Below, one piece after another: positions 1 to 64,000 of a DNA stretch of 64,000 nucleotides. A program made the position numbers and the translations under genes. How positions within the stretch are numbered: the first letter of the stretch is position 1; the number at the start of each line of letters is the position of its first letter. Source of the stretch: Imbricaverruca yamaguchii (lineage: Eukaryota; Arthropoda; Thecostraca; Neoverrucidae); NCBI GenBank assembly GCA_034440575.1, contig JAOTOL010001324.1, positions 62,001 through 126,000 of the forward strand, in the 5' to 3' direction. A model generated the notes under the pieces. It searched no databases, was not told where the DNA came from, and saw nothing but the letters and a program-made list of their open reading frames with translations.

Positions 1-1332
1 ATCATCGTCACGCGGTTCTGTACGGTCGTGAACAATGCCCGCTCCCGGTGCACTGGACTGCACCTCGTATTACGCTGTCTATCTCAGAGACATTCCGAAG
101 CTCAGAGTCGTCTCTGAACCTCAGCCGCCCCGCGAGAATCATGCTGACTCCGCGCGTATCGGCACCATCGCGCCACGGTCCGGCGTCACAGCGCCGGCCA
201 CACCACGTACCACTTCTGTCTGACACCAGACACGTCTGCCTCTGTCTGACCTCAGAGCCAGCTCCGGTCGGCCAACTCTACTGCTGGCGACAGCACACAA
301 CAATATCCAATAACTTGCTTACTTCAGCTGCACCGCGCTACACACAGGCAGCCGGCAGTTTCGGGGCGCTACAGTTCAACCTAGCAGTATCATTTATCCA
401 GCAGTCATCCAATATTTCACGCCCTAATTCCATTCATAAATCATAGACATACATTCAAGGCACGTCTGCGATCACACATACCGACTGGACACACGTGACA
501 GCATGCATTCACACTTTATATATCTGACGACTAATATTCACTTTTGACAGTCACAGGGCATGACAGACATCTGCCATGTCTGTCATCCAACATGTACACA
601 TTGCACTCGAAACACACCTGATATTACATATTCACTCTTCACCTTACGTACACATAACATTTACTTCTGACATTACACAGATGCCTGCATTCGAGAAACA
701 CATGCTATGCTGCCCCAGTGACAGGGCCTGTCACATCACAATCATACGACTGTAATCTCACTGTCAGGCATACTCACACACGTGCTCTGTTATACAGCTG
801 TCATACTACTCATATACTCATACACCTGTCCTCTGTCATGTACACACACAAACACACGCACACATTTGCCCAGAGGGTTCTCAGAATAGGTTGTCACATA
901 TTGTACACCCATAACGGTCGCATCCAACCACTGGCATGTCAACATTAGTCAGACAGCGGCGGCTGACGGCGGCGGGGTGTCAGCTAAGCACCTTTCCCGG
1001 AGGAGAGGGGACATAATAGGCGCTGGCCTCGACGGCCCAGCCGGAGTACTTCCGACTTCGCAGCGAGACCGGTCGGCGCCGGGATGATTTCCTGTCGCGG
1101 TACCTGCCGTTACATGAGCGGGGGGGTGAGAGATGGTAGAGGTTGAATTTATGTGCTCCAAGTGTCCCCCACAGGAAGCTTTGCTACAATATGTCCGCGC
1201 CGAAAGTTGGCCTCCCCAAACAGGTGGGCTGAATCCACCAATAATGCTATATACTGACTAAGTATGATCGAGATAACCTACCCTGTGAAAACCACTGAGA
1301 GGAGGCGTTATCCACTAGTATTGCACATAGGT
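1..1332. other. Unassigned sequence, no supported gene
   Basis: I see no recognisable gene here. Short open frames exist on both strands but show no domain or splice context. Bases about 450-950 are rich in CA/TG dinucleotides and short CACA runs, and 950-1150 is GC- and CpG-rich. Confidence 0.4.
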
Positions 1333-1356
1333 ATGCGAGATGAGACCATCTCGCAT
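1333..1356. repeat. Perfect hairpin just before the retroelement fragment
   Basis: ATGCGAGATG and CATCTCGCAT form a 10-bp perfect inverted repeat around a 4-base loop, followed by further GATCATGATC-type palindromes. It lies about 15-20 bases before the first recognisable reverse-transcriptase codons, so it may mark the truncation or insertion point. Its function is unknown. Confidence 0.5.
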
Positions 1357-1370
1357 GATCATGATCGCAT

Positions 1371-3070
1371 GATCAGGACCTCAAACAAGCCTACGACACC
1401 ATCAACATAACAACACTATTGCAACACCTACACAACATAGATATACAGGGCAGACTGCAACACTATCTTCACTTCTATCTTCTCAATCGCTCATTTCAAG
1501 TCAAAATTGGATCCCACATGTCGGACACAAAATTCCCCACAACCGGTCTCATGCAAGGTTCAGTACTAAGCCCTCTACTCTTTATTTTAGGTCTAAATTC
1601 AGTCATCCCAGACAACATTCCGGCCAAAATTGCAATATACGCTGATGATATAGTTAGATGGACATCACACGAAACACCACAAAACGCACTAGGAATACTA
1701 CAAACCACATTAATAGAACTTCATAGCAAACTCGCCTCTCTAAACTTACACATTGCACCACACAAATCAAAATGCATGCTTTTCGGCTACCAAAAATACA
1801 CAGACTTGCCACCACTAAAAGTAGACAACACTCCCATACCATTTGTCACCACAGTAAAATTTCTAGGCATCACTTTAGACCCTAAACTCACTTTCTGACC
1901 ACATATTTTAGACATACAAAAACGCGCATCAAAAAGAATAAACATCCTCCGAGCACTATCCGGCACAAACTGTGGATCCGACAGAAACACACTCTTAGCT
2001 CTATACAAATCAATCATTCGGCCAACTTTGGACTACGGATCCCCACTTTTCGAAAATGCGCCTAAGTCAACCCTCAAAATTATAGATTCCATGCAACGCC
2101 AAGCTTTACTAATAGCCACAGGAGCATTCACCACTTCCCCTTCTTTCGCTCTCCACATCTATAACCACACACCAGAACTCAAGCACAGACGCACAGAAAC
2201 ACTCCTAAGATATCATTACAAAACACAACTCATCGCACAACACCCATGCACCCAGGCACTCAAAATCCGCACCAAACGCAGACACCAACTCATGAACACA
2301 ACACGACTCAAAACTACAATAGGCTGCCGCATCCACCAACACGCAAATAGACTACACATCACACTCCCCACAGCAAAAGCACTCCCACCACCCACTGCAT
2401 GCTGGAAACACCAAACACCCAAAACACACCTCCTCATAGACCAGCCAAAGCACATCTACACAGACGCAGAAATACACCAACACTTCCTCCACTTCAAAGC
2501 CCAAAATCCAAACCACAACATCATCTACACAGACGGGTCTAAATCACATACACAGCAGACGGGCACAGCGGCGGTGCTGTATCCCAACGCAACACCGCCG
2601 CGGGTCATCCTTCGTGCCCGTCTGCATGACACAGCATCCACATACACAGCAGAATTATATGCAATCTACTCGACATGCTGCACCATATACAACACCAAAA
2701 TTGAGCACAACATCATAGCCATAGACTCAGAATCAGCATTACAGAGCATAACACCCCACACCACATACAAACACCCACCCGTACCCAAAATACTACAAAT
2801 CCACAAAAAACTCACTATAACACAATGATCAACACTACTCTGGCTCCCAAGTCACACAAGCATACACGGCAACGAGCACGCAGACACCGAAGCCAGCATA
2901 GCCACAACACTACAACAAACCACACCCTGCCCACTTTCACAATCAGATTACTACCCCACAATACGCCAGGCAATCAACAAAGACATTCAACAAACATGGG
3001 ACACAACAATCACACAACTCCACGAAATACACCCAAGCACGAACTCTTCCACTTCCTCTCTATCACACGC
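1371..3070 (+). mobile_element. Degenerate I/jockey-like non-LTR retrotransposon, RT and RNase H, 5' truncated
   Basis: One reading frame carries, in order, an RT motif A-like DLKQAYDTI (about 1377), motif B LMQGSVLSPLLF (about 1548), motif C YADD (about 1639), a thumb region with IIRPTLDYGSPLFENA (about 2010), and an RNase H domain. The RNase H domain shows YTDGSK (about 2524), AELYAI (about 2650), AIDSES (about 2722) and LPSHTSIHGNEHAD (about 2845), so all four expected acidic or histidine positions look present. Three in-frame stops interrupt the frame (1896-1898, 2826-2828 and near 3071), all TGA. The endonuclease and the N-terminal part of the RT are missing. The coding strand is strikingly rich in A and C, unlike the CR1 copies. 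RT plus RNase H in this order is typical of the I, R1 and jockey superfamilies. The exact clade is not resolved. It is a dead copy. Confidence 0.85.
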
Positions 3071-3087
3071 CTGATCCACGAACTATG

Positions 3088-3240
3088 ATATAAAAAAGGG
3101 GGAAAAAAGGGGAAACAAAGAAGATATGTTTTTTTAAAAATCAACAAAATGGGGAAAAAAGAAAAGAAAAAAATGAAAAGATATGTTAAAAAAGAAAAAC
3201 AGAAAATGAACAAAAGAGAAAAAGAAACAAAAAATTAACC
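3088..3240 (+). repeat. A-rich polypurine tail after the non-LTR element
   Basis: About 150 bases are almost entirely A with scattered G runs and few pyrimidines, immediately after the RNase H region. This is consistent with an expanded 3' A-rich tail or low-complexity sequence at the end of the retroelement copy. No target-site duplication was identified. Confidence 0.5.
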
Positions 3241-4319
3241 CCACGTGACTTTTACTTACACTAACTGTTCTTGCAATGTTATTCAATACTGGCGATGACC
3301 CGACCCCAACCCCCCAACTACACCCCACCCCATGGCACCGACCGGACTGGGAAACTCTACATTTCTGCACCAGCTCAGCTTCGACTCCTACTTCATCTGC
3401 CTGCAAGACGTCTCAACTTCTACTACCTCTACGCGCCATTCTTCAAGTCACCTCAACTGTCTCACAACTCGCCTCTACAAGACAACTATAATCTTCCTCG
3501 CTTCCTCTCATCCACACCACATTACTCCTCATACCCTTTCACCCTTAACAAACAGCACCAAAATACTGACACCACAAACGCCCTCCGGAAACAGCCGACA
3601 TCACCACACGGTGGCAGGCTGGCCAAACACAGACACACACACACAGATGAGATCAGCGATGAGGTTATAATGGCTCTCCAACCGGAGATCACAGCCAGGG
3701 GATCTCTCTTGGCTGTGATCAGCTAAGAGATCTCTCTTAAAACCAAAAAATACACTAGATAAGACGAGAAATGGTGAGATTTTCACGATGCCAAAAACCA
3801 TAAACGCCAAAAAGAATTGTCGCACTTAGCGCACCGAAGGCTCTCTCTCTCTTTGTCATTGCCTTTTTAGATCCCCACCCCTCTGTACAAATTCTGGCTG
3901 TGTCACTGGCTCCAGCTCCCAAGATAACTGCCAAAACTAAGGAATCATTCATTTCTCGGATGCGAATACACATACAACCCAGTGGCGGATCTATAAATTT
4001 TAATAGAAATTTAACACTCCAGCCACTTGTCTGGAGGGTGCAATGTTCCTGGCGAGGTGCAATTTCCCAGAACGGATGCAATTTGTTCTTTGTGCTTTTT
4101 CTCGTCGTTTTTTGTTTGTCTTACAAAGTCCAGGCCAGAACTGCATTGAAGCGTATAGGAGGGTACCCAGGAGGGCCTCCTCTACTCAGGGGAGCGCCTT
4201 CAGCTAAAGTTGAACGGGAAGGAGTCGGGTGCAGTAGATCATCCTGGAGGGCTGCCTTTACCAGTCAGAGGGACGTTGCATTTTCGTGAGGGCGTGCACC
4301 CCCTACCAGGTGGGTTGAT
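3241..4319. other. Unassigned; small hairpin at 3687-3720
   Basis: No supported gene. The first part (3270-3640) is C/T/A-rich and may be a continuation of the preceding element. GATCACAGCCA (3687-3697) and TGGCTGTGATC (3710-3720) form an 11-bp perfect inverted repeat with a 12-base loop. Confidence 0.4.
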
Positions 4320-4445
4320 TTCTGAAAATTATTTGGGGGACAATACATGGAGGGAATTTGGTGAACCGAAATAGATTAGTGGCACATTCCATAGGGTCCC
4401 ATGTTAAAAGTTCAAATTATTGGGGACAAAGCCAACATTTATGGA
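4320..4445 (+). repeat. Dispersed repeat family R1, copy 1
   Basis: Contains CCATGTTAAAAGTTCAAA, then ATTGGGGACA and AGCCAACAT. The same block, diverged, recurs at 55860-56035 (+), 55385-55480 (-) and 56815-57000 (-). The family has no visible coding potential and is probably a small non-autonomous element. Its ends are not defined. Confidence 0.5.
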
Positions 4446-6129
4446 GTATTTCCCCCTCATAGCATATCAAACAACGCTCCTGCCATCAACCTCTCCCCAC
4501 GCTTTGATCCACCCTTGACACAGCCAACACCAACATATCGCCACATTTCTTTTGTTGGGATCCAGTAGAACTGAATTGCAATACCTGTGATGTTTAAATA
4601 AGGGTGCAACACCTTCTAGTTGGTTGTCTGCATTATGCAGACGAAATGTATTTGATGCATTGCCTGGAAACAAACACATTAACGTAAAATGTACGAGATC
4701 TTCTTAAGGCTCCCATTCGCAATTTGTTGAAGACAAACCTGTCTTCTATATCTTTAAAAATCGAATTTGCTGTCAGAGAGTCTGACAGAAATAGACATAC
4801 ACGGTGAACCAGTTTCAAAAGAAAATTACTCATTCGGAGGGACTGCTGCTTTTCTGCCGGATGGGTTGGGTCGGTTGGGCCGGAAAATTAGCGTAATTAT
4901 AGTAGAGTAATCTTTGTGTCTGACCAATTTATTGTATTTATTTACGATGGATAAACGAAAATTGTCGTAAGTACATGGATTTACGTTAATTGTGTTTCAA
5001 ACCCAGGTGTTGGGGTATGCTGGTGGAATGAGCCCATGCGAAGTAATATTAAAATAAATGTTGTCCTCAGCTCCCCTTTGGGGTATCCTTCTTTTCCTGG
5101 GTGTATTTGCTGTGAATTAGATGGTTTGAAAATTCAGGTAAATTTACAGTAAGTTAAGTTCTTATTTCTTGGAAGTACTTTTTGTAACACAATGTTTGTG
5201 AATGCACTTAACATAATGTTGCCACTTATTTCCTCTGCAAATGTATGCTTTTTAGCTGGGAAGCAAAACATTGTCAAAAGTGGCTTGGATCTGGGTAATG
5301 TAGCATAAAAGTAATGTTTGAAGTAAGGAAGATATGTAAAATAACTTAACCTAGCCTAGCCTAAAATGTTATGAAAAGCAAATTCATTTATGGGAAATTT
5401 CCTAACAATTTCTTATTGAAACAGTCAACTGTTTAAAAAAAAAAATTTGGGAGCATAAATTTTTTATAAAAACAACTAGCCTATTTTAACAAAAGCCTAA
5501 TCTAGCCTATTTTAACAAAACATATCCCCTTTGCTTCATGGAGGTAAAATGGGTGTAAGGTGGTTAAGCAAACATACGATATATAACACAATTCCCAGTT
5601 TGAGTATTCTGATTATGAATAGATGTCAGGAATGAGATGAAATCAGTGTTGAAGTATTGATTTTTCATTAGATGTGGAATGTCAAAGCAATTATAGCAGG
5701 ATGCCAAAATTTGTCATGGAAGTGATGTTGCTGAACATGTTGTTCCAACACAATTTGGATCAGACAGCACACACATGTGCACCTTTTCCACTTGTTGTAA
5801 GATGCCTAATTTAGTGATAACTATTTCAATGCTAACTATGGAAAATACCTATGCTTGTCATTACCAACTGATATTGTATGACCATATGACAGGTAATGTT
5901 CATACCTGTAATTATGTTAAGAGATGTTCTCAATTGTGTTAGAGATGTAAGTGTATCATGATCTGCAATGGTCAGTATAAGGATGATGATGAACAAGATA
6001 CTTAGCAGTGTTCATACCAAATTTTCTTCTTTTAAGTGAAGGTTGACAATTTTGTTTACACAATAAAAGGCCAAATCAACTAGATACTTGATGCTTATTC
6101 AAGGAATGTAAGGACAAATTATTAATGGA
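4446..6129. other. Unassigned AT-rich sequence
   Basis: No gene, RNA or clear repeat boundary is seen. Short CCTAGCC/CCTAA-like strings occur near 5350-5520 but do not form an array. Confidence 0.4.
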
Positions 6130-6452
6130 CAAATTTAAAGACCTTGATGAGATCTCCTCAGCCTTCTATATTTGAGTGAAAACATTCAATTTCTTCAATC
6201 TTTCCTCATATGCCAGGTTGCTTATACCATTAACCATTTTTGTATCCCTCTTTTGTATTCTTTCTAAAAGCCAACAATATTTTTTTTTTTCATAGCTAGG
6301 AGACCAAGCTTGGATGCAGTATTCCAAACATGGTATGATATATGCACAGTAAAGCTTCCTGATGACTTCCTCACTTCTGTATGCTACATTCCTATGCATT
6401 GTCCCAAGCATTATCAGTGCTTTCTTCATGGCTCCCTTTGACTTCCTGTGCA
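6130..6452 (-). mobile_element. CR1-type reverse transcriptase fragment (C-terminal part)
   Basis: Read on the minus strand, this segment encodes the region after the RT fingers and palm. It contains SEEVIRKLYCAYI, LEYCIQAWSPSYEK, KMVNGISNLAYEERLKKLN and related strings. These match the same part of the larger CR1 copy at 13630-13930 with few changes. A run of T bases inserts lysines after the SPSYEK motif. The fragment is truncated at both ends and cannot be functional. Confidence 0.85.
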
Positions 6453-8154
6453 TAGTTGAGGCATGGGTTAATGCAAATATTTTTAGGAGATAACTTGCAA
6501 GAATTTGGCAAGGATAGGACATGGGATACTTGTGCATTGGAGGCAAGTAATCAACTACCATACTGTAGAAGATAGGGTACATGAAGGGAGTAGAATATTT
6601 GTGTTTAGACATCATTTTGAGGAATGGAATAATATTTAGGATTTGGGCATTCTATGGGCCAACAGACCAAAATGAATACACTGAGACCAGTTGCTGGAGG
6701 AAGAGATAAGTAGGAGAGGGTATGGGAAAACTGTATTGTTGTGGTACTTCAACATAGCAGGAGTGGCATGCAAAAACTAGATGTCTAAGCAAGTTATGAT
6801 TTGTTTGTCACAGTACCATGGCTTGTTTTGATGACAAATTCTTTCAAATGATGCATGAATCTACAAGGAGAAATGAAATGTCTATCTTGGATCCTTCTAT
6901 TTGAACTATACATTGATATCCTTTCACATGACATGCTTGTTTCAATACTTTTGTCCTTTCAAACCAACCTCAAAATGCTACCCTAAGCTGCTAATACAGC
7001 ACATGAAAATCACATGGGGAAGGCAGCAATAGTCATGGATGACAAAAAGGTGTGGCACATGAAAGAGAACAGTATTTGGTCGCCTGTTCCACTCCGGAGC
7101 AGCATGATACACTCCGGTGTTATGTGTGACCCCAGGAGTCTGCACACCCCAGGATATGGAGGTAGATAGCAGTGGTAGAGGGCTAGCTTGTCAGCACTCC
7201 CCAATGGTGCTTGGTGTAGCACTCTTTGATGAGGTCTCCTTGTTGCGATGTGTCGCCATTAAAGTGAATGCAATGCTGGTGTGATGCCCTCTTGTCTCAT
7301 TACTGTGGCAATTCTGTTGGCAACGATTTTATTCAGTGTGATTAAACTGATGCACAGTGGTGTCACCCCACACTGAGACATAATGAGCAGTATCAGGAAG
7401 TATGCAGATTCAAATAAGCAGACTATCTGTTTAGTGAATTGGTGACAGAAATGTTAGGGATGTAAAAATGTGTCCTTTTTGTATTGATTCTGGATACCAT
7501 CTTTGCCAAGTAAGAGGCGAGTCCAAAATGACTGTGAAAGGTTCCATGAATTTTATCCTTTTTGCTATGTGTTGTTGATAATTAGGGAAAAAATAACATG
7601 GCTTTTTCAATGTTCTATCCTGTTGTAAACATGGTGGAATCAGTTTTGTGTAGGCTGTTTTTAGTGAATATACTGGAAACCAGGCATAATATTCACTGAT
7701 GGAATGTTTCATGTGATTATTGAGTTTTTGCTAGAACTTTTTGTGTCATCAGCATAAGAGAGGAAGTGTCAGTGTGTCAACCATGGGGTGTCTCATGATA
7801 AGTATAGATAGAAGATGTTTGACAACCAATCCATGAGGGATTACATATTAAACCTGCAGAATCAGTGAGCATCACCTGAAACCTGCTTTTTCTATCTATG
7901 TAGAAGTAAGTGGAGCCAGTGCCTGACAGTTCCATACCACTGGTGCTTTAATTAGCTCTAATGTGTCATGGTCTGCGAGTCCTAAAACCAAAGTAGCCAA
8001 CCAACCAACCATTGAGGTTTTGTCCTTGGGACGGTGAGATGTGACCTTCATCAATGGACTATTTGGGTTTTCGAGCATGTTGACTACCTGATTATTTAGC
8101 GCCCATTATAAATATAGGTCCAATAGATGGATGCACCAGATGAACTGTAATTCG
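6453..8154. other. Unassigned sequence
   Basis: No gene recognised. A short CCAACCAACCAACC string near 7998-8010 resembles the 3' tail of the SINEs elsewhere in the window, but without the rest of a SINE body. Confidence 0.35.
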
Positions 8155-8830
8155 CTATCTTCCTTGTGCATGGTTTGTTCTGGGAACTATCTGGTGCGAC
8201 GCTCGACACGGCCGTTGCGTGCGACGCTCCCTATCTATCTCCAGGGGGGTTTCTGCGATCAGACGCGACTGCAGACCGTGGAGCCGCGGTGACCGACTCG
8301 CGACCGTAGCGAGCAGCGTTAGCAGTTGTTTTGCCACGACCCACCCGCGATTCGGCTGACATTTATATCGTCACTCGGTGTACCTGGCCGTCGTTCGTCG
8401 TGCACGACGTCGCTCGGCGCCGCCTCCTGGCGATTCCGGAAGAGGTTGGCAGCACGCTGCTATGGGCGCGGCCATCTGCCGTCTATCGTCCGCCGAGTGG
8501 GCGGGGTTCGGTGGACCAGCACGTGGCCTGTCGGCGGGCCTGAGCTGCCTGCCTGACCGGGCAGAGGCGGCGTCAGGCCGTGGTGCGAGCACGCAGTCGT
8601 GCCTCGCACGGGCCTGGTCGGTGCCGTGCTCTGCGGAGACGCGGCCGTGCCGCGCTAGCAGCTCCGTGCTACGCGGGTCTGTCCACATGTCAGCACCGAG
8701 TATCGCAAGTCTAGGGTGTCGTCAGAAGTACGGTAGTTGTGGCCGGACGCGCGCCATCATCTGCGCCCGGATGGCTTCCGGTGACAGGACTCGTTCTGGC
8801 CGCCAGCCCGCCCCCTGTTCGTAATTACAC
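8155..8830. promoter_or_regulatory. CpG-dense block, possible promoter-proximal region
   Basis: This is the most CpG-dense non-repetitive stretch in the upstream third of the window, in contrast with AT-rich flanks. It has no recognisable coding sequence. It lies about 5.6 kb upstream of the first recognised Csp exon on the same strand, so a promoter or non-coding first exon for Csp is possible, but nothing such as a TATA box or a first coding exon was identified. An ancient GC-rich repeat is an equal alternative. Confidence 0.25.
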
Positions 8831-8941
8831 ACGTCTGCAGGAGTCTGTGACTCACATAATGGGGCGGAACCTGCGTGGTTTGCCTTCGTCATCGCTACCT
8901 CTTATTTCTTCTTGGTACCAAAACAAACATTGCGGTTGGTA

Positions 8942-9022
8942 ACAGAAGGATAGATGAGTGCTGCATGACCGAAACAGTCGATGCGCCCCTATACCCAAAT
9001 AACCAACCAACACAAGGATAGA
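8942..9022 (+). mobile_element. 5'-truncated SINE tail with target-site duplication
   Basis: The body, about 8955-9009, ends CAGTCGATGCGCCCCTA followed by a CCCAAATAACCAACCAAC tail. It is flanked by ACAGAAGGATAGA (8942-8954) and ACACAAGGATAGA (9010-9022), a 13-bp duplication with one mismatch. This indicates a 5'-truncated retroposed SINE. A similar tail without a body occurs at 31861-31893. Confidence 0.65.
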
Positions 9023-10440
9023 AGTTTTCACATGCTTGCACATCTGGTGCTCTCATCCATGTTTTGATTTATGAAATGATGCTCGATGTGCTGCCATGAC
9101 AGTTGTTTCGCATCATAGCCAAAATAACTAACAAACTGACTGTGTCATTAAATGTAGCTATAACGATAGCTTACTCAAAGTAATTAACAAAGCTATTTTG
9201 AAGGTTCTGTGTGCCATTTTTCATTTAATTAAAGCTATGGGAACAAGCAATTAGTTATCCAACTCCAGACAGGCTTAAATGAAATACTAACAATAATTCC
9301 ACTGAACATGTTTACATTTCTGGACCGGTGAAATGTAGACATGAAATTACTCGACGGCTCAGTTGTCCACCGGAATGCCTAAGGGGTGACAAGGGTCATG
9401 ATCCCTTTAAATAATTTCCCCAAGATAGAGAAAGTAAAAATCGTTTCTTTGATAGTGGTGTGTATGGATGTGGTGCACACTATCAGTTTATTAACTTTGA
9501 AGCTCATGGATCTAAAAAAATAATGTAATGGGACAAAGCTTTGTGGCTAAGCCCCGTGGTGTATTCCTGTACTATGTCTATTTTCATGTGGCATGTTTAT
9601 TCCACTGATTAATCCAGTGGATACTTTTTGCAGCTCAGTGGCTCCTGTCCAATTGCAATTGGAATTTGAATGGCTGAATTTCTGGGATACCACGAAATAG
9701 TCATTGAATAGGAATTTACATTTGGTTCTCTCTTGTGATTGGACGTTGTGCAACAACGTCGTATTGTTTGTTTAAAGAGAGTGGTGTCGCGGTCGGTAAA
9801 GGGAAGCTAATATGTCAATTGTGGATAATGGGGATGATGCTCAAAGCCAACACCAAGTACATGGACAGGCAAAAGACAGTTCTTTCTTCTTGCCTTTGAC
9901 CAATGGTGTTTCATGTTTTTTACCTTCATTTCATAACCTGACGATCCATAGAAGCCCGTTTTCCCATCTAGATTAGCTAACAACCCCAGTTCATTCCTTT
10001 GAATGTTATCTCCTTTTATTGGTACCATTTTTTATATGTGCATGCAGATTTTAAGGTGGTAAGAATCGCGAAGTATTGAATGGCTGAAAACGTCAAGTAT
10101 AATGAAGTCATTAATGGGGATTTGTACTAAATATATTTTGTTCCATCTTTCCAAGTCCTTTGCATATTTTTCAAGCTCCACCTGATCCATATATTGGTGT
10201 TGTTGGATGATAGCTCCTTCGCTGAATTGTCGGCGTTTCGGTTTAGTAACCCAGGGGCCATGCTTCAATGTTGCTACATTATATAAAGCTATGATGTCAG
10301 ACAATCATGGCTTTCCTGTTAAGTTGCAGGTCCTGGACAGTGCTGAAGAAAAAAGTTCTGTAGTGGCATCAAAGAAACCTTTTATTCTCGAGATAGATGC
10401 GAGTTAATTTAGCGAGTTAATTTGAATCTAAATCTAGGCA
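9023..10440. other. Unassigned sequence before the CR1 element
   Basis: No gene recognised on either strand. A 13-base direct repeat, AGCGAGTTAATTT-like, near 10398-10425 could belong to the 5' end or target site of the following retroelement. Confidence 0.35.
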
Positions 10441-10458
10441 TAAGCTGCAGCCTTTAGG

Positions 10459-11406
10459 ATGGTTTCGACCAGGATGCAGGCACTAGAGGAAGAAATTAGG
10501 ACCCTTAAGGCAGAGGTTTCCAAGCTCAAGGCTGCCCTTGTTGCACAGGGTAGGCAAGATAAAGCAACATGGGGTCACTCCGTAGCAGGGACATCATATG
10601 CCCAGGTGGTCGCAGGCCACCAGGTAGCTGAGGCTTCCCATACTGTGGAGGTGTCTGGGATCTCTCAAGAGGGGAGTGTTAATAGTGAACAGAGGAGGGG
10701 TAGTTCAGGTAGGTCCCAGAAGGGGAAGTGGCATGAGGTCAGGGGGTGGAGGATTTGGAGACGCGAACCTAAGGAAAGGGTCAGTGAGTGGCAGGTGGCA
10801 GGTGGTAGGAGCGGGAGGGAGTCTAGCCGACCGGCCCAGCGGGCAGGCATAGTAACAACAAATATGTTCCAGGCATTGGATGACTGCCCCCAGGATAGCA
10901 GTAGTAAGGAGTCAGTGCTGGTCATAGGAGACTCTCGTGTGCGACATTTAGAGCGGGTATTTTGTAAAGGTAGGAGGGACAGGAGGTGCATCACCAGGCC
11001 TGGTGCCAAGGTGAAGGACCTGGTACCTGCGGTGGCACAGGCCACCAGTGATCACCAGTTTAACAGAGTCATAGTGCATGTAGGGGTAAATAACATACGT
11101 CATACTAGGAGTGAGGAGCTTCTGCGGGAGTACAGGGCCCTTCTGGCCACCCTGAAGGGTACCAATAGAGTCATTGTAACAGCAATTTTGCCTAGGGCTA
11201 GAGCCTCCCCTGAGTGGAGCTCTAGGGCACTGGCAGCTAACGCCAGGGTAGGAAAGCTCTGCCATGAGCTAGGTTTTACATTTGTAGACGAGTGGAGCAG
11301 GTTTTATGCATCGTGGGACCTCTATCAGAGGGATGGCCTGCACTTTTCTGAGAAGGGGGTCCATGTGTTAGGCAAAGTATACGAGCATGTCCTTCAGGGA
11401 AACTAG
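10459..11406 (+). CDS. CR1 ORF1: coiled-coil plus SGNH hydrolase-like domain protein
   Basis: This intact frame of 315 codons starts MVSTRMQALEEEIRTLKAEV, a heptad-like coiled coil over about residues 5-30. The middle (about 35-150) is basic and low complexity. From about residue 152 there is an SGNH/GDSL-type fold: VLVIGDSRVRHLE (block I, GDS serine), then a VHVGVNNI block corresponding to the GxND region, and DGLHFSEKGVHVLG near the end, which supplies the Asp-His block (DGLH). CR1 and L2 ORF1 proteins with such an esterase domain are a known class thought to bind RNA or membranes during retrotransposition. The reading frame has no stop, so this copy of ORF1 could still be translated, although ORF2 is broken. 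Copy B retains only the second half of this ORF. Confidence 0.85.
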   Translation: MVSTRMQALEEEIRTLKAEVSKLKAALVAQGRQDKATWGHSVAGTSYAQVVAGHQVAEASHTVEVSGISQEGSVNSEQRRGSSGRSQKGKWHEVRGWRIWRREPKERVSEWQVAGGRSGRESSRPAQRAGIVTTNMFQALDDCPQDSSSKESVLVIGDSRVRHLERVFCKGRRDRRCITRPGAKVKDLVPAVAQATSDHQFNRVIVHVGVNNIRHTRSEELLREYRALLATLKGTNRVIVTAILPRARASPEWSSRALAANARVGKLCHELGFTFVDEWSRFYASWDLYQRDGLHFSEKGVHVLGKVYEHVLQGN

Positions 11407-11414
11407 GAAATGGG

Positions 11415-14153
11415 GTGGGGAGGGATGAAATTGCATTGCCAACTCAGGAGTATTCCAATAGTGTCAGCCAAGGCAATAGAACGTCAAAGTCTGCAAATAG
11501 GGACAGCAGCAACTCAAGGGGACATAGTTATAGTTCATCTAGTGATAAAAGAACTCCTCAATATGAAAAAGCCAAAGGTGGTTATGGAGCATTTGTTAAG
11601 TGTATGATGTTTGATACTCAGAGTATTCGATCCACATTTGATGAGTTCAAGTGTTATGTTGCTGAGGAGGAACCAGATTTTGTTTGCATTACGGAGGCAT
11701 GGGTCAGTGAAGGGTATTTTGGAGATAACTTACAGGACTATGAGATCCAGGGATACAATATGTTTTCGTGTAATAGAGGTCCAGCAATGAAAGGGGGTGG
11801 GGTATTGCTCTATATGAATAGCTTATTCAGTTCTCAAAAAGTAGCAGGTGGGGATAAAAATGTGTCTGTGGAGTCCATTTGGCTTGATGTCACTGTGGGA
11901 AAAGGCAACAGCAATGCTCTTAGGATAGGAGCTTTCTACCGATCAGGAACCCTGCCACATTCTCAGCTTGGTTGACTCAGACTTGGTTCTAGACTTGACT
12001 GTAGGCGAAACTCTGGGAAAAAGTGACCATAACATAGTTAGATTCAAGGCACATGTAAGGGAAATTATCAAGGATAATTTGGTAAAGGTTCCAAATTTCA
12101 ACAGAGCAGACTTTGACGGCATGAGAGCGGCTTTAAGTGCCATCAGATGGGAAGAAGAATTCTCCAATTTAAATGCCTGTGAAATGTGGGAAAAGTTAAA
12201 ATCTTACTTGAAGGAAACTCAGATTAGACATGTCCCCCAAAAGCAAAGACACAAAAGAAGGGTAGGAAAGCCAGCATGGCTTACACCAGACTTGATAAAA
12301 GCAATTAAGGCTAAGAAAACTGCATTTAGAGTTTTTAAAGAAGCCTCAAATGTTGTTAATCTAAAGGCGTATCGAAAAGCTAGAGACATTGTGAAGCAAA
12401 AAACTAGAGCAGCAAAGCGAGCAAAAGAACTGGATTTAGCTAGAAACTGTATTGGGGACAGTAAAAAGTTCTTTAGTTTCTACAAGCTGAGTAAAGTTTC
12501 TAGCACAATTGGTCCACTGGAAGTAAACTGGACTACATTGGATGAGGATAGTGAGATGATTGAGGAGCTGAGCAAGCAGTTCAAATAAGTGTTTACATTG
12601 GAAGATATGATCAATCTGCCGACCGTACACCATAGTTCAGTGACATGGGATCTGACAAATGATGTTGATTTCATTGATAGTGATGTTGTTTACAATCATA
12701 TCAGGAAAATAAAGCGAAATAAGGCAGCAGGACCTGATGAAATTTATGCTAGGGTGTTGCGGGAAACTGAAAAGGAACTGGCATTTCCACTTAGTATAAT
12801 ATTTTGTAGATCAGTTTCACATAATGAAATTCCAACCGATTGGAAAAGGGCAAATGTAGTTCCTGTTTTCAAGAAAGGAGAAAGAGGGTAAGTTGAAAAC
12901 TATAGGCCAATAAGTCTCACATCCCTAGTCTGCAAGGTACTCGAATCAATTATCAAGGATAGAATAGTTAGTTATCTGGAAGGTAGCAGATTGATTCAAG
13001 ATACTCAACATGGGTTTAGAAAAGGGCGATCGTGTCTCACAAACCTCTTGGACTTTTTTAACTTCGCCACAGAACAATTTGATCAGGGAAATCAGGTTGA
13101 TGTAGCATATCATGACTTTAGTAAGGCCTTTGACAAGGTACCCCATAAACGGTTAATGATACAGCTTCAGTCCCATGGTATTGCAGGTAGCATCTTAAAA
13201 TGGATAGAGTTGTGGCTTTCAGATAGACAGCAAAGAGTGATGCTAAATGGTACAAAGTCATCATGGCAAAATGTTCTTAGTGGAGTCCCCCAGGGGTCAA
13301 TACTAGGGCCATTACTGTTCATTATATTTGTAAATAACATTGAAAGTGGCCTAAGCAGTAAAGTTTTGAAATTTGTGGATGATTTGAAGGTCTTTAGGGC
13401 AATAACAGGTCAGGATGAGCATATCTCGCTGCAAAAAGACTTAGACGAACTTGTGAAGTGGTCCGAAGAATGGCAAATGAAATTTAATTTTGATAAGTGC
13501 AAAATCATGCACGTAGGTAAGCAGCATATGAAGGCTCCATACTTGATGGGTGGCCAAGTGCTATCAGTGACTCAACAGGAGAAGGATTTAGGTGTTATTC
13601 TAAACACAAAACTGGGGGCATCAGAACAGACCAAGGAAGCCAGGAAGAAGGCAATGAGAATGCTCGGGGCAATAAATAGGAATGTATCATACGGAAGTGA
13701 GGAAGTGATCAGGAAGCTTTACTGTGTATACGTCAGGCCACATTTGGAATACTGCATCCAAGCTTGGTCTCCTAGCTATGAAAAAGATTGTTGGCTTTTT
13801 GAGAGAGTACAAAAGAGGGCTACAAAAATGGTTAATGGCATAAGCAACCTGCCATATGAGGAAAGATTGAAGAAATTGAATATGTTTTCACTTAGATATA
13901 GAAGGCTGAGAGGAGATCTCATCGAGGTCTTTAAATTTGTCTATGGTCTGGAGAGGGGATACCTTGGGGAAATGTTTGAATTTAACAGAAATGATGCAAT
14001 TAGAGGTCATAAATTCAAAATTAAAGTTAACCACAGCAGAACAAGGTTAAGGCAAACTTTCTTCACCAACAGGGTAGTAGAACACTGGAACCAGCTGCCA
14101 AAAAAACATCGTCAGTAGCAGCACATTGAACATCTTTAAAACAGCATAGACAA
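11415..14153 (+). pseudogene. CR1 ORF2: endonuclease plus reverse transcriptase, broken
   Basis: The frame starting at 11415 encodes the N-terminal endonuclease: MMFDTQSIRS (about 11605), CITEAW with the catalytic Glu, and KGGGVLLYMN. In copy B the first motif reads MMFNAQGIRSK, so copy A has lost the conserved Asn. The endonuclease is cut short at about 11965 by a deletion that also shifts the frame. The RT continues from 11968 with HVPQKQRHKRRVGKPAWLT, NKAAGPDEI, GFRKGRSCLTNLLDF, DFSKAFDKVPH (motif A), SGVPQGSILGPLLF (motif B) and FVDD (motif C, FADD in copy B). In-frame stops lie at 12586-12588 and 12889-12891, and a frameshift near 14110 separates the last codons (STLNIFKT). There is no RNase H, as expected for CR1. 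It is not functional. Confidence 0.88.
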
Positions 14154-14442
14154 TCATTATAAGAATAGAGGGCTTGCTTTTCAGTATTACAGGGAGGGCT
14201 GGCTGATTAACATATTTGGTGGGCAACTGGTTCAGTGTACAGAGTGCAACCAAGAAGGGTCCTTGTGGCTCATAGTTGCACTAATCTTTCATCTCTTTAT
14301 GCCATCCTTGTGGTGTTTGATGATTAGTTATACCATGCAACGTTGTAGCTTTTCGACTACTCTGTGTCAAGCTTTCTACCAGAACATCAAATGGTTCGTT
14401 ACAAAACGTAGATACTGATCCAGTGTATCTGATTTGCTCCAG

Positions 14443-14581
14443 CACTCAAGGAGACTCCCTTTATCAACTATTGGGATTACCAAAGACGGCTACTCCCGAA
14501 GAGATCAAGAAGACATACCGAAAGCTTGCCCTGAAGTATCATCCAGACAAGAACCCAAATAATCCTGAAGCTGCAGAAAAG
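14443..14581 (+). CDS. Csp: Cysteine string protein, J-domain exon
   Basis: This exon encodes [34 protein letters not shown] and EAAEK, the first three helices of a DnaJ domain. The HPD tripeptide at 14540-14548 stimulates Hsc70 ATPase. Csp (DNAJC5 family) is a vesicle-bound co-chaperone that works with Hsc70 and SGT to keep SNARE proteins such as SNAP-25 folded at nerve terminals. The identity is fixed by the next exon, which carries the cysteine string. The acceptor is ATTTGCTCCAG at 14432-14442. The first base completes a split Ser codon, so an upstream coding exon (about a dozen residues in insects) is expected but was not found. The donor is AAAAG|GTATTG at 14581/14582, phase 0. A CR1 copy ends about 160 bases upstream. 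Confidence 0.93.
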
Positions 14582-15247
14582 GTATTGTCGTCATCTGCTC
14601 TGGGAATATGTGAACGTTCTGTTTGACATGCTGTATGCTCCTAGGCTTCTCCATGTTGTTTTGCCATCTCATTCCTCTTTACTTTCGGATAGTATTGTCT
14701 ATATCTATGTTTGAAAAGTTTTTTTTTTCTTGAATATCATGTCTGAAATCCGCCAACAATGTCACAGCCAACATGATTTAGCTTAATCACAATGTACTTA
14801 CACAGTAGGTTAGAAAACAATTGTACTGTCCATGCACGGCTGTATTTACTATTTTTGAGCAGAAAGAACGACAGTGGCGGATGAAAGCTGAACGGTTTTT
14901 AGGCTTCCGTAATTGAGTGTCGGCTGAATCGTTGTGTCCTTGCCATTGCAAAAGTGGATATATAATATACGCCCACCAATTGCCACCTGATGTATCAATG
15001 TCTAGAGACAGAGATGTCGATATATATATATATAAGTATGACAATGATTCTTTAAATGATATTACACTGATACGTTCGGCAGATACCATCAAACCTGGAG
15101 TTTCCCACCAGTTCACTATTCGTGTACCTATGTTGGCGCCATTCTGAAGTTCACTATAGGGACAGGCCCCTGAAATTCACATTGAATCGTGCAGGTATGA
15201 AGGATGCAGTGCCACACCTTCCCAAATACCGGTGTGCATGCCCCCAG
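14582..15247 (+). other. Csp intron between J-domain and cysteine-string exons
   Basis: A 666-base intron is bounded by GTATTG at its start and CATGCCCCCAG at its end, phase 0 on both sides. It contains a short TA microsatellite near 15019-15033. No gene or element is seen inside it. The phase agreement between FKE-starting and EAAEK-ending exons supports the boundaries. Confidence 0.85.
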
Positions 15248-15532
15248 TTTAAGGAGATCAACAGAGCCCACTCCACGCTGAGCGACTCAGTGAAGCGCAA
15301 CATCTACGACAACTATGGCTCGATGGGCCTGTACATAGCCGAACAATTCGGCGAGGAGAACGTCAACACCTACTTCCTGGTGACATCCGGCTGGTGTCGC
15401 GCACTCTTCATCTTCTGCGGCGTTATCACCGGCTGCTACCTGTGCTGCTGCTTCTGCTGCTGCTGCAACTTCTGCTGCGGCAAGTGTCGGCCGGCGCCGC
15501 CGGACGAAACCGGCGACTACCACAATCTGGAC
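15248..15532 (+). CDS. Csp: Cysteine string protein, J-domain end, linker and cysteine-string exon
   Basis: This 95-codon exon (285 nt, phase 0 at both ends) begins [13 protein letters not shown], the last helix of the J domain. It continues [20 protein letters not shown] and EENVN, the linker that is nearly invariant in Csp. From about residue 54 it has a hydrophobic stretch running into the palmitoylated string, [12 protein letters not shown] (DNA about 15440-15480), with 13 cysteines in about 32 residues including the flanks. Palmitoylation of this string anchors Csp to synaptic vesicles. The exon ends [12 protein letters not shown]. The acceptor CCCCCAG ends at 15247, and the donor CTGGAC|GTGAGT is at 15532/15533. 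The donor and the last exon bases are copied into every unit of the adjoining minisatellite. If the donor were missed, a stop would come after eight more codons (TGA at 15557-15559). Confidence 0.96.
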
Positions 15533-18190
15533 GTGAGTGGCTCCGCTGTCTGGCCGTGAATTGCATGGCAGACTGGTGGTGGGCTGTACAGCTGGAACGT
15601 GAGTTGTATGGCAGACTGGTGGTGGGCTGTACAGCTGGGACGTGGGTAGTATGGCAGACTGGTGGTGGACTGTACAGCTGAGACGTGAGTTGTATGGCAG
15701 ACTGGTGGTGGGCTGTACAGCTGGGACGTGAGTTGTATGGCAGACTGATGGTGGGGTGTACAGCTGGGACATGGGTTGTATGGCAGACTGGTGGTGGGCT
15801 GTACAGCTGGGACGTGGGTAGTATGGCAGACTGGTGGTGGGCTGTACAGCTGGGACGTGGGTAGTATGGCAGACTGGTGGTGGCCTGTACAGCTGGGACG
15901 TGGGTAGTATGGCAGACTGGTGGTGGGCTGTACAGCTGGGACGTGGGTAGTATGGCAGACTGGTGGTGGGCTGTACAGCTGGGACGAGTATGGCAGACTG
16001 GTGGTGGGCTGTACAGCTGGGACGTGGGTAGTATGGCAGACTGGTGGTGGCCTGTACAGCTGGGACGTGGGTAGTATGGCAGACTGGTGGTGGGCTGTAC
16101 AGCTGGGACGTGGGTAGTATGGCAGACTGGTGGTGGGCTGTACAGCTGGGACGTGAGTAGTATGGCAGACTGGTGGTGGGCTGTACAGCTGAGACGAGTA
16201 TGGCAGACTGGTGGTGGGCTGTACAGATGGGACGTGGGTAGTATGGTAGACTGGTGGTGGGCTGTACAGCTGGGACGTGAGTTGTATGGCAGACTAGTGG
16301 TGGGCTGTACAGCTGGGACGTGGGTGTACAGCTGGTGGTGGGCTGTACAGCTGGGACGTGAGTTGTATGGCAGACTGGTGGTGGGCTGTACAGCTGGGAC
16401 GTGGGTGTACAGCTGGTGGTGGGCTGTACAGCTGGGACGTGAGTTGTATGGCAGACTGGTGGTGGGCTGTACAGCTGGGACGTGGGTGTACAGCTGGTGG
16501 TGGGCTGTACAGCTGGGACGTGAGTTGTATGGCAGACTGGTGGTGGGCTGTACAGCTGGGACGTGGGTGTACAGCTGGTGGTGGGCTGTACAGCTGGGAC
16601 GTGAGTTGTACGGCAGACTGGTGGTGGGCTGTACAGCTGGGACGTGGGTGTACAGCTGGTGGTGGGCTGTACAGCTGGGACGTGAGTTGTATGGCAGACT
16701 GGTGGTGGGCTGTACAGCTGGGACGTGGGTGTACAGCTGGTGGTGGGCTGTACAGCTGGGACGTGAGTTGTATGGCAGACTGGTGGTGGGCTGTACAGCT
16801 GGGACGTGGGTGTACAGCTGGTGGTGGGCTGTACAGCTGGGACGTGAGTTGTACGGCAGACTGGTGGTGGGCTGTACAGCTGGGACGTGGGTGTACAGCT
16901 GGTGGTGGGCTGTACAGCTGGGACGTGAGTTGTATGGCAGACTGGTGGTGGGCTGTACAGCTGGGACGTGGGTGTACAGCTGGTGGTGGGCTGTACAGCT
17001 GGGACGTGAGTTGTATGGCAGACTGGTGGTGGGCTGTACAGCTGGGACGTGGGTGTACAGCTGGTGGTGGGCTGTACAGCTGGGACGTGAGTTGTATGGC
17101 AGACTGGTGGTGGGCTGTACAGCTGGGACGTGGGTGTACAGTGGTGGTGGGCTGTACAGCTGGGACGTGAGTTGTTGGCAGACTGGTGGTGGGCTGTACA
17201 GCTGGGACGTGGGTGTACAGCTGGTGGTGGGCTGTACAGCTGGGACGTGAGTTGTATGGCAGACAGGTGGTGGGCTGTACAGCTGGGACGTGGGTGTACA
17301 GCTGTTGGTGGGCTGTACAGCTGGGACGTGAGTTGTATGGCAGACTGGTGGTGGGCTGTACAGCTGGGACGTGGGTGTACAGCTGGTGGTGGGCTGTACA
17401 GCTGGGACGTGAGTTGTATGGCAGACTGGTGGTGGGCTGTACAGCTGGGACGTGGGTGTACAGCTGGTGGTGGGCTGTACAGCTGGGACGTGAGTTGTAT
17501 GGCAGACTGGTGGTGGGCTGTACAGCTGGGACGTGGGTGTACAGCTGTCCGTCCAGTGTTGGCTGTACAGCTGGGACGTGAGTTGTATGGCAGACTGGTG
17601 GTGGGCTGTACAGCTGGGACGTGGGTGTACAGCTGGTGGTGGGCTGTACAGCTGGGACGTGAGTTGTATGGCAGACTGGTGGTGGGCTGTACAGCTGGGA
17701 CGTGGGTGTACAGCTGGTGGTGGGCTGTACAGCTGCCCACACCAGCCCACCGCCACCCCACCGCATGGCTGGCGGTGGGCTGTACAGCTGGGACGTGGGT
17801 TGTAGCATGGCTGGCGGTGGGCTGTACAGCTGGGACGTGGGTTGTAGCATGGCTGGTGGTGGGCTGTACAGCTGGGACGTGGGTTGTAGCATTGCTGGTG
17901 GTGGGCTGTACAGCTGGGACGTGGGTTGTAGCATGGCTGGTGGTGGGCTGTACAGCTGGGACGTGGGTAGTATGGCAGACTAGTGGTGGGCTGTACAGCT
18001 GGGACGTGGGTAGTATGGCAGACTAGTGGTGGGCTGTACAGCTGGGACGTGGGTTGTAGCATGGCTGGTGGTGGGCTGTACAGCTGGGACGTGGGTTGTA
18101 GCATGGCTGGTGGTGGGCTGTACAGCTGGGACGTGGGTAGTATGGCAGACTAGTGGTGGGCTGTACAGCTGGGACGTGGGTTGTAGCATG
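15533..18190 (+). repeat. 43-bp minisatellite with 81-bp higher-order unit, containing 5' splice-site copies
   Basis: The basic unit is 43 bp and includes GTATGGCAGACTGGTGGTGG, GCTGTACAGCTGGGAC and GTGAGT or GTGGGT. From about 16280 to 17720 it alternates with a shortened form lacking ATGGCAGACTG, giving an 81-bp higher-order repeat (successive GAGTTGTAT at 16441, 16522 and 16603). From about 17765 the unit is 42 bp with TAGCATGGCTGGTGG. Each unit holds CTGGGAC followed by a donor-like GTGAGT/GTGGGT, matching the exon end CTGGAC|GTGAGT. I estimate about 60 such copies. An interruption at about 17733-17770 has C-rich sequence resembling an inverted piece. Because 81 is a multiple of three, stop-free frames of over 500 codons arise on both strands. 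They are not genes. Confidence 0.95.
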
Positions 18191-18194
18191 ACTG

Positions 18195-19068
18195 GTGCCT
18201 ACAGCATGCCCAGGGTGCGTGTCATGGCGCACAACCTCCACGTATGCTGGGCAAAATTCGGGCCATGGGTTATGCCAGGGCCTAGTTGGTTGGGAGTTTT
18301 CCTATAACTCAGACAGAGTTAACTTAATGGCTTTTCGCTTGGTGTGAGATGTTGAAACGAGCACATTGGGATGTCAAAATTTACCACGGAATTAGGGTCA
18401 TTTAAAATGCTTTTGATGCATGAGACTCAAATTCGAGCTCATGGTGTAGGCACTTGATGATGTAGGCGGCTGATGTAGGTTCCAAGGTGTAGGATGTGGA
18501 TACTTCTTGGATAAGGATGTTGATTGAGCATTGAGAAAGTGGTATATATCACACTATTTCACGAATAATGTATTACTGCTTAGACCGAAACTTTCTGATT
18601 ATGCATCCAATCCACGAGCCAACCTAACCCAACCTAACGCAACCCACGAGCAAACCTAACCAAACCTAACACAACCCACGAGGCAGCCTAACCCAACCCA
18701 CGAGCTAGCTCCTATCGGATATTTGAAGTTGTACCATGTTTGTGGCTTTCAACAAGTGAGATTCAGATGCCAAAACAGGTTCTAATTTAGCTCAATTTAG
18801 TGCACGCTCACTATCATGACAATACCAGGCACTCACAACCAGAGATTGAAAGCCAAATTCACGCTAGTAGTCGCACATTCACCTTGATTTAATGTAATGA
18901 TGGAATCGCAATCTGTGTTATTTATATTGTGGATTATATAAGTTGGCGCAATTTCCCGGGCATTTGCGAACAAATCGAGAAACACTAATTAAATTAGAAT
19001 AGTGGGATATTTGTCAAAAAACGTGTGTTGGCTATGCAGGTGCTAGAATCCTTGGCTGTGAGCTAAAG
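18195..19068. other. Unassigned intronic sequence with CCTAAC-rich patch
   Basis: No gene seen. At about 18610-18715 there are irregular AACCTAACC and ACCCACGAG repeats. CCTAA resembles the arthropod telomere repeat complement, but the spacing is irregular and no pure array exists. Confidence 0.4.
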
Positions 19069-19597
19069 CAGGTCCCCACAGCCATTAGATCACTACAGGT
19101 CTCCACAGCCATTAGATCACTACAGGTCTCCACAGCCATTAGATCACTACAGGTCTCCACAGCCATTAGATCACTATAGGTCTCCACAGCCATTAGATCA
19201 CTACAGGTCTCCACAGTCATTAGATCACTACAGGTCTCCACAGCCATTAGATCACTACAGGTCTCCACAGTCATTAGATCACTACAGGTCTCCACAGCCA
19301 TTAGATCACTACAGGTCTCCACAGTCATTAGATCACTACAGGTCTCCACAGTCATTAGATCACTACAGGTCTCCACAGCCATTAGATCACTACAGGTCTC
19401 CACAGTCATTAGATCACTACAGGTCTCCACAGCCATTAGATCACTATAGGTCTCCACAGCCATTAGATCACTACAGGTCTCCACAGCCATTAGATCACTA
19501 CAGGTCTCCACAGCCATTAGATCACTACAGGTCTCCACAGCCATTAGATCACTACAGGTCTCCACAGCCATTAGATCACTACAGGTTTCCACAGTTA
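19069..19597. repeat. 27-bp tandem array, about 19 units
   Basis: The unit is CAGCCATTAGATCACTAC followed by AGGTCTCCA, 27 bp, with few variants (GCC/GTC at one site, TATAGG for TACAGG). High uniformity suggests recent expansion. The length is nine codons, so the minus strand reads as a repeated MAVETCSDL peptide. There is no flanking coding context and I treat it as intronic minisatellite. Confidence 0.95.
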
Positions 19598-19604
19598 AAT
19601 ACAA

Positions 19605-21138
19605 CGAGAAATGGTTCTTAAATGCTCCTGGGTCTTAGACATTGCGTGAGAAGAAATGTACGATCTTCAATATACCAGGTGGTGCTGAGTTTACATCACA
19701 AGTAACGTTAAGTATTGTATTGTATTACTGTATTACTGTATAATGTATGATTATATTAAAGGTCGTATATTTCTTTTCACGCAAGGTTTCCACAGTTGTC
19801 TATTCATGCCATCCATTGTCGTCTTATGTCGCTTAGCTCGCCGCGCTACCATGTGGCAAATGTTTTCTGCGTGTAGCGTTTCATCACAGTATGATCAGTT
19901 CTGGCAAGGCAAGTTTTATTTGTGTTATCGCTAATGCTTTTCATGGCTGTGCTATGATGCATCACTCGGTTATGCTTCCTGCTGCGTCTCAACGCATTGC
20001 AGTGCTATCTGTCGGGTTTGTTGCTTTTTGATTTGCTGAACATTACATTTTGTTAACTACTTCTAAGATATGCCACTCATTCAACGGTTTTATCGTGGTC
20101 ATTTATATCTATATGTGTTCCTGGGAAGAGGTGTGTGAGAGAAAGTGTTCGTGAGGACAAAGTTCCTATTGCATAAATGTACTTGCCATAATATCCTTAT
20201 ACAACTTTTCCCCATACGAGCTAAGGTTATTTTAGTTCATGCAATAATAAATGCTTACTTTTGTGAAATGTACTTCTTTTGATTTAGCACAAAAAGATAT
20301 CGGCTGCCATTCTTGGATGTAATGTTGACATTTTTGCATGCACGTTGACTGTACCAGATATAATAGCTATGAAGTAACCGTAAAATGTCTGTTTTGTTTT
20401 CTTTTAACATCCAAATTTTCTCCTTGACAGATGTTTGTTTAACTGCTCCAAAGCAAGTATCCTTCACAGTGTATGCGGTCGTCATATGCTCTACACTGCT
20501 ACAATGCTTTATATGTTTTCCAGTGTTGGGCGAAATCTTTCCGGATATTTCAGCTTGAAGCGATCACGGAGAGCCCCAATGAATGCTTCTTCGCCTATTG
20601 ACTTTGATTCACCTCCATTGCTCTGACCAAGGCCCAGGGATGATGCAATTGGAATATACTGACGAGGAAAATTCTACCGGAACCTTGAGTCAAGTAAAAG
20701 TTATCGCTTAGCTTGCATTTGAAGATCGGCAGTTCTCTGTATTCATTTTCATATGCTCGATGTTGTGTTATCTGTGTTATTATGATGGCGTCTGCGTTGG
20801 CTTATCCCAGGTGATTGTGTGTAGTCTGGTGTGCTCGAGCGCGGCGACTGAGCCGATCTGTGTAGCTAGCGCCGGCCAGCGCCATCTACCCGCTCGTGAC
20901 GCGCTTCACTGAGGTGCTGTCGGTTGTGTTTCGTTAGACCGATGGGCCCGAGGTGGTAGTCAGCCAGCCGTCTTCGTCCGGATTCCAACAGGTAGGTCGT
21001 GGCCGTGGCCTGCGCGCTCGCCGAGGCTTCCGAGCGTAGCTGATCATTGATGGATGACTGATGATGCATGATCACCATCTATGATCATTGGTTAGCATGC
21101 TGTGATGGTTGATTAGCGTCCACACTTGGTAATGCGAG
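19605..21138. other. Unassigned intronic sequence
   Basis: No gene recognised. Bases 20825-21050 are GC- and CpG-rich, somewhat like 8155-8830, with no coding signal. Confidence 0.35.
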
Positions 21139-21305
21139 GGTCGCGGTGGTTCGGTCCATAGGGCGTTCGACTCTTGATCGTGATATCGTGGGTTCGAATC
21201 CCATAATCTGCAAGATCGCCGAGTCCACCTTCGATCAATTGGCGTGAGATGTTGGTGATCCTGTGTGACCCAGCAGTAGAATGTGTCGTAAAAGAGCCCA
21301 AGGTT
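21139..21305 (+). mobile_element. SINE with tRNA-Lys-like head
   Basis: The head resembles a tRNA with GACTCTTGATC in the anticodon position (closest to tRNA-Lys CTT) and a polymerase III B box GGTTCGAATCC at 21191-21201. The downstream part, about 21231-21293, has GGCGTGAGAT and ATGTGTCGTAAAA. This body is shared with the tRNA-Met-like SINEs at 26675 and 52763 although the heads differ. Target-site duplications were not found, so it is an older copy. Confidence 0.65.
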
Positions 21306-21309
21306 CTCG

Positions 21310-22071
21310 TCGCCCGGTAGTGCTGCTTATGTTTCCACCACGTTTTAGTGTATTTAGTATGTCGTTAATGAATGTGCGTGTTTAATCGTGCGCGATGGTT
21401 TTATCCGCCTAGCTAATGTTGCAACCGCAAATCTTGATCTCAGTACTGTGCAGTTATGCTAGCCTGATTCCTGTTCAAGGGGCGGATTTCGCCCTCCCCG
21501 CGCGATATATCTGAAGTATACCATCAGATAACCGCGCAATATAACGGAAATGCACCATGACATAACATATGACACCATGCGTGGGCGAGTCCAGACACCA
21601 GAAATGGAAGAACACGCCATATTTTAGTTTCGATAAGAATGGCATAATTTTATATTTCTGTGATCAATTCATACTTCCCGTGTGGTTTTGCTCCGCGATT
21701 GCATCTCCAAAGAGATAGCGACAGATACATGGTGTAGGAATTGATAGAGCATACATCAGATCTCTCGCTGACATCAGGACAATGTTTCGTTTGAGTGGTT
21801 AATGTTCATGTGAAGCTGTCTACAGGCCGTAAATGCTTTCAATAGAGGGATTGTGCACGAAAACTGTAGGTAAACGCTGAGTGAAAATGTGTATGTGAAT
21901 TTCGGGTTTCCATGTATTTACACTCGGCTTAATGCATATAATATGTTGCACGCTCTATCTTTACCGCCTTGCAACTGCCTCTATCCGTAAATACACCATC
22001 AAAATTAAATTGCCAAAATGTATTCCTACATATAAGTCAAATTAAGCGTATTTAGGCGGCAACTTTCACAA
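21310..22071. other. Unassigned intronic sequence
   Basis: No gene, RNA or repeat recognised. Confidence 0.35.
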
Positions 22072-24487
22072 CAGTGCTGGTCATAGGAGACTCTCGTGTG
22101 CGACATTTAGAGCAGGTATTTTGTAAAGGTAGGAGGGACAGGAGGTGCATCACCAGGCCTGGTGCCAAGGTGAAGGACCTGGTACCTGCGGTGGCACAGG
22201 TCACCAGTGATCACCAGTTTAACAGTCATAGTGCATGTAGGGGTAAATAACATAGGTCATACTAGGAGTGAGGAGCTTCTGCGGGAGTACAGGGCCCTTC
22301 TGGCCACCCTGAAGGGTACCAATAGAGTCATTGTAACAGCAATTTTGCCTAGGGCTAGAGCCTCCCCTGAGTGGAGCTCTAGGGCACTGGCAGCTAACGC
22401 CAGGGTAGGAAAGCTCTGCCATGAGCTAGGTTTTACATTTGTAGACGAGTGGAGCAGGTTTTATGCATCGTGGGACCTCTATCAGAGGGATGGCCTGCAC
22501 TTTTCTGAGAAGGGGGTCCATGTGTTAGGCAAAGTATACGAGCATGTCCTTCAGGGAAACTAGGAAATGGGGTGGGGAGGGATGAAATTGCATTGCCAAC
22601 TCAGGAATATTCCAATAGTGTCAGCCAAGGCAATATAACCTCAAAGTCTGCAAATAGGGACAGCAGCAACTCAAGGGGACAGAGTTATAGTTCATCTAGT
22701 GATAAAAGAACTCGATATGTAAAAGCCAAAGGTGGTTATGGAGCATTTGTTAAGTGTATGATGTTTAATGCTCAGGGTATCCGTTCCAAATTTGATGAGT
22801 TCAAGTGTTATGTTGCTGAGGAGGAACCAGATTTTGTTTGCATTACGGAGGCATGGGTCAGTGAAGGGTATTTTGGAGATAACTTACAGAACTATGAGAT
22901 CCAGGGATACAATATGTTTTCGTGCAATAGGGGTCCAGCAATGAAAGGGGGTGGTGTAATGCTCTATATGAATAGCTTATTCAGTTCTCAAAAAGTAGCA
23001 GGTGGGGATAAAAATGTGTCTGTGGAGTCCATTTGGCTTGATGTCACTGTGGGAAAAGGCAACAGCAATACTCTTAGGATAGGAGCTTTCTTCCGATCAG
23101 GAACCTTGCCACATTCTCAGCAACTGGTGCTTGACAAGGTGATTTGTGAGGAAATCAGTAGAAACTTAGAGAGAGGAAAGAGGAAACTAGAAAGAGGAAG
23201 TGCCTTATTATCGGTGACTTTAATCTAAAAGGTTATGAAAATGCTGGTGTTGGCTCCCCATCATGCAAAATGTTTAGGAAATGCCTTGAAGAGGACCTGT
23301 TCTTACACCAGTTTGTATCGGAACCTACCAGGTATGGTTCATTCTTGGACCTTGTATTCTCGGATTTAAGTGACTTGGTTCAAGACTTGACTGTAGGCGA
23401 AACTCTGGGAAAAAGTGACCATAACATAGTTAGATTCAAGGCACATGTAGGGGAAATTATCAAGGATAATTTGGTAAAGGTTCCAAATTTCAACAGAGCA
23501 GACGTTAACGGCATGAGAGCGGCTTTAAGTGCCATCAGATGGGAAGAAGAATTCTCCAATATAAATGCCTGTGAAATGTGGGAAAGGTTCAAATCTTACT
23601 TGAAGGAAACTCAGATTAGACATGTCCCCCAAAAGCAAAGACGCAAAAGAAGGGTAGGAAAGCCAGCATGGCTTACACCAGACGTGATAAAAGCAATGAA
23701 GGCAAATGATGTTGATTTCATTGATAGTGATGTTGTTTACAATCATATCAGGAAAATAAAGCCAAATAAGGCAGCAGGACCTGATGAAATTTATGCTAGG
23801 GTGTTGCGGGAAACTGAAAAAGAACTGGCATTTCCACTTAATATAATATTTTGTAGATCAGTTTCACATAATGAAATTCCAACCGATTGGAAAAGGGCAA
23901 ATGTAGTTCCTATTTTCAAGAAAGGAGAAAGACGGAAAGTTGAAAACTATAGGCCAATAAGTCTCACATCCCTAGTCTGCAAGGTACTCGAATCAATTAT
24001 CAAAGATAGAATAGTTAGTTATCTGGAAGGTAGCAGATTGATTCAAGATACTCAACATGGGTTTAGAAAAGGACGATCGTGTCTGACAAACCTCTTGGAC
24101 TTTTTGAACTTCGCCACAGAACAATTTGATCAGGGAAATCAGGTTGATGTAGCATATCTTGATTTTAGTAAGGCCTTTGACAAGGTACCCCATAAACGGT
24201 TAATGATACAGCTTCAGTCCCATGGTATTGCAGGTAGCATCTTAAAATGGATAGAATTGTGGCTTTCAGATAGACAGCAAAGAGTGATGCTAAATGGTAC
24301 AAAGTCATCATGGCAAAATGTTCTTAGTGGAGTCCCCCAGGGGTCAGTACTAGGGCCATTACTGTTCATTATATTTGTAAATAACATTGAAAGTGGCCTA
24401 AGCAGTAAAGTTGTGAAATTTGCGGATGATTTGAAGGTCTTTAGGGCAATAACAGGTCAGGATGAGCATATCTCGCTGCAAAAAGAC
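22072..24487 (+). mobile_element. CR1-type non-LTR retrotransposon, copy B, truncated at both ends
   Basis: This copy starts abruptly inside ORF1 at CAGTGCTGGTCATAGGAG, just before the SGNH GDS block, and ends inside the RT after CTGCAAAAAGAC. The ORF1 remainder (to 22563) and ORF2 are very similar to copy A at 10440-14285. It keeps the endonuclease segment that copy A lost, including a GDFN motif near 23213 and the SDHN motif near 23417. It lacks about 345 bases between KAMKA and NDVDFIDSD (23704) that copy A still has. A frameshift near 23190 separates the endonuclease from the rest. Sense orientation in the Csp intron. Confidence 0.9.
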
Positions 24488-24511
24488 TCTATGAAAAGAC
24501 ATTGCGACTGA
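22572..24511 (+). pseudogene. CR1 ORF2 copy B: endonuclease and partial reverse transcriptase
   Basis: The frame from 22572 carries MMFNAQGIRSK (conserved Asn), CITEAW (Glu) and KGGGVMLYMN. It then shifts near 23190. The frame from 23270 carries LDLVFSDL, SDHNIVRF, NKAAGPDEI, a region with RPISLTSLVCKVLE, GFRKGRSCLTNLLDF, LDFSKAFDKVPH (motif A), SGVPQGSVLGPLLF (motif B) and FADD (motif C). The nonsense codons of copy A (12586 region deleted, 12889 reads Arg-Lys here) are absent. The RT thumb is missing because the copy ends just past motif C, so the protein is dead despite well-preserved motifs. Confidence 0.88.
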
Positions 24512-24579
24512 CGCGTATGGCGTTGTTCTTGTTGGGGGTGGGGGTACTATATAAGTGTTAAGTTGTCTTTTCATAGAGT
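24486..24579. mobile_element. 94-bp element with 16-bp perfect terminal inverted repeats
   Basis: ACTCTATGAAAAGACA (24486-24501) is the exact reverse complement of TGTCTTTTCATAGAGT (24564-24579). The left end coincides with the point where CR1 copy B stops, and the right end abuts the THAP-like repeat. It may be a tiny non-autonomous DNA transposon, a terminal part of the THAP repeat, or a stem-loop formed at a breakpoint. No target duplication is evident. Confidence 0.55.
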
Positions 24580-24589
24580 TTTCCTCAAT

Positions 24590-25905
24590 TTTTTATTGAT
24601 TCTGGCAATGCAATGGACATGTTTTATTTCCGGAAAACCCGTATTTTTCAAGTATCACTAGTGATTTTTAATTCTAAGCACGATGGCGGCATTCATTTAT
24701 TTCTAATAAGTCCTTAAAACACTTAAATATTTCACAAATCACTTCAGAATACCTGGCTTCGTGGTTGGTCAAAATACCTGTGACGTCCCGTATGTCGTGG
24801 GTAGCGAAGGTCGACTGCCAGGCATTCGATTTTGCGTATAGGACGTCGCTGAGTTTGGATTAATCGTTGACTGTTTTAGCTTAAATGTCATCCCACTGTC
24901 AGGTGATAATGGATCGCAGAAAACGCGGCTATTTTACATGCTTTGTGCCAAGGTGTAAAAATAAAACTTTTAGTAAGCCAGACACGATATGGATCGGCCT
25001 TCAGAGTTCAGGCAAGATGGGGAAGCTGTGGAGCGATGCTGCGCGCCGAGATAGTCCTCTGATCGCCGTATACCTAAGTATGATTGATCACACAAGCCTA
25101 CACCTGTGTAGAGCGTCATGTCTTCCTACACCTATTGATAAATGATTGCATTAACTGCTACACCAGCACAATATATATCTTGCAAGAAGGCTCATTAAAA
25201 TTACACAACATGCTTGACATTCCATAAACCAACAGAATGAGCCTGAAAACATGTACCACATTTAAAAGCAATAGGTTATGGCCAATGCACACATTTAATT
25301 TTCCATTTGATAGCAGTCCCTTCTAGTAATATCTCCACTGACATCAGCAAAACATGACAGCATTTGCATGAGGGATCTTACTCAATCTGTTCCATCACAA
25401 TGATGATTAGAGGTCTTGACGTTTGCCAAAATATCATCAATGTGTGCGTACATTTCACCCACGTCCCCATGTAGGGAAGAGGGGGAGGGGTTCCGAACAC
25501 CTAAGGCATGCAACAAATAACTCTACTACTGCTTCTGTATGGCCGAACTAGTAATTGTGCTGTTTACTGAACACAAATATGAACAAGCTATCTCTATTCA
25601 AGCAATTCCTTTGGATACAAATCCTCAAAAGATGTGCAAAGAGGAACTTTAAAACAATCATTATTTTGTAGTGGTGTGTCATATCCTGGACATGACAATG
25701 TTGCACAGGATTGCTTCACGTAGCTGCTGTGGTGCAAGTTATTAGTAGCGACTAAAAATACGAATGGAATTGAAAAAGAAAATAATTGAGGTCACTTCCT
25801 TATAACTTTCCTAAGCTAACTGCCCTTGGAAGCCTAAAAATGGACCCGCAGGCTTCAATAGCTCAGTACACAAAGAATTTGTAGGGCTATGCAATCAGAC
25901 CTTCA
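24590..25905 (+). repeat. THAP-like dispersed repeat, copy 1
   Basis: Two blocks (24590-25065 and 25440-25905) align by eye with 42695-43170 and 43177-43670. Shared landmarks include GTGGGTAGCGAAGGTCGACT, ATGGATCGCAGAAAACGC and GAGGGGTTCCGAACACCTAA. The segment 25066-25440 is absent from copy 2 and is either an insertion here or a deletion there. The first block encodes a THAP-like zinc finger start. The repeat may derive from a THAP-transposase (P-element-like) transposon or from a retrocopied gene. Confidence 0.6.
24909..25065 (+). pseudogene. THAP-like zinc-finger exon remnant
   Basis: The frame reads MDRRKRGYFTCFVPRCKN, then KTFSKPDTIWIGL and KMGKLWSDAARRD. A C-x4-C pair near the N terminus followed by a basic W-containing KLW..AARRD motif resembles the start of a THAP domain, a C2CH DNA-binding zinc finger found in P-type transposases and host factors. 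The later Cys-His pair is not visible in this block. In copy 2 at 43021 the first cysteine codon has become TGA. The THAP assignment is by motif memory only. Confidence 0.4.
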
Positions 25906-26659
25906 TATTTCGGTAGAGAAAGGTCCATCATATATGAATGTTGCCATCTTTTTCTTATTTATGCACTGAACGTGACATGGGAGACGTTCAAATGTAGGTG
26001 TTGGGGAAGCAGAACATGCTCAGATGCCCCACCATTCCCCTGTTTCCTCATGTAGGCATTTGAACTATCATGTAATGAGAAATTAATGCCAAATAAATGA
26101 ACTAAGCTCGTCATGATTTATCAATCAATTATCAAGTTATTACAGCATTGGGGTATAGCTTGCAGTGTACCATTATCTACCATGGAATGTCAGTTATCCC
26201 ACTGGATTAAAAATACAAAATAAATTTGAAGGTATAAACAGCTCTTTCACTGGAGGGGAAGCCATGGTGTCCAGCTAAAGCATATATAATCTATGCCATG
26301 GCCCTTCCTATTATTGCACACATTTTACTCGAAAACATTGTACAAACATTTGATGTTTGTTCACACACCAAAATGCCCTGGATTTGAAGAGAAAGGTTAG
26401 CTGTTGCATTGTCACCATAATCTATTATATACCCTTTCGAGCTTCATATTTTCTTGAAAATTGTTCAGGTTAGTCCACAAGCACTCACCTTGTTCTCCAT
26501 GACGCGACTTCATTGAAAAAGTTCGCGTAGAAATTCCCAACCTAGACTTCACTGCGCGTCTCTGGCTTGGCCGCTTCGAGGAACCCCACAGCTGACGTCA
26601 TCAGCTGTGGGGGTTCTTAACTGAACTCATTTAATTAGGTAGGAAGTACACCTCATACG
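25906..26659. other. Unassigned intronic sequence
   Basis: No gene recognised. A short inverted repeat, CCCCACAGCTGACGTCAGCTGTGGGG-like, lies at about 26584-26610 (centre TGACGTCA, a CRE-type palindrome). Confidence 0.4.
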
Positions 26660-26844
26660 AACAAAATACTTCAGGGGACGAGTAGCCTTGGGGTAAGTTG
26701 CTCGTCTCATAATCAAAAGGTTGCGGGTTCGAGTCTCACTTGTCGCTACTCTTCGCCCGCGACCAATCGGCGTGAGAGATTGGCGACGCTACATGACTCA
26801 ACGGTCGATGTGTCGTAAAACCAATAACCAACAAAATACTTCAG
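26660..26844 (+). mobile_element. SINE with tRNA-Met-like head and 15-bp target-site duplication
   Basis: The body, 26675-26829, begins GGGACGAGTAGCCTTGGGG (A-box region), has TCTCATAATC in the anticodon position (CAT, elongator tRNA-Met-like) and a B box GGTTCGAGTCTC at 26726-26737. It ends with GTCGTAAAACCAATAACCA. AACAAAATACTTCAG flanks it perfectly at 26660-26674 and 26830-26844, so this is a recent retroposition. It is in the Csp intron, same strand. A second copy is at 52763-52926. Confidence 0.9.
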
Positions 26845-27384
26845 TTTTTATACGAAATATTGCATACGTTTTTTTTTGCAACAAAATCCCCATTACGAGA
26901 AACTTGTCCATTAGACATGATCACATGCAATTGTCACGAACCTGTGGGAGGTTTCAATATGGCAGGTATCTATGCTGATATTCATCATGTTCATAAACGT
27001 TTGGTAGTTTTGTTTTGCATATAAGCGATTGCATAAAAAATCCTCGCTGAATAATGTCCGAATTTATGTTCATGTATCACCACCAGGTTACATTGAATAG
27101 CAACTTCAAAATGATACGTGATGCTAAATGCTCCTTAACCGCTACTGAGGAATTCATTCGGTTGCAAAAGCAACTGCTTCAGAAAACTCCAACAAATGGC
27201 TTCAGCAATTTATTTGTTTCAGAGTGGATGAAAAATAGAGTTGCCTTTGTGACGCCTATGGGTACCTGTAAGCTTGTTCGCTCAACTTCACCATGCTTTT
27301 TGGCGACTTTTCAACACCAACCAACATGAAATGAACAATACAATGAATCCCTCAGTATGCTCCGCCCACCATGTGCCCAACAAT
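26845..27384. other. Unassigned intronic sequence
   Basis: A modest open frame (27054-27329) is present but has no recognisable domain. A CACCAACCAACATG string near 27315 resembles a SINE tail remnant. Confidence 0.35.
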
Positions 27385-28096
27385 CTCACCAGCTGACACT
27401 GACATCGGATGTCTGACCTCGCTAGCTGACACTGACATCGGATGTCTGACCTTGCCAGCCGACACTGACGTATGTTTGACATCGCCAGCCCACACTGACG
27501 TCGGATGTCTGACTTCACCAGCTGACAGTGACGTCGGATGTCTGACCTCGCCAGCCGACACTGACGTCGGATGTCTGACCTCGCCAGCCGACACTGATGT
27601 CGGATGTCTGACCTCGCTAGCTGACACTGACATCGGATGTCTGACCTCGCCAGCCGACACTGACGTCGGATGTCTGACCTCGCCACCCGACACTGACGTC
27701 GGATGTCTGACCTCGCTAGCTGACACTGACGTCGGATGTCTGACCTCGCCAGCCGACACTGACGTCGGATGTCTGACCTCGCTAGCTGACACTGACATCG
27801 GATGTCTGACCTCGCCAGCCGACACTGACGTCGGATGTCTGACCTCGCCAGCCGACACTGACGTCGGATGTCTGACCTCGCTAGCTGACACTGACGTCGG
27901 ATGTCTGACCTCGCCAGCCGACACTGACGTCGGATGTCTGACCTCGCTAGCTGACACTGACGTCGGATGTCTGACCTCGCCAGCCGACACTGACGTCGGA
28001 TGTCTGACCTCGCTAGCTGACACTGACGTCGGATGTCTGACCTCGCCAGCCGACACTGACGTCGGATGTCTGACCTCGCCAGCCGACACTGACGTC
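27385..28096. repeat. 33-bp minisatellite, about 21 units, next to Csp exon 3
   Basis: The unit is GACCTCGCCAGCCGACACTG followed by ACGTCGGATGTCT. Two main variants, CGCCAGCCGAC and CGCTAGCTGAC, partly alternate to give a 66-bp period. The last unit ends in the unique sequence GAGCACCCGGCCGTGGAG, about 97 bases before the proposed exon-3 acceptor. Each unit contains a CGCCAG or CGCTAG trinucleotide context resembling a weak 3' splice site. Units of 33 bp keep frames open on both strands. Confidence 0.95.
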
Positions 28097-28192
28097 GAGC
28101 ACCCGGCCGTGGAGCCAGGACCTCATCAAGTGACGGCAGCTCTCGGTGCCCGAGCTGGCCAAGTGTCCTATGACCGTGACCCATGCCGCCAG

Positions 28193-28424
28193 GGCGACGA
28201 CGATCTTGACCTGGAGTCGGGTCAGAGTCCGACGGTAGACGGGGATCAGCCGGTGACCAATCAGCCGCAGGTATTCGCCATGCCGGCGCCACCTCCGCCG
28301 CCGCCGACCGGCCAGAGCCAAGCACACCAGTCAACCAACCCCAACAACCCATTCACGTCATCGGCGCCTCCGCCCACCGAGAGCACTGGCCTCAAGACGG
28401 CCGAGCAGACTACCTATACACCAG
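28193..28424 (+). CDS. Csp: Cysteine string protein, C-terminal region exon
   Basis: The frame reads GDDDLDLESGQSP, then QVFAMPAPPPPPP, NPFTSSAPPP and LKTAEQTTYTP. An acidic DLD patch, a VFAMP motif, an NPF motif and the ending T-EQTTYTP are the features I remember from insect Csp C termini, where the sequence continues with a few more residues. The proposed acceptor CATGCCGCCAG ends at 28192 and gives phase 0, matching exon 2. 28100 is an alternative start. The donor ACACCAG|GTGGGT is at 28424/28425, phase 1, so the final residues are in a further exon that I could not find. The 3' end of this exon is the seed sequence of the following ~47-bp array. Confidence 0.88.
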
Positions 28425-28915
28425 GTGGGTGGGATCAGGTCACGTCAAGCCACGATGGCAGACCACTCTCACACCAGGTGGCTAGGGTCAGCTGGGCAGA
28501 CTACACACCAGGGAATAGGATCAGCCCAGGTCAGGTCAGATGGGCGGGCCATGTATCCGCCAGGTGGATGGGGTCGGGTCAGATCAGACGTACAGACCAT
28601 CTGCACACTAGATGGGTATAGCCAGGTTGGGTCAAACGTTCGGACCATTTACACACCAAGCGGGTGGCATCAGGTTAGGTCAGATCGGCAGATCATCTAC
28701 ACACTAGGTGGGTATGGTCAGGTCAGGTCAGACGGGCGGACCATTCACGCACGAGATGGGTAGTATCAGATCTGACCAGATTGGTTGATGATCTGCACAC
28801 TAGGTGGATGTGGTCAGGTTAGGTCGGATGGGCAAACGATTTATACCAGGTGAGTAGCGTCAGATCATATGTGCGAACCATTTACACATCGGGTGGATGG
28901 GATGAAGTCAGATGC
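28404..28915 (+). repeat. Diverged ~47-bp tandem repeat seeded by the exon-3 donor
   Basis: About eleven units follow the pattern GGCAGACCATCTACACACYAG, then GTGGGTATGGTCAGGTCAG. The first unit is the end of Csp exon 3 itself (GAGCAGACTACCTATACACC followed by AGGTGGGTGG). Donor-like CAG|GTGG or TAG|GTGG is retained in roughly half the units, including GCCAGGTGGATGG (28559), ACTAGGTGGGTATGG (28702) and ACCAGGTGAGTAGC (28846). AGGTCAGGTCAG strings in the second half of units resemble nuclear-receptor half-sites. It is older and more diverged than the array at 15533. Confidence 0.8.
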
Positions 28916-29265
28916 ACAGATTCCCAGATTCCCTCGCACAATTCCCAGGTGTAGTGAATATCGATATGCTGAATAACTAAATATCTTTGAATCCAATTTG
29001 CCTGAAACTTGTCAAGAGAGGTCTTGCGAGTCTTGCGAGTTGGGCTGCTGAGAAGAATGCTATGTTCATCTTCATACGCGGTAATCTGAGGGAGGATAAT
29101 GCAACTCACCAAGGGAATGGGTGGCATAAAATTGTTCCACATGTGTAATTTTTTTTCAGTGGTATTGTGTGGAAAATTATCCATGGAAATGATAGGTAAG
29201 AGAGGAAAGTTATTTCTTCTTAGGTGTCACTTTCCATTAAAATTAGGAAGTCTTAAGGCGCTGCC
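28916..29265. other. Unassigned sequence between two arrays
   Basis: No gene or repeat recognised. GTCTTGCGAGTCTTGCGAG near 29021 is a short local duplication. Confidence 0.4.
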
Positions 29266-30690
29266 GTGACATCTAAAGGCGAAGTAAGAAGGTCCGTGAC
29301 AACTGAGGACGAGGGTGGGAGGTCCGTGACATCTGAGGACGAGGGTGGGAGGTCCGTGACATCTTAGGACGAGGGTGGGAGGTTCGTGACATCTGAGGAC
29401 GAGGGTGGGAGGTTCGTGACATCTTAGGACGAGGGTGGGAGGTTCGTGACATCTGAGGACGAGGGTGGGAGGTTCGTGACATCTGAGGACGAGGGTGGGA
29501 GGTTCGTGACATCTGAGGACGAGGGTGGGAGGTTCGTGACATCTGAGGACGAGGGTGGGAGGTTCGTGACATCTGAGGACGAGGGTGGGAGGTTCGTGAC
29601 ATCTGAGGACGAGGGTGGGAGGTTCGTGACATCTTAGGACGAGGGTGGGAGGTTCGTGACATCTGAGGACGAGGGTGGGAGGTTCGTGACATCTGAGGAC
29701 GAGGGTGGGAGGTTCGTGACAACTGAGGACGAGGGTGGGAGGTTCGTGACATCTTAGGACGATGGTGGGAGGTTCGTGACATCTGAGGACCAAGGTAGAA
29801 AGTTCGTGACATCTGAGGACCAAGGTAGAATGTCCGTGACAACTGAGGATGAGGGTGGGAGGTTCGTGACATCTGAGGACCAAGGTAGAATGTTCGTGAC
29901 ATCTGAGAACCAAGGTAGAAGGTCCGTGACATCTGAGGACAAAGGTAAAAGGTTCGTGACATCTGAGGACCAAGGTAGAAGGTCCGTGACAACTGAGGAC
30001 CAAGGTAGAAGGTCCGTTATATCTGAGGACGAGGGTGGGAGGTCCGTGACAACTGAAGGCCAAGATAGAAGGTCCGTGACATCTGAAGACCAAGGTAGAA
30101 GGTCCGTGAAATCTGAGGACCAAGGTAGAAGGTCCGTGACAACTGGGGATGAGAGTGGGAGGTCCGTGACATCGGAGGACCAAGGTAGAAGGTCCGTGAC
30201 ATCTGATGAAGAGGGTGGGAGGTCCGTGACATCTGAGGACGAGGGTGGGAGGTTCGTGACATCTTAGGACGATGGTGGGAGGTTCGTGACATCTGAGGAC
30301 CAAGGTAGAAAGTTCGTGACATCTGAGGACTAATGTAGAAGGTCCGTGACATCTGAGGACGAGGGTGCGAGTTCCGTGACATCTGAAGACGAGGGTGAGA
30401 GGTTCATGACATCTGAGGACGAAGGTAGAAGGTTCGTGACATCTGATGACGAGGGTGGGAGGTTCGTGACATCTGAAGACGAGGGTGGGAGGTTCGTGAC
30501 ATCTGAGGACCAAGGTAGAAGGTCCGTGAAACCTGAGGACGAGGGTGGGAAGCCCGTAAAATTTGAGACGATGGTGAAAGGTTAGTGACCTCTGACGATG
30601 AGAGTGGTATGTCCCCGACATTTGCGAACCAAGGTAGAGAGTCCGTGACATCTAAGAACTGTGGCGGGAAGTCCGCATCGGGGAAGACAT
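29266..30690. repeat. 30-bp tandem array, about 46 units
   Basis: The unit is GACATCTGAGGACGAGGGTG followed by GGAGGTTCGT, with a second class carrying GACCAAGGTAGAAGGTCCGT. The first 500 bases are almost all class 1, and the next 500 mix both classes. A block containing ATCTTAGGACGATGGTGGGA plus the following AAAGTTCGTG unit occurs near 29750-29810 and again near 30260-30320, indicating a duplication of about 17 units. The plus-strand frame reads TSEDEGGRFV repeats but is broken by TAG in several units. I see no coding context. Confidence 0.95.
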
Positions 30691-33535
30691 GTCGACCAAA
30701 CATGGCGAAGGATAAAATAAATCGTCATGTGCAGGCAAAGGAGGTAGGTAATATCCGACCATCGGTACCGTCCCGCAGACCGTATGTTGTGGGAGGCTGG
30801 TCGGCCACATTTTGAAACGGATGTGTAGGCATGATGTGTGGTTGGCAGTGCCTAATCACCACTGTAGCAGCCTGTGTCATCACTGCTGACTTTTGGCCAG
30901 GTGACCCACTACCCGTTTAGAAATGCGAGTACTGTCAGTATTAATTCTAGGTACGTTACAGCGCTCTGCAGTTGGGATGGCCACCAGCGGGGAAGGGCAA
31001 TATGGAGACTGTACGCTTTTGATAATATGCGCTTTTGATTGGCCGAGCTGCTGCTTTACTATAGTTACGTCTGGTGCGTTGGACTTCACCAATTTTGTGT
31101 TTTGCTTTGCAGGCATGACTGGCTCCGGAGTTAAATCACACATCCCATAGCCTCTGAGCAGGCACTAGCCGCCATTGCCAGTGTAAGGCACGTTATTATT
31201 TTGAATTTTTGTGCTGTGCGATGGCTGTTTTATTGTTTCGAGGGCTTGTGCACGTCTTTCTTTGGTTGAAATGCCACAATTGGTGTTGATTGTGACAACT
31301 TACTGACCCATCTCTCTCAGTAAGACATGTTATTCCTGGTTTTTGTCAGCACGCGCACCAGAGAGGGGGTGGGGCAGAATCCGGCCACTTATGTTTTTCG
31401 ACGATATCTCATGAGCGGGCACGAATATTGTAATGACATTTTGCAAGCTGATTATCACATTCCGTGCACATTTTTTTAAATCCGTTCGTAAATGTAGGAA
31501 CTGCGAGAGTGCAAAGTCAACCGAGTGGCTACCGGCCGCCCGCCTGAGGTTCAAGGTCACAAATGTTTCGTCGACGCGGCGGCCGATTTCAACCTAATTT
31601 GACCATGAAGACATTAACTAATATCATCAAATTTATGTCTTAGGGAGCCGCAATCTCCCTTCCAAATTTTTCGTTCCTGCCCTGGTTAGTTTCCCAGTTC
31701 TTATGGGCGGAATCCACCCCACCCCTTCCGGTTTGTATTGCGACTCTGGCCCTGTGGTGCTCGTGTTAACATGCTTAGATATTTGATGCTTTATTGTGCT
31801 CTAATATTCTAGTAGTCGTTTCTCTTCGCCTTCTAATCCATTATATTTGCATGCTACTTTTCAGTCGATGCGCCCTTTAAACCCAAATAACAAACATGCC
31901 AATTTTCATCTATCTCACCAATCCTCCGAATTAACTGTTATGAACCTTCCTTCTTGGCTGCGTGGCGCACAAACGGCTTGCGTCCAAATCCAATCACAAA
32001 GTGCTGAAAATGGAAGAAATCATCTCGGAATTCCAGGATAAAGGTGAAAAAGTGCAACATACATTGTGAACGAGGAGCGCCGTTGGCGTGAAACAGTGGC
32101 CGTTGTCGAGAACAAAATATAGAAGGCAAATTTCATTGTTGCGCCCCAATGGCCGTAAATCAATCCCTGCGGTTCGTTCTGGCCGAAATTCGTTCATGAA
32201 TACCCAGTCAGTGATCTAATGGACAGTTGTTTCTTAATGGTGTTATTTCCGGTGAGTTACACAGCAATTCCATCTACTATGGTTGTTGATGCTTTCATGT
32301 GCCGCGCGACTAAACCGTCTGTGATAGTGGGCTTGCGATGTTTGGAAATGACAGCTGTTTCTGTATGTCCTGCAGGCTACACGGGGCTTCAGTAATGGTG
32401 CGTTGTACGGCACTAGTTGCGATCGTCCACCTGCGGTCACCGTGTTTCGACTCGCCCGCCTCGTGCCCTCTGGACACTTATGCTGCAGGAGCGTGGGTTT
32501 CCTCCGGGTAATTGCTGCCTAATCCACATGGCTTTGTGGCGATTTGGACCTGATGGTCGCGTCATCTATAGATGACTACGCTTCAGATGGCAGCACTGTC
32601 GGGTGGCGCAACTCCAGAAGTCGCGAGGTGGTGGCGAAATCTGTCGAATTGTGAAGCGCCGTCCTGGTATGGGCCCGGTGAAGCGCTTGGCGACCGTGCG
32701 GCATATGCTAGCTAGCTAGAAAATGGTCGTCTTCTTCTGTGTAGTGTGATCACCGTCAATAACATCAGGTGCGGGCGCTCTTGTGACGGCTACTGCGGTG
32801 CTAGCCGGCAATGCCGAATGTGCCAGCCGCGCAACAGACGCCAAATGCACGGGTTTTCCAATCGTTCCTGTGACCGTGGTATTTGCGTATGGCTGTTAAA
32901 ATGGACTGTAAAAACATGCAGCAATTTTCACTCAACTTCAGCATTCAATATAAATATTGAATGAGAGAATGAGTGCAGTTAAATGACATTGATTTTACCA
33001 CTGCATTGATTCGTTCTCCATTTAGGCCAGAAGGTCTGCTTTATATTGTATCAGAAGCGGATGTTGGGCGTACCTTATGTAGCATTTGGGGAACACAATT
33101 AATCTTGTGATCGCTGTCCGTGTGATCTCTATCGGCCTGCCATTGACGTCCAATTGGCCTCGTAGTAATGACTCAGTCGTGGTGTACATGTTCTCTCATA
33201 GCAACTACGAAGCCGAGTTGTGCATGTTCTCCCGCACAGCATGATGCCGAACAGCTTGTGATAGTCAACTGGATGTGGCTGCGGGAGCCCCTCTGTCGAC
33301 GCTGCCGGACGTCTCCGGACTCGGGGCATCCACGCGACCCGTCTTCTGCCGGCCGCCGTTTATTTATGATATGCTGTCTAGTGCGATGTTCTGTGGTTGG
33401 CATGCGCCTCACTAGAGAGCGCCAGAGTGTGTGCTGTAGCTGGGTCGGAACCGGGCCGTGATCGGGCAGTCAGTTCGAGCAGTTTCTTCTGTGGGGAACG
33501 CGGTCCCCAGCCGGCGCTGCCCGTCCTTCCTCGCT
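30691..33535. other. Unassigned sequence; SINE tail at 31861-31893
   Basis: No gene recognised in 2.8 kb on either strand. A SINE 3' remnant, CAGTCGATGCGCCC followed by AAACCCAAATAACAAAC, lies at about 31862-31894. Bases 32440-32700 and 33130-33500 are CpG-rich with no recognisable product. Confidence 0.35.
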
Positions 33536-34905
33536 CTGGCTCGCCCGCATCAGCCTCCTCTCCGTCTGCCCGTCTTTCCTCGCTTCAGCTTGCCCGCATC
33601 AGTCGCCCTTCTCCGTCTTCCCGTCTGTCCTCTCTTCGGCTCGCCCACATCAGTCGCCCCTCTCCGTCTGCCCGTCTGTCCTCTTCGGCTCGCCCACATC
33701 AGTCGCCCTTCTCCGTCTTCCCGTCTGTCCTCTCTTTGGCTCGCCAACATCAGTCGCCCTTCTCCGTCTTCCCGTCTGTCCTCTCTTGGGCTCGCCCACA
33801 TCAGTCTCCCCTCTCCGTCTGCCCGTCTGTCCTCTCTTCGGCTCGCCCACATCAGTCTCCCCTCTCCGTCTGCCCGTCTGTCCTCGCTTCGGCTCGCCAG
33901 CATCAGTCTCCCCTCTCCGTCTCCTCTCCCCGTCTCTCCTCGCTTCGGCTCGCCAGCATCAGTCTCCCCTCTCCGTCTCCTCTCCGTCTGTCCTCGCTTC
34001 GGCTCGCCAGCATCAGTCTCCCCGCTCCGTCTCCTCTCCGTCTGTCCTCTCTTCGGCTCGCCCACATCAGTCTCCCCTCTCCGTCTGCCCGTCTGTCCTC
34101 GTTTCGGCTCACCAGCATCAGTCTCCCCTCTCCGTCTCCTCTCCGTCTGTCCTCGCTTCGGCTCGCCAGCATCAGTCTCCCCTCTCCGTCTCCTCTCCGT
34201 CTGTCCTCGCTTCGGCTCGCCAGCATCAGTCTCCCCTCTCCGTCTCCTCTACGTCTGTCCTCGCTTCGGCTCGCCAGCATCAGTCTCCCCTCTCCGTCTC
34301 CTCTCCGTCTGTCCTCGCTTCGGCTCGCCAGCATCAGTCTCCCCTCTCCGTCTCCTCTCCGTCTGTCCTCGTTTCGGCTCACCAGCATCAGTCTCCCCTC
34401 TCCGTCTCCTCTCCGTCTGTCCTCGCTTCGGCTCGCCAGCATCAGTCTCCCCTCTCCGTCTCCTCTCCGTCTGTCCTCTCTTCGGCTCGCCCACATCAGT
34501 CTCCCCTCTCCGTCTGCCCGTCTGTCCTCGTTTCGGCCCACCAGCATCAGTCTCCCCTCTCCGTCTCCTCTCCGTCTGTCCTCGCTTCGGCTCGCCAGCA
34601 TCAGTCTCCCCTCTCCGTCTCCTCTCCGTCTGTCCTCGCTTCGGCTCGCCAGCATCAGTCTCCCCTCTCCGTCTTCTCTACGTCTGTCCTCGCTTCGGCT
34701 CGCCAGCATCAGTCTCCCCTCTCCGTCTCCTCTCCGGCTGTCCTCGCTTCGGCTCGCCAGCATCAGTCTCCCCTCTCCGTCTCCTCTCCGTCTGTCCTCG
34801 TTTCGGCTCACCAGCATCAGTCTCCCCTCTCCGTCTCCTCTCCGTCTGTCCTCGCTTCGGCTCGCCAGCATCAGTCTCCCCTCTCCGTCTCCTCTCCGTC
34901 TGTCC
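33536..34905. repeat. CT-rich 51/54-bp minisatellite, about 26 units
   Basis: The main unit (54 bp) is CTCGCTTCGGCTCGCCAGCA, then TCAGTCTCCCCTCTCCGTCT and CCTCTCCGTCTGTC. A 51-bp form has GCCCGTCTGTC and CGCCCACATCAG. The plus strand is nearly continuous pyrimidine broken by CAG and TCAG, so every unit looks like a polypyrimidine tract plus 3' splice site. Unit lengths are multiples of three, which gives several overlapping frames of 360-507 codons on both strands. No signal peptide or flanking exon supports coding. Confidence 0.95.
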
Positions 34906-35175
34906 GTCACGTGTCTGTGACTTATACTGGCCGCCTCGCTACTTTCTTCGTATCTAGCTAGCCCGGCCTGTCTGATCAGAACCCACATAGCTCAGTCTTG
35001 CGCGTCTGCGTGGATTGCTTCTGTGCCCATAAATGGCTCGCTCTTGTATTATCTCTACACAGATGGGTCCTGTGCGTTGGAGTAGGTATTGCTTCTGTAC
35101 GTCTAAATGGCTCGCTCACGCACTTCTACACGGATCTGTTCTGCGCGTCGGCGTAGGTCGCCTGCGTCAGCTTGT
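34906..35175. repeat. Short ~72-bp repeat, two to three diverged units
   Basis: ATTGCTTCTGTGCCCATAAA and TGGCTCGCTCTTG are followed by ATTGCTTCTGTACGTCTAAA and TGGCTCGCTCACG, then GATCTGTTCTGCGCGTCGG. This is a small decayed tandem repeat next to the CT-rich array. Confidence 0.55.
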
Positions 35176-36634
35176 GTTTGACCTCCCGGAAGCTGTTTTA
35201 TATGTATGATACCTGTCCAGTTGCATGCAGACTACCGACGATTCGTGTCGGATGTTGTAGGCGGGGAGAATAGATGCTACTTACGAACTGAGGTGTTACA
35301 GGTGGGAACCCGAAGAGTTGTTTATCCAGCCTTTAGCACCCTCGCCATGGTATAGCTAGCTGCTGCCGATATCGCTATCGTCTGTCCACTGCCATTTCTA
35401 AAGACACTAGATGATGTTGGCCACTCATCTAAGCTTAACTCGTACCACACCACGCTATCAACCAGGCATGTGCACGTCTGTGCCAATACCTATTCGTGAG
35501 CCAGTCAGAATGCCGGTTTTTCACCCATGAACATCCGATATACAAGGAGACTTGCTTTTTCTTCTTGAAGCGCATTTCGCCATTACGCATCTCCAATACA
35601 TGATTTTGTATTTCATACCAAGTTCTACACGCGATTTCCGTTCAGAGCGAAATGCCCAACACGTCTGAAAAAAATAATCGCGTGACGTCCCCGATACTTC
35701 TTTGCCTTGCCTCATTGTTTCTAGTTAGGTTACATTAAATTATCTGGTGCATTATTTGAATTATCAACCAGTAGTTATCATGCCGACCACAAGCCATTGT
35801 ATTTATGTCAACGTATGTTGTGGACGTCGTCCCTGCTCTTCTACGTTGTACGTTATTCTCTGTACCTCTGACGTGTCACTGACCGGACCACCATCTGCAG
35901 AAGGTGCCAACTGTTGTAAGCTGGCTCCGCGAATACGCCAGTGCCAGTGGAGTGGTGCCGTGATGGCACCGCGACATTGTTGGTGGCATGCGACACGACA
36001 GTGCTAGTGTCATACAACACGACAGTGCTGGGTGTCGTTTGACACTATATCTGTATCGGTATCGGTAATCTGTCAGCGGGTCGATCACACGTCAATCGTG
36101 CACGGATGTGGTCCAGCTGCAGGAGAACCAATATATTCACGTCTGGGTGGCGGGTGTGTGCGCAACAAATGAGACTTCAGTAAATCATGTCCATTTCATT
36201 ATGTGTGCTTCGTGGCGTTTCGTGAGGCTGATGGCGTGAGGGTAATTGGCGGAGGTCTTTGGGAGTCTGGGGAGTGCCGGAGTATGGATATTTTGTTCTT
36301 GTTTGTACCTAAGTTTTGGTCTCTAGCACTTTCCGGGCCTATATGAAGTATCTGACGAGTCGCGATGCAAGAGTGCACGGGTAAAGTGCAAAGCCTCCCC
36401 CCACTCCAGTTTCTTTCCGCACATTGGTGATTCAGACCCGCTCGGTGTGCGTTGGTCACCAATACATGTGGTGCACACTCCGACAGCGCAGCCCTTGTCC
36501 CCTGTTTTATCTGAGACCGGGCAATGGCCAGTAGCACAAACTAAGTGCAAGCAAAATGCAAAATGTATAGATTACAAAGCCATCGGAATCCTTGGACTTC
36601 CTGGCTGCATTTATAGACGACTAGACCTACATGC
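35176..36634. other. Unassigned sequence
   Basis: No gene recognised. A run of GACACGACAGTGCTAGTGTC and ATACAACACGACAGTGCT near 35990-36030 is a local duplication of about 26 bases. TATCGGTATCGG occurs near 36055. Confidence 0.35.
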
Positions 36635-37671
36635 TTAACACGCGCACGTCCGGGGGCAGATATCTGCCCCCTGCGGTTTTTCCTAATTTGACGCCATACT
36701 AATCGGGTTAGCAAGGCCAAGCCTCGTATAGCTGCTCATTGGTCTTTTCCGCATATCCTCATTCATTTTAACCCTAGGTCATCTCAGGTCAGGTCACCAG
36801 GTCAGGCGAAGCGACCCAACGTCCCTCGGAGTGGCATAACTTCCACAATAATTGGGCGATTGATATCAAACTTATAGCACGTCATGATCTTATCAGGGAC
36901 CATCACATATATATTTTCTTTTTTTCGTAGCATTGACCTGAATGTCAGGTCACGGCCATGGCTTCCCCCATTATAGGGATATGGTAAAATATACAAATGT
37001 TTCCTGGTTACATATTTGCTTTCGGAATGACATCAAAGCGGTTGTGGCGTGTAGTTGGAAGCTATGCTCAATGTTACCACTGGCATTTTTGCGCTCAGTG
37101 ACCTCACCAAGGTCATCTGAGGTCACCTGAGATCACCAGCACATTTCTGCGCATTATATCGCACTGTATTGAGCGATGAGGCTGAAATTGCCGGCATTAT
37201 GCTTGTATCGCCAAGACGTGTCGATTGGTACATTACATGCCCTCCCTCGGCTACTTCATGATCTTGACCTGAGGTCATAGTTCCGGCTGACCTGATCTAT
37301 AATGACACCGCCTACTGTCGGTAGCACAATTAAAAGACTGTCGAATAGCGTTAGCCGTTTGTTTCTATCTGTTACAGGTCCTGAGATATGTGTCAATATC
37401 TGAGTCCCATCCGGTCTGGTCGAAGTTGACTTATGATGACCCAGTGACCTGCAGGACCTGCAGGATGACCCAGTGACCTGTGAATATTGACCTGAGCGAA
37501 ACAAAATTACAGAAACACTTTCGATAGAGCCTGTCACCAGCTATCCAACGCCGTTTTCAGTTTGTCGCTAGCTAGCATAGTTCTAAAAATATCTGGTTTT
37601 TAATAAGGGGGCAGACATCTGCCCTCCGGACATGCGAAGCTGGCGCGGACCGCCGGACGTGCGAGTGTTAA
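36635..37671. mobile_element. piggyBac-like non-autonomous element with TTAA target sites
   Basis: TTAA (36635-36638) is followed by CACGCGCACGTCCGG, and the right end has CCGGACGTGCGAGTG followed by TTAA (37668-37671). The 15-bp terminal inverted repeats differ at one base. The element is 1029 bp (36639-37667). Subterminal palindromes support the boundaries: GGGGGCAGATATCTGCCCCC at 36652-36671, and its near-copy GGGGGCAGACATCTGCCCTC starting at 37607. No transposase frame is present. TTAA duplication is the hallmark of piggyBac-superfamily insertion. The exact family is unknown. Confidence 0.75.
36776..37493. promoter_or_regulatory. Cluster of 15 nuclear-receptor half-sites inside the element
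   Basis: Exact AGGTCA or TGACCT hexamers start at 36776, 36786, 36791, 36799, 36934, 36947, 37099, 37110, 37120, 37265, 37272, 37288, 37445, 37474 and 37488. Arrangements include direct repeats spaced by 4 (36776/36786 and 37110/37120) and 2, and everted repeats such as TGACCTGAGGTCA (37265-37277). Chance expectation in 720 bases is below one. AGGTCA is the core half-site for many nuclear receptors. Binding is inferred only. Confidence 0.5.
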
Positions 37672-38869
37672 TGGAAATTAGCTGCCTAAGCTTTATCATA
37701 CAGCAGTATTTGACTACGCATCGTTTCGGTAAACTAATACGCATTTCAAGTCACCTGGCGCCGTTTTTGCATACATTTTGTGAACTGCACTTTACATCAA
37801 TGACGTACTTGGAAATGGAAAGTTCTAACACTGCCGAAACTTTTATTCCTTTCATTTTTTAAAGAAAAAAAACTACATGTAATTGATTCGCCATTGAAAC
37901 GACTCCTGGTCCCATGTTTAAGTCACTCGCCAGCAATCGGCAATCTCCGCCCACGAATGAACGAATGGTACTCGAACACCATTGACCGGACTCGGGTCAC
38001 TGGCATTGCCGACGGGCATTGAGCTGGTCGTAAAGCCTGAGAGTGGCTTGCCTCTGACGTTGCTGCTAGCTTCTGTCATGAAAACGATCCAGTCTCGCTC
38101 AATTTAGTTATGGGCGCAAATTGACCTAAGATGTCGACGCGCCCCTGAACTCCAATCCACCACACCAGTCTCGCCTTTGAACATTGCGTTTTAGTAACAA
38201 GTACCTTCCTTCAATATTAGAGCAGCATTCATGAACCCTAATAATATATGTTCCGGTTGTGTGAAATGGCTATTGCCAACACATCGCTCGTGCAAGTTGC
38301 TTATATTTGAAGTTATTCCCTCCTCTCCGAAAGAAAAACAGCGACAAAAAGCTTGCAGTTGAACGACACGGTGGTTAATTTTCGGCCGGTGTGTTGTTAC
38401 GGATGACTTCTTTGGGATATGGAGGGCTAGGAAGAAGTAACGTGAGTACTTGGTTGAAACACTGAGTTTATTTTTATTGTTGCATCCACTGTAAGGGGTC
38501 CAAATCACTGTTACGGACCAAGAATTGTTTGGGATTCCAGGAACTGATCGATGGCAAATGATACAGCTGCAAACATTATGATAGTTTCAGCCAGTGGCGC
38601 ACATAGTATTTGCGACAAGGGGAGGAGATGGCATGCTGATTTGGTGGTGGGTACCTATGCCCACTTTGCCCATTTGAAAAGTGTCACGGATTTCGTCCAT
38701 TTTTTTTCGAAGACTAACTTCGTCAAAGCAATTCGTGACAGCTCAATCTTCCCGTGGAGGGGGCTCAGCATTCCACCATTGTTCATAAGTCACTAAATGT
38801 CAACCCTTCCTACCTGTTCAATTTTTTTCCCCGCCTTACTATTCTTTTCCTACCCCCGGATGTTTTAGC
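37672..38869. other. Unassigned sequence
   Basis: No gene recognised. A possible SINE tail remnant, GTCGACGCGCCCCTGAACTC, lies near 38133. Confidence 0.35.
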
Positions 38870-39200
38870 CCCTGGGCGACATGTCCGGGCCCAACGGGAA
38901 TTATGATTCAACGCGGGTGTTTAGCCCCAATGCAATTTTGGGTCTCACTCGGTACGACATTTCTAAGTCCCGCCGTATTTATTCGGGCCCTCGACGTAAA
39001 TTTTTTGGCACACCAACTAAATTTTTTTGCGGGGGCTTCGGCGCTAATTATTTTAGCCACGGCGCAAATCTCGGAGCCCGTGGTACTTCGTTGAGGCTCC
39101 AAAGCAAATTGTTGGAGTGCGACGGAGATTTGGGGGCCGATGCGCATTTTTTAGCCCCTGAACGATTCTTGGGGACCATCATCCCTCGGGGGGGAAATCT
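38870..39200 (-). repeat. Diverged GGGGCCCC-type periodic repeat, inverted block
   Basis: Strings such as TTTAGCCCCTG, GGGCCC, AATTTTGGG and GCGCATTTTTTAGCCCC recur every ~20-28 bases. Read on the minus strand they match the AAAATCGC..GGGGCCCC pattern of the large block at 49060-51440. There is no exact unit. Two blocks in opposite orientation suggest an old dispersed family. Confidence 0.5.
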
Positions 39201-40397
39201 GTTCCCTTTATGAGCACCTTCTTTTCCCTTACCCCTTTAGAGGAGGGACCGGTCACCTTGGATGCGCCTCTGATTGTGATAGCATGCATTCATATCCTAT
39301 TTGACTAGTAGGTCCTCCAAAAAAAACACTGCCACATTACTGTTTCTGGAATATGCATATTCAAATGTTTTTCTTTGCAAGTCGTCCACTTTCTTCGTGC
39401 TGGTTCAACTGAAGTTGTCGAGGCAGGAGAAGCCACACGTAAATGCGTACGATTGTATAACCTAATCTAGCCTATAACCTAACCTCGCGGACTTCATATC
39501 CGCGAGATAATAATGTTCCAATCGGGAGTGGGCCCAGGAATTGTCATGGGGACAATTGTCTGGAAAAATGCAGTTTCTTTAGAGTGGCGCATTTTCCTTT
39601 CTAAGGGGCGCCTCTGGCAGAAAAAAAAATCGAGAGGTCCACTCGAACCATTTTCGAAGGAACTCCTTTCCCCGGCAAGAGGGGAGCAACGGCAGCTTCC
39701 ATTGGGTGGGGTTGGAGTTGTGCATGCCCCAGTGCCACTCCTGTATCCGTTCCTTGTTGTACTGCATCAATATATTTCCCCGTAAAACAGAAGAAAAACA
39801 TGGAAAGGTTCAGGTAGGTCCATATTTACGAAGTAAAACCATCCCCTTAATATTTTCTGTTTTCCTGTTACAAGAAAGTAGCGTTTGATGTAATTACAGG
39901 ATTGCTCTATGGTGATTGTAAAATCTAGTCCAGCAAATACGACAAAATATTAGGTGCACATAGGCACTTGATTCACCTCAGCAGTGAAACTTGATATTTG
40001 TGGTGGAAACCCACCCGCCCTAAGTTTACGATTTAACAACGGCTATTCTGGAAACCGGACCTTAAAATGAAGTGGCCGAAATCCGGAAACTTTTTGTGTG
40101 TGTGTGTGATTTAGAGGATGGGGTTGGGGAGGGAATCACTCCATCCTGCCCAGATTTCCCGAGCCCCTGGTTTGTCCCCCTCCAATTTAAAAACCGTGGC
40201 TACGTCCATGTTGCTCATAATATACTGTCAGACTGAGATAAAATTATACTTCAGCCGCAGCGCTTTGCCTTCATGCTACTCAAGTCACGGACTCCGACCA
40301 GAGTGGAGTGAATTGAAGTATTTTTGTCTTCAAATTTTATATGCTAGGAACAACTGTTGGAGAAGTAGTCCCATGCCATTGAAACACTACGTACAGA
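39201..40397. other. Unassigned sequence
   Basis: No gene recognised. A short TG run (40095-40110) and CCTAA-like strings (39458-39485) are present. Confidence 0.35.
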
Positions 40398-40412
40398 ATG
40401 TCAGTCCAGTCT

Positions 40413-40489
40413 GAGAACATCTACTACGGACGCCTGGACGATGAACAGACCTCTGCCTTGCGCTCCCGTCGTCGGAGACTGCGGCGACT
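40413..40489 (+). CDS. Candidate exon of unknown gene, abutting a minisatellite
   Basis: The frame reads SENIYYGRLDDEQTSALRSR followed by RRRLRRL. Codon choice is G/C-rich at third positions, unlike the surroundings, and an acceptor-like AATGTCAGTCCAG precedes it (ending 40412). The end, GCGGCGACTC, is repeated in every unit of the following array, as in the Csp donor arrays, but CTC|GTGACG is a poor donor. I do not recognise the protein. It could equally be non-coding. Confidence 0.3.
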
Positions 40490-40828
40490 CGTGACGTCAG
40501 GCTTGCGGCCGGAACATGCCACCAGGCGGCACACGGACGTCGGGCTGGCGGCCAGTACATACCACCGGGCGGCGACTCGTGACGTCAGGCTTGCGGCCGG
40601 AACATGCTACCAGGCGGCACACGGACGTCGGGCTGGTGGCCAGTACATACCACCAGGCGGCGACTCGTGACGTCAGGCTTGCGGCCGGAACATGCCATCA
40701 AGCGGCACACGGACGTCGGGCTGGTGGCCAGTACGTACCACCAGGCGGCGAGTCGTGACGTCAGGTTGGCGGCCAGTACGTACCACCAGGCGGCGACTCG
40801 TGACGTCAGGTTGGCGGCCGGTACGCGT
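40481..40828 (+). repeat. 44/88-bp tandem array (left part)
   Basis: An 88-bp dimer contains GCGGCGACTCGTGACGTCAG, GCGGCCGGAACATGCCACCA, GGCGGCACACGGACGTCGG and GGCCAGTACATACCACC. The period is fixed by GCGGCGACTC at 40481, 40569 and 40657. It is homologous to and in the same orientation as the 43-bp array at 41533-42340. Confidence 0.9.
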
Positions 40829-41532
40829 TGTTTTTTCCCCCAATACGCGGAAGCTACAGGGCACATTTGATTGGTTGATGGGCCTGAGGCGTGACGTCAT
40901 CATCTCTGGTACCCAGAGTGCATCGTCTGTTAGCTCCATTCGTCGCGTCGGCGAAAATTTGAATGGTTTTGAAGTGGCATGGTTAGGTTCGGTTTGGCTA
41001 TGATACATAAGTGAAATATTTTGTAGCGATTAGTGTTTTTTCTTCAAAGGATAAAATATCCCAGGCTTGCTAGCCGACGGCTTACAAGTGTTCGTCAAGC
41101 AGATATGAACAAAAAAGTACACCTTTCTCGGATAAAATGGAATATTTCAATCCAAGATTGCATCTAAGTCCGATTTTAGCAACACGGAATGTTGTATCCT
41201 TTTGAAAAACATAGGTACTTACATCATCTGTGTCTACCTCACGCGGTGTACCCACGTGCAAGAGTAAAAGATCGCCGGTTCAGGTTAGGGTTGCTGGAAC
41301 AATTACACTGGCTTCTTCCAAGTCTCTTTCTATCACAATTCAGTCCCTTAAAGCTTCAAGGGAACTCAGACCATACGCATCCCTTGCTAAACGAGACGAA
41401 TTCAAATTTCCGCCAACGCGACGAATGGAGCTAACAGATGATGCACTCTGGGTACTAAAGATAATGTCGTCACGCCGCAGGCCCATCAACCAATCAAATG
41501 CACTTAGCTTCCGCGTATTTGGAAAAAAAATA
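40829..41532. mobile_element. ~0.7-kb element with ~140-bp terminal inverted repeats inside the array
   Basis: Left arm 40831-40972 and right arm 41400-41530 are reverse complements with about 90% identity by eye. The left arm has AATACGCGGAAGCT, GATTGGTTGATGGGCCTG and TAGCTCCATTCGTCGCG, and the right arm has CGCGACGAATGGAGCTA, CAGGCCCATCAACCAATC and AGCTTCCGCGTATT. The interior (40973-41399) has no transposase. Matching tandem units lie on both sides in direct orientation, which fits insertion of a foldback-type or MITE-like element into a pre-existing array. Confidence 0.75.
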
Positions 41533-42340
41533 CCACACGGCCGGTACATACCACCAGGCGGCACACGGACATCAGGTTGGCGGCCGGTACATACCACCGG
41601 GCGGTACACGGACATCAGGCTGACGGCCGGTACATACCACCGGGCGGTACACGGACATCAGGCTGATGGCCGGTACATACCACCGTGCGGTACACGGATA
41701 TCAGGCTGACGGCCGGTACATACCACCGTGCGGTACACGGACATCAGGCTGATGGCCGGTACATACCACCGTGCGGTACACGGATATCAGGCTGACGGCC
41801 GGTACATACCACCGTGCGGTACACGGACATCAGGCTGACGGCCGGTACATACCACCGGGCGGTACACGGACATCAGGCTGACGGCCGGTACATACCACCG
41901 TGCGGTACACGGACATCAGGCTGATGGCCGGTACATACCACCGTGCGGTACACGGATATCAGGCTGACGGCCGGTACATACCACCGTGCGGTACACGGAC
42001 ATCAGGCTGACGGCCGGTACATACCACCGTGCGGTACACGGACATCAGGCTGATGGCCGGTACATTCCACCGTGCGGTACACGGACATCAGGCTGACGGC
42101 CGGTACATACCACCGTGCGGTACACGGACATCAGGCTGATGGCCGGTACATTCCACCGTGCGGTACACGGACATCAGGCTGACGGCCGGTACATACCACC
42201 GTGCGGTACACGGACATCAGGCTGATGGCCGGTACATTCCACCGTGCGGTACACGGACATCAGGCTGACGGCCGGTACATACCACCGTGTGGTACACGGA
42301 CATCAGGTTGGCAGCCGGTACATTCCACCAGGCGGCACGC
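41533..42340 (+). repeat. 43-bp tandem array (right part), about 18 units
   Basis: The unit is ACGGACATCAGGCTGACGGC followed by CGGTACATACCACCGTGCGG and TAC. Successive ACGGACATC at 41608 and 41651 fix the 43-bp period. Alternation of GACGG and GATGG gives an 86-bp sub-period. Each unit holds the imperfect palindrome CCGTGCGGTACACGG. The outermost units carry CCAGGCGGCAC, the variant found in the left array. Confidence 0.95.
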
Positions 42341-42694
42341 GGACGGCGACCAGAGGCGCTTGTTACCCCCCGATGAGGCCTGTCTAAATAGGTTTGTGGC
42401 TATCTAGGACACATTAAAGTTTAGTAAAACGTCTTCCTGATTTGGTTGCACAATCTTGGAGAGCTTCAGCGAAATTGGCGGACAGTATGTCACCGTCACC
42501 GAGCTTCCTGTAACAATTTTTGCTTGGATCCCGGCAGATCGACATCGACCAAATTGTGCCCAGATTTGATTCAAGTCAAGGGCGGCGGAACGTATCGCAG
42601 CAAAGGGGAGGGGAGGAGGTGCTGTACTCAGTCATCCATTTAATCTGTACTGGCTCTGACTGGCGTTGGCGATTTGTTGTGACTCAAGCGTCAA
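42341..42694. other. Unassigned sequence
   Basis: No gene recognised between the array and the THAP-like repeat. Confidence 0.4.
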
Positions 42695-43670
42695 TTTTTT
42701 AGACGCATGCTCAACTGCCAATGGACATGCTGGATGTCGGGACAACCCGCTTTTTTGAAGTTTCACCAGTGATTTTGTAATTTTAAACAGGATGGCGACA
42801 TTCATTTGTTTTTTTTTTAAAGTCTTTAAAGCACTTAACTAATTAGAAAAATCACTTCAGAATGCCTCACTTTGGGATTGGTCAAAATACCTGTGACGTC
42901 ACGCATGTCGTGGGTAGCGAAGGTCGACTGCCGGGCTTTCGATTTTGCGTACAGGATGCCGCCGATTTTGGATTAATCGTGACTGTTTTAGCTTAAATGG
43001 CATCCCACCGTCAGGTTACTATGGATCGCAGAAAACGCAGCTATTTTACTTGAGTTGTGCCAAGGTGTCAAAATACAACTTTTAGTAAGCCAGACACGAC
43101 ATTCATCGGCCCTTCGAGTTCAGACAAAATGAGGAAGCTGTGGAGCGATGCTCCGCGCCGAGATGATCCATACATACATGGATTTCACCCACATCCCCAT
43201 GTAGGGAATGTGGGTGGGGAACCCTCCCCTAAGAGGGGGAGGGGTTCCGAACACCTAAGACATGCAACAAATAGTTCGACTGCTGCTTCGGTATAGCCGA
43301 ACCAGTAATTGTACTGTCTGCTGAACACAAAAATGAACAAGCTATCCATATTCAGACAGTTCATTTGGACACGAATCCTCAAAAGATTTGCAAAGAAGAA
43401 CTTTATCACAATCGTTATTCTGTAGTGGTGTCATATCCTGAACATGAAGATTGTGTGTAGGATTACTTCGCTGTAGCTGCTGTGGTGCAAATTATTAACA
43501 GCCGCTAAAAATTACGAATGGAATTGAAAAGGCAAATATTGGAGGTCACTTCTGTATGGCTTTTCTAAACTAACTGCTCTTGGAAGCCTGAAAATGGCAC
43601 CCGCAGACTTCAGGCGCTCAGTACACAAATAATCGTAAGGACTATGTTATCAGGCATTCATATTCGGCCA
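42695..43670 (+). repeat. THAP-like dispersed repeat, copy 2
   Basis: Homologous to 24590-25905 but without the 25066-25440 segment. ATGGATCGCAGAAAACGC starts at 43021. The codon for the first zinc-binding Cys is TGA (43051-43053), so the THAP-like frame is dead. GAGGGGTTCCGAACACCTAA and CCGAACCAGTAATTGTACTG mark the second block. Confidence 0.6.
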
Positions 43671-44091
43671 ATAACAGGTGAAGTCACATACATAATAAAG
43701 CAGTGCAGATTACATGCCAGCATACAAATATAAGTCATAGCATGCAACTACAGTGTCATACAGTTGGCTCGGGTCCATCGTCACCGTCACTCCCCCTCCC
43801 CCAGCCCACACCCAACAAAGGCACACCGGCATCAATGCATTGTTTCAGCATCCATATGCAGATTAAAACACACCGGCCTTGATGGAGCATCGGATTGCAG
43901 CAGACCTGAACGGTGACGACGATCGTTTACATTATTTTTTTGGTATCTAACATCGGGCCTGAGCATTGAACACTTCTCCCAACATGAAATATTCGGTAGA
44001 CGACAGCAAAGCACTCCCAAGACGCTACACACTCCAACATAACCAGAACGCATGGACACAATACAACTCTACACAGCACATATTCAACCAC
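43671..44091. other. Unassigned sequence
   Basis: No gene recognised. Confidence 0.35.
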
Positions 44092-44400
44092 CCATAATAT
44101 CAAACCAAAGGTAGCCGCATGGAAACATCAACTCAATCTCACCGACAAAAGGAAGTAATCCTCACTAGACTTAGAACTGGTTGCACAAAACTAACACAGC
44201 CTCCACTAACTAGAGGACTACAATTACGCAACACACTCAATGCGACACATGCAACACCACATTAAGCATTGGCCACACCCTACTAGACTGTAGTAGCTTT
44301 AACGCCAGAAGGCAACCACTGAGAACCTTCTGCCGAAAAGAGAACATCACCCTGTCACTTCCATCGCTTCTGGGTGACAAGACACCCAAAAGTTTTTCAA
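44092..44400 (+). mobile_element. Non-LTR C-terminal zinc-knuckle fragment (I/R1/jockey type)
   Basis: One frame reads EVILTRLRTGCTKLTQPPLT. After a frameshift another reads CDTCNTTLSIGHTLLDC, then LSLPSLLGDKTPK. C-x2-C-x7-H-x4-C at the end of an RT-RNase H polyprotein is typical of R1/I-type elements. Composition is A/C-rich like the element at 1371-3070, so it may be the missing C terminus of the same family. The fragment is broken. Confidence 0.7.
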
Positions 44401-44417
44401 TTGTTGTCTGCATATCT

Positions 44418-44770
44418 GTACATTCATAAAGTTCATAAAGTGTTAAGGCTTAATAAGGCCCACATGGGCTATTTGGGTTAAGCCTATCTAGAAAAGATAC
44501 TGGAAAAGTATATGTTCATATCCCAATCAATCCATTATCTCAAGTTCCAAGGGAATTATATATCCCAGCCTATCTAGCACTATTAACCCGACATTGCATG
44601 ACGTAATCCCCAACAATTTCAAACTCTTCCAATCATGCCCCATTGTGCTACCATAGCCAATCTCATCAGCATCACATCCCGAAGGAAGGTGCTGAATCCA
44701 CTGCTAGATGCACCCCATATAGTATAATATAATAGTTGTAGTATACTATAACCCATATAGCTAGTAAAAT
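44418..44770 (-). mobile_element. CR1-family 2 3'-UTR fragment
   Basis: It starts TTCATAAAGTTCATAAAG and TGTTAAGGCTTAATAAGGCC, the reverse complement of the 3' end of the CR1-like copy at 51620-52615. Later landmarks GCCAATCTCATCAGCATCAC and AATCCACTGCTAGATGCACC match the reverse complement of 52409-52470. It contains only the 3' untranslated part. Confidence 0.75.
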
Positions 44771-47700
44771 ACTAAAATGATGCAAAATGTGACCTATGAC
44801 ACGCTGCCCTTCATGTTGGTGCTATATTAACTTCCTTATTGTACAAGGGAATCCAATTTGTATTGGTGAATTTAATTTTCAATGAGTCATTCGATTTTGA
44901 GAACAGCATATTGTAATACCATGTGAATTCGCATGATTAGGATGATGTGACCATTGATTCCCCTCAGAAATGCTTATTTTTAGTTAGAAAGCAAAGTAAC
45001 ATACTATTATTGTTTAATATCTAAAATAGTCTGACATGGTTCACCATACCTCCCTTTCAATTGTCTCTTCAATATAGGCACAACTTGTGTGTTCAATGAT
45101 AAAAATGCTAAAATATCTAACCTGGTCTGATTTAAAAAAAAATTGTCTGACATACATTGAGCATATTTTCACAATAAAAGCTAGCTTAACCTGTGGTTTT
45201 GCTTTGCTAAGTAAAATGTGTGCACAACACATTGTGAGCACATTAAACCACAATAATACCCACCATATATGGATATTGATGAATACGCACCATAGAAGCA
45301 AGATTAGCTTATAGTGTGTGTTGTAATTTGACATATTAATTGACAATTGAAGATCGTATGTAATTGAACTAATTGGAGATCATATATGGACTAAAACATT
45401 CTTCTTTGTTCCATTTCAGCGGCATGGTCGTTATTTCGCGCTCACACACATGCATACGGGTCTTAATGTGAACTATGAACATGTGACAGCCTGGTGGTGC
45501 TCGATATTCTGTAGGTGACAGGCTGGACACTTTTTTCACCTCTGCACTGTACCAACCTCACTCACAGCCCCGCATGCATGGCTAGACTAGCCCACCACTA
45601 ACAACTAACACGCGGCGGCCGGCGTAATGGGCGATGTAGATAATTACCTCCTTGTCCGCACGACAAAGATCCCTTGGTGTTCTTCAATAAGAGTAAACTA
45701 ATGGCGGCACGCTTCTATCTATGTATTTAATGGCGGCAAAATAAAATTATCGTCACTATCAAAATCGCCTCTCCGCCCCAGCTACAAAATATCTTGCGGA
45801 GGAGGAAAACAAAATAAAGCGTATTTATACATCTGGGAAATGTCCCACACCCAACCCCCGCTTTCAGCACCTAAAGGATCACATAACGTAAAGCCCCCCT
45901 AACGTAAATTTGCGCATGCCTACGCAGTGCTTGCAAACACTCGCTTTGAAGACAGACATGCAACGTATTCACTTTAAAGGCGGCGCAAATAACCTTTATA
46001 GTCTGGGATGCCTAAAAACATTACTGTCCTCCCCTTCCCACACCATGGTCGATAATTTAGTATCTTTGACTCTATTTTACCCAAAGCATAGAATTCGACG
46101 GTTAGTAAATGTTGCTGAAGCTGTATATAGCTTGCATAGTTGCAACCCAACATGTTAGTAGTCTCCAGATAGATGGTAGCCAAATGCAATCGCCACTATG
46201 CGCTATTTTCGGTGGTCCTTTACTGCACGTACAGAAATCTGCATAAGTCCACAGGGCTATTCAGCTAGTATTTAGTGGTGAGTAATGGGTCCATTCATCG
46301 GTCCAATCGTGCACCGCCTGGTTCTAGATCCTGGCTGCTGGCGAGCCGCGCCACATGCGGCTGCAATGAGTCTGAGGCGATCCAATGAGCATGGCTCCTG
46401 ATGGGATTTATCGTCGAGGTGCCCGGAGCAACGCAGTGAAATCGCAATGGAATTATGCTTGTAGTACTTGAGGCCGTGGGAATGCTTTTCAACAGTCATA
46501 CTACAAAAAAATATAAAAATTGGTTTGCATTGCACCGGTGGAAGGGTGAAGAAGGAATTAACCTCAATTGCTTTTTGCATTCTTCAGCTGCTCAGCCATG
46601 CCATTAGCCGATATTTATATTGTTGTGATCAGGTGGGTGCAAACCGCACGCAGCCGAATTCACTGCTGTGCAGTGATGTCCGTAAATTGAGAACTGATTG
46701 GACCAAAACGAATTTCCATGACTCATGCGGGAAGTGATATGCTGATTTTTTTATGATGCTCCCTTTATGGCAAACTTCTGACGTCAGCTACACTTCTGGA
46801 TAGCTCAATTTTTGTGTCCTAATCCGGGTGGTCATGTAGTTTTTAATTCATAATGACGTTCATAACGGCAATGACAACGGTGGAGGCTAAACTTCCGAAG
46901 GTAGCGCCTTCCGGTGACGGTATTCTTGGCAGCCCCTCCAAGCTCACGCTTCCCAGTCCCCTCCCGGTACCACCCCCTGTTCCCGCGACACCCGGAAGTG
47001 GCGGCGTCTCCCCCATGTGCGGTCTGTCTACGGCATAATCCGCTACCTGTTTGAATTCCCCTGCCTTGTCCCACGCCGGTGGCAGGCCCTCGCAGCTCAG
47101 TGCTATTGTCTGGCTCTGGCTGAACCCAATCAGGACGTACATAATAATTCCAGGACGCGCCAGTCGCCTCATTAAGCCCGGCCCTGACTTGTAACTGTGC
47201 CTCAAACATACATACAGGCACTTGACAGATAGCTACTCAGCGTCGAACATAGAACTGATGGAAAATCAGAAGTGAAGTTCTTTGTACTTTGAACCAGTGC
47301 CCAATGGGTTCAGACACAGGCATCGACTTTTATATACCTGACGTAATCAAGAATCAACACTATTCATCAACTACAGCAACATGGGATTGTTAGAAAAGTT
47401 CTAGATCGGATTGAAGCATGGTTGAGGGGAAGGAAACTTAGGCGTAGGAACAGGGGATGGGGCATGGGAGCCATGGTCCTCCCACTTTTCAAAGTGTGGT
47501 GGGCAACAGTGGTAGCTGGCCCTCCCACCCTTGAGACATTACAATTTCCTAAAAAGCAGCATCCATACATTTGAATATGTGAGAAAAACAACTTCCTGCA
47601 ATCCACAACTAAGCAAAATCTGCACATATTACATCGTAGCACTTCCACTCGCACCATTCGGAACATTTCCCAATCCCGCGGCCCACCGGAGAAACAGTGT

Positions 47701-49059
47701 GGGCGGCGCCATTGGCCGTGATCATGCATAAACTGCGTCGAGAACCACCCAATATACAAACACAGATCGTAGCGCTTCATTGTCCAGTCATGCACTCTTG
47801 GGCACGACCTTACAACAACCAAACTAATTCAGGAGTTGATGCAATGCAACATATGTATGGATATTCATATGTTATATTATAATATGAAAAGACTATAAAG
47901 CAGATAATATGCCAGCCAGTAACAAAGTACATGCATACTAGAGTTTCACCGTCGTTCTTTGACTGGTCACATATTTGACATTGATTTCATTACTAATGCC
48001 TACAGTATAATTCCATCAGTATTGCCTAGTATAAAGGTAATATAATGAATATATATGCATATTATAAAGGCAATACTATTTTCATTAATATTGTTATTAT
48101 AAGGACTAGGCACTAACATAATACAATTAAGGTAAGACATACAATTCGTTTGTGCAATTCGCAAGTGCAAGCCTTGATATTATATAGCCATGTATTATAT
48201 GTATATTGGCCCTAGCTGCCATACACTTCAACATTTACATGCATTTTGATTATAAAAGCATGCAATTTACTGTCGCCATACATCCATTGCGTGGCCGTAG
48301 TATGGAATAGAACGTTCAAATTTCCATATCCAATGGATTTTCACAGTTGGGCCCAGCACACAGAAATCCAAAATTTTGAGTGAGATGTCTGGGTATTATC
48401 GCTGTTGCCATCCAAAATAGCTAAATACTGATTTCCATCATTTACTATGGTAGCATAGATACAATAATGAAGTCCAAACCCTATCATATCAACCTCAAGT
48501 GCGAAAACATCATAGAATTTCAGAATCCCAGAGAGGATTAGGCGCTCGTGATGTGACGTGACAAGGTCATATGAAGAGTGATATGAAGAGTGATGATGTG
48601 ACGAGCGACGAGTAATGCCTGTCATGTCACCTCACAAGGCACATTGTGAGCATGGCAATTTACCCGAGTGGAGATCTTTAGCTGGGTAGCTGCGTAGTGG
48701 CATTGCCAGCACGTTAAACATGTAATTAAAATTATGCCGTTCAACATAAATGATTCTGTCACATGATGGGCTCATGGTATATACAACAATATCTGCTTAG
48801 CAAAGACTCTGATCCCAGAATATATTCAATGCAGACATTTATATTAAAAGTACTAGAACACCGAATTACAACGAAGGCTGCTTACTATCAAGGCTTCTCA
48901 TAATCTAGTAGTGTGCACGTTCAGGCTGAAATTTAAGAATCTCGAAGATAATGGGATGAATTTATGCCGGTTGCACGCCAGAGTAAAGTCGATTTTATTC
49001 GATTTACTCCATAGACGTCATTGTTAAGCTATACAATCATTGGGGCATGCGCAGTGGCG
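44771..49059. other. 4.3 kb without recognised gene; hairpin at 48018-48077
   Basis: No supported gene on either strand. 46850-47200 is CpG-rich with overlapping short frames on both strands but no domain. AGTATTGCCT (48018-48027) and AGGCAATACT (48068-48077) are a 10-bp inverted repeat around a TA-rich palindromic core, and CCTAGTATAA pairs again with TTATAAGGACTAGG near 48096-48110. This is probably a tiny MITE remnant. Confidence 0.4.
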
Positions 49060-51440
49060 TACCGAAGGGGGCATTGGAGCATTCACTCCACCCATGAGAG
49101 GTTGTGGACCCCCAATAATTGCCGCAGGGTTCGGGAAAATAACGCCAAGCTCTCTAAAAATTCTGCTGGTGTCCCGAACAATCGCACCGGGACCCATTAA
49201 TATAGCATTGGGGCCCAAAAAGAAGGCATAGACCCCTGGAAATGATTCTGGGCCCCAAAATCCCACCCTAAAAGTGACACTGACGGCTTCAAAATGTGTG
49301 ACCGGGAATGTATATGTTGGACATGAAAATACGCTGTAGCTCCAAAAAAAAACTTCTGCCGGGATCCTGAAAGGTCGCACCGAGACCACCGAAACTCACA
49401 CTAAGGCTCTAAAGGGTCGGGCCGGTCTCTTGGAAATCACGCTGGAAGCACAACAAAAAACGTGCCGTGGTCCTCGAAGATCACGATAGGGGCTGCAAAA
49501 AGACGGGCAAAAAGCAAAGACATGGAAATCACGCTGAGTGCCTCAAAAGTTCGCTCCTGGGCCCCGAAAATCACGCTGGGTGTCGAAAAAGTTGTGTCGA
49601 ACTTCTTAAAAATCACAACGGGACCCCAAAAGGGGTCCCGTTATAAAGCCTGTGTCCCTGAAAATCGTGGTGAACCTGAAAATACCAAAAAGTCCCGCCC
49701 GGGCCCCTGAAAATCACGTTTTGGGCTCGACAGGTCGCATCGGGGCCCCAAAAGTCCCAGCTGGAACACACAATAAATGAAGCCGTGGTAGCGAAAGAAT
49801 AACTAGTCCGGATATGGAGAAACGTCGCACCGCTACACTAGGGGCCCAAAAAGTCGCGACGGAGCTCCACAAGTCAGCAGCTGGCCTCCCCAAAACTCAA
49901 TTCCTACCAGGAATGTCACTTTGTGCAACACAAATTGCGCAAAAGATCCCAAAAACACGTCGGGCCCCGTCCAAATTAACCCTTTGGAGCACCGAAAAAA
50001 TGTACCAGTGCCCGAAGAAACGTAGCGGAGCCCAAAAATATCGCGCAAGAGGCCCACACAAAATATCAGTCGACCACAAAATCACAAAGGGACCCCATCG
50101 AGACGACCGGAAAATTTAAAACAGGTCCGAAAAAAGTTATCCTGGGTGCCTATCTACTCTGAAGGGTGTCATTGGCTGAAACAAACTTTTTGAGCAGCCT
50201 CCGATGCATACCAAGGAGGAAATCCCCCTACATCCTGAAGAGGTGGACTCTCAAGGACCCAAGAATCGCGCCGGGGTGCCAAAAATGGTTCAGGGGCCCA
50301 TAAATTCGCATGGCCTCAGACTTATGGGTTATGAATAAACACAGCGGGCACCAAAAACTTGCACCGGGCCTGAAAATTTGCGCCGGGGTACGCAAAAATC
50401 GAGCTGGGGAACAGATAAGTGCAATGTGCCCCGCGAACTAGCGCCAAACACCCCCCCCACCCCCCACCCCAAATACCGCCATTGGGATTCAATATTTCTG
50501 TTGCTAGTCTCCTAAATTCTGGTCGGGGCATCAAGAATTTCCCACGGGGTTCCCAAAAATTAGTGTTGATGGCCCCAAATAAGCACAGCATGACCCCAAA
50601 ATGGCATCGGAGCCGGACAAGAATGAAGCCGAAGCTCTCCGAAATGAAATGGTATTTCGAGATAAAAAATAAATGTCCGAGCAAGGAAAATCGCTCCTTA
50701 GCTCCAACATACCACCAGATGCCTTAACAAATAGCATACGGCACCGGTAAACGTACCGGAGCTCGAAAAATGGCGGCGGGACATAAAAAAATATCCGTGG
50801 GCAGGAAAAATAAGGTTGTGGCTCCGACATTGCATAATTCAGAAGTCACCAAAAATTACGTCGAGCACAGTAAACTGGGGTCGCATCCACCAGGAACGAC
50901 GCGCCTCGGGCGAAAGGTCACAACGGAACCCCGATAAATTATACCGGAACCCCCAACATCGTGCTGGGATCCCACAAATGTGAACGAGGAACCCCAAATA
51001 AACACAGCAGGACCCTATGAGCACAACTGGAGAACAAAATGCACCGGGGCCTCAAAGGCGTACCGAGTCCGGCAAAAGGCGACATGGCCTTAAAACGTGC
51101 ATTTCAGCTCAGAATAACTACACCGGCAGATAAAAACCAAGCACAACGGGTCCCTCAAAGCACATCGGGGCTTTGAGACCGCGTGTGTACATTATGAACA
51201 GACTGGGGCCCTCAATAATCGACATGGTCCTAGAAAAGGAATAAAAGGACCGGGCACTAAATGAACACTTCGGTGTTTGCGAAGACGCGTCGATACCTAA
51301 CTAGTATCGTCGGTGCGCAAAAAATGGTCTAAACAGAGCTATGTCACAAAAAAATGTGCTGCGCCCCACACACAAATTTGCTGGAGCCATAAATCACATC
51401 CATAGACAAAAAAAAAACGGAAAGGTCCAAAAAGAACACC
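49060..51440 (+). repeat. 2.4-kb diverged periodic repeat of GGGGCCCC and AAAATCGC motifs
   Basis: Motifs such as GGGGCCCAAAAAG (49210), GGGCCCCAAAATCCC (49252), GGGCCCCGAAAATCACGC (49560), GGGCCCCTGAAAATCACG (49702) and GGGGCCCCAAAAGTCC (49743) recur at about 20-28 base spacing over the whole stretch, separated by diverged units. A perfect inverted repeat, CGGGACCCC-AAAA-GGGGTCCCG, is at 49619-49640. There are no exact tandem copies, so it is either an old satellite or a degenerate microsatellite-like element. Confidence 0.6.
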
Positions 51441-51599
51441 TAACGTCAGTTCGGTAGCCAATCTGGGAGCGAATCTAACCAAAGAGATGATGTACATCAA
51501 AGTTCAGCGGTTATCCGGATTTCTTAGCCACCAGAAAATGTGGGAAGAAGAGTACTAGTAATCGAATTGCATTCAGGATGGGCCCTTGTTGCTTTTAAT

Positions 51600-52615
51600 T
51601 CTGAACACGTTATGACCTATCACAAGTGTATCACAAGTGTAAGGTTATGCATATAGGGTCTGCAGGCGAGACATTCAGTTATAAAATGGGGGGGAGGGAA
51701 CTGGATGTTATTGAAGAGGAAAGGGACCTAGGTGTGTTGGTCTCAAAAGACCTTAAAGCAGAAAAACAATGTATCTCAGCTAGAAATAGGGCACTCAGAA
51801 TGCTGGGACTCATTAATAGAAGTGTGAAATATAAGAGCAGGGAAGTCATGAAAAAGCTGTACTTAGCATATGTGCGGCCCCACTTGGAGTACTCTGTACA
51901 AGCATGGAGCCCCTACCTAGAAAAGGATATAGATATGTTAGAAAGAGTCCAGCGCAAAGCCACTAGACTCGTCAGTGGATTAAGTAACTTAGAATATGGA
52001 GAAAGGCTTAATGCATTAGATATGTACTCACTCAAGTATAGGAGATTAAGGGGAGACATGATTGAAATGTACAAAATTGTTAGAGGGCTAGATCAGGTCA
52101 ATTTGAATGATGCTCTGCAGTTTAGAGTATCCCATAGGGGTCATCAATTCAGGTTAGACAAAATGAGGTGCAGGACAGTTAAACGACAACAGGTCTTCAG
52201 TCAAAGGGTTGTTGACCAATGGAATAGGCTGCCTGCTGATGCAGTGGGGAGTCCCTCATTGAATGTCTTTAAAAGTAGGGTGGATAATTTTTTTAGACAG
52301 GAAAATGTTGTTTTTGAATTCTAACTTGTGATGCATGGGATATTGAGTATTTTCACTAGCTATATAGGGTATAACATTATGCTAGTATTATGTTGTACTA
52401 TATGGGGTGTACCTAGCAGTGGATTTGGCAACTTCCTTTGCGATGTCATACTGATGAGATTGGCTGTGGTGGCACAGGTGGAGGGATTGCATGGGTTTGG
52501 AATTGATAGGTGTGAACATGTACTTTCTAATATCTTCTAGACAGGCTTGACCCAGATGGGCCCTTGTGGCCCTTATTAAGCCTTAACACTTTATGACTTT
52601 ATGACTTTATGACAA
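51600..52615 (+). mobile_element. CR1-like family 2, 3' third of ORF2 plus 3' UTR
   Basis: The frame 51626-52324 encodes the RT thumb and C terminus: KCKVMHIG, EERDLGVLVSKDLKAEKQC, RPHLEYSVQAWSPYLEKD, LERVQRKATRLV and VDQWNRLPADAV, ending SLNVFKSRVDNFF. It shares layout with the CR1 copies A and B but is clearly diverged, so it is a second family. The remaining frame is intact to its stop at 52322. The UTR ends with CCTTAACACTTTATGACTTT and repeats of TTATGACT to 52614, the short terminal repeats typical of CR1/L2. RT motifs A-C are missing. Confidence 0.85.
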
Positions 52616-52624
52616 TGGTTAGAG

Positions 52625-52990
52625 GATTCTATTTGAAAGGAACTGTTTGAATATGGATAGCTTGTTCATTTTTGTGTTAAGTAAACAGTACAATTGCTGG
52701 TTCTACCATACAGAAGCAGAAGTAGAGCAATTTGTTGCATGATGTCTTAAGTGTCCGGACCCGGGGATGAGTAGTTTAGGGGTAAGTTGCTCGTCTCACA
52801 ATCGAAAGGTTGTGGGTTCGAGTCTCACCTGTCGCTGCTCTTCGCCCGCGACCAATCGGCGTGAGAGATTGGCGACGCAACATGACTCAACGGTCGATGT
52901 GTCGTAAAACCAATAACCAACCAACCAAGTGTTCGGACCCCCACCCCCACCTCTTCCCCCACACCATGTTTGCATCTAGTCGATGTTACA
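52625..52990 (-). repeat. THAP-like repeat, copy 3 fragment, split by a SINE
   Basis: On the minus strand it reads like the second block of copies 1 and 2 (AACAAGCTATCCATATTC and GTACTGTTTACTTAAC-like strings near 52650-52690). A SINE at 52763-52926 interrupts it at AAGTGTCCGGACCC, and it resumes AAGTGTTCGGACCC after 52927. Confidence 0.6.
52749..52940 (+). mobile_element. SINE with tRNA-Met-like head, second copy, with target-site duplication
   Basis: The body 52763-52926 has TCTCACAATC in the anticodon position, B box GGTTCGAGTC at 52815-52824, the shared core with GGCGTGAGAGATTGGCGACG, and the tail ACCAATAACCAACCAACC. It is flanked by AAGTGTCCGGACCC (52749-52762) and AAGTGTTCGGACCC (52927-52940), 13 of 14 bases identical. 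Confidence 0.9.
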
Positions 52991-53872
52991 GGGAGGGTGG
53001 GGGATCAGCAATTGATGCATGCAAAAGCTATGTAACAAGAAGTATGAATATCATAGAAAGCAACCTCATTGAAACTTGATTTGTGGAAGTATACCTTGGA
53101 ATTGAAAACAATAAGAAATCTGTAATAGTATGTCAGATATACCATCCCTAATGTTTCTCCGATTGTGATTTCCAAAACATGTTGGATAGGTTACTAAACA
53201 GCATAGAAAGGAAACAAAAACTTACAATCATAACAGGATATTTAAACTATATCATACCAAATATCAGAAATTATAGAAATAGCAGAGCCTATCTAAACTT
53301 CCTTACCTCATGGATTTTGGCCCACTATAACAAAAGCCACTCAGGTACATAGTGCTGGAATATCATTGCTAGACAATATATTTATAAATGATCTCTACTT
53401 TATCTGCTCTTCTGGGTATTCCTAGAGGACTAATTTGATCATCTTCGGATAGAACAGTATTTGATTGTAAATAAGTGACAAAATCGAATGATTATTTTGT
53501 ATTCACACTATTTTTTCTTCTTCACAACACTGATGCAAACATTGCATGTTCTCAGCTTGTTAAAGCATACATAGATAGTAAAGCATACATACAGCAGAAA
53601 GAGAGCCGCTATGAAACCATAGACAACTGCAGGAATGTTATGTTTCATAAATAAATAAAAATGTACAAGAATTGCATAAAAATCAAACCATGCAAAATGA
53701 ACATGAGTATAAGCGACATGGAAGCATTTTGTTTAATAATTTGAGATGGAAAAATATGTAAAGCAAACAGCACCCTATCAGAATCAGCAGATAAACAAAA
53801 TACTTAGAGAATCGTAAATGAACTAATCAATAAAAATAAAAGATCCAAACTTCCTGATGTATTAGTAAATGT
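52991..53872. other. Unassigned AT-rich sequence
   Basis: No gene recognised. The stretch 53160-53330 has weak RT-like flavour in reverse reading but nothing I can support. Confidence 0.35.
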
Positions 53873-54575
53873 ATATAAAGTTCGCCAAGTGCTAAGGCTT
53901 AATGAGGGCTACAGGGGCCATCTGGGTTAAGCCAAACTGGAAAAGATACTATAAATGTACATCATCACATCCAAATATATCATTCAGGTAGGAAATTAGA
54001 CGTTATTGACGAGGAAAGAGATTTAGGTGTGTTAATTTCACATGATTTCATTTAAGCAGGTATGGATGAGGCCTGCAAATTATTGGTAGGGCACTCAAGT
54101 CACATATGTTACATGGGGTCAAGTGAATGGGGTTGGATGGGTAAGGTGGAAAGACATTGATGAATATCGGGAATGATGGACCCTGTGTTATTGTTGGAAC
54201 TTTGACCCATATGCTTTAGATTATGCTGATAAGTTGGGTAGTATACTAGCTATATAGGGTATATTACACTACTAGTACTCCATACTGTATAGGGTGTACC
54301 TAGCAGTGGATTCAGCACCGACCTTCCGGTATGTGACACTGATGGGGTTGGCTATGGTACCATAATGGGGTGTGATTCGATGATTCGGAAATCGTTGAGT
54401 GTGTTGTGCAATATCAGGTGAATGATGCAAGATAGGCTGGGATATATAGTTCGCTAGGAACTGGTGGTAATGGATTGATTGGGGTGTGAGCATGTACTTA
54501 TTTAGTGTCTTTTTCTGGATGGGCTCTACCCAGATGGCCCCTGTGGCTCTGATTAAGCATTAGCACTTTATGACT
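53873..54575. mobile_element. CR1-family 2 fragments: reversed 3' end followed by forward copy
   Basis: 53873-53960 (AAGTGCTAAGGCTTAATGAG, GGCCATCTGGGTTAAGCC) is a minus-strand 3' UTR end. 53990-54050 then reads plus strand as KLDVIDEERDLGVLIS, and 54235-54575 is a plus-strand 3' UTR (ACTAGCTATATAGGGTATAT, GGTGTACCTAGCAGTGGATT, AAGCATTAGCACTTTATGAC). Head-to-head fragments of one family suggest nested insertion or 5' inversion during retrotransposition. Confidence 0.65.
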
Positions 54576-55384
54576 AAGACTTTTATAGCCTTGTAGGATT
54601 GCCTGCTGAACATTCACGAGATAATTTGATTTCAGCCAGTCTTTTCGGAACCTTAACACTCCTGCTAACCTTATTTCCAGCTATTCTATATCATTATAGA
54701 TTTTCATCAGAGTTAAAATATTTTAGTTTCTTAAATGCCTGCTTCTTTAACTACAGTAAGTATTTTACTTCGTTGGTCAGCCATGAAGGGTGCTTAACCT
54801 TGTTTAGTCTAAGCCCACTGGGAATGAACCTGTCTTGACTTTGGAACAGTTTGTCTTTTACCATTTTCCATATTTCATAGGCATCTAAGCCCCTCAATGA
54901 CTCTTCCCAGTGAATTTAATTGAGGTAGTTCCTGAACTCATTGCAATTCCCCTTAGCAAAATTTGGAATCAGTGCTTTAGAACAACGAAAATTCAAGATA
55001 GCAATGAATATGACCGGAATTGTGTACCTAACTTTGTCTAATTGGAGAAATTATATGACAAAAAGAGCATCTACAGATAATTATCCAACTGAATACACAA
55101 CTGAACCTACCTATGCAAAGTGTTATGATATTAGTACCCAATGAGGCTCAAGTAGAATAAATGATTAAGAACTTGGAATATGTTGGATGTGGCATAAATG
55201 GAGCCAACACAAAAATGTTGATGCTGGAGGAGCATGAACGTGAACTAATCGAACGAACATGAACTAATTACCCATCATCATTCATTGAATCATTGAAACA
55301 GATTACCCATCTACTTAATCTTTGTCTGCATAGTGAAATATTTTCTGACGATTTTAAGAAGGCATTGTCCCTCCCAACTGTTGG
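54576..55384. other. Unassigned sequence
   Basis: No gene recognised. Part of 54650-54950 may be decayed non-LTR sequence, but I cannot support an assignment. Confidence 0.3.
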
Positions 55385-57000
55385 GTTCATCCACTCAATA
55401 ATTTCAACTTTTAACCATGGATCATTTGGAGTGAGACCTCCAATCCGTTTGGCCCCACCCATTGCCTCCATGCATTTCCCCCATGTCTTTCATGAATGAA
55501 CATACCTGGTGCAATTCCCCTTTCCCCCCGACAGGTTTAGCCTGGTAATTGTCAATTGAAGAGAAAAAAAAATGTTTGCACGCACGATGCAGCCAACGTT
55601 GTTTTTCGGAGGGGGTGCCAGAGGAGTATCTACCTTCTCCCCTAGACTGCCCATTTCTTTCTGTCAATATGTTGTCTACCTAGGCGTATATGTCACCTTT
55701 GCATATATTTTTTTTAGATAGCAGGTCCTGCAGATGCCGGGATGCCCCTATGAAATCTGCAGGGAGATCAACCAAACCACATTCTGCTATCTTAAGCCTG
55801 TATCAAGGAGATGAAACGGATCTGGCTTGGGAATACAGGAGTCCAATATGTCTTTGTCCATAGGTGTAGGTTTGGAAAATTATTTGGAAGGCGCAATGCA
55901 TGAATGCAATGGGTGAGCCCGGAAGGATTGAGGGGGGGGGGGCATGCGACATGAGAGTCCAGAGTCCATGTTGGAATTTGAAATCATTGGGAGGTCAAAA
56001 CCAACATTGGGGGTGAGGGAGCAAGTTCCCCACCAAAAACATACAAAGCTACACCTTGTCGATGAAGCTAAAACTCTTCTGCTGGCTTATGTAGGAAAGG
56101 AAGCAAATTTTGGATATGCTGATCATTGAGCATTGCGACGGTCAGATATTCTGTTGCAGCGGGGGGTAAAAGTTTCCGAAAATGATAAGGAGGTTGTTAT
56201 GCCATTCTTTCCAGCCTACGCCACGACTATCAAACCAACGCCCATAATGATGGGGGTTGGTTTGATTATGGCACATCCAGCAAACGCCTTAATGCGTTGG
56301 CTGTAAGACTGGATGGAAATGGAGATCTAGCATGGGGCCATATAGGCCCCATGCTAAACTAGAGTAATATCCTGGAGGGGTGTGCTTCACAAAAGTATAG
56401 AAAGTTTAACCTCTATGTCGCGGTGTACCGTTATGCCACAATGACCAAGAGTGAAGAACAATGGTGGCAGGATGTACCATTGCAAAACATTTCATAAATT
56501 AACATGGGGCATTGGAGGTTTTGGACATTCTATCGTATATGACATTCTGCAATCTGCGCCTTGAACATTCTGTCGCATCCGCGTGTCCTTGGATGCTGGA
56601 CATTCTACCGCTTGTACATTTTGATCCTGTGCCGGGCCCAAGGCCTAGATTGGCCGGGGCGATCAAAACCTCTGGTCATGATCGTTGTCGCCTAGTATCT
56701 TGATAGGCTTGGAAGTCACCGTCAATCGTACAGAGTTCGACGACGTTGCAGAGGCCTTTCCCCTCCCCTTCCTGCGGTTCTGTGTCAATAGTCGTGGTAA
56801 CGAGTGTAGCTTTGAACACTTCGGGAGGGCACTTGTCCCCCTCCCCCATGTTGGTTGTGCCCCCCATATTGGCTGTGATCTTCCGATAATTTCAACTTTT
56901 AACATGGAACCTTATGTGCTATGCCCCCAATCGATTTGGGCCCTCACATTGCTTTCATGTATTATGTCCCCCCCCCCCAATAATTTGCAGGATATTGCGC
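55385..57000. repeat. Three further copies of dispersed repeat family R1
   Basis: 55385-55480 (-) and 56815-57000 (-) contain ATTTCAACTTTTAACATGG-like strings. 55860-56035 (+) contains GTCCATGTTGGAATTTGAAA, then GGTCAAAACCAACATTGGGG. The 4320-4445 copy belongs to the same family. The intervening 56040-56810 has no recognised gene. Confidence 0.5.
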
Positions 57001-58319
57001 CCATGGTCGTGGTGCTGCGTGCAAGGCCATATAGCATTACTTTTCTGTTGATGGATGCTTGTGAGTTGTGTGCAACTTGTATTGATAGCTCCTGCTATCA
57101 AAGAGGCTTTCAGCTCATTGGGATTTTGAGACACTGGAAAACTTCATTCCAATTGAGGTTCCAATCGCTATTCCATCGGTTTTGTTTTGAGGACACCTTG
57201 AATTCGAAATTTGGGATACTGGGAGGGGGAGGGAAGGGGTTCTAGTCAGGTGTAGGCTTTATATAATTGTTGGTGCTACCAACAAGTGATTCAACCATAT
57301 TTCGTTTTCAAGCATGGGTATACACTGAATACTGAAATGTAAAAATTATTGGTGTTACATTCGCTAAGCATATCGATAAGCATTCCCACCAATGAGGAAG
57401 GCCTGTTGTTCTTTGGTATGTTGAGCTACATTTTGATTTATCTTTGTAACAAGAATTTGGTGTCATTTCCAAATTCAGGGAGTGAATACCAGTATGGGGT
57501 GACCATGAGGGGGATATTTTAGTTTTACAGCAAGCAGGGGGTGGTTGGCTGGGCTCAGCCGCTGAAACATCATCGAAGTCAGTTTGGACTGTTAAAAGTG
57601 GTTGAATGTGTTCAGTGTATCTTTCTGTGTATGACTTAATTTAGACAAAAATAACCCATTTTTTGGCAAATTTTGTTCCTTGGCTTCACCTGAGATCAAA
57701 TCTTTGGTTGGCCTTGAAAGTCCACATATCGAGTTTATGCATTTGTTTATTGATGCATTGGCTTCCAAATCCATCTTAGCACAATTATGGCCAAAATAGT
57801 GAACTTGGTGGACAATTTTACATTTTGAAGTTATTTGTGCAGATGTAATTTCAGCAGTATGAACCGAACTTATTAAGGGATACCGAAAGGAAAACATTGG
57901 AACAGGGTGGGGAGGGAGAGGTTGAAATCCGGTGACTCAGAAACGATGTTGGTAGATTGAGTCCCTCACACAGAACAACTAAGTTGGTCACTAATTATTT
58001 TACTTTAGAAATAAGAATAGACCTGAAAAACAGTCAGCAAAATTGGTTTTACTTTGGGCGTAGATGGGCCAACTCCAAATCAATTTGCTCCCCCCCCCCC
58101 ACCCCTGATGCAAATCCTAGGTATGTCACTGTCCCCAGGTGTGTTCAAGGATAGTGAAATCGGAGGTGCCATGGGTGGCTCTGCATATCACTAATTAAAC
58201 ATTTCCACGGGCTACCAAATATTCAATGGAAGTAGGTATGGTGGGAAATGGTGTTTCCGATATTTGTATGTAGTACGGGTGTTATGACTGTATTTTACTA
58301 ATGCTTATACATTGTTTAT
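57001..58319. other. Unassigned sequence
   Basis: No gene recognised. A strong branch-point-like TACTAAT and polypyrimidine tract at about 58288-58321 belong to the next feature. Confidence 0.35.
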
Positions 58320-58321
58320 TT

Positions 58322-60215
58322 CAGAAATTCATTTGTGAGTTTTGTTCACTGCAAGTGAAGAGCATTGCATCACTTGCAAAACACCTACTTCACCATGATA
58401 GAAGCAACAGTGTGATAATCCACCGTCTGTTCTGCCGACGGGTGTTTCGTACTGTACGCTATTGGAAACTGCACATAGACAGAAATCACAGCCAGGGAGC
58501 AACAGACACAAGACAAAGTTGTTTTTCTCAACAGCACCAACCGCCAGAGTGCGCCGGACCATCCACAAGTGATGTGTCATGTACTGATAGTTCAAAGGGT
58601 CAGTCTGTGACTAAGCAGCATGCAGCGAAGGATGTATGTGTTTCAGATTTCATTGTCAGCCTTATAACTGATCATAGAGTTAGAAACGAAACGTGCGTAG
58701 ACGTTGCATCCTTTGTTCACTCTGCATGTATCCAGGCTGCTCGGGAGGCAAGGGAACGGCCAGTAGATTCAATTGAAGCACTGCTCATTGTTTCAGACTT
58801 TCCTCGCGCTTTAAGCCATCGCTTTGTGGAATCTCATTGCAAAAGTTTTTCTTCTTATGTGAAACCAGAATCGTATTATCTAGTATTATCTATATAGTAA
58901 ATCGTATTATCTAGAAATCAGGGAATCTTGCAGTCATACCAATATGTGTCTGATTAGTACTCTTGGAGTTCTTCTATGGCATAAAGCATTGATAGATACT
59001 TTTTTGTTCAATCAAGCACCCAGCTTGCCACTTTGGGGAGGGAACACATAGGAGACTTTTCAAGTGGAGATATACACCCAAGTCACGGCGACAAGTTTCA
59101 TGTAATTTTTTACATTGACGGGTTTCAGGTTTAGAATCCGTTAGGGAACAAGACTGCAATATACAAGCTTACCGGTGCATGCTTCGCTGTTGGATATCCC
59201 CGCTTAAGGTCTCGTAAGCGACACATTTTTTTGGTTTCACTCATTCGATCAAGTTATCTAAAACAGCATAGGTCACAAGTGCTTGGACGTATCACTGACG
59301 GGCTGAAATTTTTGGAAGAGACTGGTTTGCTGACTTATTCTACCAGCCGTGAATTGCGAGTGCGTTGTCGACTTGCTTTTGTCGTAGCCGATAACCTAGG
59401 AGCCCACGGACTTGCAGGTTACAGAGAAAATTTAAATACATCAAACAGAGTATGTCGTTTTTGTAACGCCACAATCCAGGGAGTCTGAGGCACTTTCCAG
59501 TTGGAGGAATTCGCACCCAGAACTGTTGAGCAATATTAAGAACAGCTGTGCGAGCTGAATGCATGTGAATGGGATGCTAAACACGCGCTAAATTTGGCAC
59601 TAAGACTGAGTGTAAACTTAACCATCTACGGTCATTCCACGTGATCAATGGATTACCCCCGGATCTTGCGCACGACATATAGGTACATCACCCATTGTCA
59701 TCTCGGCAGTGCTCGAGGCGTGCATAGGGTTGAAGCTGTTCACCTTGGATGATGTCAATAATGGTATTGAGAACTTAACCTACGCATCTCCTGATAGGCA
59801 CAACAAGCCCAGAGCGCTTGTGTTGCGTAACGGCGTTGTTGTAAAGCAAACTGCGAAAGAGGCCTGTTGCCTTCTAAAGCTTCTACCAATTATCATTGGG
59901 CCAAAGGTTCCACCCGGGTGCGAGGTGTGGATAATTCTGATACAGTACATAGCAATTGTTATAAAAAAATATCAGCAACTGTCATTCCTCGTAGTCACTG
60001 CCAGGCCTACAAGAAATTGAAGGATGGCTCTCTAGGTTTGCATCTCACTTTCCGTCCGTTAAGGTTCCTCCGAAATTGCATTACCTATTACACTACATCG
60101 AACGAGCCGAACGCTGGGCCGCCGGCAGTCACAGAAGAAGAGAGCCCTGCGCGTAGTGGAGGCGAGGGCCAGCCACATTTCGCTCGACAGGTGACATCTG
60201 GTCAGTGTTTTTTTT
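58322..60215 (+). pseudogene. Broken C2H2-finger, transposon-type protein gene
   Basis: An excellent 3' splice site (TACTAAT branch motif, then ATTGTTTATTTCAG) opens a frame reading KFICEFCSLQVKSIASLAKH, with a second finger-like VFRTVRYWKLHIDRNH. Later conserved segments lie in shifting frames: HGDKFHVIFYIDGFQV, a TAG at about 59134, NPLGNKTAIYKLTGACFAVG, FLEETGLLTYS and AHGLAGYRENLNTSNRVCRF. Still later come KQTAKEACCLLKLLP and a HCQAYKKL region. This order resembles a C2H2-start protein family present in many copies in animal genomes and probably transposon-encoded. The match is from memory. At least one stop and several frameshifts show the copy is dead. Confidence 0.6.
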
Positions 60216-60866
60216 CTTTTTTTTGCGGCGTGCTAACACGTATGATTGAAAATGACATTTTATGAAGAAAATTGTCTCCGAGATAATTCCAAGATTCGGA
60301 ATCGACCGAGTATATAAGCACTATACTTCAGGCACCATTATAAATATTTAATAAGTTTGATACGCTGTTTCTTGGCCATATACAATGCAAAAGCGTATGA
60401 ATTCGTTTGATGGCACCTGATGCTTAACCAGGAACCCTTTGTAATCCTTCAGACAGCAGTGTTAATTTGCAGTCTAACTCTGATAAGTTTAGCCGCTCAG
60501 ATGCGAACTTGAGCTGCCCAGTGTGAGGCCTAATTCTCAGCTTAATTATTGCCTTTTTCTATATTATTCGGCTAGTAATTCTGGCCAGAGCATGCACATG
60601 TCGTCTACGGTATGATTGTTGACAATGTGAAGTATTATTCCCGATCTAGTCCCCACTAACTCGTGTTTATTCTAATTTTATGTGCATTGTTGGGTTTTGA
60701 TGTCATATTTGAACTTAGCCAGTTGAGCCACTGCTAACTCTTATTCCTATGGCAACAAGACTGAGCAGTGGCTCAAGTTCTTTGGATCCTTAGCCTGCGT
60801 TACTAACTCACACCCACATCTATTAGTTATATTGTCGCAGTAATGACATTGCTCTCGGCATTGCAG
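60216..60866. other. Unassigned sequence before candidate exon
   Basis: No gene recognised. The last bases, GCTCTCGGCATTGCAG, form a good 3' splice site. Confidence 0.4.
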
Positions 60867-61022
60867 GGTGCAGAACTAACTGCCTCTTCGGAGCACCTGC
60901 TGGACCAGACGCACTTCACGCTGCAGCTGTGGATGGCCCTGCATGGGTCTGTTCCCATCATCGAGAAGGAATGGAGTGAACTGATTCACGTGGTCTATCA
61001 GCGATGCTCCTCCCAAACCTAG
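60867..61022 (+). CDS. Candidate terminal exon of unknown protein
   Basis: After the acceptor CTCTCGGCATTGCAG (ends 60866) a 51-codon frame reads GAELTASSEHLLDQTHFTLQ, LWMALHGSVP and EKEWSELIHVVYQR, ending in TAG at 61020-61022. Amphipathic Leu/Trp spacing and G/C-ending codons (CTG, CAG, GAG, ACG) suggest real coding sequence. I do not recognise the family. It may join the candidate exons at 62118 and 63609 if an internal donor is used before the stop. There is no polyadenylation signal close by. Confidence 0.4.
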   Translation, partial: GAELTASSEHLLDQTHFTLQLWMALHGSVPIIEKEWSELIHVVYQRCSSQT

Positions 61023-62117
61023 TACGAGAAACTGGTATGGCACTATGACACAGGGTTGTTTCCTTAATTTTCCCAGGCGCAGGGAACGCGAGGTTAACCA
61101 GATTGCACGGGCTATGAATATGGCTATCAAAAGGACAATTTTTTTTTGTCTTGAAATACTGATAATTAATGTTGCCCCTGTACGTGTCTTGCACCAAACT
61201 ATGTTTTCTGATGGATGACTCGATCTCTAGGCACTTCGAAGCCAAATTTCGTGGATGAAGTCTGTTCTTTCCAGCATTGGTGGATAATTGCATACATTTT
61301 CAGGGGTGCCTTTCCATTAATTACGACAGGTACTGAAAACTTTCAGGGGTGCTTTCCCATAGGGTTATATCTTAAACTTCCGAGGTGCTTGATAGACTGC
61401 AGTGGTGCACATGCACCCATCAAATAACGATTCTCTACCTATGTTGACCAGAATGATTCTGATTTTGTGATTGCAGCTGGTCTGGACAACACATGATGTA
61501 TCTTTGCACGACTGTTATTAACTCATATGCCATTCGTTTTGTCGTCTGCTCATACCGGTCACTGGCCAGTGTCATTTGCATTCTACATATATGGTGTGCA
61601 TGATATTAAGCTATCATGCAGCAATTCTGTACCACATGCATATGTCCAGCTTGACATCCCGTTATCGTCTTCAGTGTGAAACACCAACAGTCTGTTAGCA
61701 TCTTACACTGAACCTAAGTTGAATTTCAGCACATTGCACCCGAAACCACAGGCTAAATGTGATGCTCATCTACTAAGTTGCACCGAAATCACATCTTTGA
61801 GATGTTTTGCTTAGATATCAGAGCTAGTCATACATTGTATCATTGTGAGGCACCTGACGATGATCTTGTTGAGTCCCGCAACCTTTGTTCAAGATCATGG
61901 CGTTACCTGAGCTCAAATTTCATCCTTGTATTCTTATTATCACTTACCCATTCCTTCTTCTACCGGATGTGTCTGCCCCCACCAATTATCAAATGCCCTC
62001 AACTGCCTCCACCATCACGTGTGCCGCTTGTTCCGTGCCCGCCTCCGCTTCCATATCTCACTGGTATCGGTGACATGGAAGCAGTTCTTCATCCTAAAAA
62101 TCACTGTCTTCCTTCAG
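61023..62117. other. Unassigned, possibly intronic
   Basis: No exon recognised. Two diverged copies of TTTTCAGGGGTGC (61299 and 61341) mark a small local duplication. Confidence 0.35.
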
Positions 62118-62178
62118 CTATCCATGCAAGAAGTACCTGGACATCGCGTTGTCGATCGTGAACACCTTCGGGAAGAGT
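62118..62178 (+). CDS. Candidate short exon of unknown protein
   Basis: After the acceptor CACTGTCTTCCTTCAG (ends 62117) the frame reads YPCKKYLDIALSIVNTFGKS with G/C-ending codons (AAG AAG TAC CTG GAC ATC GCG). A possible donor AAGAGT|GTGATG follows at 62178/62179, weak. The acceptor leaves one leading base. I do not recognise the protein. Another frame is also open here, so coding is only a suggestion. Confidence 0.3.
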
Positions 62179-63608
62179 GTGATGTGTCGTCCAACTTTAC
62201 AGGAGACAGTCGTCAGTAATCCGTTTTTTGTTTGGTTGACACATTTATGATGCATGTAGAACATTCTTGTATTAAAGATGTGTATTTTCCAATCGACCAG
62301 TCTATGAACGATTGCCGCGCATTATTTTGCTGTTGGATTACCTCCAATTGGAGTACCACTAGGTTGTTTAAGGATTTGCACATGTTTTCTTTTCATATGG
62401 TGTCACGAAAATATATTGCAAACTTACTGCCAGACTCGACATTTTTATAAGAAGGGCCGAGAAAGAGTGCAAAATTAAACAAAGCGAAGAAGCAAAATGC
62501 GAGATATGATAACAGCCTGGCGATTTTCTATTCGAGATGTGATGTACCATCAAACCAATGGTGTCAACAATGGCTCAAAAGTCTTCTTTTTGTCTGTCAG
62601 GTACAAAAATGTTCAGATGCCATTGGCCAAGATAGGAGTAGAGAAATGATAAGTTATGTTGGTAGGCGGTAATGGGTATTTCCAACTGGATGCCTTTTTC
62701 GCCTAAACCTAGATATTTTGGGGAATTGTATAGACATACGCAAACGCTTGCAAGCATAATTAACGTGTCAAAAACACTGCACTTGTGTGAATCGGACACT
62801 TATATGTATGAATAACATTGCGTTTGAAATGTGTTCAGCATTGTTTATGTTGCATCCTAACATCAACATCGAGATAAATGTTTAAAAACATCGAGCTCTA
62901 GTTGAAAACAATACTTTTTCTTCAAATAAAATGGTCCCTGTTTTTCTGAAGAGCTTGAGCAAAGGATAATTTTAGTTCAAATCAGGCTACCTATGCTGGT
63001 GATGCCCCATCCCCTTGCTCCAAATCCCTCCTGCATTAGCAGACAATTACTTGGGTTTGGCCAATGTCATGATTCAGCCCCTAAGTGTGTCAGTTCAGCT
63101 GAATTTCTGGTTATGCTACAGCTTCACATGTCTTTTTTTAAGATGCATGATATGAGTTTGTATTTCATGGGTTCATGCACATTCATAGATTGCTGCGCTT
63201 ATGTTCATCATGCTATATAATCCTCTGCATTGTGAGGATACACTGTGAACTTCATGCCTAGTTTCATGAAGATAAGAAAAGAAAAGAAAACAATAATTTT
63301 CAGCCTGCCAGGAACATCTTCACTACAGGTCCATTAGGTTTTGTGATGATATGCATTTGTCTGAAAGCCCATTCTATATTCACCTGAGAGTGAGACTATT
63401 GATACCTGCTGGAAAAACAAACGACAAGGATGAAAACATTGCAAACATGCACTTTATTTCCATCACAACAACCACCATCTGTGTTTCTAATATGTTTATG
63501 AAAAGATGAAAGTCATCACCAAGAATGAAAACCTAAAACTTTCTGTGAAATGAAAACCTGTGATTTTTCATGCAAAATTGTGAATTTTTTTTTTCTCACT
63601 GACTAGAG
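62179..63608. other. Unassigned, possibly intronic
   Basis: No exon recognised. It ends in a run of T bases and CTCACTGACTAGAG, a convincing 3' splice-site region for the next exon. Confidence 0.35.
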
Positions 63609-63749
63609 CTGAGAAAGGGGTGTGGCGGAGCGGCTACGGAGGCGATCAAAGTGTCGACATTCGCCGAACGCCGCCGTCAGATTGTGGCAGCCAAACTACC
63701 CCTGACGCGGCTCAAGGAGAAGATGCCATGGCTTTTCTCCCAGACGGAG
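63609..63749 (+). CDS. Well-supported internal exon of an unrecognised protein
   Basis: A 141-base phase-0/phase-0 exon of 47 codons reads LRKGCGGAATEAIKVSTFAE, then RRRQIVAAKLPLTRLKEK and MPWLFSQTE. It is preceded by a long T-rich tract and TCACTGACTAGAG, and followed by the near-consensus donor GAG|GTAAGC at 63749/63750. The start could be 63607 instead, using the upstream TAG acceptor. The sequence is basic and helical-looking with no motif I can name. It belongs to a gene that continues past the window edge. It may share a gene with the exons at 60867 and 62118. Confidence 0.6.
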
Positions 63750-64000
63750 GTAAGCTGGAAACGTTGCTCGTCATTCTCACAACAGGATTTCTTCCTGCCA
63801 TTATAAACACTGAATCTAGAATGCACGTAATGGCTGTGTTTAACGATAACGAACGACATGCGCCATTATCACAATGTTTCTAATTATTCTGTGCGCCAAG
63901 AATCAGTTGAATTATCCTAAAATCGAACACCTGCATGATTTATACAACAACCTGTTTCTTAATCGGCTGGGACACAGGAACTACGTAGTTTTGTTCCAAT
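63750..64000 (+). other. Presumed intron running off the window
   Basis: Starts with the GTAAGC donor. No further exon is seen before the end. Confidence 0.4.

Follow-up and report, generated by a model that had tools for sequence, protein, structure and literature searches.

We analyzed a window of 64,000 nucleotides from the barnacle Imbricaverruca yamaguchii, and protein homology revealed that it carries, on its plus strand, part of the gene for cysteine string protein (Csp, DNAJC5-like). The closest protein match was the Pollicipes pollicipes sequence P0001, whose identity (77% in the search listing and 82% in the alignment) was obtained with a query that included some intron read as coding, and named barnacle records accounted for five of the eight best protein matches. 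Four exons were recognized by homology, namely exons A, B and C and a cassette-type exon. The first and last coding exons lie outside this set, and the MDKRKL-type start of the relatives must be located in a further exon upstream of exon A. The original prediction had correctly placed the end of exon B at CTGGAC/GTGAGT (the last exonic base is 15532 in our analysis), but its label "exon 2" does not hold, since exon A (14443-14581) precedes exon B and the inferred start exon would lie still further upstream. The features discussed below, all on the plus strand, are as follows.

14443..14581, plus strand: Csp coding exon A (ends ...EAAEK; donor GTATTG), by homology to Pollicipes P0001
15248..15532, plus strand: Csp coding exon B (FKEINRAH...DYHNLD; donor GAC/GTGAGT), by protein homology
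15533..18197, plus strand: array 1, 2.66 kb, 121 cut pieces
15533..15555, plus strand: first monomer of array 1, beginning exactly at the authentic donor
20938..20991, plus strand: cassette-type Csp exon (TDGPEVVVSQPSSSGFQQ; donor CAG/GTAGGT), by tblastn with Pollicipes isoform P0001 (E=1.5e-6)
27385..28097, plus strand: 33-bp minisatellite of about 22 units, ending 95 bp before exon C
28193..28424, plus strand: Csp coding exon C (GDDDLDLESG...AEQTTYTP; donor CAG/GTGGGT), by protein homology
28403..28424, plus strand: end of exon C (EQTTYTP codons), apparently carried over, together with the donor, into array 2
28425..28920 (end about 28,920), plus strand: array 2, ten degenerate repeats of the junction between exon C and the intron

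According to Tandem Repeats Finder (TRF), neither exon A nor the cassette exon has an array behind its donor. A marginal Rfam tRNA match (21145-21212; 29.4 bits against a cutoff of 29) is present in the Csp intron that follows the cassette exon. Among the mobile-element sequences, two retrotransposon-like copies (10444-14118 and 22174-24511) have closely similar open reading frames (ORFs); the former contains Pfam GDSL lipase and reverse transcriptase domains and ends about 325 bp before exon A. A further reverse transcriptase ORF (1365-2828, Pfam RVT_1) is interrupted by a stop near 1898, and a run of ORFs at 58274-60265 appeared zinc-finger-like or transposon-like by eye, the two that were tested having no Pfam match. 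A scan for viral contig patterns gave 0 hits.

Array 1, which follows exon B, reached TRF scores of up to 4010. It was cut into pieces that start with GTG[AG][AG], a rule that imposes GTG at the monomer starts, so that the invariance of those three columns is uninformative. The 121 pieces comprised 56 of 20 bp, 33 of 23 bp, 16 of 18 bp, eight of 22 bp, one of 17 bp and seven of 38-55 bp, the last of which are probably uncut doubles. The original prediction described a 38-43-bp unit in which CTGGGAC is followed by GTGAGT or GTGGGT. This pattern is real, but the unit is a dimer and the basic unit measures 18-23 bp. The 43-bp form is an internal dimer (23+20) of GTGAGTTGTATGGCAGACTGGTG and GTGGGCTGTACAGCTGGGAC, two monomers whose likeness was equalled in 9 of 2000 shuffles, and the central part of the array is an 81-bp repeat of two dimers. 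CTGTACAG occurs in 62 copies in array 1 and in none elsewhere in the window; 59 of these copies are followed 7 nt later by GTGAGT or GTGGGT (56 with exact CTGGGAC and three with a one-base variant of it), two lack the GT and one is truncated.

Comparison of 22 units with the modal unit revealed directly that the first unit is diverged (34/43), each of the next seven matching at 40/43 or better. The unit at the right edge (38/45) was hardly below its neighbours (38-40 of 43-45). The blastn search found no match of the array 1 unit elsewhere in the window at E up to 1, and an unrelated dispersed satellite resembling the unit better than the junction does, which the original prediction had named as counter-evidence, was likewise not found in the window by this search. 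No protein among 7994 candidates resembled the translated array at E 0.001. A C-rich stretch within the array (17735-17765) looked by eye like part of the G-rich repeat in inverted orientation.

Array 2, which follows exon C, is the more degenerate of the two and is absent from the original prediction. It repeats the last ~22 coding bases of this exon together with its donor, and the homology between the exon end and the array can be seen directly. Positions equivalent to the donor GT were found at 28478, 28512, 28564, 28612, 28660, 28708, 28756, 28804, 28850 and 28893, with copy spacings of 34-53 bp (48 bp in 5 of 10). A consensus of the ten intronic copies, which had been picked by their likeness to the exon C junction, with the exon copy left out, matched the real junction at 37 of 50 positions, against a maximum of 26/50 at 63,321 positions elsewhere; its exon side matched at 16 of 22, against a maximum of 14/22 at 63,349 positions. 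Read in the exon frame, the consensus encodes GRTIYTP, as compared with EQTTYTP in the exon. In a direct 30-mer test, the best copies reached 22/30, against a maximum of 18/30 at 63,401 positions. Over the exonic 17 bases, 10-13 were identical at the eight best copies (7-13 over the ten best rows), and the maximum at 93 other CAG/GT sites was 8. We also compared nine arrays, cut to their first 700 bases, with eight junctions in a 36-base test using 1284 controls, none of which reached the score of the exon C donor with array 2. A gapped test of the exon side alone was less striking, since 30 of the 2983 random 40-mers, 8 of the 99 from other coding sequence and 25 of the 2000 shuffles did as well.

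EQTTYTP was present in three of the ten aligned relatives (P0001, P0003 and P0008) and a related ...YTP ending in four more, while the other three (P0002, P0004 and P0006) end before this position. Because this ending occurs in relatives, exon C is the likely source of array 2. Thus, seeding of array 2 by the junction appears strongly supported, and far more clearly so than for array 1.

For array 1, the original prediction that the splice junction seeded the array agreed with our results for the donor side. The repeat register begins at 15533, which is the G of the authentic donor, and this coincidence is directly visible: the first monomer, which is diverged, consists of the initial 23 bases of the intron. 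This monomer matched the second one at 14 of 23 positions, a value attained at 54 of 54,190 control positions, and the modal 23-mer also at 14 of 23 (18 of 54,190), with the donor hexamer supplying 6 of the latter 14 matches. A 12-base query across the junction (CTGGACGTGAGT) was equalled in 9 of 2000 shuffled units and by 1 of 2860 other 12-mers in the window, and longer junction queries were equalled in 27 and 93 of 2000 shuffled units (93 for 30 bases). Against 7627 control loci, seven sizes of junction query gave mixed results, 92, 164, 364, 368, 1423, 1584 and 7562 of the loci being as good. In the 36-base test, the exon B donor with array 1 gave p=0.078, and the exon C donor matched array 1 slightly better (p=0.033).

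The exon side of the claim fared less well. The likeness of array 1 to exon B itself consists of CTGG-AC only, which alone is not significant, and exon-only queries gave nothing in the shuffled-unit test. The score of the exon B end alone, in a test that placed the junction two bases too far 3', was reached by 2304 of the 2877 controls from the window, by 100 of the 107 coding controls and by 1827 of the 2000 shuffles. Judged from these comparisons, array 1 was likely seeded by the donor, with moderate support, and a contribution of exon B bases is possible.

Array 1 could instead be an ordinary intronic minisatellite that arose from sequence adjacent to the donor, its unit resembling the donor by chance and through the shared GTGAGT. 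When this hexamer was removed, the first monomer matched the modal one weakly (8/17), as did 2287 of 54,190 control positions, but none of 38 other GTRRGT sites. The lack of significance on the exon side also agrees with such an origin, and five of the eight sizeable arrays in the window have no known exon nearby. However, the monomer register coincides with the donor, a likeness such as that between the first two monomers is rare among the control positions, and the same gene contains an array that is clearly junction-derived. We therefore consider an ordinary minisatellite unlikely and prefer seeding of array 1 by the donor.

The window as a whole is rich in minisatellites, the others lying at 19069-19594 (27 bp), 29290-30607 (30 bp), 33538-34905 (54 bp), 40481-40824 (45/88 bp) and 41537-42344 (43 bp). 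The 33-bp array before exon C was considered as acceptor-derived and rejected, its likeness to the exon C acceptor not being significant (p 0.148); an open frame runs from this array on into exon C. Values of p=0.009 appeared in three unrelated cells of the 36-base table and were taken as chance among 72. An array edge lies no more than 30 bp downstream of two of the four Csp donors, and random points achieved this in 5.5e-5 of trials (8.2e-4 with a limit of 101 bp), a post hoc figure in which the edges were set by the analyst from homology.

Two proposals give the arrays a role in splicing. In the first, which includes the suggestion of the original prediction that the array acts as a decoy or buffer for U1, the array donors would bind U1 away from the authentic site, or hairpins of the array RNA would regulate Csp splicing. 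GTGAGT is indeed present in 22 copies in array 1, 21 of them preceded by the authentic GAC, and a 124-nt piece of array 1 RNA folded better than all 200 shuffles (z -5.3). None of the 22 GTGAGT copies equalled the authentic site in predicted openness, though 3 of 37 GTGGGT copies did. On the other hand, strong folding needs no function to explain it, given that CUGUACAG is palindromic; CTGTACAG is palindromic as well, and the strong folding of the array 1 piece matches the expectation from that. Donor position +4 is highly variable in the 23-bp monomers: it differs in 10 of 32, and column 7 alone varies more (11 of 32). The 56 monomers of 20 bp and the 16 of 18 bp invariably have G there and therefore never contain GTGAGT. 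GT itself has been lost in 4 of 10 array 2 copies, and the authentic site of array 2 was predicted to be the least open of 11. Thus, structural masking of the array donors, as judged by predicted openness, fits array 1 weakly and is opposite to what array 2 gives, and it was rejected. Array 1 gave no clear indication that donor quality is under selection. A U1 decoy, a buffer or a regulatory hairpin is therefore very unlikely here.

In the second proposal, the units would be used in transcripts as alternative donors, as repeat units of human IFI6 serve as donors, or as the 7-nt micro-exons suggested by the original prediction. The units do carry donor-like 9-mers, a cassette exon exists downstream, and two array 2 copies (28708 and 28850) pair with U1 at -11.7 and -13.8 kcal/mol, as compared with -12.5 kcal/mol for the authentic donor, in a duplex calculation that can shift register and is a rough guide only. 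However, both of these copies lie beyond the stop at 28621 that ends the read-through frame of exon C. Reading through from exon B meets an in-frame stop after eight codons, at 15557-15559, so transcripts using array 1 donors downstream of 15559 would include this stop and be truncated; these donors cannot extend exon B without breaking the reading frame. The micro-exon reading was not borne out either. Of the two monomer types, one has CTGTACAG at its middle, where the sister monomer has TTGTATGG. A pyrimidine tract is mostly missing: pyrimidines made up on average 42% (maximum 61%, 62 sites) of the 18 nt before the AG region of CTGTACAG, as compared with 56-61% at the four homology-inferred Csp acceptors, and CTGTACAG was rejected as a micro-exon acceptor. 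Use of the units in transcripts thus appears highly improbable.

Taken together, both arrays are probably mirage-type minisatellites that arose by tandem duplication at or across a 5' splice site and then spread into the intron. A short tandem duplication would have covered the region around the 5' splice site of a Csp exon and, in the case of array 2, also the last ~22 coding bases of exon C; unequal exchange or slippage would then have multiplied the copies along the intron. The exon-proximal copy would have stayed the working donor, because it is this copy that keeps the known protein, and the remaining copies, now intronic, would drift or be homogenized. We infer this mutational mechanism, the neutral fate of the copies and the continued correct splicing of Csp. 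The direction of copying would be from exon to array, since the copied codons are conserved in relatives. The arrays look like by-products of local DNA duplication and not like a splicing device. The by-product explanation offered in the original prediction is the one favored here.

A more general process may also be considered, in which duplication linked to 5' splice sites recurs in barnacle genomes and, as in amphioxus, gives rise to minisatellites at numerous exon ends. The two Csp donors would then represent two events of different age, array 1 being young and homogenized and array 2 old and decayed, and the process could be tied, for example, to co-transcriptional DNA breaks or R-loops at donors. 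We regard this broader scenario as speculative and rather doubtful.

Mirages of amphioxus are described as minisatellite-like tandem duplications of an exon-intron boundary in which many, but not all, copies keep AG/GT (PMC3087553, PMC3902484). The genes reported to carry them are Adh3 and the globins BflGb6 and BflGb9, with troponin C and, imperfectly, PGBD5 as further cases (PMC3087553; the last two in PMC3902484). According to these reports, regular splicing is kept, length is unstable, also somatically, and edge units escape homogenization in the BflGb6 mirage. Both Csp arrays are likewise tandem minisatellite-like repeats within a gene, and the array 2 unit spans an exon-intron boundary (about 22 coding bases plus the donor). 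In contrast with amphioxus, the host is a barnacle, two 5' boundaries are involved in one gene, and the short monomers of array 1 number well above 100. No arthropod mirage was found among the matches listed, as judged by title or abstract opening, and the paper on the Pollicipes genome contains neither of the words tandem and satellite in its main text.

The minisatellite of splice donors in IFI6 was reportedly described by Turri et al. in 1995. In this human gene (6-16/G1P3), minisatellite repeat units downstream of an exon are stated to be used as donors (cited in PMC4526556). These repeat donors make isoforms, whereas the donors of Csp array 1 would add a stop codon. In Drosophila, near intron pairs are attributed to intron gain by tandem duplication of proto-splice sites (PMC2891723); they share with the Csp arrays a tandem duplication that includes splice-site-like sequence, but the Csp copies lie inside an existing intron and form no new one. 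The CeRep25B intronic minisatellite of Caenorhabditis elegans is reported to be over-represented near alternative splicing regions (PMC4039745). It is a family across many genes, and the Csp arrays resemble it as minisatellites.

The Csp arrays probably add to the known mirage and donor-minisatellite kind, with array 2 as the clearer second case in the same gene. With two cases in a single barnacle gene, duplication at donors may be a more widespread mutational tendency, which bears on intron growth, on how a true donor is told from dozens of adjacent copies, and on intron gain by boundary duplication.
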